64,000 nucleotides of DNA from positions 1 through 64,000 of the IMG/VR virus record IMGVR_UViG_3300023184_005191; one strand, given 5' to 3'. The stretch comes from a virus. The notes below the pieces were generated by a model. That model was not told the DNA's origin. It saw nothing but the letters and a program-made list of their open reading frames with translations, and did not search any database. Shown here piece by piece: positions 1 to 64,000 of this stretch. The translations under genes were made by a program, and so were the position numbers. Position 1 is the first letter of the stretch; every line of letters starts with the position of its first letter.

Positions 1-369
1 AGTTGTCTTATCAGCTATATCCCCCCATGCATTCAAATGAGTATGTTTTATTATTTTAAATTGTTTTGTTTCTATTTTATGTAAAATATAGGAATCGGTT
101 ATTTTATATGAATCTGGTTGGTCTGTATCCAATCCTGTAGTTAATATGCTACAGTATGGGCTAATTTTCAATATTTTATATTCACTTGGTTGAGCTCGCT
201 CCACTATTGTTCTAGTAGTGGCTACATTGGATGGTAACACTGTACTAACTAACCAAACCAATAAAATTAAAAATAAACCTAAGGCAACATCTTCCTTATA
301 TGACGCAACAATTATAATCCCCATTAACACTAATGCTACAATAGTAGCTACTACAAAATATCCTAACAT
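1..369 (-). CDS. Membrane protein, 3' end cut by window edge
   Basis: The ORF starts with ATG at 369 and stays open for 123 codons to the edge of the window, so the C-terminus is missing. Two hydrophobic stretches (about residues 4-22 and 27-43) predict a membrane anchor with a small loop, followed by a soluble domain. An A-rich leader (AAAGAAAAATT) precedes the ATG. I do not recognise the family. Membrane insertion is inferred from hydrophobicity only. Confidence 0.7.
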   Translation of the reverse strand, partial: MLGYFVVATIVALVLMGIIIVASYKEDVALGLFLILLVWLVSTVLPSNVATTRTIVERAQPSEYKILKISPYCSILTTGLDTDQPDSYKITDSYILHKIETKQFKIIKHTHLNAWGDIADKTT

Positions 370-394
370 AATTTTTCTTTTTTAATTTATAAAT

Positions 395-808
395 TTAATT
401 TCTTTCCAATTCTATAATAATTCTCAATGCCTCTTGTGCGGCTGGTAGAGAGAGATCTGTTTTTATTCCTAGTTTCTTCATCAATCCATCAATCCCCATC
501 CACTCTGAGCGGGATGATTGAACCATATATGAATCATTTCCAAACATTTGTTGGTTTTTCTTTATTTCTAGAAATGAATTCGCTTCTATCTCTTGAATTT
601 TTTTAATTATTTCCTCTTTTGTCATTTCCTTTTCAAAATCTTCTTTAAAATATCCTCCATCTGCTTGCCCTCCAACCAATTCATCTTCAATCCATTCTAC
701 ATGAATATATTTATCATCCTCATGGTGAAAGATTGCTCTTGCTCCTTTTTGAGCGGCATATCCTGATACCCCATTAAACACTACTACATCGCCTTTTACT
801 AGTTCCAT
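395..808 (-). CDS. Hypothetical phage protein
   Basis: 137 residues. The N-terminus (VKGDVVVFNGVSGYAAQKGA) looks like a small beta-barrel that recurs at the start of phage proteins of unknown role. The middle (about residues 62-80) is a charged helix rich in Lys and Glu. It lies 6 bases downstream of the next small ORF and probably shares its promoter at 1071-1107. No catalytic motif is visible and the function is unknown. Confidence 0.75.
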   Translation of the reverse strand: MELVKGDVVVFNGVSGYAAQKGARAIFHHEDDKYIHVEWIEDELVGGQADGGYFKEDFEKEMTKEEIIKKIQEIEANSFLEIKKNQQMFGNDSYMVQSSRSEWMGIDGLMKKLGIKTDLSLPAAQEALRIIIELERN

Positions 809-814
809 TTTGTT

Positions 815-1048
815 TTATCTTAAAATTAATACTGTTTTAGAATCATCTTCATCTTCATATTGCTCATCATCAATATCAATTACTTTATCTGTTTGATGAT
901 ATGAAGAATACACTACATTCCCCTCTTGTACTTCAGTGATATCATCTGCTACAACTGTTCTCCAATAATCACCATAATTGTAAGCGAATTTTACTTCCAT
1001 GTTTGAGTCATAATTTGATAACTCCTCAATTAATTCTTGTACTGTCAT
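815..1048 (-). CDS. Small acidic hypothetical protein
   Basis: 77 residues. The N-terminus (MTVQELIEELSNY) is typical of a widespread family of small phage proteins of unknown function. The C-terminal half is very acidic (DIDDEQYEDEDD). The start is supported by the leader AATAAAGGTT directly before the ATG and by a type-1 promoter 23 bases upstream. It is the first gene of a small unit with 395-808. Confidence 0.75.
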   Translation of the reverse strand: MTVQELIEELSNYDSNMEVKFAYNYGDYWRTVVADDITEVQEGNVVYSSYHQTDKVIDIDDEQYEDEDDSKTVLILR

Positions 1049-1070
1049 AACCTTTATTTTTATTTGAACT

Positions 1071-1107
1071 GAATATACGAAAAATGTTTTACTTTTAATA
1101 TTCCTTT
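1071..1107 (-). promoter_or_regulatory. Type-1 promoter (AAAGGAAT-N22-TATATTC)
   Basis: On the minus strand AAAGGAAT is followed after exactly 22 bases by TATATTC, then the AATAAAGGTT leader and the ATG at 1048. The same two boxes at the same spacing recur in front of many genes in the first 11.4 kb. Confidence 0.6.
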
Positions 1108-1108
1108 A

Positions 1109-1459
1109 TTAAAATTCTCCAAAAATTCCCCCACAATATCTAGCGTAATCATACCCTTGAGTATCAACGAAATAATTTCTACCTTTATGCTTCAAAATCC
1201 AAAACTGTTCAGAACCGAAATAATCATGAAATAATGAAAATTCATTTGGATCAATTGGTGATTCATTGTCTTCTTCATCATACTCCATTATTAATGAAGT
1301 ATCTACTGTTGGTAGAGTTTTTAACATATCTTTAATATGTTGAGGAACATCTTTTAAATCTGTTGAGCAACAATCCTCAGGGCGGTCTTGTTTTCTATCA
1401 ACATTAATATATGCTCTGATTTCATCCAATTCCATCAATCTTTTACTTCCAATTTCCAT
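1109..1459 (-). CDS. Hypothetical protein
   Basis: 116 residues with several aromatic residues in the C-terminal third (HDYFGSEQFW, GYDYARYCGG). No recognised domain. The ATG is preceded by the recurring AATAAAGGTT leader, and a TTTGAA-N18-TATATTT promoter lies at 1483-1513. The type-1 promoter of the next gene begins directly after its stop codon. Confidence 0.75.
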   Translation of the reverse strand: MEIGSKRLMELDEIRAYINVDRKQDRPEDCCSTDLKDVPQHIKDMLKTLPTVDTSLIMEYDEEDNESPIDPNEFSLFHDYFGSEQFWILKHKGRNYFVDTQGYDYARYCGGIFGEF

Positions 1460-1482
1460 AACCTTTATTTTTTAATATATTT

Positions 1483-1513
1483 AAATATACAAAATTTATT
1501 TTATTATTCAAAA
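1483..1513 (-). promoter_or_regulatory. Type-2 promoter (TTTGAA-N18-TATATTT)
   Basis: Minus-strand TTTGAA, 18 bases, then TATATTT, upstream of the ATG at 1459. The spacing fits the Bacteroidota -33/-7 promoter pattern. The upstream box overlaps the 3' end of the ligase gene. Confidence 0.5.
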
Positions 1514-2565
1514 TCCCTTATAGCAATTACTTTAGGAAATCTAGGTACACCATCAGTAGTTAATTCAAAATATTTAACAGTTGCTTTTTTACCTATTAAA
1601 TCTCCTCGCTTAAATAACATTTCTAAATATTCATGATCCCCATTCACAGCTGAGTCAAATCTATCAAACACTAGTTTGCCTATTTTTCCTGTTAATTTTC
1701 CTTTACCTTCTACTACACCTTTAATTTCAAATTCATCATCCATAAACGATTTATGTTTAAGTAAATGTTTAGAACGTTTATTCTCATATTCACTATTTAA
1801 CACTCTAATCATTTGACCTTCATATCCATCAGCTATATAATCTGAATAATAAGCTAATATATCATTTTTATTATCGGTTTGTTCTGTTTTAACAATTATA
1901 CAACATTCAGGTAAATCTAATTCTAATAATGTTTCATATCGTTCTATAAATGTACCTACATGTGATGGCAAGTCATAGATCCAATATTGAATGTATTGTT
2001 TACTTTCAATTATATCATTTGGAGTTGGTTTTGTTTTTCTAACACATGAGATAATTTTATTGAAATCAACCCCATCATTTTTATGAGCATATAACTCACC
2101 ATCAAATACTAAATCAGGATATTTTTCAAATAGTGGTTTTAATGCCTCATGAATATGAGGGGCGGATATAAGTTCTTTTCCATTACGGCTTCTCATTCCA
2201 TCAATATCTATAATACATCTTACACCATCTAATTTAGGTTGAGTTACTACTGGGAATTTAATTTTATCTTTGTAGTCATTATAATCATGAGCTAACATTG
2301 GTTTAAAATAAACTGGCTTGTCTATGTCATTGATGTTTTCAAATGCTCCTAAATCTATTTTTTTCTTATGTAATGCTTTGGCTTGTTTTATGGCTTGTTC
2401 CTCAGCTGTACAATATGATTTAGTTTCACATACAGTCCATTCTGATGTTACTTTTAATCCATCTGTAAATCCTGATATTGTTCTAAATTTATTTTCTTCA
2501 GTTTCAATTGTCCATTCACTTATTTTTCCTGTAGTAGAACGTTTATACAATGTTTTAAATATCAT
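1504..2565 (-). CDS. ATP-dependent DNA ligase
   Basis: 353 residues, about the length of T7-type ATP-dependent DNA ligases. The adenylation motif I Lys is in QPKLDGVRC (about residue 112). Further nucleotidyltransferase motifs are DGELYAH (motif III), DGYEGQMIR (motif IV) and a Lys-rich motif V region (LLKHK), followed by a C-terminal OB-fold segment (KGKLTGKIGKLVFD). It seals nicks with ATP during replication and repair. Its ATG has the AATAAAGGTT leader and a promoter at 2588-2624. Assignment to the family is firm; preference for DNA over RNA is inferred from overall similarity. Confidence 0.93.
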   Translation of the reverse strand: MIFKTLYKRSTTGKISEWTIETEENKFRTISGFTDGLKVTSEWTVCETKSYCTAEEQAIKQAKALHKKKIDLGAFENINDIDKPVYFKPMLAHDYNDYKDKIKFPVVTQPKLDGVRCIIDIDGMRSRNGKELISAPHIHEALKPLFEKYPDLVFDGELYAHKNDGVDFNKIISCVRKTKPTPNDIIESKQYIQYWIYDLPSHVGTFIERYETLLELDLPECCIIVKTEQTDNKNDILAYYSDYIADGYEGQMIRVLNSEYENKRSKHLLKHKSFMDDEFEIKGVVEGKGKLTGKIGKLVFDRFDSAVNGDHEYLEMLFKRGDLIGKKATVKYFELTTDGVPRFPKVIAIRDFE

Positions 2566-2587
2566 AACCTTTATTTTTAATATATTT

Positions 2588-2624
2588 AAATATACGAATT
2601 TATCTTTTAATTCCTAATTCCTCT
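2588..2624 (-). promoter_or_regulatory. Type-1 promoter of the ligase gene
   Basis: Minus-strand GGAAT, 22 bases, then TATATTT, 23 bases upstream of the ligase ATG. The upstream box lies inside the 3' end of the phosphoesterase gene. Confidence 0.55.
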
Positions 2625-3106
2625 AATGTTTTTGGAGTATAATCTACCATCTCACATGAAACACAAATGTAACGCTCATCTATCACATCCATTGGTAAAT
2701 CTGTTCTCATCACACGTTTACCATGAATATGTCCGTGAATGTTTATAGGAAAACGATATTCTAGCTCCATTGGATGAATCGGACAATGTGTTAAAATAAC
2801 ACCTTTGTAGTTGATCATTCCAGCTACACTCTCAACACAATCAAGTAATTTTTTAGTGTCTTGTCTACGATCGTGGTTTCCTAACACAATATGTTTTATA
2901 CCATTTAAACGAGAAAGCAAATGGTATGGAGAGGATTTCTCCATTGTTATATCACCTAAAATATAGGTAACATCACGTTTGTTTACAACACTGTTCCATT
3001 GACTAATAATGTATTCATCGTGTTCCTCTACAGTTGAGAAACCACGTCTTACAGACATGTTGGTATGTGATAAATGTAAATCTGCTATAAAACGAACTGT
3101 TGACAT
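2600..3106 (-). CDS. Metallophosphoesterase (calcineurin-like)
   Basis: 168 residues from ATG at 3106. Metal-binding motifs of the calcineurin-like superfamily are in order: FIADLHLSH, ILGDIT, GNHDRR, ILTHCPIH and NIHGHIHG. Such phage enzymes hydrolyse phosphomono- or diesters; the substrate is unknown. The frame is open upstream to 3157, but that extension translates the promoter (FVYS is TTC GTA TAT TCC), so the ATG at 3106 with its AAAGAAATAAC leader is the likely start. A second member of the superfamily lies at 10103-10852. Confidence 0.88.
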   Translation of the reverse strand: MSTVRFIADLHLSHTNMSVRRGFSTVEEHDEYIISQWNSVVNKRDVTYILGDITMEKSSPYHLLSRLNGIKHIVLGNHDRRQDTKKLLDCVESVAGMINYKGVILTHCPIHPMELEYRFPINIHGHIHGKRVMRTDLPMDVIDERYICVSCEMVDYTPKTLEELGIKR

Positions 3107-3128
3107 GTTATTTCTTTTTATTTGAATG

Positions 3129-3165
3129 GAATATACGAAAAATATTTTGCTTATCAAATTCCTTT
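3129..3165 (-). promoter_or_regulatory. Type-1 promoter
   Basis: AAAGGAAT, 22 bases, TATATTC on the minus strand. It begins directly after the stop codon of the gene at 3167-3370 and drives the phosphoesterase. Confidence 0.6.
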
Positions 3166-3166
3166 G

Positions 3167-3370
3167 TTAAGGGAGATGTTTAATGATTAAGTATGCAAAT
3201 GTTAATAGTGCAAATGCAGCTGGGCATATTATTCCAAATAAAAAACCAAAGTATTCCATAATACCTACATCAAGTGGATTGAATGGTATGTCTTGTTCTT
3301 TACATGATTTATATATTCTATATGTTGAGATAATGCCTATTACAACAAGTATTCCTAAAAGTGTTAACAT
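3167..3370 (-). CDS. Small two-helix membrane protein
   Basis: 67 residues with two strongly hydrophobic segments (about 1-17 and 40-64) joined by a polar loop with a Lys/Cys-rich start (YKSCKEQD). No family recognised. An A-rich leader precedes the ATG; it is probably co-transcribed with the two genes to its right. Confidence 0.65.
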   Translation of the reverse strand: MLTLLGILVVIGIISTYRIYKSCKEQDIPFNPLDVGIMEYFGFLFGIICPAAFALLTFAYLIIKHLP

Positions 3371-3389
3371 ATTATTTCTTTTTTAATTA

Positions 3390-3626
3390 TTATTCCTCTT
3401 TAAACTCTAAACATATAACTATATTCTCAGGTAAATACTCGATTTGCCCAGCACATTTATTGTACTTTGTAAATTCTGTATTAGCCATTATCTCAAAATA
3501 ACAACGTCCATTATAAACATATAAAAGTTTTCCTAACAAAGTAGGAAAACAATTATTATTTAAAACACGTCCAATCATTTGATTGATATTCTGTATTTGA
3601 GATGTACGAGGTGTGGATTGCCTCAT
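3390..3626 (-). CDS. Hypothetical protein
   Basis: 78 residues, Asn- and Cys-containing, with no recognisable motif. The start codon lies one base after the stop of the next gene upstream, which indicates translational coupling in one transcript from the promoter at 4526-4562. Confidence 0.6.
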   Translation of the reverse strand: MRQSTPRTSQIQNINQMIGRVLNNNCFPTLLGKLLYVYNGRCYFEIMANTEFTKYNKCAGQIEYLPENIVICLEFKEE

Positions 3627-3627
3627 A

Positions 3628-4500
3628 TTATTTTTTAATTGTAGGAACTAAACAATCTACTCCATCCCAATCCTTTATAATTTCGTAAGTGTAATGATCT
3701 GGTAGGAATAATGATTTATACTTTAAGTTACCTCCATTTCTAATTTCAATACATTCCAAAATCTCTCCTAAATTAATTTCTTCCTCTTGTTTACCAAATA
3801 TTTTCTCCAATACTGGTAATTGAGTAGATGTGGCTGCTCCAAACATTTTATTAATTGTTCCATCTGCTAATGCAATATCACCAAACGGTTGATCTTTTGC
3901 AATGTCTGTAATTCTTGTTTTCCATGCTGAGCATGCAATGTCATGGATTTCTTGTAGTTGTTCTCTTTTAATTGTAACCATTGTTTCTGATTTTTGTTCT
4001 GTTAAATTTTGTTTTTTTGATAATTCTTGAAGTATTGATTCTTTAAACATGAAATAATTTTCTCCCCTATAATCTTCACAATCAGCTAAAATATATGTTT
4101 CTCCTTTAAAATCTTTACAACCAAAGCTAACTAAATCATAATTTTCACCACCATATTGACTATCAGAATCATCATATCCTGTGTTAACACATCTAAAACA
4201 TGTTCCTGATTTAATAATAGGTAACTTAGTACCTTTAACTTTAAAATCTACTACTGTGTTTTGATTTGTTAATCCCATAAATTGCTCTATTGTTAATACG
4301 GTTGGTTTACCTTTAAAGTAACTTATTTCGTCATAACAATTTACCCCTGAACTTGTACTAGGTTCTGTACCGTAGTAATTGTAAGCGTTACCTTTCCATG
4401 TAAATCCACTTTGTTCATTCAAATATTTAATAACTTTTTTCCAATCTGGGTTTCTTAAGTCTCGTTCAACAACCCAATACTCTGGTAATCTGTTTTTCAT
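3628..4500 (-). CDS. Hypothetical phage protein
   Basis: 290 residues from ATG at 4500. The N-terminus (LPEYWVVERDLRNPDWKKVI) resembles a domain that recurs in marine and T4-like phage proteins of unknown function. A Lys/Glu-rich helical segment lies at about residues 170-210. The open frame extends to 4551, but the extra 17 residues translate the promoter (EFVYLS), so 4500 is the better start. Function unknown. Confidence 0.8.
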   Translation of the reverse strand: MKNRLPEYWVVERDLRNPDWKKVIKYLNEQSGFTWKGNAYNYYGTEPSTSSGVNCYDEISYFKGKPTVLTIEQFMGLTNQNTVVDFKVKGTKLPIIKSGTCFRCVNTGYDDSDSQYGGENYDLVSFGCKDFKGETYILADCEDYRGENYFMFKESILQELSKKQNLTEQKSETMVTIKREQLQEIHDIACSAWKTRITDIAKDQPFGDIALADGTINKMFGAATSTQLPVLEKIFGKQEEEINLGEILECIEIRNGGNLKYKSLFLPDHYTYEIIKDWDGVDCLVPTIKK

Positions 4501-4525
4501 AATCTTTCTTTTTTTATTTATACTT

Positions 4526-4562
4526 AAATATACGAATTCTCTTTTACTCAAACCATTCCTTT
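4526..4562 (-). promoter_or_regulatory. Type-1 promoter
   Basis: AAAGGAAT, 22 bases, TATATTT on the minus strand. Here no stop codon is near the upstream box, which shows that the box is not simply part of gene ends; it lies just after a terminator. Confidence 0.6.
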
Positions 4563-4571
4563 GTTTAATTT

Positions 4572-4610
4572 AAAAAAAACCTACCATATGTTCGTATTCA
4601 CATGGTAGGT
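4572..4610 (-). terminator. Rho-independent terminator
   Basis: On the minus strand CCTACCAT pairs with ATGGTAGG around a 14-base loop and is followed by eight T residues. It ends the transcript carrying the tRNA-like element at 4640-4718. Confidence 0.8.
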
Positions 4611-4639
4611 CTAAAAGAAACGGTTATGAAGCGTTTTGT

Positions 4640-4718
4640 AGTCAGGGCCGGACTCGAACCGGATAAACAACCACTTAACTGGACTCGGGAACCAATCCCT
4701 CATTACGTCCACCTGACT
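4640..4718 (-). tRNA. tRNA-like element 1, isotype unclear
   Basis: A perfect 7-bp acceptor stem (AGTCAGG/CCTGACT) and a T-arm with loop TTCGAGT are clear. The 79-base length is near normal, but I cannot place an ordinary D-arm and anticodon arm; GGAC/GTCC and GGG/CCC pairings dominate the middle. A loop reading GTTAAGT would give a UAA (Leu) anticodon but its stem is poor. The acceptor stem is identical to the elements at 13393-13495 and 13633-13755. It could be a true tRNA with unusual folding or a decayed copy. Confidence 0.5.
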
Positions 4719-4726
4719 ATCCTTAT

Positions 4727-5479
4727 TTAAACAGCTAATGCATATTGATCAGCTAATGAAAATAATTTTTGATTTAATATAATATCTGTATTGAAGTTTG
4801 TAACATCAGCTGTTAGATTTTCTTGTATTCTGTTGAATACTGTCCATAAATCATTACCTTCGTCCTCTATTCGATTAACTTTAAATAAATCATCTATGTT
4901 AACATCTGTTAAATCATCAAAACGTAAACGAGCTGCATCAATTGCAAACTTTTTAATATAATCAGGATTCATTGAGATTTGTTGCATATTTTTAATTACA
5001 TCTGATAAAACCATTGCTTTATCATTCATTTTTGCAATTAAATTCGGTAAATCTCTATAATTGATTTCGGTATGTTTAATTGAAGATTCAGCTGCATTAT
5101 CAAAACGTACTGCTCCGTTAGAGCATACTAAACGAAATGCTCCTAAATTCATATTAAGCGGTTGATTACCGTTTGTACTATTTGATAATGTAATTGAAGC
5201 GAATGCTTCCGTTTTACCGTTTTTATCTAAAATATTAAAATCAGGATGATGCATTTGAGCATAATTAGATTCAATCTTTCTACTCTTACCTCGTTGTTCA
5301 GCAACTCCTTTCAATAACCATCCTTCATCTTGTAACATCTTAACAGCATCCATTGTTTCAATATAGAATGGTTTTTGTTTAATTTTTTGAACATTTACAA
5401 TGTTATTTACATCTAATGTGTTAGCGAATGCTATCGCTTTGTTGATATTATTATCAACTGGAATAAATTTGTATTTCAT
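4727..5479 (-). CDS. DUF932-like protein, copy A
   Basis: 250 residues. The motif LGAFRLVCSNGAV and the C-terminal NDLWTVFNRIQENL match the DUF932-type family found on phages and plasmids, whose biochemical role is not established. A paralogue with the same order of motifs lies at 7106-7906. It lies just downstream of the small gene at 5486-5608 and is probably in the same transcript. Confidence 0.8.
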   Translation of the reverse strand: MKYKFIPVDNNINKAIAFANTLDVNNIVNVQKIKQKPFYIETMDAVKMLQDEGWLLKGVAEQRGKSRKIESNYAQMHHPDFNILDKNGKTEAFASITLSNSTNGNQPLNMNLGAFRLVCSNGAVRFDNAAESSIKHTEINYRDLPNLIAKMNDKAMVLSDVIKNMQQISMNPDYIKKFAIDAARLRFDDLTDVNIDDLFKVNRIEDEGNDLWTVFNRIQENLTADVTNFNTDIILNQKLFSLADQYALAV

Positions 5480-5485
5480 AATGTT

Positions 5486-5608
5486 TTATTTTGAATAAAC
5501 TGGTTTAACATGTCCGTTTTTATCAACGGTATATTCTATTGGTTGTTTTAAATTGTTCGCTTTATTATAGCGTCCTTTTTTTGTTTTACTTCCTCCTGTA
5601 CAACTCAT
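5486..5608 (-). CDS. Small basic protein
   Basis: 40 residues starting MSCTGGSKTKKGRYNK. It is short, but has its own type-1 promoter at 5631-5667 and an A-rich leader directly before the ATG. Basic N-terminal half, no known family. Confidence 0.55.
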   Translation of the reverse strand: MSCTGGSKTKKGRYNKANNLKQPIEYTVDKNGHVKPVYSK

Positions 5609-5630
5609 ATTTTTATTTTTAATTATGATT

Positions 5631-5667
5631 GAATATACGAAATTGGAGATTAATCTCCAATTCCTTT
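5631..5667 (-). promoter_or_regulatory. Type-1 promoter with palindromic spacer
   Basis: AAAGGAAT, 22 bases, TATATTC. The spacer contains the perfect palindrome TTGGAGATTAATCTCCAA (18 bases), which may be an operator or a terminator for the RadA-like gene. Confidence 0.6.
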
Positions 5668-5668
5668 T

Positions 5669-6478
5669 TTATTCTTCTGCTTGATTTAAAGCGTAATGTA
5701 CTCCGTCCTTGTATATTGAGAAATAGATTTTATAATCTTTATCGCAATCTCTATTTTTATCAAAATGTAATGAACGTTCTAACCCATCTTTACTTCGCTC
5801 AACACAACAATATGCTTCCATCATGTGTTTCAAACGGTTTGATCCAGCAAATTCATCTCCTTTAGTGAATTGTTGAATATTGATGAATGAGGTATAGTAA
5901 CCGTTTTGATTATTTCCTTTTTTAACATCATCTTGTAACTTCAAAAACCATGATTCAGCTTGTTTAACTGTTCCTCCATTTTGATCTCTGTACATATCTA
6001 GTACCTCCGCAATTGAATCCAATCCAATAACATCATATCCTAAACTAAATACATGTTCAATTGTTTCTTTGATGTTATCCATATGATCTTTTAAAAACAA
6101 CGTTTGAATGCAACCAAACTCTGGTATTCTTCGACAATATTTGTAATGTCCAATCTGATCCATCTCACCTTGTACTAGCAAACATTTCAATCCTTGCATT
6201 GTAAATTTAGATAACATATCTAAAACTAGTGTTGATTTACCTGAACCAGGTCCACCTGCGATCATCATTGAAATACCTGGCATTAATCCTCCATCAGTAG
6301 ATAAGATTAAATCAATTTCTGTACCTGTTTTCATAGGTTTGAATAATGATTCATTGAATGATAAATCATTACCTCTAAATAGTTGAACTGAATTAGGGTC
6401 GAATTCAACAATCGCTTGTTCTTTTTTAGGTCTGCCGCGTCTCTCCACTTTTACTCCTTTCATAATTAAACTTTCCAT
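5669..6478 (-). CDS. RecA/RadA-superfamily ATPase
   Basis: 269 residues. Walker A is GGPGSGKST (about residue 75); a Walker B-like strand is DVIGLDSIAEV, and a QFTKGDEFAGSNRLKHM segment resembles the L2/motif region of RadA and DnaB-type RecA-fold ATPases. The N-terminus (VERRGRPKK) is basic. It most likely acts in recombination or replication as the phage RecA/UvsX-type or RadA-type ATPase; which one cannot be told by eye. It lies between two DUF932-like paralogues. Confidence 0.8.
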   Translation of the reverse strand: MESLIMKGVKVERRGRPKKEQAIVEFDPNSVQLFRGNDLSFNESLFKPMKTGTEIDLILSTDGGLMPGISMMIAGGPGSGKSTLVLDMLSKFTMQGLKCLLVQGEMDQIGHYKYCRRIPEFGCIQTLFLKDHMDNIKETIEHVFSLGYDVIGLDSIAEVLDMYRDQNGGTVKQAESWFLKLQDDVKKGNNQNGYYTSFINIQQFTKGDEFAGSNRLKHMMEAYCCVERSKDGLERSLHFDKNRDCDKDYKIYFSIYKDGVHYALNQAEE

Positions 6479-6502
6479 AACTTTTCTTTTTTTATTATAC
6501 TT

Positions 6503-6539
6503 GAATATACGAACTTTCTTTTAAATAAACTATTCCTTT
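6503..6539 (-). promoter_or_regulatory. Type-1 promoter
   Basis: AAAGGAAT, 22 bases, TATATTC upstream of the RadA-like ATPase. The upstream box overlaps the last codons of the next gene. Confidence 0.6.
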
Positions 6540-6757
6540 AGATAATCTCTAATTTCAGCTGCTGATTCATATTCCTCTACATTTACAGCATATGTTAACA
6601 TATTTTCCATCATTTCAATGAAGTTTCCATCAAAATCTACATCTAATATAAATTGTAAATTTTTCTTTTGTTCAAGTGAAATATTTGTAGCTGATTCTAT
6701 TTCGGGATGAAATATTCCATTCCATACTGTTGCTTCCCATGTTTTTATCATTCTCAT
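6530..6757 (-). CDS. Small protein with UVR-like motif
   Basis: 75 residues. The C-terminus (EEYESAAEIRDYLKE) fits the UVR motif of UvrB/UvrC, a short helical hairpin that mediates protein contacts in repair proteins. The ATG has an AAAGGTT leader. Its position beside the RadA-like ATPase fits a repair or recombination role, but this is inference. Confidence 0.65.
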   Translation of the reverse strand: MRMIKTWEATVWNGIFHPEIESATNISLEQKKNLQFILDVDFDGNFIEMMENMLTYAVNVEEYESAAEIRDYLKE

Positions 6758-6763
6758 AACCTT

Positions 6764-6991
6764 TTATTTACCATATTGTTGTTCCCATAATTCTGCTCCT
6801 GTTCTATTATCACGTTGTGGCCAGTTTGGATTGTGATCTGGTCGATTGATAAACATTATAATAGAGAATATAGTGTATATCCAAAAAAATATTGCATATT
6901 TACCGAAATGTCCTTTGATGTACCATCTCAAAAACACATATGTTAACCATATTACAATAAAACCACTAATAACATTCCAAATTGTTTTCAT
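6764..6991 (-). CDS. Small membrane protein
   Basis: 75 residues from ATG at 6991, with two hydrophobic helices (IWNVISGFIVIWLTYVFL and a second around residues 26-45) and a polar tail. The open frame upstream to 7039 translates the promoter (FFVYSS) and is not used as the start. No family recognised. Confidence 0.65.
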   Translation of the reverse strand: MKTIWNVISGFIVIWLTYVFLRWYIKGHFGKYAIFFWIYTIFSIIMFINRPDHNPNWPQRDNRTGAELWEQQYGK

Positions 6992-7011
6992 TTTTTCCTC
7001 TTTTATACTTG

Positions 7012-7049
7012 AATATACGAAAAATATTTTGATAAACATATTCCTTTTA
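7012..7049 (-). promoter_or_regulatory. Type-1 promoter
   Basis: AAAGGAAT, 22 bases, TATATTC, located between the DUF932-like copy B and the small membrane protein. Confidence 0.6.
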
Positions 7050-7105
7050 TAAGGACAGTAAAGGGATGGCTAACACCATCCCATTTTGTTTACTGTTTGC
7101 TTTTC

Positions 7106-7906
7106 TTACTGAGCAAATTCAAGGGCCAATTCAAATAGTTGTTTATTCACTTTTAAATCTTGACTGAAATTTTTGATTCGACGAGCTTTTCTCGTTTTTG
7201 ACCCTGTTTGATATGTAAAATCACCATCAATAATTTTCTCTTGTACTACATTAAATACAGACCATAGATCTGTTCCTCTATCTTCTCTTCGAGTTGGTTT
7301 CAACAACTCCATTACATCAACTGTAATTCGAGTCATTTCATCCTCACTGAATCGAGTTAGCAATGCTCTAGTTGCTAAATCAACTGCTTGCTCTTCTTCA
7401 AGAACAACTGTTTTCATTTTATTCATTGACTCTACTGTTAGAGGCAAACGCTCAACCATTCCATGGATTCTAGTTTGTAGTTCCTCAAATGTATAACCCA
7501 TGTGACGCATCTTAACATCCTCAAATTGTTCAGTTGAGATAACTAAACCATTCTCACATACCATTCTGAATAAACCAGCGGTGAAAGTAAACGCGTTTTT
7601 CCCGTCATGCGAGTTTGTCAATAAAATCTGAGGAAACACAGTATCACCGTCGTTTCCATTGATTACTACATCGTTATTTCTAAATACGATGAGGTGTTTT
7701 TGGAAGCCAATGCCTTTTCTAGCTTTTACTTCCTTTACATCTACTACTTTCCAACCTAACTGGTCCATATCCTCCATCACTTGAGATGTTGGAATGTGAG
7801 TGTAGTGAGATGAAACTGAATCCGCAGCTGTTGCTGTGAAAATACTTGGAGCAATTCTCTTGATTTGCTCGTTGTTTAAATAATTTGTTGAATTAATGTC
7901 TAACAT
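7106..7906 (-). CDS. DUF932-like protein, copy B
   Basis: 266 residues, paralogue of 4727-5479. Shared elements in order: an N-terminal region, AGLFRMVCENGLV, a helical region, and the signature EDRGTDLWSVFNVVQEKI. The C-terminus is Lys/Arg-rich (TRKARRIKNF). The ATG carries the AAAGGTT leader; the promoter is at 7947-7983. The biochemical function of the family is unknown. Confidence 0.82.
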   Translation of the reverse strand: MLDINSTNYLNNEQIKRIAPSIFTATAADSVSSHYTHIPTSQVMEDMDQLGWKVVDVKEVKARKGIGFQKHLIVFRNNDVVINGNDGDTVFPQILLTNSHDGKNAFTFTAGLFRMVCENGLVISTEQFEDVKMRHMGYTFEELQTRIHGMVERLPLTVESMNKMKTVVLEEEQAVDLATRALLTRFSEDEMTRITVDVMELLKPTRREDRGTDLWSVFNVVQEKIIDGDFTYQTGSKTRKARRIKNFSQDLKVNKQLFELALEFAQ

Positions 7907-7946
7907 AACCTTTACTTTTTAATTTATTTTTCCTTTTTATTTGATT

Positions 7947-7983
7947 GAATATACGAATAAATTTTTAATTTATCAATTCCTTT
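7947..7983 (-). promoter_or_regulatory. Type-1 promoter
   Basis: AAAGGAAT, 22 bases, TATATTC upstream of DUF932-like copy B. Confidence 0.6.
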
Positions 7984-8327
7984 TCTACAAATTCAATTAA
8001 TTTGAACAAACAATCCATTTCTGCTTCTTCGTAATTTTTATAATAACCACCACGCAGAGGAGCATCTATAGTTAACATAAACTCTTCTTTAGTACCTATT
8101 TTATGTTCTAATCTATGAATATTAAAATACAATCCATACTTTTCTCTAAACCATCTGAATGCTGATTGCCAAGTTGGTGCTGATGTGACTTCATTGTTTC
8201 CTTGCTGACTCGCTATTTCATCTATAACCAAATATGATTGATTAGTATAATATCCAAAACAAGGCTCATCAAACCCAAGTGTTTTCATTCTTAAAGCCAA
8301 CTCGTATGTAACAAATTCTTTTTCCAT
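7965..8327 (-). CDS. Conserved phage protein
   Basis: 120 residues. The pattern TYELALRMKTLGFDEP followed by SAFRWFREKYGLYFNI is a common phage and prophage hypothetical family. The frame also has an ATG two codons upstream (8333); the ATG at 8327 better matches the GGTTATGG context of its neighbours. Function unknown. Confidence 0.8.
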   Translation of the reverse strand: MEKEFVTYELALRMKTLGFDEPCFGYYTNQSYLVIDEIASQQGNNEVTSAPTWQSAFRWFREKYGLYFNIHRLEHKIGTKEEFMLTIDAPLRGGYYKNYEEAEMDCLFKLIEFVEKELIN

Positions 8328-8351
8328 AACCATTTTTCCTTTTTACAGATT

Positions 8352-8382
8352 GAATATACGAAATTTATTTTGCTTTTTCAAC
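8352..8382 (-). promoter_or_regulatory. Probable type-2 promoter
   Basis: GTTGAA, 18 bases, TATATTC upstream of the gene at 7965-8327. The upstream box departs from TTTGGA. Confidence 0.4.
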
Positions 8383-8652
8383 CAAAGTATTACATTTGTT
8401 TAAAAACTGATCTAAATTCGCTCCACATTTACATGTTTGTGAATCTATATTGAATTTACAGTTGTTTCTAGATGATTTTTTATTAACCATAAAAACATGT
8501 CTCTCAGTGTCTATTGGAGATAAATCCACATCTGGTCTAACTGTGTGGGATATTCTAAGTTTGGGAGTGTATGGTTGTGGTTTTTTACATAACATTCCCA
8601 CTTGTCTTAACCAAAGGAACACTTTGGTTTTTAAATTACGTTTACGTTTCAT
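8365..8652 (-). CDS. Hypothetical basic protein
   Basis: 95 residues, strongly basic at the N-terminus (MKRKRNLKTKVF) with four cysteines in the second half, including a CKCG pair that could bind a metal. No known family. It starts 2 bases after the stop codon of the small membrane protein upstream. Confidence 0.6.
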   Translation of the reverse strand: MKRKRNLKTKVFLWLRQVGMLCKKPQPYTPKLRISHTVRPDVDLSPIDTERHVFMVNKKSSRNNCKFNIDSQTCKCGANLDQFLNKCNTLVEKAK

Positions 8653-8653
8653 C

Positions 8654-8830
8654 TTATTTTCTTAAAAGTACACCTAAAACAATTACACCTATAACAAGTA
8701 GAACTGGTATCCAAAGAGGAGAAGTAACCCACCACCATGACCAAGCAATGTTTTCTGTTAATTTAAGAGTCATAAATATAAGGAATAAAATCATTCCTAA
8801 GCCTAATCCACTGTTTGTTTCTTTATTCAT
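8654..8830 (-). CDS. Small two-helix membrane protein
   Basis: 58 residues. Two hydrophobic segments flank the motif WSWWWVTSPLWIP, which recurs in small membrane proteins of many phages. The ATG has an A-rich leader and a promoter at 8854-8889. Possible roles such as holin cannot be judged from sequence. Confidence 0.7.
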   Translation of the reverse strand: MNKETNSGLGLGMILFLIFMTLKLTENIAWSWWWVTSPLWIPVLLVIGVIVLGVLLRK

Positions 8831-8853
8831 AATTTCTTTTTTTAAATATGATT

Positions 8854-8889
8854 GAATATACGAAAAGATAATTTAATAAACTATCCTTT
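8854..8889 (-). promoter_or_regulatory. Type-1 promoter variant
   Basis: AAAGGAT, 22 bases, TATATTC; one base shorter in the upstream box than the consensus. Confidence 0.5.
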
Positions 8890-9114
8890 AAGTAAAGTTT
8901 TTTGCTCTTTTGTTTCTTTAAGTTGGTTCAATAATGTTTTCTCTACCATGTTTATATCATGGTGAGTGCTGATTATTTCTTTCTCTATTTGTTTAATTTT
9001 CTTTTTAAACATTTTCAAGTTTGAGGTATACTGTACTATAAAGAACATAGCTATAAAAAGTAGTACTACAAGTATTCCTGTAAGGAATAGTAATATTGAG
9101 ATCATTGTTTCCAT
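8881..9114 (-). CDS. Membrane-anchored coiled-coil protein
   Basis: 77 residues: an N-terminal transmembrane helix (about residues 4-28) followed by a Lys/Glu/Gln-rich amphipathic helix to the C-terminus. The start overlaps the end of the next gene by 13 bases, so the two are likely co-translated. The arrangement resembles small spanin- or adaptor-like proteins, but no family is recognised. Confidence 0.65.
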   Translation of the reverse strand: METMISILLFLTGILVVLLFIAMFFIVQYTSNLKMFKKKIKQIEKEIISTHHDINMVEKTLLNQLKETKEQKTLLKG

Positions 9115-9464
9115 AATTTAGTTTTTAGTTTTTTTATTTGTTTTTCATTTAATTTGAAAGTGGAAGATTTGGCTGATATTTCTATCTCATTCTCAAACGG
9201 GGTATATCTAACTGATGTATTACCTACATAAGTGTAATATGTTTTTTGATTGTTGAGTGCACTCAATAGTTCCTCTAGAAATAAATCCATCATATTTTTA
9301 TTACCTACCACTAAGTAAGAAGTGTGGTAATATATTTTATATGTTGGTTCGGAATTTTGAATTACTCGTTCAATTCTGAGTTCTTGTTTTTTGTCTTTAA
9401 GTATGGTTTGTCCCATTGTGTTTAGGGAAAAACAAATCATAAATATTAATAATATATTTTTCAT
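9102..9464 (-). CDS. Exported protein, unknown function
   Basis: 120 residues from ATG at 9464. The N-terminus (MKNILLIFMICFSLNTMGQ) is a clear Sec signal peptide with a Bacteroidota-like GQ end. The rest is beta-rich and basic. An upstream in-frame start at 9488 would put eight polar residues before the signal peptide and is less likely. It overlaps the upstream gene. A periplasmic or surface location in the infected cell is inferred. Confidence 0.65.
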   Translation of the reverse strand: MKNILLIFMICFSLNTMGQTILKDKKQELRIERVIQNSEPTYKIYYHTSYLVVGNKNMMDLFLEELLSALNNQKTYYTYVGNTSVRYTPFENEIEISAKSSTFKLNEKQIKKLKTKLWKQ

Positions 9465-9475
9465 TTTAAATTGTT

Positions 9476-10048
9476 TTAATCCCACCATCCTTCAATTTCG
9501 CGAGACATTATTGTAAATATTAATTCTTTTGCTTTTTCTTGTCTTAAATCACCCATAATCATTGCCACAAGTTTTTTATCATTGTGATCAGTAGTAAATC
9601 TATTTTGATTTTCTTTAATATAATTAATGGCTCTTTTTTGCCAGGTTGGATATTTTGTAAGATATGAATCAAAATCCTCACTAATTATGTTCATTTCCAA
9701 TTCTTTAAAATCTGGTTTGTCTTCTATATCTAAAAATACCATTTCACTTTCATGGTAATCCATGTATTCAGCATCATAGTAACCATTTTTAACACGCTCA
9801 ATTAAACGAGCAACTAGTTGCATTCGAGAAGCATCATGTTTAGCTCTAGTATGAATATCCCTACCACCAATATATTCAGCTTGAAATTCAATCTTTGTTT
9901 TGAGTATTTCATAAATGAAGGATTGATCCCAATTCCTATCTTTCCAGATAACAGGAAACCATTTCCATAAGTTCTTCACTCCTGCTATAAAATCTTTACG
10001 CATGTACTTTCCACTGAAGTACCACCATGCACTTACTTTGTCTAACAT
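9476..10048 (-). CDS. Conserved phage protein
   Basis: 190 residues. The pattern IHTRAKHDASRMQLVARLIERV recurs in a family of phage proteins of unknown function. Rich in Trp and acidic residues. It probably heads the unit with the exported and coiled-coil proteins downstream; no clear two-box promoter was found immediately upstream. Confidence 0.75.
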   Translation of the reverse strand: MLDKVSAWWYFSGKYMRKDFIAGVKNLWKWFPVIWKDRNWDQSFIYEILKTKIEFQAEYIGGRDIHTRAKHDASRMQLVARLIERVKNGYYDAEYMDYHESEMVFLDIEDKPDFKELEMNIISEDFDSYLTKYPTWQKRAINYIKENQNRFTTDHNDKKLVAMIMGDLRQEKAKELIFTIMSREIEGWWD

Positions 10049-10102
10049 ATTAATCTAATTTATTGTAAAAGAAACTAATAATCCATAAACATATTTTCTC
10101 CA

Positions 10103-10852
10103 TTATAGCCATATTATTTCATTTGTAATGTTATTCCATTCAAAAGTGAATGGTAAATTTGTATATTGGTAACGCTCATTTAAAACAGAAGCATTAAAGT
10201 AATGTGTTTGTCCATCAAAATAGTAACCATGACTTCCATGTATGTGTCCACAAACATGTATTTTTGGTCGAGCAACAGTATTAATATGCTCTGTTAGTAA
10301 TTCACATCCAACTCGTATATCTCTACTTCCACCTGGGATATCTAATATACCCCAAGCAGGACCATGTGTGACTAAAATATCTGTATTGGTTGGAATAGCA
10401 TCCCATCTTGCTTTCATTTCTTCCCCATTTCGAGGCAAATTAAAAGCCCAACTAAAAAATTCTGGTTGCCAAGGTGAACCATAGATGCGAATATTTTCCT
10501 CTGGCATGTCCCCGTTTGGTCCATCTCCATAAATAACAAAATCTTCATCTTGTAGATAATCTATTGTTTTATATCCTGTTAGAATACCTTGAGCCCATTC
10601 TGGCTCGTCTTGCATCATACGATCATGATTACCAGCGATGAATACTTTTGTATCATAATTATCAATTTCATCATACCATTTGAAGAAATCTTCTGCCTCG
10701 TATCGAGAATACCCAGTTGACATAAAATCACCTGCATGTATCAATAAATCACCTCCAGGTAAATCCAATGGTTGATTGGGTTTACGCATTGATTTTGTTG
10801 TTGCAATTTGATTATGTTTTGTATGAGTGTCTGATAAAAGTGATATTTTCAT
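10103..10852 (-). CDS. Metallophosphoesterase (calcineurin-like)
   Basis: 249 residues with the complete superfamily motif set: LLSDTHTKH, LIHAGDF, FIAGNHDRM, LVTHGPAW and HVCGHIHGSHG. It resembles bacterial and eukaryotic MPPED-type phosphodiesterases in size and motif order. The substrate is unknown. The ATG overlaps the stop codon of the small upstream gene in an ATGA arrangement, so it is translationally coupled. Confidence 0.9.
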   Translation of the reverse strand: MKISLLSDTHTKHNQIATTKSMRKPNQPLDLPGGDLLIHAGDFMSTGYSRYEAEDFFKWYDEIDNYDTKVFIAGNHDRMMQDEPEWAQGILTGYKTIDYLQDEDFVIYGDGPNGDMPEENIRIYGSPWQPEFFSWAFNLPRNGEEMKARWDAIPTNTDILVTHGPAWGILDIPGGSRDIRVGCELLTEHINTVARPKIHVCGHIHGSHGYYFDGQTHYFNASVLNERYQYTNLPFTFEWNNITNEIIWL

Positions 10853-10983
10853 GGGTATTTTTCATTAAGTGAAATAAAAATAAAAAACATAACTATTGCC
10901 CAAACATTAAATCCTCCAAAAATAAGAGCGATAGTTGATGTAAATGTCAATAGTTTAAAGATAAATCCTTCTGTTAATTTCAT
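10849..10983 (-). CDS. Small membrane protein
   Basis: 44 residues with hydrophobic segments (about residues 7-22 and 25-37). It is coupled on both sides by ATGA overlaps, which supports that this short ORF is real. No family recognised. Confidence 0.6.
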   Translation of the reverse strand: MKLTEGFIFKLLTFTSTIALIFGGFNVWAIVMFFIFISLNEKYP

Positions 10984-11339
10984 ATTTTAAATAATTTGTA
11001 GTTACTATTTTGTGTTTTAAATTCAATATAATCTTCTCTTACTTCAACAATTTCAGTTACTACTGATGTTTGCCATGTGAAAAATTGATTGAATGGGGAC
11101 ATTAATAAGGAGCGATCAATAGCAATTTCTGGGTGTTTATCTTTAAACATTCCATCATCACCAAATTCCAACCACATAACCTCTTTGGATTGTTTTGTTA
11201 AACCATCATGTTCACGTACTAGTTTCCAATTAAATTCAGATTCTATTACTCCTAATAATTCAGCAAATTTTTCATCTAGACGCATTATTCCATCATCTCC
11301 CATATTAACTAATAATTTTTGTTGTTCTCCTCCTATCAT
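10980..11339 (-). CDS. Hypothetical protein
   Basis: 119 residues, mixed alpha/beta, no recognised motif (FNWKLVREHDGL, FFTWQTSVVTEIVEV). It is the first gene of a three-gene coupled unit with the small membrane protein and the phosphoesterase, driven by the promoter at 11361-11397. Confidence 0.7.
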   Translation of the reverse strand: MIGGEQQKLLVNMGDDGIMRLDEKFAELLGVIESEFNWKLVREHDGLTKQSKEVMWLEFGDDGMFKDKHPEIAIDRSLLMSPFNQFFTWQTSVVTEIVEVREDYIEFKTQNSNYKLFKI

Positions 11340-11360
11340 AATATTTCCTTTTTATAGATT

Positions 11361-11397
11361 GAATATACGAAAGGGAGCTTGCGCTCCCTATTCCTTT
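11361..11397 (-). promoter_or_regulatory. Type-1 promoter containing a terminator hairpin
   Basis: AAAGGAAT, 22 bases, TATATTC. The spacer holds GGGAGC-GCAA-GCTCCC followed by TTT, which looks like the terminator of the RNA ligase gene placed between the two promoter boxes. Confidence 0.65.
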
Positions 11398-12557
11398 TAA
11401 TGAGAATCTCCTACATTATGTTTTTCTCCATAAATGAGATAATCTGGGTTTATTACTTTAGCTACTTGATGACGATTTCCACTTAGATGTTTAATGACAA
11501 TTCCCTCATGTGGTACTTTTGTTCCTTCAATGAAATTGTTAAATACAAATTCATCTTGTTTTTCTTGTGACCATGGTCCTATATGTAAAGTTTCTACAAC
11601 AGGTAAACCTAATACATCTTCACTAAACATCCATTCAGTCATCATGACAGATTCATATTTCCCATCAACCACAACATCAAACCCAGCAAATTTTATATCT
11701 TTTAAACCATAATCATAGTTCTTTTGGATACCTGCTCCATAAATTTCACCATAAATTACTATACCTGAACCAAGTTCATCTATTGAATGAAGCTCTAAAG
11801 CATATCTTTTAAGTCTTGCTTTAATATCATATTGATCAGCAATTGTTCTCCAAACATCTGTTGAATAAAAACCTTGTGAATCTGATCCTTTTTCAACGTT
11901 ATGTGAACCATAAACATATTCATATTCAATCAACTCATCACCAAAACGGAAGAATTTTTTCACTCGATCCATAAATGACAATTTTCCTTTCTTCACAATA
12001 CCATAACGAGCATTTGTGCCATGTAATTTACGAGTAATTTGAACAATGTCTTCCTTTGTAAACATTCCAGCTACATTTTTCAAGTTTGGGAATTTGTAAT
12101 ACACTCCAAAGTTTGGATTATCTTTGTATTTGATTTTTTTCCCTGAGGATAACTGAACTTGTTTAACTGGTGGTTCATATTTAAAGATACCTAAAGTTTC
12201 CATCAAATCCTCTCCTTCTTCCCAATAATATCCAATACTATTGGCATGTTGTTTTTTCATTGGAGGTAAAATATCAAGTGGAATAATTAAACACTCGGAA
12301 TATACTCCGCGCAGTTTCACTGTTCTTACACGTTGACCTTTGCGTAAATAACTAGTTACACCAATTGCATCGGAAATATTTTGAGGAATTACAGCATCCG
12401 TTGTAGCAACAACAACATGCTCTCCTACCGTTTGAGCTCCTTTTTTGACAATAGCATTCCATCCACCAACAACTGCTAATTCAATATTATCTGCTCCCTC
12501 TATTGCTTTTACTTCTGTTACTTTTCCTACGTAACATACACTATTTTGATTTTCCAT
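11397..12557 (-). CDS. RNA ligase (Rnl5/DraRnl-like)
   Basis: 386 residues. An N-terminal OB-fold-like domain (about 1-110) precedes a nucleotidyltransferase domain with motif I KLHGTNAR (Lys near residue 187), motif III YGEIYGAG, motif IV HEGIVIKHL and motif V VAKVINPDY. This order, with the OB domain first, matches the Deinococcus-type RNA ligase family, which seals nicked RNA using ATP. It lies beside a P-loop kinase and the tRNA cluster, which suggests repair of tRNAs cut by host defence nucleases. Confidence 0.85.
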   Translation of the reverse strand: MENQNSVCYVGKVTEVKAIEGADNIELAVVGGWNAIVKKGAQTVGEHVVVATTDAVIPQNISDAIGVTSYLRKGQRVRTVKLRGVYSECLIIPLDILPPMKKQHANSIGYYWEEGEDLMETLGIFKYEPPVKQVQLSSGKKIKYKDNPNFGVYYKFPNLKNVAGMFTKEDIVQITRKLHGTNARYGIVKKGKLSFMDRVKKFFRFGDELIEYEYVYGSHNVEKGSDSQGFYSTDVWRTIADQYDIKARLKRYALELHSIDELGSGIVIYGEIYGAGIQKNYDYGLKDIKFAGFDVVVDGKYESVMMTEWMFSEDVLGLPVVETLHIGPWSQEKQDEFVFNNFIEGTKVPHEGIVIKHLSGNRHQVAKVINPDYLIYGEKHNVGDSH

Positions 12558-12571
12558 TTCTTTTTTTATTT

Positions 12572-12602
12572 AAATATACAAAAAAATTTTTTAAAATCCA
12601 AA
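12572..12602 (-). promoter_or_regulatory. Type-2 promoter of the RNA ligase gene
   Basis: TTTGGA, 18 bases, TATATTT upstream of the ATG at 12557. Confidence 0.55.
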
Positions 12603-12609
12603 TGTTGGT

Positions 12610-12996
12610 TTAAAGGGAAATTTCAAATCTGTTTTTCATTTCTACTAACTTCTCATCTGGAACTCCATGTTCATTAACTCCTCCGTGACGATTCTCTACA
12701 ATTAATGTTGTAACTTGATAACCATATTTTTCAGCTAATTTGTAATATGATTCTAATTCCCACTCTTGAGTGAATGTATTAGAAACAACTACATTATAGC
12801 CTTGAATCATCCAACCTTCTGTTCTATTTTGACACCACTCATGGGCTTGTTTAATTTTAGATGCTATAAATCTATATTCACCTGTTACAGGATCAATAAA
12901 ATACATATCTGCTTCAACATGTTGATTACAGATTGATTTAGCAAATGTTGACTTACCACTACCTGGTAAACCTCTAATTAAAAATAAATTTTTCAT
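12610..12996 (-). CDS. P-loop kinase (polynucleotide kinase-like)
   Basis: 128 residues with Walker A GLPGSGKST near the N-terminus and a following basic helix, typical of the AAA_33/zeta-type kinase fold that includes T4 polynucleotide kinase. The conserved segment NVVVSNTFTQ matches the strand after the P-loop domain core. It may phosphorylate 5'-OH RNA ends before sealing by the adjacent RNA ligase. There is no phosphatase domain, unlike T4 Pnkp. Confidence 0.8.
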   Translation of the reverse strand: MKNLFLIRGLPGSGKSTFAKSICNQHVEADMYFIDPVTGEYRFIASKIKQAHEWCQNRTEGWMIQGYNVVVSNTFTQEWELESYYKLAEKYGYQVTTLIVENRHGGVNEHGVPDEKLVEMKNRFEISL

Positions 12997-13017
12997 TTGT
13001 TTTCCTTTTTATAGATT

Positions 13018-13048
13018 GAATATACGAAAGATATTTTGAGAAGACAAA
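13018..13048 (-). promoter_or_regulatory. Type-2 promoter
   Basis: TTTGTC, 18 bases, TATATTC upstream of the P-loop kinase; it directly follows the terminator at 13046-13092. Confidence 0.5.
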
Positions 13049-13092
13049 AAAACCCAAGCAGCCTCTGTTGATCAAACAGTCTTACTTGGGGT
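13046..13092 (-). terminator. Terminator ending the tRNA cluster
   Basis: Minus strand: CCCAAG pairs with CTTGGG, with an inner CTGTT/AACAG hairpin, followed by a run of seven T. It closes the tRNA/structured-RNA transcript. Confidence 0.75.
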
Positions 13093-13258
13093 TGTTACTA
13101 GTTATAAGGTTGAGTATGAAGGCAACGTCTTGCACACATACAGCAGATCCTCTTTCCTGATAACTGAAAAGACCATCCTAGTGAGCGGATCTTACGGGAC
13201 GCCCGATGGTACTTTGGGCCTGCGGATACTATCCACAGGGGGGGATTATTTATAATTG
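13093..13258 (-). ncRNA. Structured RNA candidate a
   Basis: No ORF. The stretch is GC-richer than its surroundings and holds several pairings: AGATCC/GGATCT closing about 36 bases (13145-13192), GCCC/GGGC and GGAT/ATCC hairpins. It lies between a tRNA and a terminator on the same strand. No match to RNase P, tmRNA or 6S RNA is visible. Function unknown. Confidence 0.4.
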
Positions 13259-13331
13259 TGGACCAGCCTGGGCTTGAACCAGGGACTCTCGCTTTATGAG
13301 AGCGACACTCTACCAGCTGAGTTACAGGTCC
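13259..13331 (-). tRNA. tRNA-Met (CAT)
   Basis: Cloverleaf read by eye: acceptor GGACCTG/CTGGTCC (one T-T mismatch), D-arm with AGCTGGTAGAG, anticodon stem TCGCT/AGCGA with loop CTCATAA, T-stem CCTGG/CCAGG with loop TTCAAGC. The CAT anticodon gives elongator Met, initiator Met or lysidine-modified Ile; elongator Met is assumed. Confidence 0.9.
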
Positions 13332-13392
13332 AATTTAGATTTCTAAAACCGTTTTAATCAGTGACGGAAACTCTATCTGTTGTTTTTTGCGT

Positions 13393-13495
13393 AGTCAGGA
13401 CAGGATTCGAACCTGTATGCGTAACTTTCTTGGTTCTACCCCAATGGCACGCTATCCACTCATTACTTTAGCGTCTACCATTCCGCCACCTGACT
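13393..13495 (-). tRNA. tRNA-like element 2, over-long
   Basis: 103 bases. The 7-bp acceptor stem AGTCAGG/CCTGACT, T-arm (ACAGG/CCTGT, loop TTCGAAT) and a Leu-type D-arm (GGCGGAATGGTAGACGC) are clear. The centre is abnormal: a CGCTA/TAGCG pairing competes with the D-arm, and a TTGG/CCAA hairpin with loop GGTAGAA would present TAG but lacks T33. Real Leu-type tRNA with an insert, or a decaying gene. Confidence 0.5.
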
Positions 13496-13503
13496 ATTTT
13501 AAA

Positions 13504-13630
13504 AAAAATTAACTTATCGATTGTAACTTATATACGCTTGAGTTACATTCCCATTTACCATAGTGGACAAATTCGTATCTATTTCCACTCCTTATTGCCT
13601 ACTTCTTTTTCAGCTCCTAGGTTAATTTTT
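13504..13630 (-). ncRNA. Structured RNA candidate b
   Basis: A 10-bp terminal inverted repeat (AAAAATTAAC/GTTAATTTTT) bounds this 127-base ORF-free spacer between two tRNA-like elements. An inner GTAACT/AGTTAC pairing is also visible. Function unknown. Confidence 0.4.
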
Positions 13631-13632
13631 GT

Positions 13633-13755
13633 AGTCAGAACAGGATTCGAACCTGTATGATAACTTATGAGCAGTCTTAACGGGTCTTTCGAGGTTACTC
13701 TGCGTTATCTTTACTATTAACCTTTATTCATGCGTCTCCATTCCGCCACCTGACT
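13633..13755 (-). tRNA. tRNA-like element 3, over-long
   Basis: 123 bases with acceptor AGTCAGG/TCTGACT, T-arm ACAGG/CCTGT with loop TTCGAAT and the same Leu-type D-arm (GCGGAATGGAGACGC) as element 2. The middle of about 80 bases holds GATAAC/GTTATC and GCAG/CTGC nested stems instead of an ordinary anticodon arm. No anticodon assigned. Confidence 0.45.
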
Positions 13756-13756
13756 A

Positions 13757-13886
13757 TTTAAAAAATGTACTTACTTCCCACCTGCTCATTGTAGTACTTG
13801 TATGAAATCCCCTTCATACACCCGATGTCGCAGCTGTTAGGACAGCTCACATTCCCTCAAGATTTTAACCTAACTCTTGAGCCATT
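13757..13886 (-). ncRNA. Structured RNA candidate c with three hairpins
   Basis: Three successive strong hairpins in an ORF-free spacer: TGTATGAA/TTCATACA (13799-13820), AGCTGT/ACAGCT with a 4-base loop (13832-13847) and CTCAAGA/TCTTGAG (13856-13881). None is followed by a T run, so they are not ordinary terminators. Confidence 0.45.
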
Positions 13887-13887
13887 G

Positions 13888-13961
13888 TAGCGTGCTGTGG
13901 ATTCGAACCACCCCTGAAGTTTATGAGACTCCCATGCAACCATTTACACCTTACCGCAATA
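13888..13961 (-). tRNA. tRNA-Met-like (CAT), weak acceptor stem
   Basis: The anticodon arm GGAGT/ACTTC with loop CTCATAA and a T-arm GTGG/CCAC with loop TTCGAAT are good. A D-arm around AAATGGTTGCAT is plausible. The acceptor pairs only over about three bases, so the 5' end is approximate and the gene may be degenerate. Anticodon CAT duplicates the Met tRNA at 13259. Confidence 0.5.
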
Positions 13962-13964
13962 TGG

Positions 13965-14036
13965 TATTCCCACGGAGAATCGAACTCCGATTTTCAGGAT
14001 GAAAACCTGATGTCCTAACCGTTAGACGATGGGAAC
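13965..14036 (-). tRNA. tRNA-Glu (TTC)
   Basis: 72 bases, canonical cloverleaf: acceptor GTTCCCA/TGGGAAT, D-arm with CTAACGGTTAGGAC, anticodon stem TCAGG/CCTGA with loop TTTTCAT (anticodon TTC), T-stem CGGAG/CTCCG with loop TTCGATT. Confidence 0.93.
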
Positions 14037-14039
14037 AAT

Positions 14040-14169
14040 TTGAGGGTGAGAAGTCCTCTGTGTTGTGTGATGTACCGCCGCCAGCCTTGGCATATTATTT
14101 GTTTTTTAACCACCCTTAATAATATATCACTGGTACGACTGCACTCTCGGTTCTCAAGGGAACAACACA
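14040..14169 (-). ncRNA. Structured RNA candidate d
   Basis: ORF-free spacer between tRNA-Glu and tRNA-Leu. TGTGTTGT near one end pairs with ACAACACA at the other, and ATATTATT pairs with AATAATAT inside. Function unknown. Confidence 0.4.
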
Positions 14170-14171
14170 TT

Positions 14172-14255
14172 GTACGCAAAGAGAGACTCGAACTCTCACA
14201 CCTTTCGGCAACGGATCCTAAATCCGGCGTGACTACCAATTCCACCACTCGCGCA
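14172..14255 (-). tRNA. tRNA-Leu (TAG)
   Basis: 84 bases with a long variable arm. The acceptor TGCGCGA/TTGCGTA pairs over seven positions with two G-U. D-arm GGTGGAATTGGTAGTCACGC, anticodon loop TTTAGGA (TAG) on a CGGA/TCCG stem, T-stem GAGAG/CTCTC with loop TTCGAGT. Confidence 0.88.
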
Positions 14256-14299
14256 TTTTATTTTTCTAATATTTCAAACAACTTTCTTTTCTTATACTT

Positions 14300-14330
14300 T
14301 AATATACGAAAAATTTATTTAATCTCCAAA
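14300..14330 (-). promoter_or_regulatory. Type-2 promoter for the tRNA cluster
   Basis: TTTGGA, 18 bases, TATATTA, about 45 bases upstream of tRNA-Leu. It is the only such promoter inside the RNA cluster and would transcribe the Leu, Glu and Met tRNAs and their spacers. Confidence 0.55.
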
Positions 14331-14337
14331 TTCTTCA

Positions 14338-14391
14338 GGGAGGACTTGATAAGGGGTAACCAAACGGACTTTTACCCTTACCTCGCCTCCC
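14338..14391 (-). ncRNA. Long bipartite hairpin
   Basis: GGGAGG pairs with CCTCCC outside, and TAAGGGGTAA with TTACCCTTA inside, giving a long hairpin directly upstream of the tRNA promoter. There is no clear T run after it on the minus strand, but it may still end the upstream transcript. Confidence 0.5.
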
Positions 14392-14430
14392 GTCTTTATA
14401 TCTTATTGTTTTGTTTCCAATATTTTTTAT

Positions 14431-14622
14431 AAAAGATGATAAATGGCTTTATCAGGAATCTTGCTGTAACCATAAACACTTCCTATAGTTTCTATACTAT
14501 CGTCATTAGTATTTATGAGCTTCACACACCATTAGAGAGCTGAGTATTTCTACTTATCCTTAGTGTATACCTTTGCGTCACGCCTCTCCGCGCTTACCAT
14601 TCTACGCTTTTTATCATCTTTT
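14431..14622 (-). ncRNA. Structured RNA candidate e, 13-bp terminal stem
   Basis: A perfect 13-base inverted repeat (AAAAGATGATAAA/TTTATCATCTTTT) encloses 166 bases without an ORF. The stop codon of the HNH gene lies inside one arm. Inner pairing TATAG/CTATA is visible. A segment AGAATGGTAAGCGC resembles the D-arm of the tRNA-like elements, but no T-loop is found. It could be a tRNA-like remnant, part of a mobile element with the HNH gene, or a regulatory RNA. Confidence 0.45.
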
Positions 14623-15129
14623 ATTTTTTCCTTTATATGTATCTTGGATAGAATCACAGTTAGAACATAAAAAACGTAAATTAGTTAATTTATTATCATC
14701 TCTAATACCATTAATATGATCCAATATTAAGGGCATTTTTTTACCTCTCCAATTATCATCACAACCACATTCATGACATAAATAAGATATTATGTTATTT
14801 CTGATAATAAATCTTTTTAAAGGGACTCTAATAGAACTACTATATGTTCCTATATGTTCAACTTCACCATTTAATAAAGGCCAATAATCATAAAATTTTT
14901 CTTTTTTAAGTGGTTTTATATTTTCTTTTTTATCTCGTTTTCTAGGTTTTCCTTTTAATGCTTTACTTATTTTTTCTTTATGTTCTTCTGTTCTAATCCC
15001 ATCCCATTTAATTCCAAGAGTTTTTAAATGGTACCCTATAGTACCTTTACTTATCCCTAATATATTACATATTTCAGGAATGTTTTTTCCTTGCATTTTT
15101 AATTCAAAAATTTTGTCTTTGGTTTTCAT
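14614..15129 (-). CDS. HNH homing endonuclease
   Basis: 171 residues. An N-terminal helix-turn-helix (IPEICNILGISKGTIGYHLK) and a NUMOD3-like stretch (EEHKEKISKALKGK) precede a C-terminal HNH nuclease domain with CHECGCDDNW, LILDHINGIRDDN and NLRFLCSNC. Such free-standing enzymes cut cognate DNA lacking the element and spread by repair; in T4 several lie in the tRNA region. A TATTTATAATAAA motif lies just upstream of the start. Confidence 0.9.
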   Translation of the reverse strand: MKTKDKIFELKMQGKNIPEICNILGISKGTIGYHLKTLGIKWDGIRTEEHKEKISKALKGKPRKRDKKENIKPLKKEKFYDYWPLLNGEVEHIGTYSSSIRVPLKRFIIRNNIISYLCHECGCDDNWRGKKMPLILDHINGIRDDNKLTNLRFLCSNCDSIQDTYKGKNKR

Positions 15130-15139
15130 CTAATATTAT

Positions 15140-15152
15140 TTTATTATAAATA
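15140..15152 (-). promoter_or_regulatory. TATnTATAATAAA motif, HNH gene
   Basis: TATTTATAATAAA, 10 bases before the HNH start codon. The same motif precedes the other homing endonuclease genes and the tagged proteins. Confidence 0.45.
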
Positions 15153-15176
15153 TATGAAAATCTCGAACTTATTCAG

Positions 15177-15258
15177 TGCCTGTAGGAGGACTCGAACCTC
15201 CGGACCCGTCAGGGAAAGCATTTACAGTGCTCCGCAATTGCCGCTATGCGATACAGGC
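15177..15258 (-). tRNA. tRNA-Tyr (GTA)
   Basis: 82 bases: acceptor GCCTGTA/TACAGGC with discriminator A, D-arm with AGCGGCAATTGC, anticodon stem GAGCA/TGCTT with loop CTGTAAA (GTA), a long variable arm (CCCTGACGGG) and T-stem GGAGG/CCTCC with loop TTCGAGT. Confidence 0.93.
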
Positions 15259-15262
15259 GTTT

Positions 15263-15364
15263 AATATTAAGTCGCACGGAATCCAACTGGTGCTTATTAC
15301 TAGAATCTTGTAGCTTACTTACCATGGTTAATACCGTTACTACTAGGAAACCCAACTTAATATT
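15263..15364 (-). ncRNA. Structured RNA candidate f, 10-bp terminal stem
   Basis: AATATTAAGT/ACTTAATATT forms a perfect 10-bp terminal stem around an ORF-free spacer between tRNA-Tyr and tRNA-Gln. A weak T-arm-like GCAC/GTGC hairpin sits next to one end, so it may be a tRNA-like remnant. Confidence 0.4.
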
Positions 15365-15366
15365 TG

Positions 15367-15438
15367 ATCTCCCCCAAGGTCTCGAACCTTGATTCTATGC
15401 TCCAAAAGCACATGTCCTGCCAATTAGACGAGGGGAAA
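15367..15438 (-). tRNA. tRNA-Gln (TTG)
   Basis: 72 bases: acceptor TTTCCCC/GGGGAGA with one G-U, D-arm GTCTAATTGGCAGGAC, anticodon stem TGTGC/GCATA with loop TTTTGGA (TTG), T-stem CAAGG/CCTTG with loop TTCGAGA. Confidence 0.92.
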
Positions 15439-15448
15439 ATGTATTCTT

Positions 15449-15571
15449 TCAATTATCTAAATCTTCTTTTCTTTTTACTATTTTCTTTTTAGGATTTTTG
15501 TTATCTCTAGCTATTTGCCATAACCATCCTTGCAACGATTCAATTTTTTGTTTTGGGCTACTTTTACTCAT
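15449..15571 (-). CDS. Small basic protein
   Basis: 40 residues (MSKSSPKQKIESLQGWLW...) ending in a Lys-rich tail. It has its own CTTGGA-N18-TATATTC promoter at 15596-15626 and an A-rich leader. Function unknown. Confidence 0.6.
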   Translation of the reverse strand: MSKSSPKQKIESLQGWLWQIARDNKNPKKKIVKRKEDLDN

Positions 15572-15595
15572 CTTATTTTTCTTTTTTTATAATAG

Positions 15596-15626
15596 GAATA
15601 TACGAATAAATATTCTATTTTCCAAG
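15596..15626 (-). promoter_or_regulatory. Type-2 promoter
   Basis: CTTGGA, 18 bases, TATATTC upstream of the small gene at 15449-15571; it could also transcribe tRNA-Gln and tRNA-Tyr downstream. Confidence 0.5.
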
Positions 15627-15653
15627 TTCTTCTTTAGATTTTCTTTAAATATA

Positions 15654-15899
15654 TCAACAAATTATCCTAGGAAGTGGATTTGTTGTATCAGGGTAAACAT
15701 ATGGACCTACGGGTGCAGTTGTTCCTGGCATTACTGGCCATTCTGGAGTCCATGTGGGTATGTTTCTATCTGGGGTTTGCTTATTAAGTACTAAAGCTAA
15801 ATGGTCTTTGATTACTTGGGTTTGTCTTTCATCCAATGTTGTTGGGTTAGCTACTTCCATAAATCCTTGTAGCCAATATGTAAATTGTTCTGTTGTCAT
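15654..15899 (-). CDS. Conserved small phage protein
   Basis: 81 residues. The N-terminus (TTEQFTYWLQGFMEVANPTT) followed by TQVIKDHLALVLNKQTPD is a recurring family in many tailed phages, of unknown function. The C-terminal part is Pro-rich and variable. Confidence 0.8.
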   Translation of the reverse strand: MTTEQFTYWLQGFMEVANPTTLDERQTQVIKDHLALVLNKQTPDRNIPTWTPEWPVMPGTTAPVGPYVYPDTTNPLPRIIC

Positions 15900-15902
15900 A
15901 TT

Positions 15903-16316
15903 TTATTCTTCTTTAGATTTTTCTGTTAAAATATTATTTACTCTACTTCTTGCTTTCTCACCCAATGGGATTGGATGACCTTCTTCATCAATATGAACAA
16001 ATTTTATATGTGTTTTTAAAACAATTGCTTGATTTCCAGTATACACATTGTGTGCTCTTGCCTCCATGTATAAATTAATGGAGGTATTTCCAATTGATTC
16101 AGGTTCACCATATATTTTGAGCAGCTGTCCCTCGCGCGCAGGCCGCTCGAAATTACATTTATCGATAGATACTGTGACCATTCTAGGTGTGTCACAGAGC
16201 TGCATGGAATATCCAGCAGCTGCAGCATCAATCCATGCTAGTAGCTTACCACCAAATAGATTACCATGGAAACCTAAATCTGATTTTTTAATTGGATGTG
16301 TGTTTAATAATTCCAT
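15903..16316 (-). CDS. Acyl-CoA thioesterase (hotdog fold)
   Basis: 137 residues, the usual single-hotdog length. The motif HGNLFGGKLLAWIDAAAAGY matches the active-site helix of YciA/cytosolic acyl-CoA hydrolase-type thioesterases, which cleave acyl-CoA to free acid and CoA. The gene lies one base from the stop of thymidylate synthase, in the same transcript. A thioesterase is uncommon in phages; it may redirect host acyl-CoA pools, which is inference. Confidence 0.83.
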   Translation of the reverse strand: MELLNTHPIKKSDLGFHGNLFGGKLLAWIDAAAAGYSMQLCDTPRMVTVSIDKCNFERPAREGQLLKIYGEPESIGNTSINLYMEARAHNVYTGNQAIVLKTHIKFVHIDEEGHPIPLGEKARSRVNNILTEKSKEE

Positions 16317-16317
16317 T

Positions 16318-17676
16318 TTAATTTGATAAAGGTGCTTTAATATGTGGGTGTGATTGATAGTTACTTAGTTGTAAATCTTCCTCAAGTAGACATTTACAGA
16401 AATGCTCATCAGTAAAATTATTGAATACCGCTTGTGCATCTATTGGTCCTTCACCACATTCACCAGATTCTGTTGGCCAAAATTCTGTGTTGGTGTTTAG
16501 AGTTGGTAGTGGGAATGGTTCTTTTGTTCTTCTCTCAACAGGATACATTTTATCAATATCTTCATGAGTGCAAGTAAATGGTATATTAAAATCCAAAATA
16601 TCAAAATTATCGTATTTTTTACTCGCTAAATCAATACGTTCCTCAATACTTAATTCTCTACCAATCTGCTCTTTTGCTTGTTCAATATGATTCAAATACA
16701 AATGTGTATCCCCTAAGTTACCAATCAATTCATCAGGAACCATATTCACTGCCTTAGCAATGATTTCTAATAACAATCCATAAGAGGCAATATTGAATGG
16801 TAAACCTAAGAATGTATCTACTGAACGTTGATTCCACATTAGTGAGATTGCTCTGGTTGGTACATTAGGTGCCCATTTTTCTAACCAAGATTTTATATGT
16901 GAATTATCTTTTTCATTTTCATAAACCATCATTGCAATTAATTTAATCTCACCATATGGACCACCATTTTTACTATACCATTCCCATCTTTCTTTTGTAC
17001 TCAACTCTCTTGTATAAACTTGAAATCCATAATGACAAGGAGGAAGTACCATTTGGTCTAATTCACCTACATTCCAAGCATTAACCATTAATCGTCTTGA
17101 GTCTGGGTTTGTTTTAAGGTCGTTGATTAGGTTTTGGATTTGGTCAATTGGTACTTTAACTTCAAAAAATTCAGGTAGTGATTGTGGTTCACCAACAACA
17201 TCACTTCTAAATCTTAATTCTCTTGTATACCAACTTCTCCACTGATTACCATAAATTGGACCTAAATCACCCCATTCTTTAGCAAACTCATCATCTGTTT
17301 TGATTTTGTTGATGAATTCTTCTTGTATATAAGGTGTTAAATCTAAACCACAATCCTCTAACGTGGGTTTCCATTCAGGGTTATTAAACCAACAATTCCA
17401 ATATCGTTTATAAGCATCACCGTTCCAAATATTACAATCATTATCAACTAAATATTTGATGTTGGTATCACCACGTAAAAACCACATCAACTCTGTTGCT
17501 ATAAGTTTAAATGGCATTTTTTTGGTTGTGAGTAATGGAAAACCATCTGACATTTTGTGTCTGATTTGTTTACCAAATAATGATAGTGTTCCGGTTCCGG
17601 TACGGTCTTTCTTGGTTACTCCATTATCTAGGATATCCTGGAGTAGGTCAGTGTATTGTTTATCTAGATTGTTCAT
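16318..17676 (-). CDS. thyA: Thymidylate synthase (ThyA type), extended
   Basis: 452 residues, much longer than the usual 264-315. It methylates dUMP to dTMP with methylenetetrahydrofolate. Key features: N-terminal KKDRTGTGTLSLFG, catalytic Cys in LPPCHYGFQVY, the phosphate-binding Arg pair in DSRRLMVNAWN, and LGLPFNIASYG with the dUMP-specific Asn; dCMP and dUMP hydroxymethylases often have Asp there. Extra length comes from insertions (about residues 95-160 and 230-270) and a long C-terminal part. Its start overlaps the next gene upstream. Confidence 0.92.
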   Translation of the reverse strand: MNNLDKQYTDLLQDILDNGVTKKDRTGTGTLSLFGKQIRHKMSDGFPLLTTKKMPFKLIATELMWFLRGDTNIKYLVDNDCNIWNGDAYKRYWNCWFNNPEWKPTLEDCGLDLTPYIQEEFINKIKTDDEFAKEWGDLGPIYGNQWRSWYTRELRFRSDVVGEPQSLPEFFEVKVPIDQIQNLINDLKTNPDSRRLMVNAWNVGELDQMVLPPCHYGFQVYTRELSTKERWEWYSKNGGPYGEIKLIAMMVYENEKDNSHIKSWLEKWAPNVPTRAISLMWNQRSVDTFLGLPFNIASYGLLLEIIAKAVNMVPDELIGNLGDTHLYLNHIEQAKEQIGRELSIEERIDLASKKYDNFDILDFNIPFTCTHEDIDKMYPVERRTKEPFPLPTLNTNTEFWPTESGECGEGPIDAQAVFNNFTDEHFCKCLLEEDLQLSNYQSHPHIKAPLSN

Positions 17677-17903
17677 ATTTCTTCGCTTATTTCTTCGCTT
17701 ATTTCTTCAAATTCAACATCTTGTATTGTTTCACAAAATAAAAAATGTGTCTGATCTCTCAAAACATGATCAGATTTTAGCCAATCTCTATAAACTTTTA
17801 CTTTTTCAAGATCAACATTGTGATTTTCATCTTCAAACTTGAAGAATTGAGATTTATGAATGATTAAATAAGCATTCCCTCCATGTTTATATAACTGTTT
17901 CAT
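17673..17903 (-). CDS. Hypothetical protein with repeat tail
   Basis: 76 residues. The C-terminus repeats EISEEISEEI, encoded by a 12-base tandem repeat at 17687-17714, and the stop overlaps the thyA start. No known family. Confidence 0.65.
   Translation of the reverse strand: MKQLYKHGGNAYLIIHKSQFFKFEDENHNVDLEKVKVYRDWLKSDHVLRDQTHFLFCETIQDVEFEEISEEISEEI
17687..17714 (-). repeat. 12-bp tandem repeat, about 2.3 copies
   Basis: The unit ATTTCTTCGCTT (plus strand) repeats in register at the 3' end of the gene at 17673-17903 and encodes the EISEEISEE tail. Its copy number may vary between isolates. Confidence 0.6.
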
Positions 17904-18164
17904 TTAAAACCTAGCTAAAGGATCAACTTGTTGGATACCACCATCACTATCACCTTTGGAGTTTAGGATTTTATCTTGTGGGGTGATTTCTATTACTACT
18001 CCATGAATTCTAAACTTTCCACCTTGTTTAAGCATTTTTTTAAACAAAATGGTATGGTTTGGTTCCCAAGATTGGGAGAAATCAATAACTTGTTGCTTGT
18101 TTACTTCAATATCGTTTAATGTTATTTTAACTCCTTTTCTGATTGATTGTGGTGATAGTGCCAT
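17904..18164 (-). CDS. Hypothetical protein
   Basis: 86 residues, likely a small beta-rich domain (FRIHGVVIEITPQDKIL), no recognised motif. It ends immediately before the start of the gene at 17673-17903, so co-transcription is likely. Confidence 0.65.
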   Translation of the reverse strand: MALSPQSIRKGVKITLNDIEVNKQQVIDFSQSWEPNHTILFKKMLKQGGKFRIHGVVIEITPQDKILNSKGDSDGGIQQVDPLARF

Positions 18165-18172
18165 AACTATTT

Positions 18173-18382
18173 TTAAATATAATGTATTTCCAACGTATGG
18201 AGTGTTCCATGTTGTATGTTTCTTACCTGGTTCATGTTATTAAGTGGTTTGGCTGCATCCCAATCATCACTAAATGCTGGGTATCCGCCTTTTAAACCAC
18301 TAAAAACTTGAGCACATTCATTTATTACTATAAATTGTTGAACAGGTTGCTCATTCGGATCTTTGTTTAAAACTGCTTTCAT
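18173..18382 (-). CDS. Hypothetical protein
   Basis: 69 residues, no recognised motif. It lies between two small genes with a one-base gap upstream, consistent with an operon running from the promoter at 18713-18743 into thyA. Confidence 0.6.
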   Translation of the reverse strand: MKAVLNKDPNEQPVQQFIVINECAQVFSGLKGGYPAFSDDWDAAKPLNNMNQVRNIQHGTLHTLEIHYI

Positions 18383-18383
18383 A

Positions 18384-18674
18384 TTAATCCTCTAAATACC
18401 ATTTATCTGTGATTTCGATGAATCCACTCTCATCATCCTCATCTTTATATTCAGGAAGTAAACCAGCGTTCTCAATTAAATTCCAAACTCTATCTTTCCA
18501 AGCATCTAAACTTTTACCTTCAATTTCTGTAATACCATGCATGGTTAATTCACCTAAGGTATTGATAAGATCTGTGCTTAAAAGATTAAATAACTCGAGG
18601 TCCATGTTTCCTCCTTTGTACATTTCTTTTAAGGCTAAAAATTGATTGGTGATTAGATTTTTTGTTTTTGACAT
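18384..18674 (-). CDS. Hypothetical acidic protein
   Basis: 96 residues, mostly helical and acidic at the C-terminus (YKDEDDESGFIEI). It is the first gene of the transcript that leads through small ORFs to thyA and the thioesterase. Function unknown. Confidence 0.65.
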   Translation of the reverse strand: MSKTKNLITNQFLALKEMYKGGNMDLELFNLLSTDLINTLGELTMHGITEIEGKSLDAWKDRVWNLIENAGLLPEYKDEDDESGFIEITDKWYLED

Positions 18675-18712
18675 AACTTTTATTTTTAAATTAACTTTCT
18701 TTTCTTATACTT

Positions 18713-18743
18713 GAATATACGAAAAATATATTTTATCTCCAAA
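18713..18743 (-). promoter_or_regulatory. Type-2 promoter for the thyA transcript
   Basis: TTTGGA, 18 bases, TATATTC, about 40 bases upstream of the ATG at 18674. Confidence 0.55.
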
Positions 18744-19806
18744 TCTTTTTTAAAGAACCATCATCATATATCTCAAGTATTAAACCAGATGTAGAAGAGG
18801 ATACTTCCTGTCCCAAAACATTCAAATATTTTACAACAGTTTTATTTCCTCTATTATCAATAGAGATAGGATCATATGTTCTAGAATTTCCATCAAAATC
18901 AACTTGTGTTAATCTATAATAGTTTATTGTTTGAGGAGCTGAATAATCTGTAAATGAATAGTCTAATTTAGAGGATGAATTATTTGCTCCCTCTATTTTA
19001 GCTATTGTGGAAAATTCGCTGTTAATTGAGCGCTCAAGTAGGAAATGACTATTGTTGTGCTCAGAGCCTGTCTGCCAATTTAATACGTTATATTCGTTGG
19101 TTTTATGCCCTGTAAATTGAGTTAGCTCAATGGGAAGAAATTCAACTTTAAGTAATTGAATATTATCAATCCACCATTCTTCCCCAGCTGAATTAATACG
19201 ACAATAAATGTCAATTGCTAGTTGGGTAATACCAGTAGGCATAGTTAATGTAATAGTTGATGGACCTGTGGTTGTACTTCCAACGGGGGCAGCATATACA
19301 TCTCCTGTTGGAGCTGCTGAGTTAGTGAATGTTCCGTTAGCTGTATGATTGATTATACCAGTTGAGGTATATGGCCAAATAGAATTATTATTACCTGTTA
19401 TCCTAAGCTCAGTTACATATGAAACTCCCCCATTTCTAGATACTTGAACACTAATATAATCTGCTACATCAACCCCTTTAGTAGTAGCTGTTGATGTAAA
19501 AGATTGAGATGCTAATTTAAATTTTAATTGGTATGTACTTGAGGGATTTAACCCAGTTATATTGGGTAACGAATACCAATCTTGCTCAATGATAGAGGCA
19601 GCATTACCTAAACCATAAATTACTGCACTTTGATTAGAGGAAACAAATGTGTTTGTTGCCCAAGTAGCTGTTACTGCGGGGGTCCACCATCCTGCTGTTA
19701 AATAGGAAGTGGAAGAGGTTTCCATAAAATCATATTGAATAATAGTTTGTGCGGTGATTGAACTACACGCCAGTATAAATAATGATAGTAAAAGTAAATT
19801 TTTCAT
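18733..19806 (-). CDS. Secreted protein with T9SS sorting domain
   Basis: 357 residues. An N-terminal signal peptide (MKNLLLLSLFILACSSITAQ) leads into a beta-rich Ser/Thr/Asn-rich domain (about 21-225), then a fibronectin-type region (ELTQFTGHKTNEYNVLNWQT to FTDYSAPQTINYYRLTQVDF) and a C-terminus (YLNVLGQEV, then YDDGSLKKI) that matches type-A T9SS sorting domains of Bacteroidota. Such proteins cross the outer membrane by the type IX system and are anchored or released. This phage gene therefore seems to use a host-specific export route; alternatively it is a captured host gene. Confidence 0.8.
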   Translation of the reverse strand: MKNLLLLSLFILACSSITAQTIIQYDFMETSSTSYLTAGWWTPAVTATWATNTFVSSNQSAVIYGLGNAASIIEQDWYSLPNITGLNPSSTYQLKFKLASQSFTSTATTKGVDVADYISVQVSRNGGVSYVTELRITGNNNSIWPYTSTGIINHTANGTFTNSAAPTGDVYAAPVGSTTTGPSTITLTMPTGITQLAIDIYCRINSAGEEWWIDNIQLLKVEFLPIELTQFTGHKTNEYNVLNWQTGSEHNNSHFLLERSINSEFSTIAKIEGANNSSSKLDYSFTDYSAPQTINYYRLTQVDFDGNSRTYDPISIDNRGNKTVVKYLNVLGQEVSSSTSGLILEIYDDGSLKKIWR

Positions 19807-19912
19807 AATGTTAGCAAATAAAATTAATTTATTTACTCACTTGAAGAATCTTTTTAAGAAACCCCCATATTCCATGGGCAGGTCGAGTTGTTGTTTTTTA
19901 TATTAAAAATGG

Positions 19913-20281
19913 TTAATCACCTGTATATCTACTACCCATGTACCCTTTACTAATATACCCAGGCATATCATATGGATTCATTTTTGGTCCATCTTGTGAA
20001 GGTTCTTCATTAGGTTTTTCAGCTTGGGAACGAATTGAAGATTGGATTTGTAAATTTAAAGCCATTGCATCCTCTACTGATAAATCTCCAATATTGTATT
20101 TACCCTTATCGGCTAGCATTGATGCTACTAAGGGTTCTAAATCAGGATGATTTTTAATTAGATATTCAATTCCTCTAATATAAACTCTTCCATTTTTATC
20201 TTCTTTAGCTAGAGTAACATCTTCAGTTAAAGCTTTATGTAATTCTTCTTTGATAATAGAACGTAATGTATCTTTTTTCAT
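19913..20281 (-). CDS. Protein with KEEL-type N-terminal tag
   Basis: 122 residues. The N-terminus (MKKDTLRSIIKEELHKALTE) is a short amphipathic helix like tags on many marine and T4-like phage proteins, ending in a possible prohead-protease site (ALTE). The rest is Pro/Gly-rich with no known domain. The motif TATTTATAATAAA abuts its ATG. Packaging into the capsid is inferred from the T4 internal-protein precedent. Confidence 0.7.
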   Translation of the reverse strand: MKKDTLRSIIKEELHKALTEDVTLAKEDKNGRVYIRGIEYLIKNHPDLEPLVASMLADKGKYNIGDLSVEDAMALNLQIQSSIRSQAEKPNEEPSQDGPKMNPYDMPGYISKGYMGSRYTGD

Positions 20282-20294
20282 TTTATTATAAATA
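20282..20294 (-). promoter_or_regulatory. TATnTATAATAAA motif
   Basis: TATTTATAATAAA directly adjoining the ATG at 20281. If it is a promoter, the transcript would be leaderless. Confidence 0.4.
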
Positions 20295-20334
20295 TTAATA
20301 ATTTCTATCTCTTTAATATATTTTTTTATAATTT

Positions 20335-20365
20335 GAATATACGAAAGAGATTTACAAAATCCAAA
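20335..20365 (-). promoter_or_regulatory. Type-2 promoter
   Basis: TTTGGA, 18 bases, TATATTC, lying between the genes at 19913 and 20369. Confidence 0.55.
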
Positions 20366-20368
20366 TTT

Positions 20369-20704
20369 TTAAGAAATCACTAAAGAATACATTCCTGTTC
20401 CTCTTAAATAATATGTTGTTCCCACTACTGGGGTGGTAGGTGTAAAGGTAAATGAAGTAACCCCAGGTTGAACAACCACACTTGAGATATAAGATGAGGT
20501 AACTAGCCCCATAGAAGATGATACACTATATGTACCTTCACAATTTCTAGGAGAATTAGAGGTATAAACAGAGGAAGTTGTGATTGTCTCTATTGTAAAA
20601 TAAGACGAACCAGATGGATTAGTAAATGTAAATGTTTTTAAACCTGATAAATTCTCTCCAATTGATCCAGTCCCGTATAGTTGTTGATAAGTGTATGAAG
20701 CCAT
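20369..20704 (-). CDS. Beta-rich Ser/Thr protein, possibly structural
   Basis: 111 residues, very rich in Ser, Thr, Tyr and Gly with alternating hydrophobic residues, like small Ig-like or decoration domains of virions (VQPGVTSFTFTPTTPVVGTT). No catalytic motif. A structural role is an inference from composition. It starts at the stop of the next gene upstream (one-base overlap). Confidence 0.6.
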   Translation of the reverse strand: MASYTYQQLYGTGSIGENLSGLKTFTFTNPSGSSYFTIETITTSSVYTSNSPRNCEGTYSVSSSMGLVTSSYISSVVVQPGVTSFTFTPTTPVVGTTYYLRGTGMYSLVIS

Positions 20705-21033
20705 TATTTTTTAATTTTATTTCCTTTTAATTCTTTTAAATATGAAATAGCTTTAACTATCTCAGCACATTTTTCATATAACTCATGTTTTTCATATTTT
20801 GGTAAATTCGTTTCCAAAACCAATTGAAAATCATTTCTATCTACTGTTACATCAAGTATAATTTGTTCATCTTCAATAAAAATAGACATTGCTGGGATAT
20901 GGCGTTTTCTTCCTTTTAAGTTCAATAAAATAGCCTCAACTAAAGCTTGGGCAATATCTATATCTTCCTTCTCAATTAACCCCTCAAATTCCTCTCTATT
21001 GTTTACTTCAAATTCTTTCATCTTCACACTCAT
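20704..21033 (-). CDS. Hypothetical protein
   Basis: 109 residues, mixed alpha/beta, Glu/Lys-rich with a helical C-terminus. It is part of a closely packed unit 22511 to 20369. Function unknown. Confidence 0.65.
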   Translation of the reverse strand: MSVKMKEFEVNNREEFEGLIEKEDIDIAQALVEAILLNLKGRKRHIPAMSIFIEDEQIILDVTVDRNDFQLVLETNLPKYEKHELYEKCAEIVKAISYLKELKGNKIKK

Positions 21034-21034
21034 T

Positions 21035-21190
21035 TTAGAATAAATTTAATATATCTGGGTTAATACTCTTTTCTTTTAATTTTTGAGTTTTTTCATCAGC
21101 TTTCAAGATCTGAGTGGCTAAGTTCTCTAAATGTTTAGATTTTTGCTTATCATAATCTCTAACTATTTTGCTGTGTTTCTTATTTTTCAT
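21035..21190 (-). CDS. Small Lys-rich protein
   Basis: 51 residues, strongly basic and helical (MKNKKHSKIVRDYDKQK...). It stops one base before the ATG of the gene at 20704-21033, and a TATTTATAAATA motif precedes its start. Function unknown. Confidence 0.55.
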   Translation of the reverse strand: MKNKKHSKIVRDYDKQKSKHLENLATQILKADEKTQKLKEKSINPDILNLF

Positions 21191-21214
21191 TCTATTTATA
21201 AATATTGAAAAATA

Positions 21215-21862
21215 TTATTTAAATGAAACCAAAGAATAAGGATCATCATCCTCACCCTCATGCAAACCTAACTCCTTTAACTTTTTAATTTGATAACTAT
21301 CCAATTTAAACTTATCCTCCTCGGTTCTAACCAAAACAGATCCAACTCCCTCCAACTTCTCAATTTCCTTATCTTCAAATACTGTTCCATAGTATAAAAA
21401 ATAACAATTGTAACACAACAATTGAACATTCCCTAAATTATAATGTTTAGTATTCCCATCTCGAAAACGCATTATCAAAGGCATCTTATAATCAGTTATC
21501 CTTCTTTCTTGAAATCCACAATCTGTACATTTTTCCTCCAACAATCCGGCCTCTATCATTCTGTACCTAAGTTTCTCAGGTGAAAAATGAGAGGAGTCAA
21601 TTCTTCCCTCAACTATGTCTATTATAGCTGGTTCTTTCCTATTGAAAGCATCATGTGTTATAAATTTTGGAATCCCTCTACCACATTGGTTTTTATGCAT
21701 ATCAAACAAAGTCTCACCCGTATCCGGGTGAGTATATCGTTTCATAAATGGTTTTAAATGCTGGTATGAACAGTTTAAATATCGAGCAGCTGCTTTAATG
21801 GATTTTGTTTTATCCATTGCCTCCAATATTTGATCCCTAGAGTAAAACTTTGCTTTAGGCAT
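21215..21862 (-). CDS. Degenerate HNH-fold DNA-binding protein
   Basis: 215 residues. An N-terminal helix-turn-helix-like segment (SIKAAARYLNCSYQHLKPFM) and a Cys4 HNH scaffold (CTDCGFQ and LLCYNC) are present, but where active HNH enzymes have LDHINGN this protein reads IMRFRDGN. The catalytic His is thus gone. It is probably a DNA-binding protein derived from a homing endonuclease. It overlaps the gene upstream by one base, unlike the free-standing endonucleases here. Confidence 0.7.
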   Translation of the reverse strand: MPKAKFYSRDQILEAMDKTKSIKAAARYLNCSYQHLKPFMKRYTHPDTGETLFDMHKNQCGRGIPKFITHDAFNRKEPAIIDIVEGRIDSSHFSPEKLRYRMIEAGLLEEKCTDCGFQERRITDYKMPLIMRFRDGNTKHYNLGNVQLLCYNCYFLYYGTVFEDKEIEKLEGVGSVLVRTEEDKFKLDSYQIKKLKELGLHEGEDDDPYSLVSFK

Positions 21863-22137
21863 TACTCCTCTATATTATGTAAATTAACTGGTTCTGATGG
21901 TTCATCATCATCACTCTCAAGTTTATCAAACTTTGCTTTCTTTTGGGTTTTTAAATATTTTTCATATTGATCATCCTCTAAAAATACCACTTCATTATAT
22001 GTATGGTCTTTTTCCCCAAATGTTGCTACAACTCCTTTTTTAGGCCCAGTTGTAGAACACCCTACACACGTTCTAGCCCCAGGTAGAGCCTTCAAACGTA
22101 ATGGGTTAATCTCTATTTTACAGTGAATACAATTCAT
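21862..22137 (-). CDS. DksA/TraR-type zinc-finger protein
   Basis: 91 residues. N-terminal CIHC and CVGC pairs with the connecting RLKALPGAR match the C4 zinc finger of DksA/TraR proteins, which bind the secondary channel of RNA polymerase; the coiled-coil part is missing. A role in modifying host transcription is possible. It overlaps the ATG region of the next gene. Confidence 0.72.
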   Translation of the reverse strand: MNCIHCKIEINPLRLKALPGARTCVGCSTTGPKKGVVATFGEKDHTYNEVVFLEDDQYEKYLKTQKKAKFDKLESDDDEPSEPVNLHNIEE

Positions 22138-22511
22138 ATGTTTCCAGTTATAAATTTATACAATTGTGTTGGACTCGAGATCATAGTGTTTGTTCCATCC
22201 TCTGAAATAAGGTTATATGTTTTTTCTTTTATTAATTTTCTTTCTGTGCACCACCAAATGATTAAACTCGCACCAATTTGCCCATATTTACTCATTAGTA
22301 AATCCTCAATTATTTTAAAATATGGATCCTCAAATTCTAACAAATTGATTCCTAAATTATCCATCTCTAATGTTCTATCATCTATATAAGATAATATCTC
22401 TAATAAAGACATAAAGGATTGTTTTTCTCTAAGCTTGATAGATTTTGCATTTTCAACTAAAGAAGAACCTCCACCTGCTAACTTTTCCAAATTATTAATA
22501 TGTATCTCCAT
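22134..22511 (-). CDS. Hypothetical protein
   Basis: 125 residues, helical, containing a WWCTERK segment; no family recognised. Coupled to the zinc-finger gene by a 4-base overlap. Confidence 0.65.
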   Translation of the reverse strand: MEIHINNLEKLAGGGSSLVENAKSIKLREKQSFMSLLEILSYIDDRTLEMDNLGINLLEFEDPYFKIIEDLLMSKYGQIGASLIIWWCTERKLIKEKTYNLISEDGTNTMISSPTQLYKFITGNI

Positions 22512-22514
22512 TTT

Positions 22515-22676
22515 TTAAATTAACTCGTGAATCTCAAATAACTTTAGGAATTCTTCCTCGGGTAATTGTTTAATGTGAGCTGCTATTTTTGTTGCATCCT
22601 CTAAATCAACAGCGGAAAATTTGCTAATGATTTCTTTATTTGGGTCTGATTTATGGTAATAAATAAATGTTTTCAT
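22515..22676 (-). CDS. Small hypothetical protein
   Basis: 53 residues (MKTFIYYHKSDPNKEI...), alpha/beta. It has a CTAGGC-N18-TATATTT promoter at 22704-22734 and ends three bases before the next gene. It is the first gene of the unit running to 20369. Confidence 0.6.
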   Translation of the reverse strand: MKTFIYYHKSDPNKEIISKFSAVDLEDATKIAAHIKQLPEEEFLKLFEIHELI

Positions 22677-22703
22677 AATATATAAATATTCTTTTAACTT
22701 CTT

Positions 22704-22734
22704 AAATATACGAAAGTTTTTTAATAAAGCCTAG
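22704..22734 (-). promoter_or_regulatory. Type-2 promoter variant
   Basis: CTAGGC, 18 bases, TATATTT, immediately downstream of the sugar operon. Confidence 0.45.
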
Positions 22735-22749
22735 TTTTTTAAATAAATA

Positions 22750-23607
22750 TTAAATAATTTCAAATTCTATATCTACATCTGCTAATCCCCAATCTTGTGT
22801 ATTTTTGGTTTGGGAAAAATTCTCAACCCATTCCCAAGGATCATTATAGTGTTGTTTTGAAGGGGATGAACCATCATTCCCCATTCCTGTATGAGATAAA
22901 TGATATAATGGAAGATCAAAATATGCTTCTAAATTATATCCATTTAAAACTGCTTTCTTTTGAACATTTGTATCATTAAAACAAGAATATATCATTTGTT
23001 CTTCAAATCCTTTAATATTTTTCCAAACATCCTTATAAGCAAATTGGAAATCCCCACAACAATTAATTAAACTATATCTATCATTTGGGGTTACTTGAGC
23101 TGGAGAATATCTAGGTTGGCTTTCTATATCTAATTGATCTCTAAGTTCTCTCCAATTGTCAAATCCTATGTTTTCAAGTTCTGAGTATTCAATGTCTCTT
23201 CTAGATACTGAGTAAAATGTATTTTTATTTGTTTTAGATATAAAATCAGTAAATAATTCTTTTTTAGGAGCAATAATATCCATTGTAGAGCATACTATCC
23301 AATCAGCTTCACATCTCTGTAACATTATATTCTGGGATAAAACACCATTAAATGGGCTTACATTGGGATTATAATTGTTTAATATTTTAGATGTGGATTC
23401 ATCTATAACAAAATGTCTAATTTTACCTGTTTTTGGAATTTTATCTTTTAACTCCCATAAAAGTGGTAGTTTTCCTTGGGGAGTATTCCAATCACAAAAC
23501 CAAACTTCATCAAATGTTTCTATCATAGAAGTTAAACATGTGATAATTCTTTCATTTTCTTTATAATTGTCATTACGACATCCTAATAAAATTGCTGTTT
23601 TTTCCAT
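22750..23607 (-). CDS. Glycosyltransferase-like (GT-A) protein
   Basis: 285 residues from ATG at 23607. ILLGCRNDNYKENERIITCL at the start and ADWIVCSTMDIIAPKK in the middle fit the nucleotide-sugar-binding half of a GT-A fold, with DMD-type residues in CSTMDI. The C-terminus (LPLYHLSHTGMG) is like GT2-type capsule enzymes. The frame is open to 23646, but that would overlap gmd. It is the last gene of the sugar operon; donor and acceptor are unknown. Confidence 0.72.
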   Translation of the reverse strand: MEKTAILLGCRNDNYKENERIITCLTSMIETFDEVWFCDWNTPQGKLPLLWELKDKIPKTGKIRHFVIDESTSKILNNYNPNVSPFNGVLSQNIMLQRCEADWIVCSTMDIIAPKKELFTDFISKTNKNTFYSVSRRDIEYSELENIGFDNWRELRDQLDIESQPRYSPAQVTPNDRYSLINCCGDFQFAYKDVWKNIKGFEEQMIYSCFNDTNVQKKAVLNGYNLEAYFDLPLYHLSHTGMGNDGSSPSKQHYNDPWEWVENFSQTKNTQDWGLADVDIEFEII

Positions 23608-23618
23608 AATATAAATTA

Positions 23619-24596
23619 TTAAGATTTTTTGTAAAAATTTAACCAATATTCAATCATTTCATCTAACATTGTTTCAAATGTATATGTAGGTTCCCACCCA
23701 ATAGATTTTCTTAATTTACTAGAATCACCTTTTAAATCACGTAATTCTTCAGGTCTAAGATATCTTTCATCTTGAATAACATAATCTTTCCAATTTAAAT
23801 CTAAACTTGTAAAAACATAATCACATAAATCTTTAACAGAATGAGAAATACCAGTAGAACAAACATAATCATCAGGTTTTTCTTGTTGTAATATCATCCA
23901 CATAGCCTCCACATAATCTTTAGCATGACCCCAATCTCTAGTAGCATCCAAATTACCCAATTTAAGATTATTTGATAATCCTAATTTAATTTTAACTGCT
24001 TCTTTTACAACTTTGTTTGTTACAAAATTAGTTCCACGTCTTGGAGATTCATGGTTAAATAAAATCCCATTCGAAACAAACATATCATATGAATGTCTGT
24101 AATTTCTGCTAATATTATAAGCAAATACCTTAGCACATCCATAAGGTGATACTGGGTTTAATTGGGTTGTTTCTCTTTGAAATCCATCCTCATCTATAGT
24201 ATTTCCAAACATCTCCGAAGAGGAAGCTTGGTATAATTTTATTTTTGGATTTATTAATCTAACAGCTTCTAACACATTTAAAGTTCCAATTCCAGTAGCT
24301 TGTGCTGTGTATACTGGTTGGTCAAATGATATAGCAACGTGGGATTGGGCCCCTAAATTATATATTTCATCTGGAGAATATTTAATGATTACTCTAATGA
24401 TTGATGCTAAATCAGTTAAATCTACATATTCGAGTTTTATTTTATCAATGACTGGGTCTAAACGATATGTTTGATTTTCTGCTACTGAATTTCTTTTTAA
24501 GGTTCCAATTATTGTGTATCCCTTTTCTATTAAAAATTCAGCCAAATATGATCCATCCTGTCCATTAATTCCAGTTATTAGTGCTATTTTACCCAT
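23619..24596 (-). CDS. gmd: GDP-mannose 4,6-dehydratase
   Basis: 325 residues from ATG at 24596; an upstream TTG at 24605 is less likely. NAD(P)-binding GINGQDGSYLAEFL, the catalytic SSSEMFG and YGCAK (YxxxK), and the substrate loop ILFNHESPRRGTNFV are complete. It converts GDP-mannose to GDP-4-keto-6-deoxymannose, the entry point to fucose, perosamine, colitose and branched sugars. Its ATG overlaps the stop of the ColD-like gene, so the two steps are translationally coupled. Confidence 0.93.
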   Translation of the reverse strand: MGKIALITGINGQDGSYLAEFLIEKGYTIIGTLKRNSVAENQTYRLDPVIDKIKLEYVDLTDLASIIRVIIKYSPDEIYNLGAQSHVAISFDQPVYTAQATGIGTLNVLEAVRLINPKIKLYQASSSEMFGNTIDEDGFQRETTQLNPVSPYGCAKVFAYNISRNYRHSYDMFVSNGILFNHESPRRGTNFVTNKVVKEAVKIKLGLSNNLKLGNLDATRDWGHAKDYVEAMWMILQQEKPDDYVCSTGISHSVKDLCDYVFTSLDLNWKDYVIQDERYLRPEELRDLKGDSSKLRKSIGWEPTYTFETMLDEMIEYWLNFYKKS

Positions 24597-25740
24597 TATT
24601 GACAATTTTAATAATTAAATTTATTTCTTCTTTAGTTAAGTCTTGATGATTAGGAATATAAAATCCAAATTCATTTATAAATTTACAATTTTTTAATTCA
24701 ATATCCCCATAATTTTCATAATAAAATGGCTTTTTAGATAAATCCCCAGCTATTAAAGGTCTACATTCTATATTATTTTCCATTAAATTTTTAATTATGT
24801 TAATTTTATTTTTATGAACAATAGGCATTGCAAAATTTGAGATAAAATCTTCAGAATTAATATTTAAATCCAACTCATTGTTTTTTATACCATTCATATA
24901 ATAATAGAAATTTTTATTTCTTAATGTTGAAAAATTATCTAGTTTATCTATTGCTCTTATTCCTATAAATGCTTGAAGATCTGTTGATCTTAAATTCATT
25001 CCAGGAAGATAAAAATTATATAGATTATCAAAATCATTCAAATTATATTTTTCCTTTAATTCTTTTTGTTTATGTATTGGGAGGTCTCTAGCCCATCCAT
25101 GACTTCTCATCATCAATAATGAATAATAAAATTCTTCATCATCTGTATTAATAAATCCACCTTCAATAGTGCTTAAATGATGTCCAAAGTACATTGAGAA
25201 AAAAGAAGCTAATCCAAACGTTCCTAAATATTTTTCCTTATATTTAGATCCCATACTCTCACAAACATCTTCCAAAAGTAAAACATCATATTGGTGGCAT
25301 AATTCTAAAATTTTCTCCATGTTTGGAACTAACCCTAATACAGATACTAATATAAGAACACTAGGTGACTCTGTTTTAAAAATTTCTTCTAAATGTTCTA
25401 AATCACAAGATAAATCATTTAAATTACAATCACATAAAACAGGTTTTAAACCCAATAATATAGGTGAGGATAAATCAGTAGCCCAACTTAATGAAGGAAC
25501 TACTACTTTATTATTTTTTAGACGATTAGTATGTTTTAGAGCAGCTAATGTTAATAAAATAGATGAAGATCCTGAATTTACAAATACTGAATACTTAGTT
25601 CCTAATTTTTTAGCCCATTTTTCTTCTAGTTCAAGGGTTAGATTTCCTTTGGTAAGTTTAGGTATCTCATCTTGAGATAACCATTCAATTAAATGATTAA
25701 TATCATTCTTATCTATTGTATCGCTAACTAATTTAATCAT
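24589..25740 (-). CDS. ColD/RfbH-like PLP sugar 3-dehydratase
   Basis: 383 residues, DegT/DnrJ/EryC1 aminotransferase fold (FVNSGSSSILLTLAALK, VLLLEDVCESMGS). At the position of the PLP-binding Lys the sequence reads YFGHHLSTIEGGF: His replaces Lys, as in ColD and RfbH (E1), which remove the 3-hydroxyl instead of transaminating. With GMD upstream the predicted product is GDP-4-keto-3,6-dideoxymannose. A plain GDP-perosamine synthase is unlikely because the Lys is missing. Confidence 0.82.
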   Translation of the reverse strand: MIKLVSDTIDKNDINHLIEWLSQDEIPKLTKGNLTLELEEKWAKKLGTKYSVFVNSGSSSILLTLAALKHTNRLKNNKVVVPSLSWATDLSSPILLGLKPVLCDCNLNDLSCDLEHLEEIFKTESPSVLILVSVLGLVPNMEKILELCHQYDVLLLEDVCESMGSKYKEKYLGTFGLASFFSMYFGHHLSTIEGGFINTDDEEFYYSLLMMRSHGWARDLPIHKQKELKEKYNLNDFDNLYNFYLPGMNLRSTDLQAFIGIRAIDKLDNFSTLRNKNFYYYMNGIKNNELDLNINSEDFISNFAMPIVHKNKINIIKNLMENNIECRPLIAGDLSKKPFYYENYGDIELKNCKFINEFGFYIPNHQDLTKEEINLIIKIVNNG

Positions 25741-25743
25741 AAT

Positions 25744-26748
25744 TTATTTATACTGGTTAATATATTTCATCCATTCTATAACGTTTTCTAATCCTGTTTC
25801 AAGCTTGATAAAATTTTGTTTATTAAATTCATTAATATATTTTTCTGAGCTAATATTAACTATTTTAGGACTACCTATTAAATTGGATGAGTTTGTTGGG
25901 GTAAGGATTGGTTTGTTTAGTTTAGTACCTATATTAATAGCTAATTCCTTAATAGATATATTTGAAAAACCACTTACATTATATGTTATTTCATTACCAT
26001 GTAATAATATATTCCAAAACATTTCAACAACATCAGTAATATAACAATATGTTCTAAGAGCAGATCCATCATCCATCAATTCAATAGTATTATTATTTAA
26101 TCCTTTATCTATTATACTATTTAATACTCTTAAATCCCCTAATTTAGTAAAAGGACCATATGCTAAACTTAATCTAGCTATTTTTATATCATATCCTGAA
26201 GTAATGTAACTATGACATATAGTTTCTCCACATCGTTTAGATTCAATATAGCATGCTCTATTATGAGATGGAGTTGTAGTTCCAATTTGAGATTCATCAA
26301 TATTAAAACTATCATTTCCACTATATATTTCACTTGTACTTACAAATAAAAATTTACCATCTGGTTTTAATGAGTCTAATAAATTAATGGTAGCATGAGT
26401 ATTAATTTTAATAGTAGTTAAACTATCACTAAGAAATTTCATTGGTTGAGCATATCCTGATGAATGAATAATCACATCAAAAAACTTAGGTTCTAATTTA
26501 ACAGATGTTATATCCTCTTTAATTTCTGTGTAAGGAAAATTATAATATTCCTTTAAATATTCTGGAATTGAATTTTTGTAAGATAAGTATAGATCAATAT
26601 TAAATTCACTTTGAAGTTTTTTAATACATTGAGCTAAGTAAAATCCTACTAACCCAGATGCCCCTGTAATGAGGACTTTTTTATTTTGTAGTGCTGAAAA
26701 ATCAATATTTTTTACTACGTTATCAATATCTTTATTTAAGAAATCCAT
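25744..26748 (-). CDS. NAD-dependent sugar epimerase/reductase (SDR)
   Basis: 334 residues. Extended SDR with GASGLVGFYLAQ, the catalytic STSEIY and YIESK (YxxxK), and ARLSLAYGPF. It resembles UDP-glucuronate decarboxylase/4-epimerase-type enzymes. In this operon it could reduce or epimerise the branched 4-keto sugar intermediate. Exact chemistry is unknown. Gene packing is tight (one-base overlap with the transketolase C-terminal gene). Confidence 0.82.
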   Translation of the reverse strand: MDFLNKDIDNVVKNIDFSALQNKKVLITGASGLVGFYLAQCIKKLQSEFNIDLYLSYKNSIPEYLKEYYNFPYTEIKEDITSVKLEPKFFDVIIHSSGYAQPMKFLSDSLTTIKINTHATINLLDSLKPDGKFLFVSTSEIYSGNDSFNIDESQIGTTTPSHNRACYIESKRCGETICHSYITSGYDIKIARLSLAYGPFTKLGDLRVLNSIIDKGLNNNTIELMDDGSALRTYCYITDVVEMFWNILLHGNEITYNVSGFSNISIKELAINIGTKLNKPILTPTNSSNLIGSPKIVNISSEKYINEFNKQNFIKLETGLENVIEWMKYINQYK

Positions 26749-27620
26749 TATATAAGTTTATTAAATTTGTCTTTAAGTGAATCAACATCTAGCCCTAATA
26801 ATTTATCTATTTGAGGTTTTTTTCCATAAGATAATATAAATTCTCTAGGTATCCCAATGTTAGTTAACTTATATGATATTCCTTCTAAGGCTTTAGTAAC
26901 AAAATAATTAGTAGAACCTTCATAAAACGGTTCACAAATTATGATATTATCATTGAAATGTTTTTTTAATGTTTCATCATCAAATGGAACAATTGTGGAA
27001 TAATATAATAAAGTAACATCTATGTCTTTAACAGCTTCATATACTGGAGTTAGCATATTACCATAACATATAATAAGGGCTTTATTACCTTCTTTAATAA
27101 CATTTGCTTTACCAAATATGACTTCAAAATCTAAATTATGTTCATATTCACTAAGTCTAAAATAAGTAGGAGCTTCATTATTATAAGTTTGGGAAAATAA
27201 ACTATCAAATTCTTTTGAACTTCCAGGAGATATTATCTGCATGTTTGGGATGGTTGATAATATAGAAACATCACCCGGACAATGATGTGTACATCCTAAA
27301 CCAGCATAATCATATGAATTTCCAATGCTGATAAAATTGCCATTTAGGTTTTGGTATCCAAAATCTGTTTTTAATTGTTCAAATGCTCGTTCAACTATAA
27401 AAGGTGCTATAGTATGTACAACAGGTATCATATTAGCTTTACTCATTCCAGATGCTAAACTAATTGTTGATTGTTCTAAAATTCCTATATTATATGTTCG
27501 GTCGGGGTACAGTTCAAAACATTTGGAAAATCCAAACACCCCTATATCACCTAAAAGAAGACATAAATTATCATCTTTTGACATGGTGTCTTGAATTGTT
27601 GTTACAAATTGTTTTCTCAT
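26748..27620 (-). CDS. Transketolase C-terminal subunit
   Basis: 290 residues covering the pyrimidine-binding and C-terminal domains of transketolase (LLLGDIGVFGFSK, IGILEQSTISLASGMSKA with the catalytic Glu, GLGCTHHCPGDVSIL). The N-terminal half is encoded at 28194-28952. Split transketolases occur in several bacteria; two-subunit forms in sugar clusters transfer a two-carbon unit to a keto sugar. Starts at the stop of the methyltransferase gene. Confidence 0.87.
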   Translation of the reverse strand: MRKQFVTTIQDTMSKDDNLCLLLGDIGVFGFSKCFELYPDRTYNIGILEQSTISLASGMSKANMIPVVHTIAPFIVERAFEQLKTDFGYQNLNGNFISIGNSYDYAGLGCTHHCPGDVSILSTIPNMQIISPGSSKEFDSLFSQTYNNEAPTYFRLSEYEHNLDFEVIFGKANVIKEGNKALIICYGNMLTPVYEAVKDIDVTLLYYSTIVPFDDETLKKHFNDNIIICEPFYEGSTNYFVTKALEGISYKLTNIGIPREFILSYGKKPQIDKLLGLDVDSLKDKFNKLI

Positions 27621-28180
27621 TATTTTTTATTAAAATAAAACCAACTTCCATCCATAAACGTAGCTACTGGAATTTCATTAAAATGCTCATTAAGGGCTCT
27701 TGAAATTGGTTCAAAGTTACAATCATGACCTGCTATAATTCCTCCATTTTTAACTTTTTTAGACCAATTAACTAAATCTTCTTTTATGGATGAATACTGG
27801 TGGTTTCCATCAATATACACAAAATCTATACTATCATCAGAAATTAGAGAAGAATATTGAGATGAAGGCATTTTATTTTTTCTCATATTAGGATATCTTT
27901 CCATTACAGATTCAAAAATCTTTTCTGCTTCCATTAATTCTAATGCTTGTCTATTAAGATCCCAAGTATAATCATCTTCTGTATATTGTTCCCAAGGATC
28001 AACACAATTCAAAATACTTCCAGGAAAACTTCCAGCAATAATCTCTCCACTAGCTCCACAATATGAACCAATTTCTACTATTTGTAATCCATTATCACCC
28101 AGGTAAGATTTAATACTATTACATAATTCTAAAAGTCCTTGTTTTTGAGTGTCTTCTCTCATTTTATAAGTTAATTCCAT
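27620..28180 (-). CDS. Class I SAM methyltransferase
   Basis: 186 residues. Motif I VEIGSYCGASGE and the segment IDFVYIDGNHQYSSIKEDL followed by GGIIAGHD fit the Methyltransf_24-type family that modifies small molecules including sugars. The gene sits between the two transketolase halves. The target (O- or C-methylation of the sugar) is not known. Confidence 0.83.
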   Translation of the reverse strand: MELTYKMREDTQKQGLLELCNSIKSYLGDNGLQIVEIGSYCGASGEIIAGSFPGSILNCVDPWEQYTEDDYTWDLNRQALELMEAEKIFESVMERYPNMRKNKMPSSQYSSLISDDSIDFVYIDGNHQYSSIKEDLVNWSKKVKNGGIIAGHDCNFEPISRALNEHFNEIPVATFMDGSWFYFNKK

Positions 28181-28193
28181 TTTTATTTTATTA

Positions 28194-28952
28194 TTAATTA
28201 TTATTTAATTCATTAATTATATCTTGATATTCTATTTCATTTGGAAATTTATGATGCCATTCTGGGTTGTTTTCTATCATAGATATTCCTTTTCCTTTTA
28301 TAGTGTTTGCTATAATACAAGTTGGTTTGGAGGTTGGGTTGGTCAATGTTGATAATATTTGATCATGATTATGCCCATCTATTTCGAATACATCCCATCC
28401 AAATGATAAAAATTTCATATGTAAATTTCCTAAATCTACTGCTCTATCAGTGGAATGGTTAAAATCAATTATGCAACATAAATTATCAAGATTATGATGT
28501 TTGGCTAACAATGCTGATTCCCATATAGTTCCTTCATTTGACTCTCCATCACCTACTATAACATATACTTTACCTTTATATTTTTTAATTTTATAAGCTA
28601 AAGCTAATCCAACTCCAATAGGCAAACCATGTCCTAAAGAACCAGTAGATGATTCTACTCCAAATATTTTATCTGTTGGGTGTCCACCTAATTTACTATT
28701 TAAATCACAGAATGTGTCTAAATCATCTTTAAGTAAGTTAAAATGATCTAATATTACATATAAACCTAAAGAAGCATGCCCTTTACTTAAAATAAAACGA
28801 TCTCTATCTATTTTATTTTTTTTAATACTATCAATATCTAGAACTTTATCATATAAAACGTACATTATATCCAATATGGATAATGAACTTGGGATATGTC
28901 CTTCTTTTTTTAAAGTAGCTATATCTACTATTTTTTCTTTTAATTTATTCAT
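28194..28952 (-). CDS. Transketolase N-terminal subunit
   Basis: 252 residues holding the ThDP diphosphate-binding domain: ILSKGHASLGLY, GSLGHGLPIGVGLALAYK and the metal-binding GDGESNEGTIWESA ending near IDFNHS. It pairs with 26748-27620. The adjacent ColD-like and GMD genes suggest that the donor two-carbon unit goes to a GDP-4-keto deoxysugar rather than to a pentose phosphate. Confidence 0.88.
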   Translation of the reverse strand: MNKLKEKIVDIATLKKEGHIPSSLSILDIMYVLYDKVLDIDSIKKNKIDRDRFILSKGHASLGLYVILDHFNLLKDDLDTFCDLNSKLGGHPTDKIFGVESSTGSLGHGLPIGVGLALAYKIKKYKGKVYVIVGDGESNEGTIWESALLAKHHNLDNLCCIIDFNHSTDRAVDLGNLHMKFLSFGWDVFEIDGHNHDQILSTLTNPTSKPTCIIANTIKGKGISMIENNPEWHHKFPNEIEYQDIINELNNN

Positions 28953-29450
28953 TTACAATAATTTAGCAGTGCTGTCTCTTAAAGATAATAATGGATTTTT
29001 AATAGGCCACGAAATATTAATTTTTGGATCATTCCATTTTAATGTAAATTGTTCATCAACATCTGGATAATTTCCTGGGTATGCCCATTTATAGTGGAGT
29101 AAGGCTATATCACTTAATACCATAAATCCAATTGCAAAGTCAGGTGGGGTTAAAACTTGTTTTCTTGTTTTATCATCTAAAATTATAGAATCCCATTTTA
29201 AATAATTGGGGGAATCTACTCTATTATCTACAACTACAAAAAACATCTCTCCATGTAAACATGATGTTAACTTCCATGATTTATTATCACCATGCATTCC
29301 TCTTAAAACATATTGTGATGATGATGAAATTTTATCATGTTTAAAATCCATTGGTGGATTAAAATGATCTCTATTCCATAGAGTTAACAAATCACCTCTA
29401 AGATCAGTGTATACATCTGGTTGGTATATTTTTACTTCTGGGAATATCAT
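28953..29450 (-). CDS. RmlC-like sugar 3,5-epimerase family protein
   Basis: 165 residues, cupin fold of the dTDP-4-dehydrorhamnose 3,5-epimerase family: the catalytic His in LRGMHGD and LTPPDFAIGFMVLSD. The usual Tyr-containing loop reads LLHYKWAYPG. Shorter than RmlC (about 180). It may epimerise the GDP-linked keto sugar; no other rhamnose genes are present. ATG overlaps the gene upstream by 4 bases. Confidence 0.8.
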   Translation of the reverse strand: MIFPEVKIYQPDVYTDLRGDLLTLWNRDHFNPPMDFKHDKISSSSQYVLRGMHGDNKSWKLTSCLHGEMFFVVVDNRVDSPNYLKWDSIILDDKTRKQVLTPPDFAIGFMVLSDIALLHYKWAYPGNYPDVDEQFTLKWNDPKINISWPIKNPLLSLRDSTAKLL

Positions 29451-30238
29451 ATTTCGATTATATTTTGGTTTGGGAATTGGAAATGGCAGATTCCTTCTAT
29501 CATTATATTTTTATGGGATGGATCTCCTATTTGATATACTTTAATAGCTTCACATAAATTTTTATATATATCTAAATGTACGAATGATTTTTTAGATAGA
29601 CTATTTCTTTTAACACATTCTTTAATAAAATTTTCACATGACCAATTTTCAATATATTCCCAAATTTTTCCGTTGTAATTATTTATTGTTTTTGAATATT
29701 CATATGTCTTATCAAGATATGCTTTATCATTCAGATAATCGCTTTTATTAACATTTATAAAATAAAAATTTGATTGGGGATAGAAATATTCTGTATAAAG
29801 TTTTTCATAATCAAAATTATTCAAATACAATGTTTCATATGATATACCATCTAAATAATAGAAATCTGCTTCTTCTATTTCTTTCTTTAAAATGGTTTCT
29901 TGAAAAATAACATCATTTGCTGATTTGCAGAGCCATTCTTCATTATTTTCTTTGCACCAATCAAATACCATGTTATCCAAATCAGCAGTACCAAAATTAT
30001 GGCCTCGGTTTACTTCAGAGTCTATTATAATACAATTTGGAAAATATTTTTTCCATAATTGAGTATTTTTATTCTGTAATGGAGAACCATAATTAGTAGC
30101 AACAACAATTTGTTTAAATTCCTCTAAAACTGGGGAATTGTACAGAATATATGATTCTAGGGTATCTAAATCATCTTGGGATGTAATGTATCCTATAGTT
30201 CCATATACTGTTTTATTAATAAGTTGCTTTAAATTCAT
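29447..30238 (-). CDS. Putative glycosyltransferase
   Basis: 263 residues, Asn/Tyr-rich. The segments QIVVATNYG and NRGHNFGTADLDNMVFDW, with AND at EWLCKSANDVIF, resemble a GT-A fold donor site. The family assignment is weak. It is coupled to the RmlC-like gene by a 4-base overlap. Confidence 0.62.
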   Translation of the reverse strand: MNLKQLINKTVYGTIGYITSQDDLDTLESYILYNSPVLEEFKQIVVATNYGSPLQNKNTQLWKKYFPNCIIIDSEVNRGHNFGTADLDNMVFDWCKENNEEWLCKSANDVIFQETILKKEIEEADFYYLDGISYETLYLNNFDYEKLYTEYFYPQSNFYFINVNKSDYLNDKAYLDKTYEYSKTINNYNGKIWEYIENWSCENFIKECVKRNSLSKKSFVHLDIYKNLCEAIKVYQIGDPSHKNIMIEGICHFQFPNQNIIEI

Positions 30239-30254
30239 TCTAAGTAATTAAATT

Positions 30255-31358
30255 TTAAATATTTTTTTCTGTTTGAATCAAATTTAAAGCTGATTCAATG
30301 ATTTGGTGCATGTCATAATATTTGTATTCTGCTAATCTTCCCCCAAATATTGTATTTTTTTCATTATCTCCTAAACTTTTGTATTTTTTATATTTAATAT
30401 TATTTTTAATATCATTTACAGGATAATAAGGTTCAGTTTTTTTAGCATTATATTCAACCGGGTATTCTTCTGTTATCCAAGTATGTTTAGATTCAATATT
30501 TTCAAAATGCTTATGTTCAATAATTCTAGTGAATGGAACTTTATATTCAGTAAAATTCATCATAGCTGTACCTTGAAAATTAGAGGTATTTTCTAAAAAT
30601 ATATGTTTAAAATTAGTAGTTTTATACTCTAACTCTCCAAATTGATAATTAAAGTAAGCATCAATAGGTCCAGTATATATAACTTTATCAGTTTGATTAT
30701 TCCAATAATCTTTATCTTTAAGATAATCAACACCTAATTTAACCTCAATACCATCTAATAATTTTTCAAATATTTGAGTATAACCTCCAATTGGGATTCC
30801 TTGATATCTGTCATTAAAATAATTATTATCATATGTAAATCTAACAGGGAGTCTTTTTATTATTTCTTTTGGTAAAAATTTAGGGTCTTTTTTCCATTGT
30901 TTATGAGTATAACCTTTAATTAGTTTTTCATAAACATCTATACCAACTAATTTAATTGCTTGTTCTTCTAAATTAGTAGGTTCAATAATGTGATTACCTT
31001 GAGATTCAATAATATATTTGGCTTCATCAGGACGGGTTATATTCCATAACTTAGAAAAGGTCCACATATTAAATGGTAAAGAATAAATTTCTCCTTTATA
31101 GTTAGCTACAGGTCTTAAAGTAAAATCATTAAAAGATGCAAACTGGTTAATCCATTTCCATATATCTTGATTTGATGTATGAAATATATGAGGGCCATAT
31201 TCATGGATATTTATTCCATCTTTGTTAGAAGTATAACAATTACCCGCAATGTGATTTCGTTTTTCTAAAACTAAACATTTATAACCTTTTTTAGTTAATT
31301 CATGAGCACAAATAGAACCAAAAAATCCTGCACCAACTATTATATAATTATATTTCAT
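30255..31358 (-). CDS. glf: UDP-galactopyranose mutase
   Basis: 367 residues, typical of bacterial Glf. FAD-binding YIIVGAGFFGSICAHEL, the EYGPHIFHTSN loop, KGYTHKQW, and the C-terminal GGRLAEYKYYDMHQII are all present. It interconverts UDP-galactopyranose and UDP-galactofuranose using reduced FAD, so the assembled glycan probably contains galactofuranose. A second ATG two codons upstream (31364) is possible. Confidence 0.93.
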   Translation of the reverse strand: MKYNYIIVGAGFFGSICAHELTKKGYKCLVLEKRNHIAGNCYTSNKDGINIHEYGPHIFHTSNQDIWKWINQFASFNDFTLRPVANYKGEIYSLPFNMWTFSKLWNITRPDEAKYIIESQGNHIIEPTNLEEQAIKLVGIDVYEKLIKGYTHKQWKKDPKFLPKEIIKRLPVRFTYDNNYFNDRYQGIPIGGYTQIFEKLLDGIEVKLGVDYLKDKDYWNNQTDKVIYTGPIDAYFNYQFGELEYKTTNFKHIFLENTSNFQGTAMMNFTEYKVPFTRIIEHKHFENIESKHTWITEEYPVEYNAKKTEPYYPVNDIKNNIKYKKYKSLGDNEKNTIFGGRLAEYKYYDMHQIIESALNLIQTEKNI

Positions 31359-31929
31359 ATGCATATATTAAAGGCCAAATTCTTTCAAAAACCCAAGGTA
31401 ATAAACCATCACTATTATGAAATTCATATAATTGTTCCCACCATTCTAATGGTTTAGAAATAATACATGATTTTAAAACTAGATATTGAGCTCCTTGAGA
31501 AAATATTAAATCATCATCATGTTCTATCCCTATTTGATTTAAAGTTTCTTTAATAGGTAACCCAGAATGATGTGGACCTCCATTTATATCACATTCTAAA
31601 TAATATTTTTCTAAATGCTTATTCATTAAAAATGTAACTTTATTTTTAATTTGATAAGTAGTTATATTTTTACTATTTAAATGGGATAAAATATCATTAC
31701 AATGATCAAAAGGATTACCTTGAATAAAAGCTATTTCATCTGGTAGATTTGGGTAATTTTCTATTATATATCTTAAAAAGGTTTCAGATTCTCTTCCATT
31801 ATTAGGAATAGAAGTAAAGGGGAAGTTTATATTGTTTTCACCTTTATTATAAATAAGATAAGGAATTTTTAATTCATTAATCCAATCCAAATTTTCATTA
31901 AATCTAGATATAACTGCTAATCTTTTCAT
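31348..31929 (-). CDS. DUF3431-like putative glycosyltransferase
   Basis: 193 residues. ISRFNENLDWINEL, LIYNKGENN, IPNNGRESETFLRYI, AFIQGNPFDH and FSQGAQYLVLKSCI match the order of conserved blocks in DUF3431-type proteins, which are believed to be glycosyltransferase-related. Overlaps the glf start by 11 bases. Confidence 0.72.
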   Translation of the reverse strand: MKRLAVISRFNENLDWINELKIPYLIYNKGENNINFPFTSIPNNGRESETFLRYIIENYPNLPDEIAFIQGNPFDHCNDILSHLNSKNITTYQIKNKVTFLMNKHLEKYYLECDINGGPHHSGLPIKETLNQIGIEHDDDLIFSQGAQYLVLKSCIISKPLEWWEQLYEFHNSDGLLPWVFERIWPLIYAYEI

Positions 31930-32795
31930 ATTTTAGATAATATATAAGTTGCTAAATTTTTAGTTGTTAAATTATTTTTAGTATAATTAAATAATTCATC
32001 TAATATACTAAAATATTTTAATTCATCAAAATTATTTGTTAATTCTCTTCCTTCTAAAAGTAATTCTTTAGGGAAATTAGCTAATGTATTTTTAGGACAA
32101 TCTTCTAAACCAACAAAATAAGGAATACAATAGTTTCCTAAAATTTCATAATGTCTCATACAATCCCACCCTGCTTTTTTCATAGTAACCCCATAATAAG
32201 ATTTTTGATAATCTTCATAATATGGTTGTTCTGATTTAAAAGCATAGGTTTCAGGTTGACCAGGGATACAAGTAGCATATTCTTGTGTTTTATTAGTATT
32301 TGGAATAGCTAATTTACTAGTTGGAATACCAAATGTAATAGGTAATAAGTTCTTATGTTCCTCTACTAACTCACGCTTAAAATATAAATGTTTATGATAT
32401 AAAGGATCTAATTCAGTTTCATCATTCCCATCAATTAATATAACTTTATTTGTTGGATAATGTTGAGAAACTAAATCATAATAATCTTTACAGCGTTTAA
32501 TAGCACCATAGATGATTAAATCATAGTATCTATCTTTAATTTTTTCCTCAATATTGGTTCTATCAATATTATTGTCTCCAATTAACCAAAATGCAGTCAT
32601 TCCACCCCACAAATGTTGAGATGGAATTTTACCTTCATATTCTTTATAAAGTGAAATTATTTGAGTACTATCAACAACATCATCACCAAACAATTCTCTT
32701 AAACCATAGAATACAAGATCATTTTGATAATCTGAAATAAATCCCCCACTTGCTTGAGCAATGCTATTGTAATTAGTTATGTAAAGAATTTTCAT
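31926..32795 (-). CDS. Glycosyltransferase (exostosin/GT-B-like)
   Basis: 289 residues. The C-terminal block KKAGWDCMRHYEILGNYCIP followed by YFVGLEDCPKNTL is typical of GT47/GT-B-like enzymes of capsule and O-antigen loci. The N-terminus (ILYITNYNSIAQASGGF) starts a Rossmann-like domain. Donor and acceptor unknown. Confidence 0.72.
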   Translation of the reverse strand: MKILYITNYNSIAQASGGFISDYQNDLVFYGLRELFGDDVVDSTQIISLYKEYEGKIPSQHLWGGMTAFWLIGDNNIDRTNIEEKIKDRYYDLIIYGAIKRCKDYYDLVSQHYPTNKVILIDGNDETELDPLYHKHLYFKRELVEEHKNLLPITFGIPTSKLAIPNTNKTQEYATCIPGQPETYAFKSEQPYYEDYQKSYYGVTMKKAGWDCMRHYEILGNYCIPYFVGLEDCPKNTLANFPKELLLEGRELTNNFDELKYFSILDELFNYTKNNLTTKNLATYILSKI

Positions 32796-33535
32796 CAGAT
32801 AAATTTTTTAGGATTTTCATTGATGTATTCTATAAGTTTATTAGACCATTCTAACACTTCAATAGATCCGTGATGGTTCCAATTAATGTGTGGTCTACTT
32901 TCTTCAAAGGTTTGATCAAGTGGAGTATTTGTTATTTCTCCACCATCAGGCCTTTTATTTAGAATTGTTATATCAACCCATCTATTCAAATCTAAACCTT
33001 GATTTCTTATAGGACGCATAACATGTTCCCACCAATCATCTAACATTGGATGACCTTGTAAAGCCCCCATATGTTTACAAAAATCATGTGGGATTGTTGG
33101 AAATGCATTATAACCTTCCCACCATTTATGAGTAACTCCATCTTTAATAGATTCAATATGAATTGCAACTAAAAAATTTTTATCTTTATATGGAATATAT
33201 AATTGTTCCCAACCTTCAGTTAACATTTCTACATCATCATTAAGACCTAATAAAAATTCTGCTTCTGAAAGGGAGGATAAATTATTCATATGTTTATCTA
33301 AGGAACCATAGCCATTTTCTCTATCAGTAATTAATTCTTTAATTTTAACAGATGAAGTTTGTTTATATTGTTGAATAAAATCAATAGTTTCTTGATCATC
33401 TGTATCTATTTTTAATAAAATTTCAACTAAAGATTTATCTTGGGTTTTAGTATTTAAACTATCTAAACACTCTTTTAATAATTTTACTCTTTTGCGTGTT
33501 GGAATTAAAACACTAACTAACTTTTTATATCTCAT
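32795..33535 (-). CDS. Family 2-like glycosyltransferase
   Basis: 246 residues from ATG at 33535. KLVSVLIPTRKRVKLLKECL is the canonical GT2 start, IDTDDQ and GLNDDVEML supply the acidic donor-site residues. The C-terminus (TFEESRPHINWNHHG) may be the acceptor side. An upstream in-frame start (33592) overlaps the neighbouring gene too much. Confidence 0.8.
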   Translation of the reverse strand: MRYKKLVSVLIPTRKRVKLLKECLDSLNTKTQDKSLVEILLKIDTDDQETIDFIQQYKQTSSVKIKELITDRENGYGSLDKHMNNLSSLSEAEFLLGLNDDVEMLTEGWEQLYIPYKDKNFLVAIHIESIKDGVTHKWWEGYNAFPTIPHDFCKHMGALQGHPMLDDWWEHVMRPIRNQGLDLNRWVDITILNKRPDGGEITNTPLDQTFEESRPHINWNHHGSIEVLEWSNKLIEYINENPKKFI

Positions 33536-34172
33536 TATATAATTGGTTTTGTTTTTCTTGTTTCTCGATTGTTTTTGGATGATATAAAGCAAAATATTCT
33601 ACATCAGGTAATGCTGTATATGTTTTAAAACCATCTAATCGCTCATGTACTTTATTTACCCATCTAATTTCTGGGGTGTTTTTGCAAATACGTGATTGAT
33701 AATCAGGCCAGTTAACCCATCCTGTGTCTGTTACATTCCACCCCCAATTTGCAATATGTTCAGGAGTTAAACCCTCTACTGTGTTTACTCTAGGAACTAG
33801 AAAAATATCCATTTCTGGGTTCATCTCTAATATCTCTGGTAAGGTTTGGATTAGATCTTCTGATGGGATTTCATCTGCATCTATAAAAAATATATAATCT
33901 CCAGTGCAATATGGGATTACATGGTTTTTAAATGTAGCAAAATCATTGTTTAATGTTCTAAATGCAACTTGTAAACGAGCTTCTGAATGATGTTGCATGA
34001 TAAATTCATGTACTAGTTCTTTCTCAGGGATTTTTTCATAGAAATCTGATTTTTCTAAATCCATCAAAACCACTATTTGATCTTCTTCTCGTTTATGTTC
34101 TAAAAGAAAATTCACCAAACGTTTAATTTCCTCTACTTCATTACAGACTGTAATAGCATAAGATATTTTCAT
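33525..34172 (-). CDS. Family 2 glycosyltransferase
   Basis: 215 residues, GT-A fold: MKISYAITVCNEVEEIKRLV at the start and the donor-site DAD in YIFFIDADEIPSE. It is the first gene behind the promoter at 34193-34223, so the 13 genes from here to 22750 can form one transcript of about 11.4 kb. Confidence 0.84.
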   Translation of the reverse strand: MKISYAITVCNEVEEIKRLVNFLLEHKREEDQIVVLMDLEKSDFYEKIPEKELVHEFIMQHHSEARLQVAFRTLNNDFATFKNHVIPYCTGDYIFFIDADEIPSEDLIQTLPEILEMNPEMDIFLVPRVNTVEGLTPEHIANWGWNVTDTGWVNWPDYQSRICKNTPEIRWVNKVHERLDGFKTYTALPDVEYFALYHPKTIEKQEKQNQLYNEI

Positions 34173-34192
34173 ATAACTTTTTTATTTGAACG

Positions 34193-34223
34193 GAATATAT
34201 GAAGGAGCTTTTGCTCCTCCAAA
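34193..34223 (-). promoter_or_regulatory. Type-2 promoter of the sugar operon
   Basis: TTTGGA, 18 bases, TATATTC. The spacer contains GGAGC-AAAA-GCTCC and TTC, a hairpin that could end the upstream transcript. No other two-box promoter was found between here and 22750. Confidence 0.6.
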
Positions 34224-34234
34224 TATTCTTTTTT

Positions 34235-34651
34235 TTACTCTGGTAAAATACCTATGAAACTTAATGCTTCAATATAGTCTCTTTCAGGGAAAACTACCAT
34301 GTTAGCTAAGTCCATTTTCCATTTTCCATCCTCTTGGATAGCTTTTGCTGCTCCCCAACCCCAACTGTCTTTGTTAGGACCATATGCAAATACCATACCT
34401 TGTTCTTGAAGGTTAATGGTGTTTGGGATCCAAACAAGGTTTGTTTCAGGATCTGTCCAAGCTAAATCTTTGTATAACTCAGGTAAGTCCGACATTTGTT
34501 GTTCATGAAATTCTTCTCCTTCTTTCATTAGAGAATTAGACCAGAACCCACATGACAAACTCATGTAGGTTGTAACTTCTGGGTTTAATTGAGTTTCGAT
34601 GCAAAGGTCTCCTCCACTTTTAGGACACATTATAATTTTTTCTGCTGTCAT
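34235..34651 (-). CDS. Conserved phage protein
   Basis: 138 residues. CPKSGGDLCIETQLNPEVTT, SLSCGFWSNSLMKEG and LAWTDPETNLVWIPNTIN match a protein family widespread in marine T4-like phages, of unknown function, often near structural genes. Its presence between glycosyltransferase genes shows that the sugar cluster is embedded in phage backbone. Confidence 0.8.
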   Translation of the reverse strand: MTAEKIIMCPKSGGDLCIETQLNPEVTTYMSLSCGFWSNSLMKEGEEFHEQQMSDLPELYKDLAWTDPETNLVWIPNTINLQEQGMVFAYGPNKDSWGWGAAKAIQEDGKWKMDLANMVVFPERDYIEALSFIGILPE

Positions 34652-34652
34652 T

Positions 34653-35948
34653 TTATTGCTCTATTTTGGTTAATTTTGGAAGCTCAATTTTTTTCAATTT
34701 AGGTAATTGTAATTGAATTTGTTTTGGAAATTCAGGTACTTTTACTGTTAGAATCTCATCTAGTTTTTCTTTCATTTTATCAAATGAAAAGTTTGTTCTT
34801 GAATGATATCCTTGACGTTTACCTTTATCTGTATAGTTTTTATAGTTCTCAAACATATCTTTTAAATAATATCCTAATTGAGAATAATCTACACTAAACC
34901 ATTCAGCATCTGCTAACAACATATTATTTGCTACTGATGGGTGAATTTTGGTTAGATTACCTTTTAATAATGTAGTGAATTCTGGGTTTAAATAATCTGT
35001 ATGTCCACTCCATCCTGTTGTAATGATTGGTTTGTTAGTTAAAGAGAATTCAAGTAATGGGCGACCAAATCCTTCTCCTTTAGTTAAGCTAACCATTGCT
35101 TTAACTTTTGGATGGTTATAGATTTCGTTCATTTCTGTATCCGAAAATTCACCATGTAAAAGATAAATGTTTGGGAATTTAGATGCTTTAACTGTTGATT
35201 TAATTGCTTGAATACGTTTAATAATATCATTTCTGTCTGTATAAGATGAACCTACAGTAGAAGTTTTTAAAATTAAAGCAGGTGGATTGTTTTTGTTTTT
35301 AAATATTTCATAAAATCCTTTAACAAGCAATGAAATATTTTTTCTATCCTCCCCTATTGGACCATTTCCAATCCAATGTCCTACAAATAAATAAGCAAAA
35401 TTCTCTTTAATGTTAGGTAGCTCAAATGTTGATTTTACAGGTTTATATACTTCTGTATTTGCACCCTCAAACAATACCTCACTATCTACATTCCATTCAA
35501 TTTTTCCTACAATTTGTTGTGTGTTGTTATCTCTTTTTTCAAATTTAGAGTTTTTTAACACCTCAATTGAGTGCTTAGAGGAGCCCAAGATTAGGTTCAT
35601 TTTATTGCATCCCTCAACCCATTCACCAGGTGCCAGTGTTGATTCAATTCCTGCGGTGATTCCAATGTTATATTTTCCAATTGGTTGGAATTCATTTGGA
35701 ACTGTAATTTGACACCAAATATCTGGTTGAGCTGGCATCTGTGGGTTTTGTAAAATGTATTGATTTAAAAATTCCCATTCAGGGTTTGTATCAATAAAAT
35801 TCATAGGTGTATTTCCCCATCGTTGTGGTAAGATTTTTACATCATACTTGTCCAATTCTATAAGGGCTTTAACTATATCTCGTGAGCGTGCTCCATATCC
35901 TGAATATGTTTGAATAGGGCAGGAGATTACAAATGTTGGTTTGTTCAT
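34653..35948 (-). CDS. GT4-type glycosyltransferase
   Basis: 431 residues, GT-B fold. C-terminal donor domain: YLLHGEFSDTEMNEIYNH, AMVSLTKGEGFGRPLLEFSL (the EX7E-like GEGFGRPLLE) and TTGWSGHTDYL. The N-terminal IQTYSGYGARSRDIVKAL is the acceptor-domain start. The extreme C-terminus repeats LPKLKKIELPKL. Starts six bases before the next gene's stop region. Confidence 0.88.
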   Translation of the reverse strand: MNKPTFVISCPIQTYSGYGARSRDIVKALIELDKYDVKILPQRWGNTPMNFIDTNPEWEFLNQYILQNPQMPAQPDIWCQITVPNEFQPIGKYNIGITAGIESTLAPGEWVEGCNKMNLILGSSKHSIEVLKNSKFEKRDNNTQQIVGKIEWNVDSEVLFEGANTEVYKPVKSTFELPNIKENFAYLFVGHWIGNGPIGEDRKNISLLVKGFYEIFKNKNNPPALILKTSTVGSSYTDRNDIIKRIQAIKSTVKASKFPNIYLLHGEFSDTEMNEIYNHPKVKAMVSLTKGEGFGRPLLEFSLTNKPIITTGWSGHTDYLNPEFTTLLKGNLTKIHPSVANNMLLADAEWFSVDYSQLGYYLKDMFENYKNYTDKGKRQGYHSRTNFSFDKMKEKLDEILTVKVPEFPKQIQLQLPKLKKIELPKLTKIEQ

Positions 35949-35953
35949 ATAAC

Positions 35954-36199
35954 TTATTTTAATTTAATTTCGGGAATGTGTTCTGTTGGGTAATGTAAAA
36001 ATTCGTATTTATCTATTTCATCCTCATGTAAAGCTATTAATTCAGCAACATCTTTATTAATTTTCATAAAAGCAAATAAAACTGTATCATCTGGTTTGAT
36101 ATCTTTTCCTGATAGATATGTTTTAATAGATACTTTATCTAAGGCTTCTTGTGTAACAATTTTGTTATTAGCAAGTTGGTGTGCAAAATGTTCTCTCAT
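35954..36199 (-). CDS. Hypothetical protein between glycosyltransferases
   Basis: 81 residues, mixed charge, no recognised motif. Located with 2-5 base gaps between two GT4 genes, hence co-translated and possibly an accessory subunit; this is inference from position. Confidence 0.65.
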   Translation of the reverse strand: MREHFAHQLANNKIVTQEALDKVSIKTYLSGKDIKPDDTVLFAFMKINKDVAELIALHEDEIDKYEFLHYPTEHIPEIKLK

Positions 36200-36201
36200 G
36201 T

Positions 36202-37638
36202 TTAGTATAGTAATTCATGATTTAATTCATCTTCTTTTACATCGTTAACATTGATGAACTCAAATTTTTCTCGTGGAATCCACGTGTTAAATAATTGATC
36301 TAGCGCGTTTATAACACGTTCTCCCATTATTTTTCCTGTAAAACCTGCTTCATTTAATGCCCATTCTCTTCCAGCTAAACCAAGTGCTTTACGCTCTTCT
36401 CTAATGTACATAGAATATAATTCTGTAATTCTTTCACATGCATCCTCTGGTCTACATCTATCATCCCAAATATATGGAGTAGTTGGAGAACCTTGAATTG
36501 AGCGGTTTGATGGATAAACTGGTAGAGCCCATTTCCCATGTTTTTTATATTTACCTGTATGGTTAGAAGGTACTTTTTTAGATGGTGTAAACCATTCTCC
36601 AGATTCATCTGTAAAACGCATTTGATCTTGCATACCACCTGTTACATTAGCTATAATTGGAGTACCTGCTAGAATTGCTTCGGTTAGAGATAATCCCCAT
36701 CCTTCATTTGAAGTTAATAGAATTTGAGCATCTGCTAAATTATACAACATGTTTAATTCTTGTGGTGATAATCTACCTGTTGAAAAATGAATTGCATTTG
36801 GATAATCTTTAAACAATAATTTACGTACTGCCTCTAAATCTGTTCCATGTTCACTTACAACTTCTGTATGTAAAACAAATGCACATTTATCTGCTTTATC
36901 TTTTGGTAAAGTATCTAGAAAATATCTAAATGCAAGCATTGTGTCTGGAATTTGTTTTCTTCGAATATTTCTAGAGTTAAAGAATAGAACAAAATCTTTT
37001 TCTTCACCTTGGAAAATATTCTTTTTAAACTCAGAGTAAATAGAATCATTCTCATCCAATGGTTTAAAAATATTCTCATTTAATCCATGAGGAACATATT
37101 CAATTACTTTATTTCCACGTTTATCTCCTAAAACCAACTCATTGATAAGTTTTGTTTGTTTAGAGATAGCTAACAAAGCATCACACGATTCATAAAATGC
37201 TTTATTGTAAAGTGGAGCTGGATAATCATCCCAAATGTTTAGATAAATGATAGGACATTGTCTTCTAATTTCATTTTCCATTGCAAATAACCAATCAAAA
37301 TATCTTGGATCTGTTATTAACATAATAGCATCCGGGTTCTCTAATTTGATTAGTTGACGGATAATATCAGGGCTACCATATCCATCCACTGGGTATAAAA
37401 ATACAGATGCATCCTCTAGACCTGCTGTTTGATTAGTATCTATAGATAAATCAAAACGTTTACCTTTCTCTGGGTGGTTAATTGCTCCTGCAATGTTTAC
37501 CCAATTGAAATGTTGAGCAGTATGGATAACGATTTCTCGTGCAACTGTGGCTACACCACTATGTACTCTTATATCATCACAGATAAGGAGTATTTTTTTA
37601 CGCTCATTTTGTGGTTTATAACCAAATTGTTCTTTCAT
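36202..37638 (-). CDS. GT4-type glycosyltransferase
   Basis: 478 residues, GT-B fold: KKILLICDDIRVHSGVATVAREI at the start, FFNSRNIRRKQIPDTMLAF and the donor-site LTSNEGWGLSLTEAILAGTP (EX7E motif) in the C-terminal domain. It heads the unit with 35954, 34653 and 34235 from its own promoter at 37657-37687. Confidence 0.88.
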   Translation of the reverse strand: MKEQFGYKPQNERKKILLICDDIRVHSGVATVAREIVIHTAQHFNWVNIAGAINHPEKGKRFDLSIDTNQTAGLEDASVFLYPVDGYGSPDIIRQLIKLENPDAIMLITDPRYFDWLFAMENEIRRQCPIIYLNIWDDYPAPLYNKAFYESCDALLAISKQTKLINELVLGDKRGNKVIEYVPHGLNENIFKPLDENDSIYSEFKKNIFQGEEKDFVLFFNSRNIRRKQIPDTMLAFRYFLDTLPKDKADKCAFVLHTEVVSEHGTDLEAVRKLLFKDYPNAIHFSTGRLSPQELNMLYNLADAQILLTSNEGWGLSLTEAILAGTPIIANVTGGMQDQMRFTDESGEWFTPSKKVPSNHTGKYKKHGKWALPVYPSNRSIQGSPTTPYIWDDRCRPEDACERITELYSMYIREERKALGLAGREWALNEAGFTGKIMGERVINALDQLFNTWIPREKFEFINVNDVKEDELNHELLY

Positions 37639-37656
37639 ATAACTTTATTTTTGTTT

Positions 37657-37687
37657 TAATATAATAACCTTTTTTTAATATTCCAAT
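37657..37687 (-). promoter_or_regulatory. Type-2 promoter
   Basis: ATTGGA, 18 bases, TATATTA, about 20 bases upstream of the ATG at 37638. Confidence 0.5.
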
Positions 37688-37879
37688 CTATTTTGATTGA
37701 AAATCAATATTTGTGTTATGAATTGACTTACGAAATTCTGGGTCAGTGTTGTACAAATAAATTGCTCGTTCACTTAATTTTTGAAAGGAAAATTTCATTT
37801 TGATTGTGTTGATTCGAAATTCCTCAAATAGGTCTTTGTCTAACTTTACACTAGTTAGCACTTGATTTTTTTCACTCAT
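37688..37879 (-). CDS. Ribbon-helix-helix-type regulator
   Basis: 63 residues. VLTSVKLDKDLFEEFRINTI forms the beta strand and first helix of an Arc/CopG-like fold, followed by KLSERAIYLYNTDPEFRKSI, a pattern common in small T4-like phage proteins. Probably a DNA-binding repressor. It sits just upstream of the glycosyltransferase promoter. Confidence 0.72.
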   Translation of the reverse strand: MSEKNQVLTSVKLDKDLFEEFRINTIKMKFSFQKLSERAIYLYNTDPEFRKSIHNTNIDFQSK

Positions 37880-37924
37880 ATTTTATATATTTTAATTTAT
37901 GTTATATATAAATATATGTAGTTT

Positions 37925-38866
37925 CTAGAAGGTTGCAGGGCAATGAAATGTCTTATGAAAGACACACCATCTACAATTATCATTTTCTTTAGGTTGTAAA
38001 TCTACTTTTTTAAATCCATTTGAATCAAATGCCTCTGTTATAAACTTATCCATACATTGAGTTGATTTGTTTATTTTAACTTTTCCTGATGGTGGGGAAA
38101 ATGTTTGGATACGTTTAACGGGATATTCTGGATCCACTGGCATTTTTCTTTTAACTATAAAGAACTCTATTTTAATATTGTCAATTGGAAAATTGTATTG
38201 TTCAGAAAAATATTTTTTATATAAAATAAGTTGAAATTGTTTCAGTTCATCTTTTTTCTGTTTATCATACCAACCTCCAGTGGATGTTTTTATATCATAA
38301 ATTTTGATTGTATTGGTTGGTTCATGGTACATTACAATATCTAAATAACCTTGATATAAAACATTAGGTAATTTGATGTTTGGGGTAAGTGAGATTGGAA
38401 TTTCACATCCAACTAAAAACCATCCGCGTTTGGAGAAATGTTTACCTTTGTTTTTGGAGAAATCTCTGATTATCTCTATTCCATCATCATAAAATTCTCT
38501 AAGTTCTTGAGGGGTAGAGAAATGTTGTTTTTTGTTTGCTATATATTGTTTTTTATATTCCTCGCTTAGTTTTTCTTGGAACAATTCAGATGTGTTGATT
38601 CTGTCTGCTACTGCTCCACTTTGTTCATACATTACTGTTAGATACTGTTGGATTACCTCGTGTAAGGCGCTACCAAATACAGTATGGATTGTTGAGTTGA
38701 ATTGTTTCTGTCCTTCTTTATATTGGAGTGACCATTTTTTAGGACACTCTGTGTACATAGATAGTTGAGAATATGAGATAAGTTTTTGAGTGGACCAATC
38801 TATTTCTCTTTTAATTGTATTTCGAATATCCTTTACTACTTGAGGGACATATTTCTTTTTTGCCAT
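37925..38866 (-). CDS. Cas4/RecB-like PD-(D/E)XK nuclease
   Basis: 313 residues. The nuclease core is GYLDIVMYHEP (Asp) and IKIYDIKTS (DXK), with an upstream His in SALHEVI. Cysteines in TECPKKW near the N-terminus and NCRWCVFHKTFHC at the C-terminus are spaced like the 4Fe-4S cluster of Cas4 and AddB. Such phage enzymes process DNA ends in recombination or replication. The ORF extends upstream to 38881, but ATG 38866 is better placed. Confidence 0.83.
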   Translation of the reverse strand: MAKKKYVPQVVKDIRNTIKREIDWSTQKLISYSQLSMYTECPKKWSLQYKEGQKQFNSTIHTVFGSALHEVIQQYLTVMYEQSGAVADRINTSELFQEKLSEEYKKQYIANKKQHFSTPQELREFYDDGIEIIRDFSKNKGKHFSKRGWFLVGCEIPISLTPNIKLPNVLYQGYLDIVMYHEPTNTIKIYDIKTSTGGWYDKQKKDELKQFQLILYKKYFSEQYNFPIDNIKIEFFIVKRKMPVDPEYPVKRIQTFSPPSGKVKINKSTQCMDKFITEAFDSNGFKKVDLQPKENDNCRWCVFHKTFHCPATF

Positions 38867-38871
38867 AACCT

Positions 38872-38902
38872 TAATATACAAAAACTTTTTTAATTTTCCA
38901 AA
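38872..38902 (-). promoter_or_regulatory. Type-2 promoter
   Basis: TTTGGA, 18 bases, TATATTA upstream of the Cas4-like gene, next to the terminator at 38901-38943. Confidence 0.55.
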
Positions 38903-38943
38903 TAAGAAAAAGAAACCCCCACGATAGCGAACGTTGGGGGTTT
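38901..38943 (-). terminator. Strong GC-rich terminator
   Basis: Minus strand AAACCCCCA pairs with TGGGGGTTT, followed by a T-rich tract. Confidence 0.85.
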
Positions 38944-38945
38944 CG

Positions 38946-38965
38946 CCGTTACTGTTGGGTAACGG
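38946..38965 (-). terminator. Second hairpin after tagged gene
   Basis: CCGTTAC pairs with GTAACGG around a 6-base loop, directly before the terminator above; the two may act together. Confidence 0.5.
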
Positions 38966-38974
38966 TCCTAAATA

Positions 38975-39823
38975 TTATTTACTAGCGTGATATGCTTTGA
39001 TAGCATCTTTAGCATCTTTTTCAGTATTGTATTTTTGTGGCCACATTTTACCTGACTTTCCAGATAATACTCTCCACTTATCACCTACTTTTTTAACGTT
39101 AGATCCTTTAACTACATCTTCATTCATTTCTTCTGTCTCACCTCCAACTAGATCTTCATAGTTATCCATTGACAATACCTCACCTTCAGCGCTCATAGCA
39201 ATTGCTTTTTCAGCTAAATCATGTAAATCCATATCAGTTGAAGCATCTTCTCTAGCGAATTCTAACATGCGAATAAATAAAGGAACATCCATTGTGATAG
39301 CATCAATTGGATTTTCTTCACCCATTTCTTCTACATCCATTTCTTCCTCACCTTCAACCTCATTTATGTTACCCATATAATGATCAAAAGCTAATTCATA
39401 GTCTGATTTTTTACGTGTTGGGAATGGGTTGTTGATAGCTCCAATTCCAACAAAATTTTCGTTTAACGATTCATTTAATTTTTTAGCTTCTTCTTCGCTA
39501 TTAAACGGCCCAAATGGTTTGCCTGGGTTTTCAGCTTGAGTGTATTGGTATCTATAGAATTTATTATCTGATCCTTTAGTAATAACATAATTTTCTCCTT
39601 TACTAGAAGCCATAATTTTTATTGGTTCTTTTCCAGTTGATTTTTTTAAAACTGCTTTATTGGCGTTAGGAACATTATTCCATTTGTCTTCAAATGATGC
39701 TTTTGGAGATGATGAATTACCCATAGAAAATTGGTCCATATCAAATTCCACTAATTTTTCTTTGTATTGACCTTCTGTAATTATACCTGAAAGCATTTGC
39801 ATGCGTAGTGTTTCTTTATTCAT
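38975..39823 (-). CDS. LAGIITE-tagged protein, possible internal virion protein
   Basis: 282 residues. The N-terminus (MNKETLRMQMLSGIITEGQY) is the tag shared with the proteins at 40822, 46771 and 54626; IITE followed by G fits a T4 gp21-type prohead-protease site. The middle block VPLFIRMLEFAREDASTDMD recurs in marine phage proteins. The rest is acidic and Lys-rich. Function unknown; packaging into the head is inferred from the tag. Confidence 0.75.
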   Translation of the reverse strand: MNKETLRMQMLSGIITEGQYKEKLVEFDMDQFSMGNSSSPKASFEDKWNNVPNANKAVLKKSTGKEPIKIMASSKGENYVITKGSDNKFYRYQYTQAENPGKPFGPFNSEEEAKKLNESLNENFVGIGAINNPFPTRKKSDYELAFDHYMGNINEVEGEEEMDVEEMGEENPIDAITMDVPLFIRMLEFAREDASTDMDLHDLAEKAIAMSAEGEVLSMDNYEDLVGGETEEMNEDVVKGSNVKKVGDKWRVLSGKSGKMWPQKYNTEKDAKDAIKAYHASK

Positions 39824-39831
39824 TTTATAAT

Positions 39832-39844
39832 TTTATTATAAATA
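39832..39844 (-). promoter_or_regulatory. TATnTATAATAAA motif
   Basis: TATTTATAATAAA, 8 bases before the ATG of the tagged protein at 38975-39823. Confidence 0.45.
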
Positions 39845-40072
39845 TTATATATTTTTTACTTCACGCAATGTTTGAAGTGCTTTTTGCATGTATAGAATAT
39901 CATCCAATTTTTCCTGGATAGAATGCTCTAGCCAATCCTCTAAAGATAGGTCTGTTCTATCTAAATCTGTTCCATATTTTTGTTTTCCGAATGTTGCTCT
40001 TTCAACAAATTTGTCAATAATTGAGTCAACAATTGAGTCTGTTTCTTTAATAACTCTAAAACCTTTATCCAT
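39845..40072 (-). CDS. Conserved small phage protein
   Basis: 75 residues. FGKQKYGTDLDRTDLSLEDWLEHSIQ style sequence is common among phages (EHSIQEKLDDILYMQKAL). Related proteins look like helical, MazG-like fragments, but function is not established. One-base overlap with the gene upstream. Confidence 0.75.
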   Translation of the reverse strand: MDKGFRVIKETDSIVDSIIDKFVERATFGKQKYGTDLDRTDLSLEDWLEHSIQEKLDDILYMQKALQTLREVKNI

Positions 40073-40503
40073 TATTTTAATAATTTTTTAATATCTTTTT
40101 CTTCTACCCCTAATTGATGTAGAACACCTGTTACTCCTGCGGGACGTAAAATGTCAATATATTCATCGGCTTCCCCTAAACTACATTCAAAATATTTAGC
40201 TATATATTCAGCTAGTTCTAAATTGGTTTTACTTTTTTTCGAACCAATGTATTTTAAAAACACTTTTCTTTTTGGAATCATCTGGAGGTAAATTGAATAT
40301 ATCTGTTTTTTATTATCGTATGGGATTTTTTGAATATAGTTGACTAATTCAATATAATCAGGACACATAGATACGTATTTATTGATCATAAAAGCATTAA
40401 ATTGTTTCCATGATTCCTCCGAGATATTTTCAATAGGGGTTTTATAAAGGGTGATTTCATTCAACCACCCAAATAAATTAGCTATGTCTTTTTGTTTACT
40501 CAC
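40072..40503 (-). CDS. Putative clamp-loader small subunit (gp62-like)
   Basis: 143 residues, all-helical. The middle reads LVNYIQKIPYDNKKQIYSIY then IPKRKVFLKYIG, resembling the T4 gp62 segment with AVPRGKRYGKW. Together with the gp44-like ATPase at 41387 and the gp45-like clamp at 45975 this would complete a T4-type clamp loader. Similarity is weak by eye and rests largely on context. Confidence 0.55.
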   Translation of the reverse strand: MSKQKDIANLFGWLNEITLYKTPIENISEESWKQFNAFMINKYVSMCPDYIELVNYIQKIPYDNKKQIYSIYLQMIPKRKVFLKYIGSKKSKTNLELAEYIAKYFECSLGEADEYIDILRPAGVTGVLHQLGVEEKDIKKLLK

Positions 40504-40739
40504 AGTGAAATATCTGTGTATTCTTCTCTAAGTTCTGGTGGTAAAGAATCTTTAATGATTTTTTTAGATTCTAAATCATAAAATACTGGGATTGGAATAA
40601 GAGCATCCTCTTGGGCTCCAATTATAAATTTGGAGATTTTGCGTAGGATAAACGCTTGTCCAAATAATTGACCTCCGTCAAAACCTTCAACAGCTGTAGT
40701 TGTTGTAAAGTCAATGTTTAATTCTGGTTGTTTTTGCAT
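40500..40739 (-). CDS. Hypothetical protein
   Basis: 79 residues, no recognised motif, 4-base overlap with the putative gp62 gene, so coupled with it. The promoter/terminator module at 40764-40800 lies upstream. Confidence 0.65.
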   Translation of the reverse strand: MQKQPELNIDFTTTTAVEGFDGGQLFGQAFILRKISKFIIGAQEDALIPIPVFYDLESKKIIKDSLPPELREEYTDISL

Positions 40740-40763
40740 ATAACTTGTTATTTATTTTATAAC

Positions 40764-40800
40764 TAAAGATACAAAAAAGCCTGTCGGTAGACAAGCTTTT
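40764..40800 (-). promoter_or_regulatory. Fused terminator-promoter module
   Basis: Minus strand: hairpin AAGCTTGTC/GACAGGCTT, six T, G, then TATCTTTAG. The last element fits the Bacteroidota -7 box TAnnTTTG. The hairpin ends the tagged gene 40822-41136. Confidence 0.65.
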
Positions 40801-40821
40801 CTATTAAGAGTTTCAATTTTC

Positions 40822-41136
40822 TTATTTTAAATATTCAGCTTCAGTATTGTATTGTTTATCTTTTTCAAATACACCTTCTTGACCAGATTCACTGTTTTTG
40901 TATTTTGTATCTTGTACTGGGGTAATAATAAGTGTGCCATCATTTGATCGGCTTTTTCCTAAGAATTTAACTTTAACATCCATTCTTTTATTTCCAGTGC
41001 TATCTATTGGCATGCTAGCAGTATATATTTCACCTACTTTAAGATCTTCGTTTTCATTTAAAATAGCTATCATTTTTTTAGCTTGAGATTCAGTGATGAT
41101 ACCTGCTAATTGATTCATTCTTATTAATTCTTTCAT
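40822..41136 (-). CDS. LAGIITE-tagged protein
   Basis: 104 residues. The N-terminus (MKELIRMNQLAGIITESQAK) is the shared tag with IITE-S; a Lys/Asn/Glu linker leads to a small beta domain (VGEIYTASMPIDSTGNKRMD). Function unknown. Confidence 0.72.
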   Translation of the reverse strand: MKELIRMNQLAGIITESQAKKMIAILNENEDLKVGEIYTASMPIDSTGNKRMDVKVKFLGKSRSNDGTLIITPVQDTKYKNSESGQEGVFEKDKQYNTEAEYLK

Positions 41137-41154
41137 TTTAGTTTTAGTTTTAGT

Positions 41155-41167
41155 TTTATTATACGTA
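41155..41167 (-). promoter_or_regulatory. TATnTATAATAAA motif variant
   Basis: TACGTATAATAAA, followed by three CTAAAA-type repeats and then the ATG at 41136. Confidence 0.4.
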
Positions 41168-41186
41168 TTATAATTTTTTTATTTAT

Positions 41187-41390
41187 TTATTTATTTGTTT
41201 TTTCTTTTTTGTATTCGATAAAATCATGTATAAATCCTGCCGCCACTAGCAAATTCATACCAAAAGATGCTATTATCTCTGTTATATCTTGGTATACTGT
41301 TGACATTAAATGAATATGTCCTACCATCCAAAACGGAACTGCTAAATTTTGTGATATCCAAGATAGACTATACTTTAGGAAATATTTCAT
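41187..41390 (-). CDS. Small membrane protein
   Basis: 67 residues with hydrophobic segments around residues 9-28 and 36-55 and a Lys-rich C-terminus. ATG overlaps the clamp-loader gene's stop. No family recognised. Confidence 0.6.
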   Translation of the reverse strand: MKYFLKYSLSWISQNLAVPFWMVGHIHLMSTVYQDITEIIASFGMNLLVAAGFIHDFIEYKKEKTNK

Positions 41391-42301
41391 GTGGTTAAAA
41401 TTTTAGCAATACATGCCATAAAACATATTTCTTTATCAACGACTGATGCACTTTGAAAGATATGCTCATTTATATGGATGACTACTAAACCCGCTGTTGA
41501 AGAGGTATATTTGTCTACCTCCTCATATAGTTTTTTGTATAAACTTTCAAAATCAGTTATATTGTTATCAGCAACAATTTGTCTGATAATATTGAATGAT
41601 TTAGATGATTTATTAGCTAGCTCAGCAATTATATTATTTTCTGCATCCAAGCTATTGGTTAGTGTTTTTGGTAACACAAACTCATCCTTTACAATATATT
41701 TTTGTACATTGTTTATAGTTCGTCTAATATCTGGATAAAATGTGTTGATCACTTGGGCAACATCTTTAATATCAAATTTAATATTTTCTTCTTTTAGGAT
41801 TCTATCTAAATGGAGTGCAACAGATTTTTTACTAGGTGGTTTCAGATTATAGTCCTCTAAGCGTGAGCGAAGTGGCTCAATCAAACGTTCAGGATAGTTT
41901 CCTGTTAAAATAAAACGTGTGTTTAGAGAATATGTCTCTATCATATTCAACAACAATACTTGAGATGCTTGTAAAATATGTGTTGCCTCATCCAATATTA
42001 CAATTTTTGGAGCGCTTTTGAAAGACATAACTGAAACAAACGGTAATATTTCTTCTCGAATAGAATCCATTGAGCGTTTGTCTGTAGCGTTTACATAAAT
42101 ATAGTCGCAATCTATATTTTTAGCTAATATTTTAGCTAATGTTGATTTACCAGAACCCGCTTTACCATAGAAAAATAGATGGGGAATGTTTTGTTCCTCT
42201 ATCCATGTTTGAATTTTTTGTTTAAATGATTCCTCACATATGTATCCTTCAAGAGTGGATGGCCTGTGACGTTCGTTTAAGATATAATGCTCTTTTTTCA
42301 T
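41387..42301 (-). CDS. Clamp-loader ATPase (T4 gp44-like)
   Basis: 304 residues from ATG at 42301. AAA+ ATPase with RHRPSTLEGYICEE, Walker A FFYGKAGSGKST, Walker B KIVILDEATH (DEAT rather than DEAD/DEAH), sensor 1 FILTGNY and the SRC-like EPLRSRLEDY. It opens and loads the sliding clamp at primer ends. An extra five residues from 42316 are less likely. Confidence 0.92.
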   Translation of the reverse strand: MKKEHYILNERHRPSTLEGYICEESFKQKIQTWIEEQNIPHLFFYGKAGSGKSTLAKILAKNIDCDYIYVNATDKRSMDSIREEILPFVSVMSFKSAPKIVILDEATHILQASQVLLLNMIETYSLNTRFILTGNYPERLIEPLRSRLEDYNLKPPSKKSVALHLDRILKEENIKFDIKDVAQVINTFYPDIRRTINNVQKYIVKDEFVLPKTLTNSLDAENNIIAELANKSSKSFNIIRQIVADNNITDFESLYKKLYEEVDKYTSSTAGLVVIHINEHIFQSASVVDKEICFMACIAKILTT

Positions 42302-42306
42302 AACCT

Positions 42307-42345
42307 TAATATACAAAAAAAGCTTGTCTAAGACAAGCCTTTTAA
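42307..42345 (-). promoter_or_regulatory. Fused terminator-promoter module
   Basis: Minus strand AGGCTTGTC-TTA-GACAAGCTT hairpin, seven T, G, TATATTA. The hairpin is the terminator of the 42356 gene and occupies the promoter spacer of the clamp-loader gene. Confidence 0.7.
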
Positions 42346-42355
42346 ATTTATTTTT

Positions 42356-43312
42356 TTATTTTATAATTCCTGCTCTAACTTGAAACATTCGTTTCATTAA
42401 GCCTTCAGATAAATCAGATAATGTTTGACTAGCTTCACCTTGTACTTTAGTTCGTTCTTGATTGCTAGTAAATCCTTTAATTCGAACAATAACCATTCTA
42501 GAATCTTCTGAGGATAAAATAGATACTGTAAGGTTAGGGTATTTTGATTCTATTTCATCTTTTATATCATCAGCAACATAGTCCTCAACATCTCTGAATT
42601 CAATTGGTTTAATTGATTGGTCAGTTTTAGCTGGAGTTTTAGATTGGAAATCTTTGATAGGTTTAGATTTAATGATGTATTGTTTTTTCCCTGTTATTCC
42701 AGCATTTTTCATTACTGTAGTAATAATTTTTTCAATTTGGTTATTTTCAGGGTTAAAATCAGGTGGAAATATTAATTCACCATTTTCTTCCTCCCAATTT
42801 AATGGCTTTTCAGATGTAGAAAATCCTGATTTAACTTTAGAGATAAGAGCATCTAATTTAGGTCCTGTAATAAAGTCCCAAAATACATTATATTTTTTAG
42901 TTTCTTTAGGGAGTTGATCAAATTCTAATTTTTCCCATCCAGTAATATCAAATTCAGGGAAACGACTTTTAATATCTTTTGCTTTATCTTTTCTCCATTC
43001 AGTATCAGCAGCATCCCATAATTCTTTTGCTTTTTTTACTTTTGCATTTGGAGTTCTATCTTTAAGACTATTTCCTGTAGGACCAAATATTTTGGCTTTT
43101 TCTGAATCTATTTTAGATTGGAGAGCTGCACTCCCTACATTTTGAACATTTCGAGAATATGCTTCATAGTTTGAATCATCATTTAATGCTTTTTCTAAAT
43201 CTTGCAAAGAAGCATTGACCGGAATAAGAACCATATTATGAGGAATTCTTGTACCACGTCCATTATTATCTCCTGCATCTTCAATTTCGCGTAATATATT
43301 TGTTAATCTCAT
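42356..43312 (-). CDS. Hypothetical protein, possible virion protein
   Basis: 318 residues, Lys/Glu/Asp-rich. The N-terminus (MRLTNILREIEDAGD) resembles short phage tags that end in a prohead-protease-like I-x-E or E-I-E site. No domain recognised in the rest. Its upstream motif is the TATnTATAATAAA type shared with tagged proteins. Confidence 0.68.
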   Translation of the reverse strand: MRLTNILREIEDAGDNNGRGTRIPHNMVLIPVNASLQDLEKALNDDSNYEAYSRNVQNVGSAALQSKIDSEKAKIFGPTGNSLKDRTPNAKVKKAKELWDAADTEWRKDKAKDIKSRFPEFDITGWEKLEFDQLPKETKKYNVFWDFITGPKLDALISKVKSGFSTSEKPLNWEEENGELIFPPDFNPENNQIEKIITTVMKNAGITGKKQYIIKSKPIKDFQSKTPAKTDQSIKPIEFRDVEDYVADDIKDEIESKYPNLTVSILSSEDSRMVIVRIKGFTSNQERTKVQGEASQTLSDLSEGLMKRMFQVRAGIIK

Positions 43313-43321
43313 TTAAAATAC

Positions 43322-43334
43322 TTTATTATACATA
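43322..43334 (-). promoter_or_regulatory. TATnTATAATAAA motif
   Basis: TATGTATAATAAA, about 9 bases before the ATG at 43312; it lies in the 22-base gap between the two genes. Confidence 0.45.
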
Positions 43335-43574
43335 TTAATAATCCCCGTAAATATTAAAACGCTTAGCGGGCTCAGGTACGCCTTGGTTGATGGCAAATAG
43401 TTTACTGTTTTGAGGTTCTAACCTATATGCCATAGGTTTTATTTCAGAGTTTTGAAAGTATGCTTCAAGAGCTTCAGTTAGGGAAGAACATTCTGTTTCC
43501 TCCCCAACTAATACCCATGTATCACCTTTACCAGCAACCCTGGTAGCTATTAGCTCAAGTGATTCTATTTTCAT
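43335..43574 (-). CDS. Hypothetical protein
   Basis: 79 residues, no recognised motif. Starts one base after the groEL stop, so translated from the chaperonin transcript. Confidence 0.65.
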   Translation of the reverse strand: MKIESLELIATRVAGKGDTWVLVGEETECSSLTEALEAYFQNSEIKPMAYRLEPQNSKLFAINQGVPEPAKRFNIYGDY

Positions 43575-43575
43575 A

Positions 43576-45234
<1,659 letters not shown>

Positions 45235-45537
45235 TTATTTTATAACCTTTGTTAATATTTGTTTTTCACATCCTACCCAATATTCTTCTCCTTCATGTTC
45301 AAATTTAGTGAACCCTTGAGTTGGTAAAATTACTCTATCTCCAATTTTAACTGCAGTTGGGATAAATTCTCCAGTAACAGTGTGAACACCGGGTCCAACA
45401 GCAATTACTGTTCCATGTACATTTTTATCTTTTCCCATATCTGGGACGATAATAGAACCATATTGGGTTTCTTGTTCCTCAATAGGTTTAATAATTACCG
45501 CATCAAAGTACGGTTCAAATTGTGTTTGTTCTTCCAT
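45235..45537 (-). CDS. groES: Co-chaperonin GroES
   Basis: 100 residues, usual length. N-terminal FDAVIIKPIEEQETQYGSII, the mobile-loop region and the C-terminal ILPTQGFTKFEHEGEEYWVG fit GroES. Forms the lid of the adjacent GroEL. Confidence 0.93.
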   Translation of the reverse strand: MEEQTQFEPYFDAVIIKPIEEQETQYGSIIVPDMGKDKNVHGTVIAVGPGVHTVTGEFIPTAVKIGDRVILPTQGFTKFEHEGEEYWVGCEKQILTKVIK

Positions 45538-45538
45538 T

Positions 45539-45901
45539 TTATATTTCGATTGATTTTAATAGATTATTTAATCCGTTTTTTACCTCATTCCAGGTAGCAA
45601 TATATTCTTTAACAGAAGTATAATTGCCTTTATTTTGATAAAACTTTTCTTTTGCAACTCGATTTAATGCATTTGCAAAATTTGTGTAGTGACCTACAAT
45701 TTTTTCTTGTTCTTTACCAGTTGCTGCTTTTCCACCAAATCCTCTAGTGGTGATAGATGTTTTCATTACTGTAAAATTACTTGAATCTTTTACAATAAAG
45801 AATGGATCCATGTTTGGATCTTTAATAGTACATTGAGTGTTAACTCCAGATGGTTCATTGTCATTTGTGGATGATCTTCCACGTTTTTTTACTTCTTCCA
45901 T
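45539..45901 (-). CDS. Hypothetical protein
   Basis: 120 residues, Lys-rich with an unstructured basic start (KKRGRSSTNDNE). A Gly-rich stretch (TRGFGGKAATGKEQ) follows. Function unknown. First gene of the groES-groEL transcript. Confidence 0.7.
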   Translation of the reverse strand: MEEVKKRGRSSTNDNEPSGVNTQCTIKDPNMDPFFIVKDSSNFTVMKTSITTRGFGGKAATGKEQEKIVGHYTNFANALNRVAKEKFYQNKGNYTSVKEYIATWNEVKNGLNNLLKSIEI

Positions 45902-45924
45902 AACTAAATTTAAATTTATAACCG

Positions 45925-45955
45925 TAATATACGAAAACTATTTTGAAAAACCTAA
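45925..45955 (-). promoter_or_regulatory. Type-2 promoter of the groES-groEL unit
   Basis: TTAGGT, 18 bases, TATATTA, 24 bases before the ATG at 45901. Confidence 0.55.
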
Positions 45956-45974
45956 TTCTTTATTATACATATTA

Positions 45975-46709
45975 CTAGAAACTATCTTCTGCTTTTCTCA
46001 CAATAAAATATTCACTTTTTGTTTCCTCGCTCTCAAATACTAGTTTCATTAAACCCTCATCACATAAGTACATAGTACCGCTTTTTAAATCTTTATTAGC
46101 GTTTAGAATGTTTTTAAAGTGATTTGAGTTGAATGGAATTTTAATAGCATTTGTTTTAATATCTCCATATAACTGGTATGTGATTTTGTTGTTGTGGCCT
46201 TTTTCATCTCCAAATGTGAATTTACACATTAAATCATCGTTTGGGTCCAATTCAGTAGAAATAACCATGTTATCTACATCACCTAAAGCTGTTTTAGCTT
46301 TAACTAGATTATCTACATCTTCTTTTACCATAGGTAAAACAGCATCCCATTCAGGTTCATTTACTGTTCCTGTTTTCCCAATAAGTAAAGGATCAGCTAA
46401 AGCATATGTTAGATTAAAATGTGGATCAGAAATATACAATTTTGTAAATATTTCTTTATGTTGTTCTGTTTCAAGTAAAAGATCACCAGAGGTAATACTT
46501 AAGAGATTAGATAATCTTTTAGTATCATATACTGCTAATTCACAATCGTTTAATTTAAAAACAGGACATACTACCTTACCTATAACTTCACGGTTAATGG
46601 TTGTAAAGTTTATAGTTAGTGTATTGTCTTTAATGATCCATTTAACGGATTCATTTTCACCTAAATAGTACTTGTCTATTATAGATTTAATTAATAACTT
46701 ATTTACCAT
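45975..46709 (-). CDS. DNA polymerase sliding clamp (T4 gp45-like)
   Basis: 244 residues from ATG at 46709. The C-terminal third (KDLKSGTMYLCDEGLMKLVF, SEYFIVRK) and the spacing of beta strands match T4-type gp45 clamps (228 residues), which trimerise around DNA and tether the polymerase. The frame starts at 46724 but those five residues come from the promoter. Its neighbours fit a replication operon. Confidence 0.82.
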   Translation of the reverse strand: MVNKLLIKSIIDKYYLGENESVKWIIKDNTLTINFTTINREVIGKVVCPVFKLNDCELAVYDTKRLSNLLSITSGDLLLETEQHKEIFTKLYISDPHFNLTYALADPLLIGKTGTVNEPEWDAVLPMVKEDVDNLVKAKTALGDVDNMVISTELDPNDDLMCKFTFGDEKGHNNKITYQLYGDIKTNAIKIPFNSNHFKNILNANKDLKSGTMYLCDEGLMKLVFESEETKSEYFIVRKAEDSF

Positions 46710-46713
46710 AACT

Positions 46714-46752
46714 TTAATATACAAAAAAGCCTACCAAGAGGCAAGCTTTTTA
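46714..46752 (-). promoter_or_regulatory. Fused terminator-promoter module
   Basis: Hairpin AAGCTTGCC/GGTAGGCTT, six T, G, TATATTA on the minus strand; ends the tagged gene at 46771 and starts the clamp gene. Confidence 0.65.
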
Positions 46753-46770
46753 TAAAAATTTTATTTGGGA

Positions 46771-47211
46771 TTATTTAGATCCAAACAATATGATTTCTGG
46801 TTGTTCTTCATCATTTGCCATTTCAGTATCAATTTCTATATTATCTATTACTTCCGTTCCTGTTTCTAAATCTAAATTTAAAGTTACATATATTGATGGA
46901 TCTATTTTAGATAATTCAGATTTTAATTTTCCTACAGTCATGTGATTTCCACTAGTTTCCCCTACTAAAATGATTTCTGGTTCATCAAAACTAAGGCCTT
47001 CTGTATCTATATAATTTAATGCTCTTACTTCGGTCCCTTCTGTGGGACTATCATAATTTAAAGATATATCAGCATTAGGGTTAACAGAGTTAAGCATTTG
47101 AAGAAGAGTACCTACAGTAGTTCCACCTTCTGCTTCATTCATTTTAGCTTTGTATTCACTTTCTGTGATAATACCAGCTAGTTTTTGCATGTGTAAAAAT
47201 TCTTTGTTCAT
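46771..47211 (-). CDS. LAGIITE-tagged acidic protein
   Basis: 146 residues. Tag MNKEFLHMQKLAGIITESEY, then two similar acidic units (LLQMLNSVNPNADISLNYD and KLKSELSKIDPSIYVTLNLD), each ending in EPEIILVG or QPEIILFG. The internal duplication is clear. Function unknown; gp21-type cleavage at IITE is inferred. Confidence 0.75.
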   Translation of the reverse strand: MNKEFLHMQKLAGIITESEYKAKMNEAEGGTTVGTLLQMLNSVNPNADISLNYDSPTEGTEVRALNYIDTEGLSFDEPEIILVGETSGNHMTVGKLKSELSKIDPSIYVTLNLDLETGTEVIDNIEIDTEMANDEEQPEIILFGSK

Positions 47212-47228
47212 TTTTTTAATTTTGTTAT

Positions 47229-47259
47229 AAATATATGAAAAATTATTTAGGAATCCAAG
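47229..47259 (-). promoter_or_regulatory. Type-2 box overlapping a TATnTATAACAAA motif
   Basis: CTTGGA, 18 bases, TATATTTATAACAAAA. This upstream region fits both the type-2 pattern and the TATnTATAATAAA pattern, 11 bases before the tagged gene. Confidence 0.5.
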
Positions 47260-47271
47260 TTTTATGAAAAT

Positions 47272-47919
47272 TTATATTTTATTTTCATATTTCCAAATAT
47301 AATTAAATGCTTTTTTTTGTTTCTCTTGACAACATCTGTTTATACTATTATGACTTAAATTTAATATTAAAGAAATGTCTGTTAAAGAATCCCATGTTTT
47401 AATAAACTCACCATTTAAATTATATTGAGATATTTTCTTTTTTTTGTTATTTGAAGGTTTACCCAATTTTAATTCTCTCATTTTTTCTTTTGTGGTTAAT
47501 GAATGAGTATGATTTAAAAAATTACTAGGTTTATTTAATTTGGATTCTCTCATTTTTTGTTTAGTTTGTTCACTTCTTTTTTGCCCTTTAATTTTATTTT
47601 TTATATGATCTGAAAGGGGTCCATAGGATCCTATATCATGTAAGTTGCAAAATAAGACTTGATTCCACTCTCCATTATTAGATTCTAATGCTACTTTTTT
47701 CCAATATGTTTCTCTTTCATGTAAATTATTAATTGTACATTCTTCAATAATTTCAAATATATGGTTTTCCCATCCATATTTTTTTAAAGAATTATATATT
47801 TTAGGACCAATTATTCTTTTATCTACATATTTATATGATGATTTTCTTTTATAGATATCAATAGATTGTCCAATATATGTTTTACCTTTTGGATTGGTGA
47901 TTCTGTATATTCCTACCAT
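47272..47919 (-). CDS. GIY-YIG homing endonuclease
   Basis: 215 residues. GIYRITNPKGKTYIGQSIDI is the GIY-YIG catalytic start; NUMOD3-type repeats (SEQTKQKMRESKLNKPSNF, TTKEKMRELKLGKPSNN) and a C-terminal NUMOD1/helix-turn-helix (LTDISLILNLSHNSINRCCQ) follow. Free-standing element next to the DNA polymerase gene. Confidence 0.9.
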   Translation of the reverse strand: MVGIYRITNPKGKTYIGQSIDIYKRKSSYKYVDKRIIGPKIYNSLKKYGWENHIFEIIEECTINNLHERETYWKKVALESNNGEWNQVLFCNLHDIGSYGPLSDHIKNKIKGQKRSEQTKQKMRESKLNKPSNFLNHTHSLTTKEKMRELKLGKPSNNKKKKISQYNLNGEFIKTWDSLTDISLILNLSHNSINRCCQEKQKKAFNYIWKYENKI

Positions 47920-47926
47920 ATGTTGT

Positions 47927-47939
47927 TTTATTATACATA
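47927..47939 (-). promoter_or_regulatory. TATnTATAATAAA motif, GIY-YIG gene
   Basis: TATGTATAATAAA, 7 bases before the ATG. Confidence 0.45.
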
Positions 47940-47979
47940 TGGTAAAATTGGGTTTTTAATTTAAAATTATAAAAATATT

Positions 47980-50709
47980 TTATTGAAATTGAAAAAATTT
48001 TGAGCGATAAGGATTGAGATTGAGTTCCCAACCAATATCAGAATATAGTGTTTCTAATTTGTTTCTCATGATACTATCAAATAAACCTTCTCTATCAATG
48101 TATTTGTTTACAATTTCTAAGATTTCAGGGGCATCATTGTATCCATTTAAACCAATTACAGTTAATTGGTATGGGTTTGGTTTAAGGGCCGCTATATACA
48201 TTTTATCTCCCAATGTAAACTCTGGGTATTTTTTCTGTAGATTTTTAAAACGTAGGAAATCATTAGAGGCAATTGCTGCTTTTGTATTAACAGGGCATTT
48301 TAGTTTGAGTTTAGAGAATATCTCACCAGGTTTTGGTCTACTGTCAATATATTCGTCTATTTTCTTTAGTCCTGTTGGTTTGAGTAGATTTTTCCAATCA
48401 ATTGTAACAATAGAGTCTTTAAATTCCATTACATCTTTATCCAATTCTTCTTTTGGTTTACCAAATAGAATATTTTCAATTAATGTTTTACCAAAGTTTC
48501 TAAAATATGGAGGGAAATTTGATTTCATAATATCCAATCCTTTCATCTCTAGTTCCTCAATTGGTACACCTTCTTTGTTTACAATATACATTGCATACCT
48601 ACGTTTACCTGACCAATATGCTTTTTCAACGATTACTTCTTGTTTTAACTCAAATTGATGTCCTGATTTTATGTTGAATAAGTCTCGAGATATTCCTTCA
48701 AGATTTTCATTTGATTTAGTTTGCATTTCATCTGTTAGTAACAACAATCGTTTGATTTTCTCATCACGATCATTATAGTCTAAATCAGGATTTCGATGCA
48801 ATAATAATTGAGTTAATTCCATGTAAAGTGAATCCGTGTCTGAGGCAATTACAAATTCTTTTAATTCAATATCTAATTGGTCTGAAATATATTGGTTAGC
48901 AAATACAATAGATTCTTTAGTTAATCTTTGTCCAGAGTTTGTAATAGCGGCTGAGCATATTTTAAATCCATCTGTAAAACGCCATGAATTAATTGCATAT
49001 GTACCATATAAAGCGTTTTGTAAAATTTTAAATGCTAATTGATACAGATCATATAACTTGTAGTTTTCCCAATCTTGTGCTTTACCTGCTTTTTTCTTTA
49101 ATCCTTTATAGTGGTTTCTTTGATTAAACCAATCCTCTAGTACCTCACATGAAATACTTTTAATATCTGTTCTAAAGAAAGCACCACTAGCTGATATAGT
49201 CCAATCATTATCTTCAATCAAATTAATAAGACCTCCAATAGAAATTGTAGCATCTTTTAGTTTGAAGTTTTTTCTATTAAGTCGTTGTATCTGAATAATT
49301 TCTTTAGGGTCACGTTGTTTTAGTTGCTCAAGTGAGTTGTATTGTTCATAGTTATTTTTAGTGACAATTCTGCCCATTAAAGTCTCTATACCTAAATTTA
49401 ATGATTTGATAATAGAGGGGTATAGTGAGGTAAAATCTAAATCAGATACATCTGAATATAATCCTGGTCTAGGATCTAGTAGGTATCCTCCAGCATATGA
49501 ATCTTTCTTTCGAATTGAGCGAAGACTTCTACTAACATAATGCCCAGACATAGTTCGGATAACGGCTTGATCACCTTTTACCTCATATAAAACACCTTCA
49601 ACAGTTGGAGTACCTCGTTGATGAATTACATGATCGTCTATCTCTATTTCTTTAATTGAAGGATTTGTAGTAGTTGGTTTGTTAGGGGCTACAATTCCTT
49701 TACGTTTTAAATAAGTTAAAATAGCACCCTCATTCAATGTTGTATTATAATAAATAGACTCATATGGAGTGTGACATAAGTGAGAAATTAACACAGTTAA
49801 TTCGATAAACTTTTGTTTTTCCTCTAATGCTTCTATAATCTCAACATCTCGAATATTATAGTCAACATATTTTTCTTTATCTTCTTTAAATAGTTTATCT
49901 AAACCTCCATTGTATTCAATCTTGCCTAACTTAGCATATTTTTCCCCAATATCTCCCAGCTTATATGATGATTCTTCTTTCATGATGTATTTTTTCAATA
50001 ACAACATGTAATCTAAACTGTTAACTAATCCAATTTTAATTGGAGAATTTGGATTGTATATGTTTTCATCAATTTTACCTATTGGAGATAAACGATATAC
50101 CTCGTCTCCTAAACGCTTTTTAATACGGTAATATAAATATGGTATATCAAAAAAGTCTGAGTTGTATCCTACAACAATAGTTGGGTCCATTTGTTCCCAT
50201 TTAGATAAAAATTTACGTAAAAGTATATTTTCGTCTTTACATGGGATAACTAATTTACCATTTATATTAGTTTCTTCCATTGCTCCTTCTTTATCAAGAA
50301 TAAAGCATAGTTTTTCTTTAGTGGAAACATCAATGAGAGCAATCGCGGTAATTTCCGCGTTTGCTTCTCTGATGGTTGTTGGGGTTAGGGCACCTAAAAT
50401 TTCAATCTCAATATCCAAATAAACCGAGTTATGATATGAGGGCATATCATCTGTTTTGTAGTATAAATCCCTCAATAAAACCAATTCACGGTCTATATCT
50501 TTTTCAAATATTGTTGGATCCTTTCTGTCATATTTTCCTTTAAATGCAGAACATCTTTCTCCAAATAGTGTTTCAAATTCACCTTCTTCATCTAACTTAT
50601 ACAGTGTAGGCCAGTATTGGAAACAACTAATACCTTTTTTATCATCTCTTAAATAATAGTGGTATTGATCATCTCCTGGTTGTCGAGAATAGTAAACTGA
50701 TTGAAACAT
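47980..50709 (-). CDS. Family B DNA polymerase (T4 gp43-like)
   Basis: 909 residues, close to T4 gp43 (898). Exonuclease motifs: SVYLDIEIE (ExoI), VVGYNSDFFDIPYLYYRI (ExoII), YNIRDVEI (ExoIII). Polymerase motifs: DLDFTSLYPSII (A), KILQNALYGTY (B) and ASDTDSLYMEL (C). Proofreading replicative polymerase acting with the clamp at 45975. The gene is intact, with no intein or intron visible. Confidence 0.97.
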   Translation of the reverse strand: MFQSVYYSRQPGDDQYHYYLRDDKKGISCFQYWPTLYKLDEEGEFETLFGERCSAFKGKYDRKDPTIFEKDIDRELVLLRDLYYKTDDMPSYHNSVYLDIEIEILGALTPTTIREANAEITAIALIDVSTKEKLCFILDKEGAMEETNINGKLVIPCKDENILLRKFLSKWEQMDPTIVVGYNSDFFDIPYLYYRIKKRLGDEVYRLSPIGKIDENIYNPNSPIKIGLVNSLDYMLLLKKYIMKEESSYKLGDIGEKYAKLGKIEYNGGLDKLFKEDKEKYVDYNIRDVEIIEALEEKQKFIELTVLISHLCHTPYESIYYNTTLNEGAILTYLKRKGIVAPNKPTTTNPSIKEIEIDDHVIHQRGTPTVEGVLYEVKGDQAVIRTMSGHYVSRSLRSIRKKDSYAGGYLLDPRPGLYSDVSDLDFTSLYPSIIKSLNLGIETLMGRIVTKNNYEQYNSLEQLKQRDPKEIIQIQRLNRKNFKLKDATISIGGLINLIEDNDWTISASGAFFRTDIKSISCEVLEDWFNQRNHYKGLKKKAGKAQDWENYKLYDLYQLAFKILQNALYGTYAINSWRFTDGFKICSAAITNSGQRLTKESIVFANQYISDQLDIELKEFVIASDTDSLYMELTQLLLHRNPDLDYNDRDEKIKRLLLLTDEMQTKSNENLEGISRDLFNIKSGHQFELKQEVIVEKAYWSGKRRYAMYIVNKEGVPIEELEMKGLDIMKSNFPPYFRNFGKTLIENILFGKPKEELDKDVMEFKDSIVTIDWKNLLKPTGLKKIDEYIDSRPKPGEIFSKLKLKCPVNTKAAIASNDFLRFKNLQKKYPEFTLGDKMYIAALKPNPYQLTVIGLNGYNDAPEILEIVNKYIDREGLFDSIMRNKLETLYSDIGWELNLNPYRSKFFQFQ

Positions 50710-50724
50710 AACTTATTTGGGGGA

Positions 50725-51039
50725 TTATTTTTTAGGTGCTGTTTTTTTAACTGTTGGTTTTCTTGGTTTTTTAACTGCTGGAATTTCTGTTACTGGTTCA
50801 TCAACTACTCCATCTCCAACAAGATATTCCTCATAGATTCCATTTTTATCTTTCATTAAAACGATTTGACCTTCTTCTGGAGAATCGATTATTTGGATTT
50901 GTTTAAGATTTTCGTCAATTCGGTTTAAAGTTATTTCTAATTCATTCAATAAAGCCATAGTTTCATGGAATTTTAAATTAGGTTGAGACCAATAAGTTAC
51001 ATGTTTTAACTCACCTATAATTTCTAGTGGTGTTCTCAT
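50725..51039 (-). CDS. Hypothetical protein with basic tail
   Basis: 104 residues. A helical N-terminal part (ALLNELEITLNRIDENLKQ) and a Pro/Lys-rich tail (KKPRKPTVKKTAPKK). Adjacent to the polymerase gene and coupled to the MazG-like gene by one base. Function unknown. Confidence 0.68.
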   Translation of the reverse strand: MRTPLEIIGELKHVTYWSQPNLKFHETMALLNELEITLNRIDENLKQIQIIDSPEEGQIVLMKDKNGIYEEYLVGDGVVDEPVTEIPAVKKPRKPTVKKTAPKK

Positions 51040-51040
51040 A

Positions 51041-51661
51041 TTATTTATTAAAAAATTGTGTTAAATCTGGTCTAAAATAATTGATGTTTTTCATCACTTT
51101 TCTATCACGTGTTCTATAGACGATATAATATTCACCAATCTTTTCATAGTGACATTCCTCACCTTGTTCTTGGGAACGAACTCGTACTGTCTCTTGTGCA
51201 TCTTCTTCACTTGAGCAAGCCTTGCTAAGATTTGAGGCTTGTACTTCTTGATATGCTGGCCATATTTTATCTTTAAGACCATGTAACATAGCTCCATTTC
51301 CCAAGGAAACATAGGTAATATCACATAAAGCATCAAGAATTTCAACAATATTCTCTGTTTCACATGCTTCTTTATATTCTTCAAGTTCCTCCAAGATAAA
51401 ATTATAGACAAACATCCACTCCTTCTCATCGGGAATGACCGGATTATAATTATTTGGTTTCCCCATAATTGCATTGAATTCTTCTACCTCAGATACAAAA
51501 GGAACATATGTAGCTTTCATTTGTGCAATTTCTGATTCAATTTCTCTGAGTTTAACTATTACATCATCTCCAAGTTCAATTTTAGACATCATAGATAAAT
51601 CTGCAACTTGTGAGTAAAGTACTCTGATTAGTTCTTCTTGTTTTTTTTCTAATGGATTCAT
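51041..51661 (-). CDS. MazG-like NTP pyrophosphohydrolase
   Basis: 206 residues. The helical metal-binding block is NFILEELEEYKEACETENIV followed by ILDALCDITYV, i.e. ExxE and ExxD of the all-alpha NTP pyrophosphohydrolase family. Such enzymes hydrolyse dNTPs or (p)ppGpp-like nucleotides. The C-terminal part (ASNLSKACSSEEDAQ) is typical of phage members. Confidence 0.82.
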   Translation of the reverse strand: MNPLEKKQEELIRVLYSQVADLSMMSKIELGDDVIVKLREIESEIAQMKATYVPFVSEVEEFNAIMGKPNNYNPVIPDEKEWMFVYNFILEELEEYKEACETENIVEILDALCDITYVSLGNGAMLHGLKDKIWPAYQEVQASNLSKACSSEEDAQETVRVRSQEQGEECHYEKIGEYYIVYRTRDRKVMKNINYFRPDLTQFFNK

Positions 51662-51694
51662 TTGTTTTTTATTAAGGGGTAATATTTTTTAGAT

Positions 51695-52306
51695 TTAATC
51701 AATTCCATGATATAATGATTTATTAAAATCAATATCTCCTTGTAACCTACGCAATGCTTCAATCAATTTTATTTTAGATTCTCTACATAAATTATACCCA
51801 TATCTTTGATATTTAAATGCTCTATCAAATGTATTTGCTGGGAGTGGGATTTGGTCAAAATCAATATCAATAACTAGTTTTTTCTGGTGTAGATCTTCAA
51901 AGAATCTATCTACATAAAGGAATTTATAGTTAATACCTCCATCTTCATTTGCTTGTTTAAAATAAGCAGCTCTTACAATACTAAAATCAAATTTTTCAAT
52001 AACTTCTTGTGGTGTTAAGAAAAACCGTCTAACTAATTCTATACTAGTTTTAGTTGGAAGATGTATAAAAGCATAACAATTGTCATTTTCATATGCTTTT
52101 TTATAATTTTTGTTTTCTTTAAAGTATTTAAGTGTTTCCTTATAATCTTCTTCTTTTTCAAAGAACATGTCTATATCTCTAACAGGTTCACCATTAAATA
52201 TATTTTTAAAAACTCCACCTGCTATAAAACCTTTATGACCACTCATAAATGGGTCTAATTTTTTTAAATTGAAGAATACTTCTCTGTTTGATGTTTTAAA
52301 TTCCAT
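51695..52306 (-). CDS. Nucleotidyltransferase-fold protein
   Basis: 203 residues. GFIAGGVFKNIFNGEPVRDI is the GG...DxD start (DIDMFF) of the pol-beta-type nucleotidyltransferase fold, followed by a helical region. Similar proteins are common in phages; the substrate is unknown. Confidence 0.78.
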   Translation of the reverse strand: MEFKTSNREVFFNLKKLDPFMSGHKGFIAGGVFKNIFNGEPVRDIDMFFEKEEDYKETLKYFKENKNYKKAYENDNCYAFIHLPTKTSIELVRRFFLTPQEVIEKFDFSIVRAAYFKQANEDGGINYKFLYVDRFFEDLHQKKLVIDIDFDQIPLPANTFDRAFKYQRYGYNLCRESKIKLIEALRRLQGDIDFNKSLYHGID

Positions 52307-52326
52307 AACTTTTTATTTTATATTAT

Positions 52327-53022
52327 TTAAATTTGGTGACCTCCGTTATTTATTTTTAATGAATCAAAAAATTCTTTACGTGCTTCATTTCCATTTTCCA
52401 TGAATACACCAGATGCTTTAGTTGTTACCATTGAAGCACCTTGATGTTTAACACCTCTACATGAAACACAATTATGTGTTGCAACAGTTGTAACAATTAC
52501 ACCTCTGTTATTTTCACATACTTTATCTACAGCTTGATGAATAGCGGCTGTTAATTGTTCTTGGATAGCTCCTCTACGACCAAAATGCTCAACTATTCTA
52601 TTTAGTTTAGATAAACCGATTACTCTACCACCTTCTCCAACTATATACCCAATATGTACAACTCCTCCAATTGTTTGATGATGGTGTGAACACATTGAAG
52701 TTAACGGGATATTTCGTTCAATAACAATACCATCATATCCATCTGATGGAAATGAAGTAATGTCTGACATTGCAGTGTATCTACCAGCGAATAAATCAAA
52801 TACATATGCTTTTGCAACTCTTCGAGGTGTATTATCAGAATTTGGGTCGTTTTCCCAATCAACACCTAGTGCTGTAAGAAATTCACCATACGCTTTTTCT
52901 GCTTTATCTACCATTTCCCATTTTTGCTCTTCTGTAAGCGGGAATCCAGGTGCAACTCCATTCGCGAAACCTGTTTGAACACACTCTAAATCAGTGTGGT
53001 TTTTTCGTCTATTGTTTGACAT
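52327..53022 (-). CDS. folE: GTP cyclohydrolase I (FolE)
   Basis: 231 residues. PRRVAKAY, the zinc/substrate motif SMCSHHHQTIGG, GLSKLNRIVEHFGRR and HNCVSCRGVKHQGASM are complete. Makes dihydroneopterin triphosphate from GTP, the first step to 7-deazaguanine bases (QueD, QueE and QueC lie nearby) and to folate. A Cys-x-x-Cys replaces the usual single late zinc Cys context. Confidence 0.93.
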   Translation of the reverse strand: MSNNRRKNHTDLECVQTGFANGVAPGFPLTEEQKWEMVDKAEKAYGEFLTALGVDWENDPNSDNTPRRVAKAYVFDLFAGRYTAMSDITSFPSDGYDGIVIERNIPLTSMCSHHHQTIGGVVHIGYIVGEGGRVIGLSKLNRIVEHFGRRGAIQEQLTAAIHQAVDKVCENNRGVIVTTVATHNCVSCRGVKHQGASMVTTKASGVFMENGNEARKEFFDSLKINNGGHQI

Positions 53023-53043
53023 ATATTTAATTTAATTTTAATG

Positions 53044-53074
53044 GAAAATACGAATAATCTTTTGATTATCCAAA
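53044..53074 (-). promoter_or_regulatory. Type-2 promoter of folE
   Basis: TTTGGA, 18 bases, TATTTTC upstream of folE; the downstream box has one changed base. Confidence 0.5.
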
Positions 53075-53085
53075 TTAAAATGAGG

Positions 53086-53271
53086 GGGAGTAATCCTAAA
53101 TCGATAATCTAGTCTCGGGTCAAAGAGATTTGATTAGTGTCTTGAAATGCAGAATTTTGAAATCTTGAGTATTTGAATTTTGTTTGTGTTTCATATCATT
53201 GTCGTTTATCATTGATCGGCTTTGGATCTGAATATAATAAGACTTGTGAAAATTAACTTATTCTTACTCCC
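53086..53271 (-). ncRNA. Structured RNA candidate, 8-bp terminal stem
   Basis: GGGAGTAA pairs with TTACTCCC around a 170-base ORF-free stretch between folE and the gene at 53280. A GATC-rich inner hairpin is possible. It lies upstream of the folE promoter, so it belongs to the preceding transcript. It does not look like a known riboswitch. Confidence 0.4.
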
Positions 53272-53279
53272 TTCTCAAA

Positions 53280-53708
53280 TTAAATTTGTGTAGTTGAATT
53301 ATGTGTATCCAACTCTGATTGGATTACTTCAATGTCAAACTCTAAAAGTGCAATCATTTTATCAATTTCGGCAATATTGATTTCTACTTCTTTTATAGTA
53401 TCACCCGAACCATAACTTCCTGCTTGTTTACCCTCTTTAGTTGGGATTTGTTTTAATTCCTTGATACGACCTTTTAACTCAGCCATTTGGAAAATTTTTC
53501 CATACACAGGTGCATTAGCTAGGTGGATTCTAGTTTTTAACTCAGTTAACTCAATAGCTAAAGTGGATGCTTTATCCAATGCTTCTTGAGATGAATATCG
53601 TCTGATATTTCCTTCTTCAATTTGGTTGTGTTGTTGAGCAATAATATATTGCTTTTTTAGCTCAATAGCTAATTTGTTTTTTTGCTTTAATGCTTGAGAT
53701 ACATTCAT
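53280..53708 (-). CDS. Coiled-coil protein
   Basis: 142 residues from ATG at 53708; the ORF extends upstream to 53735 through the promoter. Long amphipathic helices (LAIELTELKTRIHLAN, IAEIDKMIALLEFDIEVIQ) and a Gly/Ser linker (GKQAGSYGSGD). No known family. A TTAGGA-N18-TATATTA promoter lies at 53726-53756. Confidence 0.7.
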   Translation of the reverse strand: MNVSQALKQKNKLAIELKKQYIIAQQHNQIEEGNIRRYSSQEALDKASTLAIELTELKTRIHLANAPVYGKIFQMAELKGRIKELKQIPTKEGKQAGSYGSGDTIKEVEINIAEIDKMIALLEFDIEVIQSELDTHNSTTQI

Positions 53709-53725
53709 GACTTTTATTTTTATTT

Positions 53726-53756
53726 TAATATACAAAACTTATTTTGGGAATCCTAA
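53726..53756 (-). promoter_or_regulatory. Type-2 promoter
   Basis: TTAGGA, 18 bases, TATATTA upstream of the coiled-coil gene; the upstream box directly follows the phosphoribosyltransferase stop codon. Confidence 0.55.
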
Positions 53757-53757
53757 T

Positions 53758-54264
53758 TTAAATTGAATAAATCCAAGGGATATTTCTTTTTGTTCCATCT
53801 TCCTCGTTTAATCCATATCCAACTACCCATTCATCTTGAATATAAAATCCAGTTAAAAGTGGATATATTGGGATTGGTGAGATATCTCTAGTGAGTAAAG
53901 TAACACCAGTGATAGATTTAGGTGATTTAGAAATAAAATAATCTGCAACAGCATCCATTGAATGTCCTGTATCAAAGAAATCATCTACTATGTAAACGTG
54001 TTTTCCTTTAATTGGTGTTTCCAAATCTTTTGTAATCTGAACATCACCTTGTTCTCGTTTAGCAACATATGATTTTACTCTCATAAAGTCACATTCTACA
54101 TCCACTGTAATATTTTTAACTAACTCAGTATAAAACATAAAGCCACCATTTAATAAACACACCATAACTATGGGGGTATCATCTTTTTTATGGGTTTTGT
54201 TTATAGTTTCAGCTAGTTCTTTTACTTTAAATTTAATTTGATGAGTGGTAAATAGTATTTTCAT
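53758..54264 (-). CDS. Hypoxanthine-type phosphoribosyltransferase
   Basis: 168 residues. The PRPP-binding motif is VYIVDDFFDTGHSMDAV, and GYGLNEEDGTKRNIPW near the C-terminus fits the purine-binding hood of HPRT. It converts hypoxanthine or guanine with PRPP to IMP or GMP. Purine salvage would feed GTP and the deazaguanine pathway. Confidence 0.88.
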   Translation of the reverse strand: MKILFTTHQIKFKVKELAETINKTHKKDDTPIVMVCLLNGGFMFYTELVKNITVDVECDFMRVKSYVAKREQGDVQITKDLETPIKGKHVYIVDDFFDTGHSMDAVADYFISKSPKSITGVTLLTRDISPIPIYPLLTGFYIQDEWVVGYGLNEEDGTKRNIPWIYSI

Positions 54265-54266
54265 AA

Positions 54267-54551
54267 CTAATCTTTAATTGTAATTTTATCTATTGCATAT
54301 TGGGTCATATACCTTTTAATAAATGATTTTCCTATCCCAATGTCTACTATTTCATATTCATCTGGGATTAGAGGAGTATGTTTTTTGGTGGTGATGATTG
54401 TATCAATACCAAAGTTTACATAAGTGTTAAGGTAATGTTTTTCATCTGTTGGTTTTTTATATACAACACATGTTACAATTTTTTCAGATGAAGGCCTACC
54501 TGTTCTAACGAATGAAGTATTACCTTTTTGTAAATGTGAACCTCTTGCCAT
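54267..54551 (-). CDS. Hypothetical protein
   Basis: 94 residues, beta-rich, basic, no recognised motif (IVTCVVYKKPTDEKHYLNTY). Two bases from the HPRT start, thus co-transcribed. Confidence 0.65.
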   Translation of the reverse strand: MARGSHLQKGNTSFVRTGRPSSEKIVTCVVYKKPTDEKHYLNTYVNFGIDTIITTKKHTPLIPDEYEIVDIGIGKSFIKRYMTQYAIDKITIKD

Positions 54552-54567
54552 AACTTTTATTTTATTG

Positions 54568-54606
54568 GAATATACAAAAAAAGCTTGCGGTAAGCAAGCT
54601 CTTTTA
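54568..54606 (-). promoter_or_regulatory. Fused terminator-promoter module
   Basis: Hairpin GAGCTTGCTTACCGCAAGCT followed by TTTTTTG and TATATTC; ends the tagged gene 54626 and starts the 54551/HPRT unit. Confidence 0.65.
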
Positions 54607-54625
54607 TAAAAATTTAATTTTCTTT

Positions 54626-54991
54626 TTATTGGATAATATATTTACCAAATTTAGATTTTAAATCATTTAAATCTACAGTAATACCTATTTCATCATCAGC
54701 AGCATCAAGTTCAGCATTTGTATTGTTATACAATTGGGTGAAAAAATGATTTGCACCTAAATAATCTAAAATACTTTGATCATCTAAAGCTCCAAATCCT
54801 TCCTCATATTTGTCAGTAATATCATTATCTATTAATAAAAATGTAACTTTATCACCATTTATTACTCCAGCATAATCACCACTTGGATATTCTACATCAA
54901 TCCAGTCTTCATTCTCATTTAATTTTTGCTTGTATTCACCTTCAGTGATAATACCAGCTAGTTTTTGCATGTGTAAAAATTCTTTATTCAT
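54626..54991 (-). CDS. LAGIITE-tagged protein
   Basis: 121 residues. The first 26 residues are nearly identical to those of the protein at 46771 (MNKEFLHMQKLAGIITEGEY), then the sequences diverge completely; the rest is acidic and Asp/Asn-rich. The near-identity of the tag alone shows modular exchange. Confidence 0.75.
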   Translation of the reverse strand: MNKEFLHMQKLAGIITEGEYKQKLNENEDWIDVEYPSGDYAGVINGDKVTFLLIDNDITDKYEEGFGALDDQSILDYLGANHFFTQLYNNTNAELDAADDEIGITVDLNDLKSKFGKYIIQ

Positions 54992-55001
54992 TTTTTTAAA
55001 T

Positions 55002-55014
55002 TTTATTATACATA
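55002..55014 (-). promoter_or_regulatory. TATnTATAATAAA motif
   Basis: TATGTATAATAAA, 10 bases before the ATG of the tagged protein. Confidence 0.45.
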
Positions 55015-55260
55015 TTAGCGATTGTATAAAGATCTAATTTCATCTTTTGTTCTTGCTCCAACTACTCGCCCAATTTCCATCCCATTGTTTAATACAACTG
55101 TTGTAGGTACTGAGCGTACATTGTGTTGTTGGGCTGTTTGTGGAGAGGAATCTACATCAACAAATGTAATAGACATTTCGGTTTGTAGAGATTCCATAAC
55201 AGGTTTAAATGACCTACATGGTCCACACCATGGGGCAGAAAAATATAATACTTGTTTCAT
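55015..55260 (-). CDS. Thioredoxin
   Basis: 81 residues. VLYFSAPWCGPCRSFKPVM has the WCGPC redox active site and SVPTTVVLNNG the cis-Pro loop. Shorter than bacterial Trx (about 105) because N-terminal strands are missing, as in other phage thioredoxins and glutaredoxin-like proteins. May reduce ribonucleotide reductase or other targets. Confidence 0.93.
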   Translation of the reverse strand: MKQVLYFSAPWCGPCRSFKPVMESLQTEMSITFVDVDSSPQTAQQHNVRSVPTTVVLNNGMEIGRVVGARTKDEIRSLYNR

Positions 55261-55261
55261 G

Positions 55262-55456
55262 TTATTTGTTAAAATAGTTTAAAATGTCCTCTTCCATAAC
55301 TGGTTTAGTAGGATCGTTAAATAATGCTTTGTGGGCCTCAATTGCTTCCTCTATTGTAATGTTTGGGTTAACTTTTGAGAAAAGATTAATCAATAAAGAA
55401 TGATTTTCCTTATTTGTATAATCAAATGATACTGTTGTTGTTTTTTTCTTTGCCAT
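55262..55456 (-). CDS. Small hypothetical protein
   Basis: 64 residues, Lys/Asn-rich. Starts MAKKKTTTVSFDYTNKENHS. It lies one base from the thioredoxin start and is likely co-transcribed. Unknown function. Confidence 0.6.
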   Translation of the reverse strand: MAKKKTTTVSFDYTNKENHSLLINLFSKVNPNITIEEAIEAHKALFNDPTKPVMEEDILNYFNK

Positions 55457-55528
55457 TTTATTTTGTTATAATATAATTAATTTGGTAATCTCCAAATGTT
55501 GTTGTGACTGTATACATATTAATATTTG

Positions 55529-56146
55529 TTATGTTTTTTTACTATTGTTTATTCTTTTTGTCCATTTTAAATTCTCTACTGTTGTTGCTTCATATGGAGA
55601 GAGTCCTTCTTTGAAACATTGTGATCTGGGTTTAATATGGTCTAATGTGGGATAGTTTTTGTCACTGTAATGGAGTTTAAGATTATCTTTTATATATTCT
55701 CCATCTATATAGTCGTAACCATCCCATGTTTCGAGCATTTGCTTTCGAATTTTTCTAGTTAACCAATCACATCTTTTCCAATACTGTTTCCAATTAAGGT
55801 CTTCTATAATATTACCATTTTTCTTTCGGGTTTCCAAACCTTTTTTCCAAGCTTTTTCATTATCTCTAAATTTTCGCATATGTTCAGCTCGCTCAGTTCT
55901 TTCTTCCCCCATATTTTCTTTAACCCATTCACCCTGACATTTGTTAGAGCAAAATATGTTTTTTTGTTTTAGTTGATGGTTATAACTTCTAACATCAATT
56001 TTACAGTTCCCACATTGTCTGTAGGTATATGATTTTGAATTGAATTTTAGTTTACATTCAAGAGAGCAAAATTGTTTATTACCCCCTTTAGATCTAAAAT
56101 CAACATCACATTGTTTACATACTCGTTTATAAGGTAATTTCTCCAT
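55529..56146 (-). CDS. HNH endonuclease with zinc fingers
   Basis: 205 residues. Two N-terminal zinc knuckles (CKQCDVDF...FCSLECK and CGNCKIDV...FCSNKCQ) precede the HNH core PTLDHIKPRSQCFKEG and ENLKWTKRINNSKK. Free-standing homing endonuclease located between thioredoxin and the queuosine-type genes. Confidence 0.88.
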   Translation of the reverse strand: MEKLPYKRVCKQCDVDFRSKGGNKQFCSLECKLKFNSKSYTYRQCGNCKIDVRSYNHQLKQKNIFCSNKCQGEWVKENMGEERTERAEHMRKFRDNEKAWKKGLETRKKNGNIIEDLNWKQYWKRCDWLTRKIRKQMLETWDGYDYIDGEYIKDNLKLHYSDKNYPTLDHIKPRSQCFKEGLSPYEATTVENLKWTKRINNSKKT

Positions 56147-56151
56147 ATCGT

Positions 56152-56164
56152 TTTATTATACATA
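56152..56164 (-). promoter_or_regulatory. TATnTATAATAAA motif, HNH gene
   Basis: TATGTATAATAAA, 5 bases before the HNH ATG at 56146. Confidence 0.45.
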
Positions 56165-56200
56165 TGGCAAAATTAGACTTTTCGTACAGGATCAAACAAA

Positions 56201-56986
56201 TCACACACCTCTCCGGGTGTCGAAAGCAATGATGTGATCTCTTCCTGTCATGTTGTATCCTTTTTCAGCACACATATCAAACACTAAAGGATACATATGT
56301 ATTAATTCTTCTCTAGTATCTCCAGCGGGCATGATATATGTTTTATCTTTTGGGATATGAAGTGCTAATCTAAAATTTTCAATTTCATTTAAATTTCTTT
56401 GACTACCATCCCATACTGGTTTATAGTGGTAATCTGTATGATAATCTAGAGTAGCTTTAATTGCCTCCATATTCAAACGAAGCTTGTTATGTTGGTTGAT
56501 CATTTTTTGATCCACAAGCGCTCCTTGAGGCGTAGCAACACCAAGTACGGGTACAGAATTATTAAATTTCGGACTGAGAGAGATAAGCCCCAGAGGATAA
56601 TCTGTAGCAATAAAATGGCTTCCTTCAGTTTCGATGGTAATGAGAATGTTTCTTTCATGAGCAAAATGTGTTAATTCATTTACAAGTGTTGGATGCATTG
56701 TTGGTGATCCTCCCGTCAACATCATCTCCTTAATATGAGGATTTTCATCATATATTTTGATAATATCATTAAAGGTAAATGTACCTTTTTCAGGATGGAT
56801 TGAGGTATACCATGAATCACACCAACCTCCTTCACCAAAATAACAACGGTGGGTACAACCAGTGGTTCTAACCGCTATTGTTGGTCTACCAAAACGAGAT
56901 CCCTCACTTTGTACGCATCGATATAGTTCTACTATAGGTAATACTTTATTGTAATCCTCTATTCTTTTTATTGTTTTACTCTCCAT
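56201..56986 (-). CDS. queE: 7-carboxy-7-deazaguanine synthase (QueE-like)
   Basis: 261 residues, radical SAM. The cluster motif reads CTHRCYFGEGGWCDSWYT, a CX3CX7C spacing instead of CX3CX2C, i.e. with a 5-residue insertion; MLTGGSPTMHP is the GGEP-type SAM motif. Converts 6-carboxytetrahydropterin to CDG. It overlaps queD by 11 bases. The variant cysteine spacing makes the assignment slightly less sure, but the neighbours support it. Confidence 0.87.
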   Translation of the reverse strand: MESKTIKRIEDYNKVLPIVELYRCVQSEGSRFGRPTIAVRTTGCTHRCYFGEGGWCDSWYTSIHPEKGTFTFNDIIKIYDENPHIKEMMLTGGSPTMHPTLVNELTHFAHERNILITIETEGSHFIATDYPLGLISLSPKFNNSVPVLGVATPQGALVDQKMINQHNKLRLNMEAIKATLDYHTDYHYKPVWDGSQRNLNEIENFRLALHIPKDKTYIMPAGDTREELIHMYPLVFDMCAEKGYNMTGRDHIIAFDTRRGV

Positions 56987-57440
56987 ATATTGCTGAATTT
57001 TTCTCGTGTTCTTTAAATTCTACACTTACTACTCTTACTCTATTATTTGTTTCCTCTAAAATAAATTTAGATACTTTATCGTAAATGAATTTAGCAAATT
57101 GTTCTGCTCCTGTAGCCGGTATTACTCTAAGTTGTACTATTCTTTCATTGTGCATCTCTAGTGCTTTGTATACAAATGGATCATCTTCTGCTATAATATA
57201 GGTATGATCAAACATATAATCCATCCATACTTTAGGACTCATCCCATCAATAGTACCTTTAGCTCGTTTCATACCTCCAAAGTCCCAAACCCAGTTTCTT
57301 TCATCTAGTTCTCCCTCAAATATAATTTTGAAAGAAATACCATAACCATGAAGGAAACTACAGTGAGTATCTTTTGCTCTCCATTGACGGAATACTGTAG
57401 AGTAACCATCAAATATTTTTGTTGATTGAAATTTTGCCAT
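56976..57440 (-). CDS. queD: 6-carboxytetrahydropterin synthase (QueD-like)
   Basis: 154 residues. STVFRQWRAKDTHCSFLHGY contains the catalytic Cys and His of the PTPS/QueD fold; the zinc triad differs from the classic HGH (here HGY). The C-terminal VIPATGAEQFAKFIYDKV provides the pterin-anchoring Glu. Makes CPH4 from the FolE product for QueE. Confidence 0.85.
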   Translation of the reverse strand: MAKFQSTKIFDGYSTVFRQWRAKDTHCSFLHGYGISFKIIFEGELDERNWVWDFGGMKRAKGTIDGMSPKVWMDYMFDHTYIIAEDDPFVYKALEMHNERIVQLRVIPATGAEQFAKFIYDKVSKFILEETNNRVRVVSVEFKEHEKNSAIYGE

Positions 57441-57441
57441 T

Positions 57442-57651
57442 TTATTTAATGTTTAATTGTTTGATTACTTCGTTCCAATGTTCAACTGGTATATTCATTG
57501 CTTCATCTGTTTGTCCATTTTCAGCAAATTCTTTAAATAGCTCAGCAGTTGCAATGGCACCCGCTACTTGATTTTCTTTTGAGAGTTCACCTAGATATGG
57601 GTGTATTTTAGATATTCTCATTAGTAGGTTTACTATTTTTCTAATTGTCAT
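57442..57651 (-). CDS. Small hypothetical protein
   Basis: 69 residues, helical. No recognised motif. It sits between queD and a homing endonuclease, with promoter TTTGGA-N18-TACATTT at 57666-57696, and starts the queD-queE transcript. Confidence 0.65.
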   Translation of the reverse strand: MTIRKIVNLLMRISKIHPYLGELSKENQVAGAIATAELFKEFAENGQTDEAMNIPVEHWNEVIKQLNIK

Positions 57652-58387
57652 TTTTCTTTTTATTTAAATGTACGTATTCTTCTTTAAACATCCAAATATA
57701 CCCGTAAGAACTTTTTCTTTTTTTATTACAGCATTCTGAAATTGAAGAAGATGGTTTGTTTAATGATTTTGCTGCTTTTGAAGCACTTTCCCATTCTTTG
57801 ATTAGATTCAAATTTTTATCTAATTGTATTATAGGTTTACTTAATGTTTCTTCTATCCATAAATTTTTACGTCCTTTAAGTTTTTCAGATATTTTTTTAT
57901 TCCTTTCAGAGTCTTTTAAATAATGTTTCATATTAGACTCAAGAATTTTCTCATTCCTTTCAATAGAAGAATAACATGGGTGATTTATTTTAGATTGGGA
58001 AATTTTTTGACATGTTTCTTTAGATAATTTTGTATCTTTTAGTCTGTCACTCACATCAGGTCTTTTTATATTTTTTAATTTTTCAGATGTGCCTGGTCGT
58101 GGGGTATTTTTCATTTTAAGTTTAGTTTCTTCACTATGAAAAGAGGGTCCACCACCACCTACATTTTTGTTATCTAAATTTAAACCCCAACATTTAAATT
58201 GTTCTATCCAATAACATTCCCAAAATTTCCATTCTTTTTCTTCAATAAAGTCCAATTCAAAAATAGTAAGATCTTTTTGTAAACGTTTTTGATGTTGGGA
58301 TTCTCTTTTTTTTAAGGGATTTTTTGTTTTTCCTATATAGAAAGGAATCCCATTTTCATCAAATAAACAGTATATAAAAACATTCAT
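57641..58387 (-). CDS. GIY-YIG homing endonuclease
   Basis: 248 residues. FIYCLFDENGIPFYIGKTKN is the GIY-YIG catalytic segment; then Trp-rich WKFWECYWIEQF, NUMOD3 repeats (SEETKLKMKN, SDRLKDTKLSKETCQKISQS) and a C-terminal NUMOD1 (ASKAAKSLNKPSSSISECC). It splits the deazaguanine genes queC and queD/queE. Confidence 0.9.
   Translation of the reverse strand: MNVFIYCLFDENGIPFYIGKTKNPLKKRESQHQKRLQKDLTIFELDFIEEKEWKFWECYWIEQFKCWGLNLDNKNVGGGGPSFHSEETKLKMKNTPRPGTSEKLKNIKRPDVSDRLKDTKLSKETCQKISQSKINHPCYSSIERNEKILESNMKHYLKDSERNKKISEKLKGRKNLWIEETLSKPIIQLDKNLNLIKEWESASKAAKSLNKPSSSISECCNKKRKSSYGYIWMFKEEYVHLNKKKNDN
57666..57696 (-). promoter_or_regulatory. Type-2 promoter of the queD-queE unit
   Basis: TTTGGA, 18 bases, TACATTT, lying inside the end of the GIY-YIG gene. 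Confidence 0.45.
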
Positions 58388-58405
58388 AATAATAATTTAT
58401 GCGGT

Positions 58406-58418
58406 ACTATTATAAATA
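58406..58418 (-). promoter_or_regulatory. TATnTATAATAAA motif variant
   Basis: TATTTATAATAGT, about 18 bases before the GIY-YIG ATG at 58387. Confidence 0.4.
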
Positions 58419-58434
58419 TCATGTTTTTCCAAAA

Positions 58435-59235
58435 TTACACCGATTCATCTAAAACTTTTTGAACATGATCTATAACTTTTTCCCATGAAACTACACCTGT
58501 TTCATCTTCATATATTACAGGATCTTTTCTTCCCAATTTGATAAACGCTTCTACTCTTTCTACACTTGAAGCAGATTTATAATCTGAATTACCTGAGGGG
58601 TATGGTTTGTAAGATGTGTTGGTTCTTTTGTATACTTCATCAAATTCTAAGCCTAGCTCTTCACATAGTACTTCTCCGTCTTGCAAAATAGTAAATTTGT
58701 CCCCATAAATATAAGGTGTGAAGTACCCAACCATTTCTGCATCCCAGTTTCCTAAACGGAATGCTTGGTCATCTGCATCTCTAAATTCTTGTCTACAGTC
58801 AGGATAAACTCCAAAATCTCCAGCATGAATACCTAACGCAATATCACAATTTTCCCCAGTTCTATTTGCTACTGAAAGTGCAACTGCTTGTATAATTGAA
58901 GCGAAGATTTTGTTACGATTTGGAACTACGGTTTGACGTTGATTTTCCTCAGCATAGTGTCCTTCAGGTACATCATCTCCACCTGTTACCAAAGCTGAAT
59001 CTAATAAATCAACTAGTCCATTTAATTGGATTTGGCGATAACGTAATGTATTAGCTATACCAATATCATTATTACATAAGTAATCTACTAATGATTGAGC
59101 ACGTTCAAGCTCAACTCTGTGTTTTTGTCCATAATCAAATGAGATGGCAGTTACCGTATCGTACTCTTTCAAGCAACGAAGTAACAATGTGCTGGAATCC
59201 ATTCCTCCAGATAGGGATAATACTACGTGTTTCAT
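58435..59235 (-). CDS. queC: 7-cyano-7-deazaguanine synthase (QueC-like)
   Basis: 266 residues. PP-loop SLSGGMDSSTLLLRC, AISFDYGQKHRVELERA and VPNRNKIFASII match QueC, which converts CDG to preQ0 using ATP and ammonia. The zinc-binding cysteines near the C-terminus of classic QueC are missing: the region reads TNTSYKPYPSGNSDYKSASS before VERVEAF. The reaction may therefore be altered. Overlaps the next gene by 4 bases. Confidence 0.86.
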   Translation of the reverse strand: MKHVVLSLSGGMDSSTLLLRCLKEYDTVTAISFDYGQKHRVELERAQSLVDYLCNNDIGIANTLRYRQIQLNGLVDLLDSALVTGGDDVPEGHYAEENQRQTVVPNRNKIFASIIQAVALSVANRTGENCDIALGIHAGDFGVYPDCRQEFRDADDQAFRLGNWDAEMVGYFTPYIYGDKFTILQDGEVLCEELGLEFDEVYKRTNTSYKPYPSGNSDYKSASSVERVEAFIKLGRKDPVIYEDETGVVSWEKVIDHVQKVLDESV

Positions 59236-59495
59236 AATTTGTTTACTATATTTTTGATTGTTTCTTCATCCTCCATAGATAATTGCATTCTTGAATGAAA
59301 TAATTTTATCATATCCTCTACCCACATTTCATCTAATATGGTTGGGTTAACAATTTTAAATTCCTCTTCATCTTTATCATCCTCATTTAAAGTACAATAA
59401 CCATCATCACATAACCATTCAGCCATTTGTTCTTTATCCCAATTAGCCATTTCATCATAAACTTCATCTAAATCAAATTCAATACTAATACTCAT
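59232..59495 (-). CDS. Small acidic protein
   Basis: 87 residues, very acidic (DEVYDEMANWDKEQMAEWL, EDDKDEEEF). Coupled to queC by a 4-base overlap. DNA-mimic or binding roles cannot be judged; no family recognised. Confidence 0.68.
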   Translation of the reverse strand: MSISIEFDLDEVYDEMANWDKEQMAEWLCDDGYCTLNEDDKDEEEFKIVNPTILDEMWVEDMIKLFHSRMQLSMEDEETIKNIVNKL

Positions 59496-59505
59496 AATCT
59501 AAAAT

Positions 59506-59748
59506 TTAAAATGGTAAATCATCATCATAATCCTGTCTATCACTTAAAGTAGGTTCAACTTCAGGTTCTCTAAAGTGAAAATCCAAAAAATCTCTAGGAT
59601 ATAAATGTATTATTCCTTTGTACTTTGGATTGGCAATTTCTCTTATTTGACGTTCAATGCCTGCTCTATAAGCTGCTGCTGCAACTTCTCCACCTAGTTT
59701 TAAACCTGCTGGTTTTCCTAGATAATCGTATAAACTTAAATATTCCAT
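59506..59748 (-). CDS. Conserved small phage protein
   Basis: 80 residues. YDYLGKPAGLKLGGEVAAAA and KGIIHLYPRDFLDFHF resemble conserved small phage proteins; acidic C-terminus. It heads the queC transcript from the promoter at 59763-59793. Confidence 0.7.
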   Translation of the reverse strand: MEYLSLYDYLGKPAGLKLGGEVAAAAYRAGIERQIREIANPKYKGIIHLYPRDFLDFHFREPEVEPTLSDRQDYDDDLPF

Positions 59749-59762
59749 AACTTTTTTTATTT

Positions 59763-59793
59763 TAATATACGAATAAAAAATATGGACTCCAAA
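59763..59793 (-). promoter_or_regulatory. Type-2 promoter of the queC unit
   Basis: TTTGGA, 18 bases, TATATTA. The upstream box directly adjoins the stop of the DpdA-like gene. Confidence 0.55.
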
Positions 59794-60588
59794 TTAAAGT
59801 CCATTTATTTCTCTAAACATAGTAACATTCCAATCTACAAGATCTATATTTAAATCATTAATATTCATGTCTTGAAAATTATTCATGTTTGCTAGTGGTT
59901 TTGATTGTAAACCCATTTTTGTATAAGGCATTTCACCGATTGCAGCCATAATTGGATTTGAGGTATCAATAGATTCAATACAGTCAAGATTTTTATACAT
60001 TCCAAATTCAATAGGAGATGCTGTCCCAAGTAAGTGCACACGATCAAATTTTGTTAAGATACGTTGTTCATATAAAGATGATATAACAATAAAACGTCCA
60101 ATTGCTTTACCTAGATCTTTGTTTGGGTGTGGACATACTTCATTATAGTATGAGGCACCGTATGAATATGCTATCTTTTTGTAACCTAAATCTTTATATG
60201 TTTGAGTACAAAGCATAGCATTGTGTGCTGATTTTGCTTGCACTACAGCTACTTTCATTACCTCTTTAGGTAACTCAATTGTTGCCCATTGTCTTGCATT
60301 TCTAACTGAAGCATCTTTATCTTCCCATACATCTGGGATAATAAACTCGTTTGGTTTAATTTCGTTTATCCAGTATAGTAAACGTTCTGTATTATATGCC
60401 TCACCTAGTTCATGTAAGGAATTATCCATTACAATATAGCGGCCCATTTCTTTTGATTTGTAGAAGAAATCTCTATATTCCTCGTTTTGGTCCATTAAAT
60501 GAGGGAGCATATAATCATATGAATTGAACTCTCGGCTTTTCTCTAAAAGACAAAATGGAACTTCATGTGAAATTTTTATTTTTTTCAT
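59794..60588 (-). CDS. dpdA: DpdA-like DNA deazaguanine transglycosylase
   Basis: 264 residues. The segments YIVMDNSLHELGEAYN, FIIPDVWEDKDA and DRVHLLGTASPIEFG match the phage branch of tRNA-guanine-transglycosylase-like enzymes (DpdA family) that exchange guanine in DNA for a 7-deazaguanine base. VMDNS and PDVW would supply the catalytic Asp residues. Together with folE, queD, queE and queC it completes a DNA-modification route that protects phage DNA from restriction. Confidence 0.83.
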   Translation of the reverse strand: MKKIKISHEVPFCLLEKSREFNSYDYMLPHLMDQNEEYRDFFYKSKEMGRYIVMDNSLHELGEAYNTERLLYWINEIKPNEFIIPDVWEDKDASVRNARQWATIELPKEVMKVAVVQAKSAHNAMLCTQTYKDLGYKKIAYSYGASYYNEVCPHPNKDLGKAIGRFIVISSLYEQRILTKFDRVHLLGTASPIEFGMYKNLDCIESIDTSNPIMAAIGEMPYTKMGLQSKPLANMNNFQDMNINDLNIDLVDWNVTMFREINGL

Positions 60589-60809
60589 ACTAATAGATTT
60601 TTGTGGTCTTGGATACTTCTTTCACATTGAGCAATCTTACTGCTTATCTTTGATTGCAATTCTTTCATTGTGCTTTCTGATAAACCAACCGTTTCTTTTA
60701 AAACAACTATACTTGTCCATAGGCTTTCCATATTGTTTTTGACATCTGTTTGGGCAACTATATGAGCCTTGATTTGTAAATTATTCATTATTTTATTTTT
60801 AAATTTCAA
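60585..60809 (-). CDS. Small helical protein
   Basis: 74 residues, coiled-coil-like (ESTMKELQSKISSKIAQCER). Overlaps the start of the DpdA-like gene by 4 bases. Unknown function. Confidence 0.62.
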   Translation of the reverse strand: MKFKNKIMNNLQIKAHIVAQTDVKNNMESLWTSIVVLKETVGLSESTMKELQSKISSKIAQCERSIQDHKNLLV

Positions 60810-60822
60810 TAGTGGTAAACAA

Positions 60823-61005
60823 TTACCTAGAAAGTGGTTTATCTTTCAAATCTTCATGTTCATTTATTTTATCCCACATATTATTCAATACTAAAAGTAA
60901 TGGGTCTAATCCAACTTTTTCTTTAATTGAATTATATTCTTCATAAGTAAATGCTGTTATCATATCAACACCATCAATCTGTAATTTAATTTTTATTGTT
61001 CTCAT
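60823..61005 (-). CDS. Small hypothetical protein
   Basis: 60 residues, no recognised motif. Lies in a run of small genes 61744 to 60585 with short gaps. Support is its position and start spacing. Confidence 0.55.
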   Translation of the reverse strand: MRTIKIKLQIDGVDMITAFTYEEYNSIKEKVGLDPLLLVLNNMWDKINEHEDLKDKPLSR

Positions 61006-61041
61006 AATTTTAATAATTTATTTAATAACTGTTTTAATAAT

Positions 61042-61218
61042 TTAAGAGTGTGCCATTTTATACATTTCACACAGATTAAAAAGCATTTCCTCTGCTTGTT
61101 TTTTACGCTTGTCATAAGTATCATTAGTATCACCAACTTCTGAGGTTAATTTGGCAATATCATTAGCAATACTTTTTAGTTGCTCCTCAACTACTTTTTT
61201 TTCTTGTTCTTTTTTCAT
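61042..61218 (-). CDS. Small helical protein
   Basis: 58 residues, highly charged helix (MKKEQEKKVVEEQLKS...) with two Cys/Met residues near the end. ATG overlaps the stop of the gene at 61215-61490 by 4 bases, which supports coupling. Confidence 0.58.
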   Translation of the reverse strand: MKKEQEKKVVEEQLKSIANDIAKLTSEVGDTNDTYDKRKKQAEEMLFNLCEMYKMAHS

Positions 61219-61490
61219 ACTATACGTTTTATAGTTATTGTATTATTTCCTTCTATTTTAATTTGCTCAGCCAATTGTTTCTGGTATTCACGGAGGAATT
61301 GATATTTAATATCTAAAGCTAATTCATATCCTCTACCATCATCCATTATAGATATAGTTTTACCTTGTTGTAAAGATTCAACGCCTTGTTTTACATTTTT
61401 TTCATATTGCTCTTGTTTCCAATTATCTTGAAAATTAGGTTCAGGCATTGAACTTTTTGGCTTTTCTCTTTTAAATATATTGAAATTCAT
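61215..61490 (-). CDS. Hypothetical protein
   Basis: 91 residues, Lys/Gln-rich, mostly helical (NWKQEQYEKNVKQGVESLQQ). No recognised motif. Part of the same coupled run of small genes. Confidence 0.62.
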   Translation of the reverse strand: MNFNIFKREKPKSSMPEPNFQDNWKQEQYEKNVKQGVESLQQGKTISIMDDGRGYELALDIKYQFLREYQKQLAEQIKIEGNNTITIKRIV

Positions 61491-61495
61491 ATTAT

Positions 61496-61744
61496 TTAGT
61501 TTAATGCAAATGTATGTTCTCTTTCTTTGATTTCCACGCTTTCTTGAGTGGAAAAACGCATAGCATCATATCCAATCCAACGCATGCCCCATTTTGTGGT
61601 TCCTTCATTTACGGCGCCTTTTATAATGTAAACTCGTTGATCTAACGCGTTTAAATATTCATTTTCTACTTCATATTCTTGACCCTCAACTATGTGAGCC
61701 CCTAATGGAAGATTTTTATCGTTTATACAAGTTACTGCTTTCAT
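61496..61744 (-). CDS. Hypothetical protein
   Basis: 82 residues, beta-rich (GQEYEVENEYLNALDQRVYI), perhaps an SH3-like small domain. No family assigned. Confidence 0.65.
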   Translation of the reverse strand: MKAVTCINDKNLPLGAHIVEGQEYEVENEYLNALDQRVYIIKGAVNEGTTKWGMRWIGYDAMRFSTQESVEIKEREHTFALN

Positions 61745-61886
61745 CTTGAATGTTGTCTCTTTTTGTATATTTAATTTTTACTATTTCTCCTTCACCTATA
61801 ATTAAAGTCCCTACTTTAAGAGATTTATCTTTTGTATACCATGAAGATTTTTTACCTAAATAACTTTTTATGTATATGTAAGGCAT
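61716..61886 (-). CDS. Small hypothetical protein
   Basis: 56 residues (MPYIYIKSYLGKKSSWYTKD...). It overlaps the gene at 61496-61744 by 29 bases and starts one base after the transglycosylase stop, so it is plausible but less certain. Confidence 0.42.
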   Translation of the reverse strand: MPYIYIKSYLGKKSSWYTKDKSLKVGTLIIGEGEIVKIKYTKRDNIQDESSNLYKR

Positions 61887-62404
61887 TACCAAATTAGTTT
61901 ATGATTATACACTTTGTGAGAATATCCATTTATACATGGTCTTCCTGTATTATATGCTCCAAACACTACTTTCCAATCTCTATATCTGTTATGTAATCTT
62001 CGTAGAAGTTTCATAGAGGTATAAACATTGTATTTGATATCTGTTTTTAGTTTATTTACAGATACTCCATCTCTATTTAACCCTCTAGCGGTTGATAACA
62101 TTACCTGCATTGGACCTACCGCACCCGCACTAGAAGTTTGAGCTGGGTTGTATTTCCAATGGAATGGTCCTTTATATCCTGTTTCTGTATTGGCAACTCC
62201 AAATGCATATCGTATTGGGATATTAAAAGTATCCGCGTATGCTTTAATGTAATTATACATTTGCAATGATGGTGGTGATCCTTGATTAATACTGTCCGGA
62301 ACGCGCACAATTTGAATTGGCTGCTTTTCTGGTTCAGTAACGGAAAAAGTGGTGACAGCTACAGCTCCCACCACAATTCCGATTTTAATACTATTTACCA
62401 ACAT
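61886..62404 (-). CDS. Lytic transglycosylase (SLT domain)
   Basis: 172 residues. An N-terminal hydrophobic helix (about 5-20) is followed by ANTETGYKGPFHWKYNPAQ (catalytic Glu), SAGAVGPMQVML and KVVFGAYNTG, the GLMQ-like and AYN motifs of family 1 transglycosylases. It cleaves peptidoglycan, either at the virion for DNA entry or in lysis. The signal/anchor suggests action in the periplasm. Confidence 0.88.
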   Translation of the reverse strand: MLVNSIKIGIVVGAVAVTTFSVTEPEKQPIQIVRVPDSINQGSPPSLQMYNYIKAYADTFNIPIRYAFGVANTETGYKGPFHWKYNPAQTSSAGAVGPMQVMLSTARGLNRDGVSVNKLKTDIKYNVYTSMKLLRRLHNRYRDWKVVFGAYNTGRPCINGYSHKVYNHKLIW

Positions 62405-62711
62405 TTACTACCTCTTGGTGAATACGATTTGCATACATTCCAAAAATTGTTTGACCAATTTTATCTGAGTACACAATATACTTTCCAGTAGATCTTTCAA
62501 TCATGATCAATTCATTTGATTCATTAACAGCGATTGAGATTTCCTCTGGTGAAAACGCATGTGCATACGGGTTTTCAATTTTAACATCCTCTTTTTTAGA
62601 TGCTTGATACATTCCACCTAACTTAAATGCTGATGTTGCAATTGATACTGCGATTACTACATTCAAAGCTGGTTTGATGTTTTTTACAATTGTTTCTTTT
62701 GTAATTTTCAT
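62391..62711 (-). CDS. Membrane-anchored protein
   Basis: 106 residues: an N-terminal transmembrane segment (about 14-32), a Lys/Glu linker and a small beta-rich domain (ISIAVNESNELIMIERSTGK). It overlaps the transglycosylase start by 14 bases, so both may form a lysis or entry module. Promoter/terminator module at 62730-62766. Confidence 0.65.
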   Translation of the reverse strand: MKITKETIVKNIKPALNVVIAVSIATSAFKLGGMYQASKKEDVKIENPYAHAFSPEEISIAVNESNELIMIERSTGKYIVYSDKIGQTIFGMYANRIHQEVVNVGK

Positions 62712-62729
62712 AACTTTTATTTTTCTTTA

Positions 62730-62766
62730 AATATACAAAAAAAGCTTGTCTAAGACAAGCTCTTTG
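62730..62766 (-). promoter_or_regulatory. Fused terminator-promoter module
   Basis: Hairpin GAGCTTGTC-TTA-GACAAGCTT, seven T, G, TATATTT; ends the small basic gene at 62769 and starts the lysis-like unit. Confidence 0.68.
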
Positions 62767-62768
62767 AA

Positions 62769-62909
62769 TTATCTTCCTTGACCCTTATAAGATTTTTTAT
62801 AATTTTTAGAGTTTTTAGAATTCGATACTTTTGATTTTGCATGTACTCCAGGTCTAGATATTTTAGGAGACATAGATAGTTTTTGTGGGGATTGTGTTGT
62901 TTTTGCCAT
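62769..62909 (-). CDS. Small very basic protein
   Basis: 46 residues (MAKTTQSPQKLSMSPKISRP...) ending in SKNYKKSYKGQGR, a pattern seen in small basic phage proteins, perhaps DNA- or RNA-binding. Ends immediately before the terminator hairpin. Confidence 0.6.
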   Translation of the reverse strand: MAKTTQSPQKLSMSPKISRPGVHAKSKVSNSKNSKNYKKSYKGQGR

Positions 62910-62911
62910 GA

Positions 62912-63283
62912 TTATAGAGGTGTGATATTTTGAGGATTAACAATAAATGATTTTACCCCCTCAATTTTTTTAATATCTGTTACAATAGATTGAATTTTTT
63001 CTCTACTAAATCCACCTTGTTTGATAAAAGGGTAACCATCTATTTTTAAATTTAAAATCACTTTTAAATTATCATTATTTTGAGAATACTCCCCATCTAA
63101 ATCTACAGTTGATACAATTGTAACTCCAGTTAATGATCTGATATCTGAAAGTATTTCTTGTTGGGGTCTAATGACTGTGTTAGTAATTAATATCCCTTTA
63201 ACTTTGAATTTATCAACATATTCTTCTGAAAGTATTTTGATAATTTCTTCTTTTATTACTTTTTTTAATTTAGATGATTCCAT
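62912..63283 (-). CDS. Protein with KEE-type N-terminal tag
   Basis: 123 residues. The start (MESSKLKKVIKEEIIKILSE) is the second kind of phage N-terminal amphipathic tag, with a possible protease site at ILSE. The body is an alpha/beta domain (VTIVSTVDLDGEYS, KVILNLKIDGYPF), similar in pattern to ferredoxin-like folds. Function unknown. Confidence 0.68.
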   Translation of the reverse strand: MESSKLKKVIKEEIIKILSEEYVDKFKVKGILITNTVIRPQQEILSDIRSLTGVTIVSTVDLDGEYSQNNDNLKVILNLKIDGYPFIKQGGFSREKIQSIVTDIKKIEGVKSFIVNPQNITPL

Positions 63284-63285
63284 AA

Positions 63286-63753
63286 TTAGCTTCCAATTTC
63301 AAAGTGCATCCAATCATAATTTTTTTCTCTACCTAAGGAAATAAATCCATGTTTGTAAAAAATATCAATCATTGGTTTATATTCAGGACGAGCAAATCTA
63401 GCTGTTTTTGAGCTTTCTTTAAGCAGGTTACGAGATGGATCTAGATCAATAGCAACAGCCCATGAATGTTTAGACCAATCTGTTCCTCCTCTCATTTTTC
63501 TAAAATTAAAGCAACCACCAAATAAATCTATTCCTAGTTCTACTATTTTTTCATATCCATAATGAGCTAAAATATCATTAAATACTAACTTAAATTTATC
63601 TGCTACTAATTTATGGCATCTCATTTTAGTTACTTTCTCATCTAAATCCCATGCTATACGCATAGGATAAGGTAAATCAATTGTTACTAAATATTCTTTT
63701 CCATCAACTGTAGGTTTACCATATTTTGCTATTAATTGTTTTGTATTTAACAT
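63286..63753 (-). CDS. M15-type peptidoglycan endopeptidase
   Basis: 155 residues. [15 protein letters not shown] (SxHxxGxAxD variant) and [11 protein letters not shown] supply the zinc His/Asp/His ligands of VanY/M15_4 peptidases, which cut peptide cross-links of the cell wall. No signal peptide, so it may be a virion-associated or holin-dependent endolysin. Stop and start nearly meet the tagged gene downstream. Confidence 0.87.
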
Positions 63754-63763
63754 ATTTTATATT

Positions 63764-63958
63764 TTATGAAAAAAGGTTAGTTAAAAATTTTCCTATAATG
63801 CCTATTAAGAATAATGTAATTCCTATCCAAGCATGGCTCGCTAGAATTGCTGGTACTCCCATAGCTGATACTCCTAAAAGTGCATCTCCTATTTGTCTCC
63901 ACTTTTTTGGAGTAGGAGCCCAGTAATTTCTTTTTATTTTTTTAAAGGATCTTAACAT
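63764..63958 (-). CDS. Small membrane protein, possible holin
   Basis: 64 residues. A basic start (MLRSFKKIKRNYWAPTPKKW) and two hydrophobic stretches (GDALLGVSAMGVPAILA, ITLFLIGIIGKFLTNLF) next to the M15 peptidase gene. Holin function is an inference from position and topology. Confidence 0.65.
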   Translation of the reverse strand: MLRSFKKIKRNYWAPTPKKWRQIGDALLGVSAMGVPAILASHAWIGITLFLIGIIGKFLTNLFS

Positions 63959-63973
63959 ACCTATAATATTTTA

Positions 63974-63986
63974 TTTATTATACATA
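63974..63986 (-). promoter_or_regulatory. TATnTATAATAAA motif
   Basis: TATGTATAATAAA, 15 bases before the ATG at 63958, near the window edge. Confidence 0.4.
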
Positions 63987-64000
63987 TGTAAAAGTCCATT

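Follow-up and report, generated by a model that had tools for sequence, protein, structure and literature searches.

A putative phage promoter class in which a rigidly spaced GGA box stands in for the TTG element on a shared −10

An uncultured phage of a clade related to Flavobacterium phage immuto carries a repeated two-part motif, which we describe as a putative promoter class (hereafter class B). We analysed the first 64,000 nucleotides (the window) of the IMG/VR record IMGVR_UViG_3300023184_005191. In class B, the box AAAGGAATA at about −42 to −34 is followed at a near-fixed distance by the −10 element CGTATATT, with its T at −12. The same −10 is paired elsewhere with a Bacteroidota-like TTG at −35 to −33 (class A), and the GGA box substitutes for this TTG. 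At roughly even odds, these large phages have three or more promoter classes, of which class B would be the second, read by the host polymerase together with a box-binding factor that replaces the TTG contact.

The motif and its register

With TATATT numbered so that its first T falls at −12, the box AAAGGAAT covers −42 to −35 and its extension AAAGGAATA is conserved to −34, with GGA at −39 to −37 as the conserved core. In the window, AAAGGAAT-N22-TATATT occurs eight times, always on the minus strand, which is the coding strand of nearly all genes in this region, and each copy sits ahead of an ORF (Table 1). The other 15 spacings within 15–30 give no copy on either strand, which bears out the invariant 22-base spacing reported by an earlier, sequence-only reading of this DNA. 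The full motif, AAAGGAAT-N22-TATATTC, has seven minus-strand copies (1071, 3129, 5631, 6503, 7011, 7947 and 11361) and no plus-strand copy. The earlier reading had listed nine positions and is thus partly confirmed: seven are exact, one of them moved from 7012 to 7011, while 4526 has a −10 that reads TATATTT (one mismatch) and 2588 reads AGAGGAAT...TATATTT (two mismatches). Its near copy at 8854 exists, with the AAAGGA displaced by one base.

Is the motif commoner than base composition predicts? An answer of no would have counted against the earlier reading. Matches with up to three mismatches number 28 in the window, as compared to a shuffle mean of 12.9, and none of 100 shuffles reaches 28. 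Over the whole 67,650-base record, the upstream box is confined to the first 11.4 kb, as claimed. The claim holds for that half of the motif only, as TTCGTATATT-type −10 sites run on across the window, there with a TTG element upstream. Since the class B cluster runs into the contig end, the extent seen in this phage is a minimum.

Table 1. Class B and class A sites in the window, with the ORF next to each.
Feature	Position	Strand	Elements	Next ORF
Class B promoter	1072..1107	−	box AAAGGAAT 1100-1107; −10 TATATT 1072-1077	815-1048
Degenerate class B promoter	1484..1519	−	AAGGGATT...TATATTT, GGA in register	1109-1459
Class B promoter	2589..2624	−	AGAGGAAT	1504-2565 (DNA ligase family, phrog_114)
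Class B promoter	3130..3165	−		2600-3106
Class B promoter	4527..4562	−		3628-4500
Class B promoter	5632..5667	−		5486-5608 (40 aa)
Class B promoter	6504..6539	−		5669-6478 (RecA/KaiC-like ATPase)
Class B promoter	7012..7047	−		6764-6991
Class B promoter	7948..7983	−		7106-7906 (DUF932)
Class A (TTG-type) promoter, sole one within class B block	8353..8388	−		7965-8333
Class B near copy	8855..8890	−	AAAGGA one base nearer TATATT	8654-8830
Class B promoter	11362..11397	−		10980-11339
Class A promoter, first upstream of class B block	12573..12608	−	TTTGG-N19-TATATT	11397-12557 (RNA ligase-like)
Class A promoter	13019..13054	−	TTTG-N20-TATATT	12610-12996 (AAA)
Class A promoter	18714..18749	−	TTTGG-N19-CGTATATT	18384-18674
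Class A promoter	38873..38908	−		37925-38866
Class A promoter	59764..59799	−		59506-59748

The register is equally rigid among relatives. In 20 records, the coding strand carries 543 [CT]GTATATT sites; AGGAA occurs at a single distance from them 188 times and GGAAT lies 22 bases from TATATT 176 times, with 0–1 occurrences at each neighbouring distance. TTTGG is as rigid in its own distance (67 times in the 20 records). Of 80 sites, 76 have the box AAAGGAAT at 22 bp from their −10. A good −10 was part of the site choice for the class B set; in the reverse look, 75 of 187 coding-strand RAGGAATA words have TATATT at the fixed place, and the runner-up word has four. Across IMG/VR, AAAGGAATAG at the spacing of the motif is found in 62 stretches, and with one base more in two. 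The shuffles, the spacing scans and these counts rule out chance or base composition as the source of the motif.

Two upstream elements on a shared −10

The GGA box abuts and overlaps the place that TTG takes in class A promoters within these genomes. Among 535 unique sites, 294 have GGA only, 111 TTG only, 17 both and 113 neither, whereas about 74 with both would be expected if the two elements were independent; TTG at about −33 is thus present in only 17 of 311 GGA sites. The −10, the A-tract of the spacer and the leader are alike in the two classes. The interpretation offered by the sequence-only reading is partly supported: the upstream box is indeed unlike the TTTG element of Bacteroidota, but it does not lie too far upstream of −33, reaching −34 with its extension.

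Could the host polymerase read class B directly? Region 4 of the primary sigma factor (sigmaA), or the alpha subunit, would then accept AAAGGAATA, with the strong extended −10 TTTCGTATATT doing most of the work, and the two classes would differ in strength only. Class B often retains the T at −35 and sometimes the G at −33, and it keeps the CG at −14/−13 more strictly than class A (C at 0.95 as compared to 0.77). Relatives that lack class B serve the same block from TTG-type promoters with the same −10, and no dedicated factor was found among the compared families. In contrast, GGA avoids TTG, while an add-on element should accompany TTG in strong promoters. No enrichment of the spacing is seen in 149 Flavobacteriaceae chromosomes, and the lone seed contig outside the clade, among 20, has a single chance-like match. 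We therefore consider direct reading possible, if rather doubtful. Compared with the promoters of the Bacteroidota primary sigma factor (TTTG at −33, TAnnTTTG at −7), class B shares the TAnnTT core at −12 to −7 (as TATATT) and class A has the TTG at −35 to −33, but the GGA at −39 to −37 and the CG at −14/−13 of class B are different, and class B has no conserved TTTG at the 3′ end of the −7 box.

The sites are placed as promoters should be. An ATG opening an ORF of at least 35 codons lies 15–45 bases downstream of 217 of 244 class B sites in ten genomes, as compared to 2,959 of 17,393 GGA sites elsewhere in those genomes; for ORF 815-1048, the ATG is 29 bases from the start of the −10. The boxes often begin at the stop codon of the upstream gene, and some spacers resemble hairpins: that of the 5632..5667 site is a perfect inverted repeat with an 8-bp stem (ATTGGAGATTAATCTCCAAT), and that of the 11362..11397 site is filled by a terminator-like hairpin (AGGGAGCGCAAGCTCCCT). 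Stems of at least 6 occur in 45 of 383 class B spacers, where 10.3 are expected. These features would suit a box that belongs to the terminator, or to an RNA element, of the upstream gene instead of a promoter. However, such a stem is missing from 338 of the 383, a terminator would work without any box set at a constant distance from TATATT, and the box replaces TTG in register, so this explanation is very improbable. The register with the −10 and the mostly stem-free spacers also rule out a ribosome-binding site or a terminator as the main function. The PeSL cassettes of T4-type phages combine an early promoter and a stem-loop in intergenic spaces. Class B is similar in that the unit is intergenic, closes one putative early gene and opens the next, and recurs along a block of small genes, but its hairpin lies inside the spacer, between box and −10, and in a minority of sites.

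One gene block in one phage clade

Searched over the whole record and its relatives, class B fills a 5–20 kb block of small genes, with all or nearly all sites in one block per genome, and is a feature of a single phage clade: 19 of 20 seed contigs have genes in common with the immuto-related clade, and the exception (G008) has one site. Immuto and the genome G057 lack the GGA box in the block that corresponds, which lies upstream of the gene for the HD-phosphohydrolase and has TTG/TNG promoters. We mapped class B onto an HD-phosphohydrolase tree of 30 rows, 21 with class B and nine without; 24 undecided loci were left out, and the rows left unused include immuto. The distribution of class B requires four changes on this tree, as compared to 7.9 with shuffled labels, and 16 of 26 inner branches are unresolved; the tree is compatible with one origin or several.

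The host chromosomes show no such preference. In 149 Flavobacteriaceae chromosomes, four of 54 matches fall at spacing 22, and the distribution is flat over 19–27; just nine scattered stretches with the motif occur in 84,980 prokaryote genomes. At the level of the exact motif, a host chromosomal promoter is thereby ruled out. The sequence evidence supports the motif as a regional promoter class that is specific to phages and to this clade, and a phage-specified factor is therefore a good hypothesis.

Another possible reader of class B is an alternative sigma factor of the host, such as one of the ECF type, as GGAAT and CGTA resemble ECF-type elements. The usual ECF promoter has a GGAA(C/T)-like −35 about 16–17 bases from a CGT −10; both elements are present here, but 20 bases apart. 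In addition, the CGTATATT −10 is also paired with TTG in class A, and the host chromosomes lack the spacing preference. In favour of such a reader, a published study of Flavobacterium psychrophilum assigns a motif with a CGT box in the −10 region to ECF sigma factors (PMC9723704). On balance, we regard an ECF reader as improbable.

The third class would be late. The late-like word ATATTTATAA, without an upstream element, has 493 coding and 18 non-coding matches in ten genomes and is present in all ten, including immuto and G057. Class B, with its conserved upstream box, departs from the T4-type late pattern of a −10-like word alone. These phages also encode a conserved sigma-like protein (family A3), perhaps akin to T4 gp55, which is present in immuto as well. 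Its model has a sigma region 2 fold and a further helical C-terminal part. All 50 entries listed for this model in VIA-align 2 are sigma factors or RNA polymerase complexes, the best with Z 10.3 and rmsd 2.3 over 90 residues, although helical models easily reach middling Z values. Foldseek found no match to the model in the PDB at E ≤ 0.001, sequence searches of PHROGs and the PDB with the protein gave no matches, and the Sigma-70 region 2 family matched below the cut-off only, in two of 12 records and two of ten A3 members. Its fold, and a gene position close downstream of the class B block, would allow the A3 protein itself to read class B. Nevertheless, A3 is conserved in immuto, which has no class B, and ATATTTATAA is the class found in all ten genomes, immuto and G057 included; A3 as the class B reader is quite improbable.

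A proposed box-binding factor and its meaning

Which protein could bind the box? We profiled the families found in at least four of eight class B genomes and missing from immuto or from G057. No regulatory-looking family is both absent from these two and present in all eight. Two absent from both are present in seven of eight: one is a multi-AT-hook-like protein with a pI of 11.5, the other the family to which window ORF 3390-3626 belongs, with a model that shows a small beta-rich fold (mean pLDDT 78.6). Neither was detected in G014, a genome with class B sites. The AT-hook-like protein occurs at ten of 13 loci with at least three class B sites and at two of 15 others, a correlation among related loci of differing lengths. 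It was not found in the record of the window, where the block is cut by the contig end. This putative early protein, found with class B blocks, is a candidate reader of the box. A Pfam scan of 90 cluster proteins revealed no recognised transcription activator among 25 of 38 families, and MotA (PF09114) matched in none of 12 records, but it matched in no control genome either.

Known phage systems provide partial parallels. The middle promoters of SPO1, read by gp28, have AGGAGA at −35 and 17–18 bases to TTTnTTT; they are likewise phage-specific with an AGGA-like upstream element, but class B has a 22-base spacing and shares its −10 with the TTG class. The T4 middle promoters (MotA/AsiA) also place a phage box in the −35 position, keep a good host −10 and coexist with a separate late class. 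The T4 MotA box, (a/t)(a/t)(a/t)TGCTTtA, has its centre at −30 and is separated from the −10 by 12 ± 1 bp (PMC2988021). In contrast, class B has AAAGGAATA at 22 bp (76 of 80 sites for AAAGGAAT), centred near −38, and is placed in a block of small genes. Within the open-licence PMC literature, we found no description of a promoter of this type.

Promoter reading: We propose that host RNA polymerase with its primary sigma factor would read the −10 CGTATATT common to both classes. At class B, the GGA-box factor would take the place of the contact between sigma region 4 and TTG. Such a factor would sit at one rigid place on the polymerase, which would explain why the spacing does not vary.

Origin and timing: Class B would drive a block of small, probably early, genes. 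The factor would most likely be phage-specified, and would either arrive with the virion or be produced beforehand from a class A promoter. The class B genes look immediate-early, when only host and virion proteins are present, so a newly made activator fits less well. Moreover, immuto and G057 manage the same block with TTG promoters, and thus need no activator there.

Possible takeover of sigma: Tentatively, and with less confidence, we suggest that a phage-encoded factor might act on region 4 of the primary sigma of Bacteroidota, by remodelling or bypassing it, and dock a domain that binds the GGA box at −42 to −34 in a single fixed geometry. Such a system, distinct in box and register, would be a counterpart to the sigma appropriation of T4 and independent of it, and would be used for genes of host takeover in a widespread clade of aquatic phages.

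The RNA polymerase of Bacteroidota is unusual, and its takeover by phages is little studied, as far as the literature searched goes. In the clade described here, dozens of contigs show a single −10 combined with either of two interchangeable upstream elements, at near-absolute spacing. It thereby becomes directly testable which protein reads GGA and whether it displaces sigma region 4, and the class B promoters would be candidate phage-controlled parts for Flavobacterium genetics. The swapped box at a rigid distance suggests that these phages redirect the host transcription machine in an undescribed way.

Two predicted promoter classes on a common -10 box

On the minus strand of the window, which carries nearly all of its long ORFs, the exact form AAAGGAAT-N22-TATATTC occurs seven times, and all of its copies lie on that strand. 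Eight copies are obtained as AAAGGAAT-N22-TATATT[CT], and spacings of 15-21 and 23-30 bases between AAAGGAAT and the downstream box yield zero copies on both strands. The sequence-only reading had listed nine places and a near copy: the motif is real, with seven exact copies, but 4526 and 2588 are one- and two-mismatch copies, respectively, and one coordinate was shifted by one base. The near copy at 8854 is present, with its box one base closer to the -10, and an additional degenerate copy lies at 1483. In all 11 copies, an ATG located 26-47 bases past the TATATT start opens an ORF of at least 40 codons. The proposed restriction to the first 11.4 kb did not hold for the downstream half, which runs on through the window. 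In an alignment of every TTCGTATATT-like site on the minus strand, those beyond 11.4 kb mostly had TTTGG or CTTG upstream, at a fixed place.

We hereafter refer to the TTG form as class A and the AAAGGAAT form as class B. With the first T of TATATT numbered -12, the class A TTG occupies -35 to -33, while the class B AAAGGAATA occupies -42 to -34, with its GGA at -39 to -37, so that they overlap in space. Features common to both classes are TT(T)CGTATATT, an A-tract spanning -25 to -22, and a leader rich in A.

The spacing is rigid. Among 543 [CT]GTATATT sites on the coding strands of 20 records (the Flavobacterium phage immuto and contig G016 left out), AGGAA lies exactly 23 bases away at 188 sites, as compared to 0-1 at each neighbouring distance; GGAAT lies at 22 bases in 176 sites, TTTGG at 19 bases in 67, and CTTG at 20 bases in 32. 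In the 535 unique sites, GGA alone is present in 294, TTG alone in 111, neither in 113, and both in only 17, versus about 74 expected under independence.

Hairpins are enriched in the class B spacers: stems of at least 6 occur in 45 of 383 (10.3 expected) and stems of at least 7 in 26 of 383 (1.4 expected), while class A, with stems of at least 6 in 2 of 118 (1.1 expected), has no excess over chance. In these class B sites, a terminator-like hairpin fits the gap between the box and the -10, with the spacing unchanged; some spacers are filled exactly (Table).

Class B in one gene block of one phage clade

In an IMG/VR scan, the exact 18-base pattern was found in 22 stretches on 20 contigs. In these seed contigs, the window's record (67,650 bases, with the window as bases 1-64,000) and immuto, AAAGGAAT-N(19-25)-TATATT has 80 sites (28 scan seeds, 8 of the window's own and 44 others, the near-identical G012 and G016 both being counted). 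The spacing is 22 in 76 of them, and in 40 of the 44 that are neither seeds nor the window's own; the reversed-pattern control gave one site, and immuto has none. A second scan with AAAGGAATAG-N19-GTATATT found 62 stretches, and its N20 version 2. AGGAAT-N20-YGTATATT is present in 32 of 41 further records, with one control match. Class B also occurs at loci found by protein alone, independently of the motif: among the 28 whose sequence extends 4 kb or more upstream of the HD-phosphohydrolase gene, 13 have at least three sites, and some of these are seed contigs. When clade membership was examined for the 20 seed contigs, 19 were linked to the clade by at least 7 shared ORFs; only G008 was not, with a single site and just 3 weak ORF hits.

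The window encodes five tRNAs, an ATP-dependent DNA ligase, an RNA ligase, thymidylate synthase, GroEL, a DNA polymerase and glycosyltransferases. Its closest annotated phage records are the Flavobacterium phages 'immuto', with a match covering at most 3% of a 20-kb query, and 124 of the 223 immuto ORFs have homologues in large class B relatives.

In each genome, the class B sites form one block (examples in the Table), apart from single outliers such as that at 2,239 in G019. In the genomes holding both genes, the one for the HD-phosphohydrolase and the one for a sigma-like protein are found downstream of the block. In 10 genomes, the ATG of an ORF of at least 35 codons follows at 15-45 bases in 217 of 244 class B sites, as compared to 2,959 of 17,393 GGA occurrences elsewhere and 60 of 94 class A sites. 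Two DUF932 proteins are encoded within the window's block, and immuto, too, has the family in its corresponding block. A very basic, AT-hook-like early protein with three to four repeats (GRPVNxNSxRQxRLxELExKRxNGELKR) occurs in class B blocks and is absent from immuto and from phage record G057.

Coordinates of class B blocks and associated features
Feature	Position	Detail
Class B block, G012	61-80 kb	34 sites
Class B block, G022	59.7-75.9 kb	25 sites
Class B block, G037	73-94 kb	38 sites
Class B block, G002	4-27 kb	29 sites
Class B block, G014	88-93 kb	9 sites
Corresponding block, immuto (L106, NC_055915)	62-77 kb	~20 small genes
Spacers exactly filled by terminator-like hairpins, window	5632-5667, 11362-11397, others	class B
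DUF932 proteins, window	4727-5479, 7106-7906
AT-hook-like early protein	L070:8230-8565, L082:2265-2600, others
Sigma-like protein	L070:14862-15599, homologues
Late-promoter-like ATATTTATAA, window	e.g. 58409, 39835, 20285, 15143	minus strand

At the position of TTG, the immuto block carries AGTTGC, together with a conserved TATATTTAGGTATCAATAATTAAAA, and a near-identical cassette, AGTTGC-N19-TATATTTAGGTATCAATAATTAAAA, precedes each of its small genes. The block of G057 (138,667 bases) uses TTAGG or TTTGG with CGTATATT, and 22 TTG sites and zero GGA sites were counted on the coding strand. Therefore, on the same -10, either TTG or GGA can serve the same gene block.

Candidate readers of the class B box

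How is the class B box read? A host element was rejected at the level of the exact motif: among 84,980 prokaryote genomes, the 18-base pattern turned up in only 9 stretches, in scattered phyla, and the 54 matches of AAAGGAAT-N-GTATATT in 149 Flavobacteriaceae genomes are flat over spacings of 19-27, with 4 at 22. For Flavobacterium psychrophilum, an excerpt of a published study gives TAnnTTTG at -12 to -5 as the primary consensus and a CGT box in an ECF-assigned motif (PMC9723704). A search within open-licence PMC found no paper on the promoters of this immuto-related clade.

A third class was found in 10 genomes, including immuto and G057, where ATATTTATAA, which lacks a conserved upstream element, precedes ORFs of at least 60 codons 493 times on the coding strand versus 18 times on the opposite one. 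The sigma-like protein encoded beside the block is conserved (10 members aligned) and is predicted to adopt a sigma region 2 fold (mean pLDDT 72.2; best Z 10.3). Its model adds an extra helical C-terminal part, and immuto also has the protein, the gene being called hypothetical in its record. Together, ATATTTATAA and this protein look like a T4-type late system, and the sigma-like protein is therefore unlikely to be the reader of class B.

Because the -10 is common to both classes, one polymerase-sigma would read it in each. That GGA and TTG overlap and avoid each other suggests that one element substitutes for the other, and the fixed spacing suggests that a putative box-binding factor touches the polymerase itself. 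We therefore favour a factor that would take over the contact of sigma region 4 at class B, by analogy with MotA at T4 middle promoters, although the class B box is different and its distance is 22, versus 12 +/- 1 bp in the excerpted account of MotA (PMC2988021). Direct reading of class B by the host polymerase is a serious rival: the class B genes look immediate-early, the relatives manage without class B, and a search for a box-binding factor found none. Between these, the box-binding factor remains our favoured reading, and since class B is restricted to one phage clade, we favour a factor specified by the phage.

Follow-up and report, generated by a model that had tools for sequence, protein, structure and literature searches.

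A conserved phage protein family carrying a Sec signal peptide and a candidate compact type IX sorting domain

A probable Bacteroidota virus of the IMG/VR collection (record IMGVR_UViG_3300023184_005191, 67,650 bases in full) encodes a protein with two export signals, namely a Sec signal peptide at its N-terminus and a miniature type A tail at its C-terminus, through which the type IX secretion system (T9SS) of the host would export it for display on the infected cell. We give this reading a probability of roughly three in four. The window analysed comprises positions 1 to 64,000 of the record. The architecture of the protein, the homology and spread of its tail, the selection acting on it and its occurrence in one copy per phage record were established by computation. 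An earlier note on this DNA had claimed that a phage product is exported by the host type IX system; the claim is supported, with the amendments that the domain is a short variant and that the idea had already been published (PMC7468147).

The cargo gene and its relatives

The gene and its parts have the following positions in the window:

18733 to 19806, minus strand: cargo gene, 357 amino acids, with Sec signal peptide, MAM-like domain, FN3-like domain and short T9SS-type C-terminal domain (open reading frame, relatives in IMG/VR)
19750 to 19806, minus strand: Sec signal peptide, residues 1–19 (from the sequence; presumed signal peptidase I site before Gln20)
19141 to 19749, minus strand: N-terminal passenger, a MAM-like jelly-roll, about residues 20–222 (structural match to meprin MAM domains)
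18847 to 19140, minus strand: FN3-like linker domain, residues 223–320, beginning 'LPIEL' (structural match; homologous domain at 40 Bacteroidota loci)
18736 to 18843, minus strand: putative short C-terminal sorting domain, residues 322–357 (KTVVKYLNVLGQEVSSSTSGLILEIYDDGSLKKIWR; from the model and the motif register)
18802 to 18828, minus strand: motif B equivalent, residues 327–335, YLNVLGQEV (register with bacterial sorting domains; Gly332 invariant)
18766 to 18786, minus strand: motif D equivalent, residues 341–347, GLILEIY (register with bacterial sorting domains; Gly341 at least 90% conserved)
18736 to 18753, minus strand: motif E equivalent, residues 352–357, LKKIWR (Lys354 at least 90% conserved)

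The coordinates at which the earlier note had placed a 357-residue open reading frame are correct; the strand is minus, and no open frame exists on the plus strand of 18733–19806. The protein begins with MKNLLLLSLFILACSSITAQT and ends with KTVVKYLNVLGQEVSSSTSGLILEIYDDGSLKKIWR. A scan of IMG/VR yielded relatives at 37 loci, with identities of 39–67% and on contigs of up to 226 kb, and the dN/dS over the whole protein ranges from 0.09 to 0.23 for measurable pairs. With 37 relatives and a dN/dS of about 0.1–0.2, a chance reading frame is excluded: the ORF is a real gene, and the family is under purifying selection. Nearly all full-length relatives keep one layout, consisting of a hydrophobic start, 'QT', about 200 residues leading to GEEWWIDNI, the 'LPIEL' domain and the short tail. 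This tail is present in exactly one copy in each of the 20 phage records that were searched whole.

The whole protein gave no meaningful match in Pfam, NCBIfam or PHROGs; weak Pfam matches, e.g., to Endotoxin_C and LPD37, lay below the cut-off and were disregarded. The single match in a sequence search of the PDB was judged to be due to chance, and a scan of bacterial genome contigs with the whole protein returned no relative. A0A6J5PHN9, an uncharacterised protein of 354 amino acids from an uncultured Caudovirales phage in BFVD, belongs to the same family, sharing 67% identity with the cargo protein, and is unannotated. Upstream of the gene, the relatives have no late-promoter-like or Bacteroidota-type motif in common.

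Genomic context

The window proteins that were tested include a DNA polymerase of phage type, a clamp loader, GroEL, thymidylate synthase, glycosyltransferases and HNH endonucleases. The cargo gene is neighboured by thymidylate synthase and thioesterase genes in the window and in three relatives, and in several relatives GroEL is encoded within about 5 kb. Elsewhere, the endolysin gene lies about 3 kb upstream (L001), or the major head protein gene lies about 0.9 kb away and is accompanied by endonuclease VII (L020). Such a varied context is typical of accessory genes.

Over the neighbouring thymidylate synthase and thioesterase genes, the nearest isolated phages are those of Immutovirus immuto, which infect Flavobacterium (MW353175, 160 kb). 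These phages and the window virus both carry queuosine-type genes. A counterpart of the cargo protein was found neither in the Immutovirus region compared nor by tblastn of the phage collection. The Immutovirus-related 7-deazaguanine genes of the window are located at 51041–60588 (minus strand) and encode GTP cyclohydrolase, QueE, QueD and a distant DpdA-like transglycosylase, a gene content which suggests that the phage DNA is modified.

Several further minus-strand features were observed in the window. A run of surface-sugar genes at 22750–37638 encodes a DegT aminotransferase, a GDP-mannose dehydratase-like protein, an epimerase, UDP-galactopyranose mutase and glycosyltransferases, and also holds the halves of a transketolase-like protein as separate genes (26748–27620 and 28194–28952). 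A full-length phage GroEL, scoring above the NCBIfam cut-off, is encoded at 43576–45225. The stretch 13258–15438 holds five tRNA genes, for Met, Glu, Leu, Tyr and Gln, among which lies a gene for an HNH endonuclease. The second gene upstream from the cargo gene, at 20369–20704, encodes a small beta-rich, Ser/Thr-rich protein of 111 amino acids, for which no family match was obtained.

Signal peptide and passenger domains

The signal peptide of the cargo protein reads MKNLLLLSLFILACSSITAQ/T. The 24 aligned relatives have similarly hydrophobic starts. The 'QT' that follows the presumed site of cleavage is nearly invariant among them, and Gln20 itself is invariant in the alignment. Glutamine after the signal peptidase I cleavage site is known as the Bacteroidota 'Q-rule'. 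The Sec signal peptide claimed previously is supported by the sequence and by its relatives. A second exported-looking protein of the window (9102–9488, minus strand, 128 amino acids) has a signal peptide ending in '..TMGQT'; it matches no family and lacks a sorting tail.

The whole protein was modelled with AlphaFold2 from 24 sequences, with a mean pLDDT of 75. In this model, the MAM-like part (residues 21–222) superposes on meprin MAM domains with a Z-score of about 10.5 and an rmsd of 3.1 Å over 143 aligned residues, residues 15–67 being of low confidence. No Pfam match was obtained for this part, whose GEEWWIDNI segment (residues 208–216) is invariant among the relatives. Residues 223–320 resemble solved FN3 domains with Z-scores of 10–11.6, which agrees with the fibronectin-like region described in the earlier note.

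The C-terminal tail as a probable shortened sorting domain

The identity of the tail is less readily established. TIGR04183 has no match anywhere in the virus record, and the tail itself matches neither Pfam nor NCBIfam at E ≤ 10, nor any PHROG model. The earlier note had proposed a profile search against T9SS sorting-domain models as the check on its claim, with the lack of a match as refutation; no match was found, and by this measure the claim fails. Regarding the type-A-like sorting domain, a shortened variant that the standard models miss is supported by its position, motif register, predicted structure and use on bacterial proteins.

When phage tails were aligned with bacterial full-length sorting domains using hhalign, motifs B (NllGQEV), D (G-hydrophobic) and E (basic) fell in register. 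The probability of this alignment was only 39% before the shuffle control; none of 400 column shuffles reached the trimmed score of 21.5. The tail is 36–43 residues long, 5 residues separate motifs B and D, and the Tyr of the GxY in usual sorting domains is often Ile or Leu in the phage tails.

AlphaFold2 places strands at residues 324–329, 342–347 and 352–356. A separate model of the 43-residue tail by itself, built from 22 tails, has a pLDDT of about 96 over residues 11–43 and shows three strands instead of the seven-stranded beta-sandwich of the type A sorting domain. Eighteen PDB entries match this model at Z ≥ 2, and the second and fifth places are taken by the CTDs of RemA (Z 3.0, 2.3 Å over 40 residues) and NucA (Z 2.8, 3.0 Å over 41 residues), both bound inside the T9SS translocon; as these Z-scores are low and tied with those of unrelated chains, the likeness of the modelled tail is supportive only. 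Peptidylarginine deiminase 5ak8 also appears among the matches and was set aside as evidence; the range matched presumably lies outside its CTD. A Foldseek search with the tail alone gave no significant PDB match. Despite the misses of the curated models, we nevertheless conclude that the phage tail is a shortened type A sorting domain.

Bacterial relatives and probable host

Using the FN3-like half plus the tail as the query over 84,980 species, 40 loci were obtained, all in Bacteroidota. In nearly all of these proteins, the position of the short phage tail is occupied by a T9SS sorting domain of full length, which in most cases has a PNP motif ('yPNP'). Crocinitomix algicola carries both combinations, i.e., the FN3-like domain with a long domain (L046) and with a short tail (L100). 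Furthermore, the short tail terminates unrelated secreted bacterial proteins, including a GH16 protein (L103), an endonuclease I (L102), a beta-propeller (L101), an LRR protein (L110) and a P-domain protein, and it lies at most 6 residues from the C-terminus in all 39 bacterial proteins fetched. In the Crocinitomix lineage, some proteins of 309–350 residues combine a signal peptide, an unrelated or distantly related N-terminal domain, the FN3-like domain and the short tail. The phage gene could plausibly derive from such a protein.

The short tail is present in 78 of 120 genomes of the C. algicola family and in 146 of 249 genomes of its order. Phylum-wide it was detected in 2 of 296 genomes, one of them being C. 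algicola, in a sample with few members of the order. At the bacterial loci sampled (L099–L103, L110, L112–L141), very different secreted proteins bear this domain, which occurs in about 60% of Crocinitomix-order genomes with up to 13 copies per genome, and is absent from Pfam and NCBIfam. Within the C. algicola family, SprA was found in 59 of 60 genomes and canonical sorting domains in all 60; ordinary tags number in the dozens there, and the short tail makes up the minority.

Since the short tail is common on the secreted proteins of the Crocinitomix lineage of Flavobacteriales itself, we infer that the host most likely belongs to this lineage. Immutovirus, however, which comprises the closest relatives among isolated phages, infects Flavobacterium, and the host could therefore be a Flavobacterium outside the short-tail lineage.

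Four unannotated huge phages of 462–642 kb (L164–L167: LR745206, LR756504, LR756502, LR756500) also encode the FN3-like domain, followed by differing tails. The tail is short in L164 and, less clearly, in L166, longer and unmatched in L165, and a canonical TIGR04183 domain above the curated cut-off in the 462-kb phage L167. This exchange of a canonical domain (L167) for the short tail (L164) behind the FN3-like domain is a further argument that the tail is a shortened sorting domain. The proteins of L165–L167 also begin with a signal peptide. A viral scan with the tail as the query revealed no further architecture.

Proposed export route and function

In the proposed route, the Sec signal peptide would bring the cargo protein to the periplasm during infection and then be removed. 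The tail of 36–43 residues, predicted to form three strands that would correspond to strands 3, 6 and 7 of the normal domain and bearing motifs B, D and E, would be recognised and captured by the SprA/PorV translocon. The MAM and FN3 passenger would then exit to the outside of the infected cell and be released or attached. The steps beyond the sequence follow known T9SS biology, from which we infer actual export and the surface role of the protein.

Once displayed, the adhesin-like passenger may remodel the surface of the infected cell by masking receptors against superinfection or by changing cell–cell contact. The conservation of the passenger points to a function of the displayed protein itself, and masking or altered contact at the surface is our best guess at this function. 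Surface remodelling of the infected cell, e.g., for superinfection exclusion, is thus regarded as the likeliest role. The literature searched on phage resistance of T9SS mutants and on outer-membrane exclusion proteins yielded nothing applicable.

The strongest competitor, which we consider possible yet somewhat improbable, is a lectin-like adhesin that aggregates or attaches infected cells to aid progeny spread or particle association, instead of excluding superinfection. The MAM-like passenger agrees with such a role, as do bacterial homologues of equal layout with N-terminal domains of jelly-roll size; masking fits equally well, however, and any ligand is putative. Unlikely is a decoy function, in which abundant T9SS-tagged cargo occupies SprA/PorV and reduces the export of host adhesins or receptors, so that superinfection is blocked by jamming. 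Competition of this kind is conceivable, given that about 1,850 square angstroms are buried when the RemZ CTD sits in the translocon (PMC10994853), and each phage record has exactly one copy of the tail. A decoy would nevertheless have no need of a conserved MAM-like domain with an invariant GEEWWIDNI, of a low dN/dS over the whole protein or of the FN3-like domain that is also retained.

We regard it as very unlikely that the protein is a virion component for decoration or adhesion, in which the domain layout derives from a host and the signal peptide and tail are relics. Ig and FN3 domains are frequent in phage structural proteins, and one relative (L020) is encoded close to the major head protein gene. 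In the window and several relatives, however, the neighbours are thymidylate synthase, thioesterase or GroEL; the conserved Sec signal peptide and exact C-terminal tag speak otherwise, and, unlike relics, the signal peptide, Gln+1 and tail are kept in nearly every full-length relative across identities of 40–65%. Least probable of all is a Sec-exported protein whose tail is a small hairpin stabilising the FN3-like fold, without a role in outer-membrane export: the curated sorting models do leave the tail unmatched, but it occurs on unrelated passengers lacking an FN3-like domain (L101, L102, L103, L110), always at the exact C-terminus, and is predicted to fold confidently by itself.

Taken further, the preferred reading of a T9SS-exported, surface-displayed protein leads to a wider proposal, which we put forward tentatively and at less than even odds. 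A compact type IX signal, previously described in Prevotella intermedia alone, would be common in one Bacteroidota order and would have been captured by phages to deliver an adhesin for superinfection exclusion or surface remodelling through T9SS.

Significance

Phages of Bacteroidota appear to encode cargo for the host type IX system repeatedly, and present annotation overlooks the compact tag. A model of the short tail would bring to light numerous secreted proteins of Crocinitomicaceae and their phages that lack annotation, and the tail may serve as a sequence-based clue to the hosts of uncultured phages. As a small natural domain, it could also help to define the minimum that is recognised by the T9SS translocon. 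Should the infected cell be protected by the displayed protein, this would be superinfection exclusion via outer-membrane secretion machinery.

Comparison with known type IX systems

The common type A domain (TIGR04183, PF18962, Por_Secre_tail) shares its motif register, its C-terminal position and a C-terminal Lys with the phage tail. The latter is half as long, has four strands fewer and no N-terminal PNP region, and is unmatched by the model. Studies of individual sorting domains have shown that HBP35 can be exported by means of its final 22 residues alone, and that a Gly to Arg change in motif B blocks the secretion of RgpB (PMC11285876, PMC4804311). In type A domains, a near-invariant C-terminal Lys contacts PorV (PMC10994853); Lys354 is likely to be its equivalent.

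The short CTDs of P. intermedia, which are functional sorting domains of 40–51 residues, bear motifs B, D and E with 1–6 residues from B to D, and are predicted to form one three-stranded sheet; cleavage and C-terminal glycosylation are proven for some members (PMC11969387). The pattern of a Sec signal peptide plus a C-terminal domain of about 40–55 residues is found in the cargo protein, whose tail of 36–43 residues lies at or slightly below the low end. The motifs are likewise present (G332 invariant, G341 and K354 at least 90% conserved, 5 residues from B to D), and the single sheet corresponding to strands 3, 6 and 7 of long CTDs may have a counterpart in the three strands predicted for the tail with a pLDDT of about 96, the Z-scores to the RemA and NucA CTDs (3.0 and 2.8) being low. 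The short tail described here differs in belonging to the Crocinitomix order and what are likely its phages, and the two groups are likened by their features.

Phage-encoded T9SS cargo was published in 2020 for Cryophage by Bellas et al., who propose that the host system is used (PMC7468147). As proposed for the window virus, proteins with T9SS type A sorting domains are encoded by the phage itself. The Cryophage cargo consists of an endoglucanase, a GH39 enzyme and a PA14 protein, which are variable genes with recognisable type A domains, whereas the window virus has a single conserved MAM and FN3 family with a short tail that is missed by all models. Phage-borne T9SS cargo is therefore already known as a concept; within the literature searched, what looks new is the cargo family, its short tail and the spread of that tail across a whole lineage.
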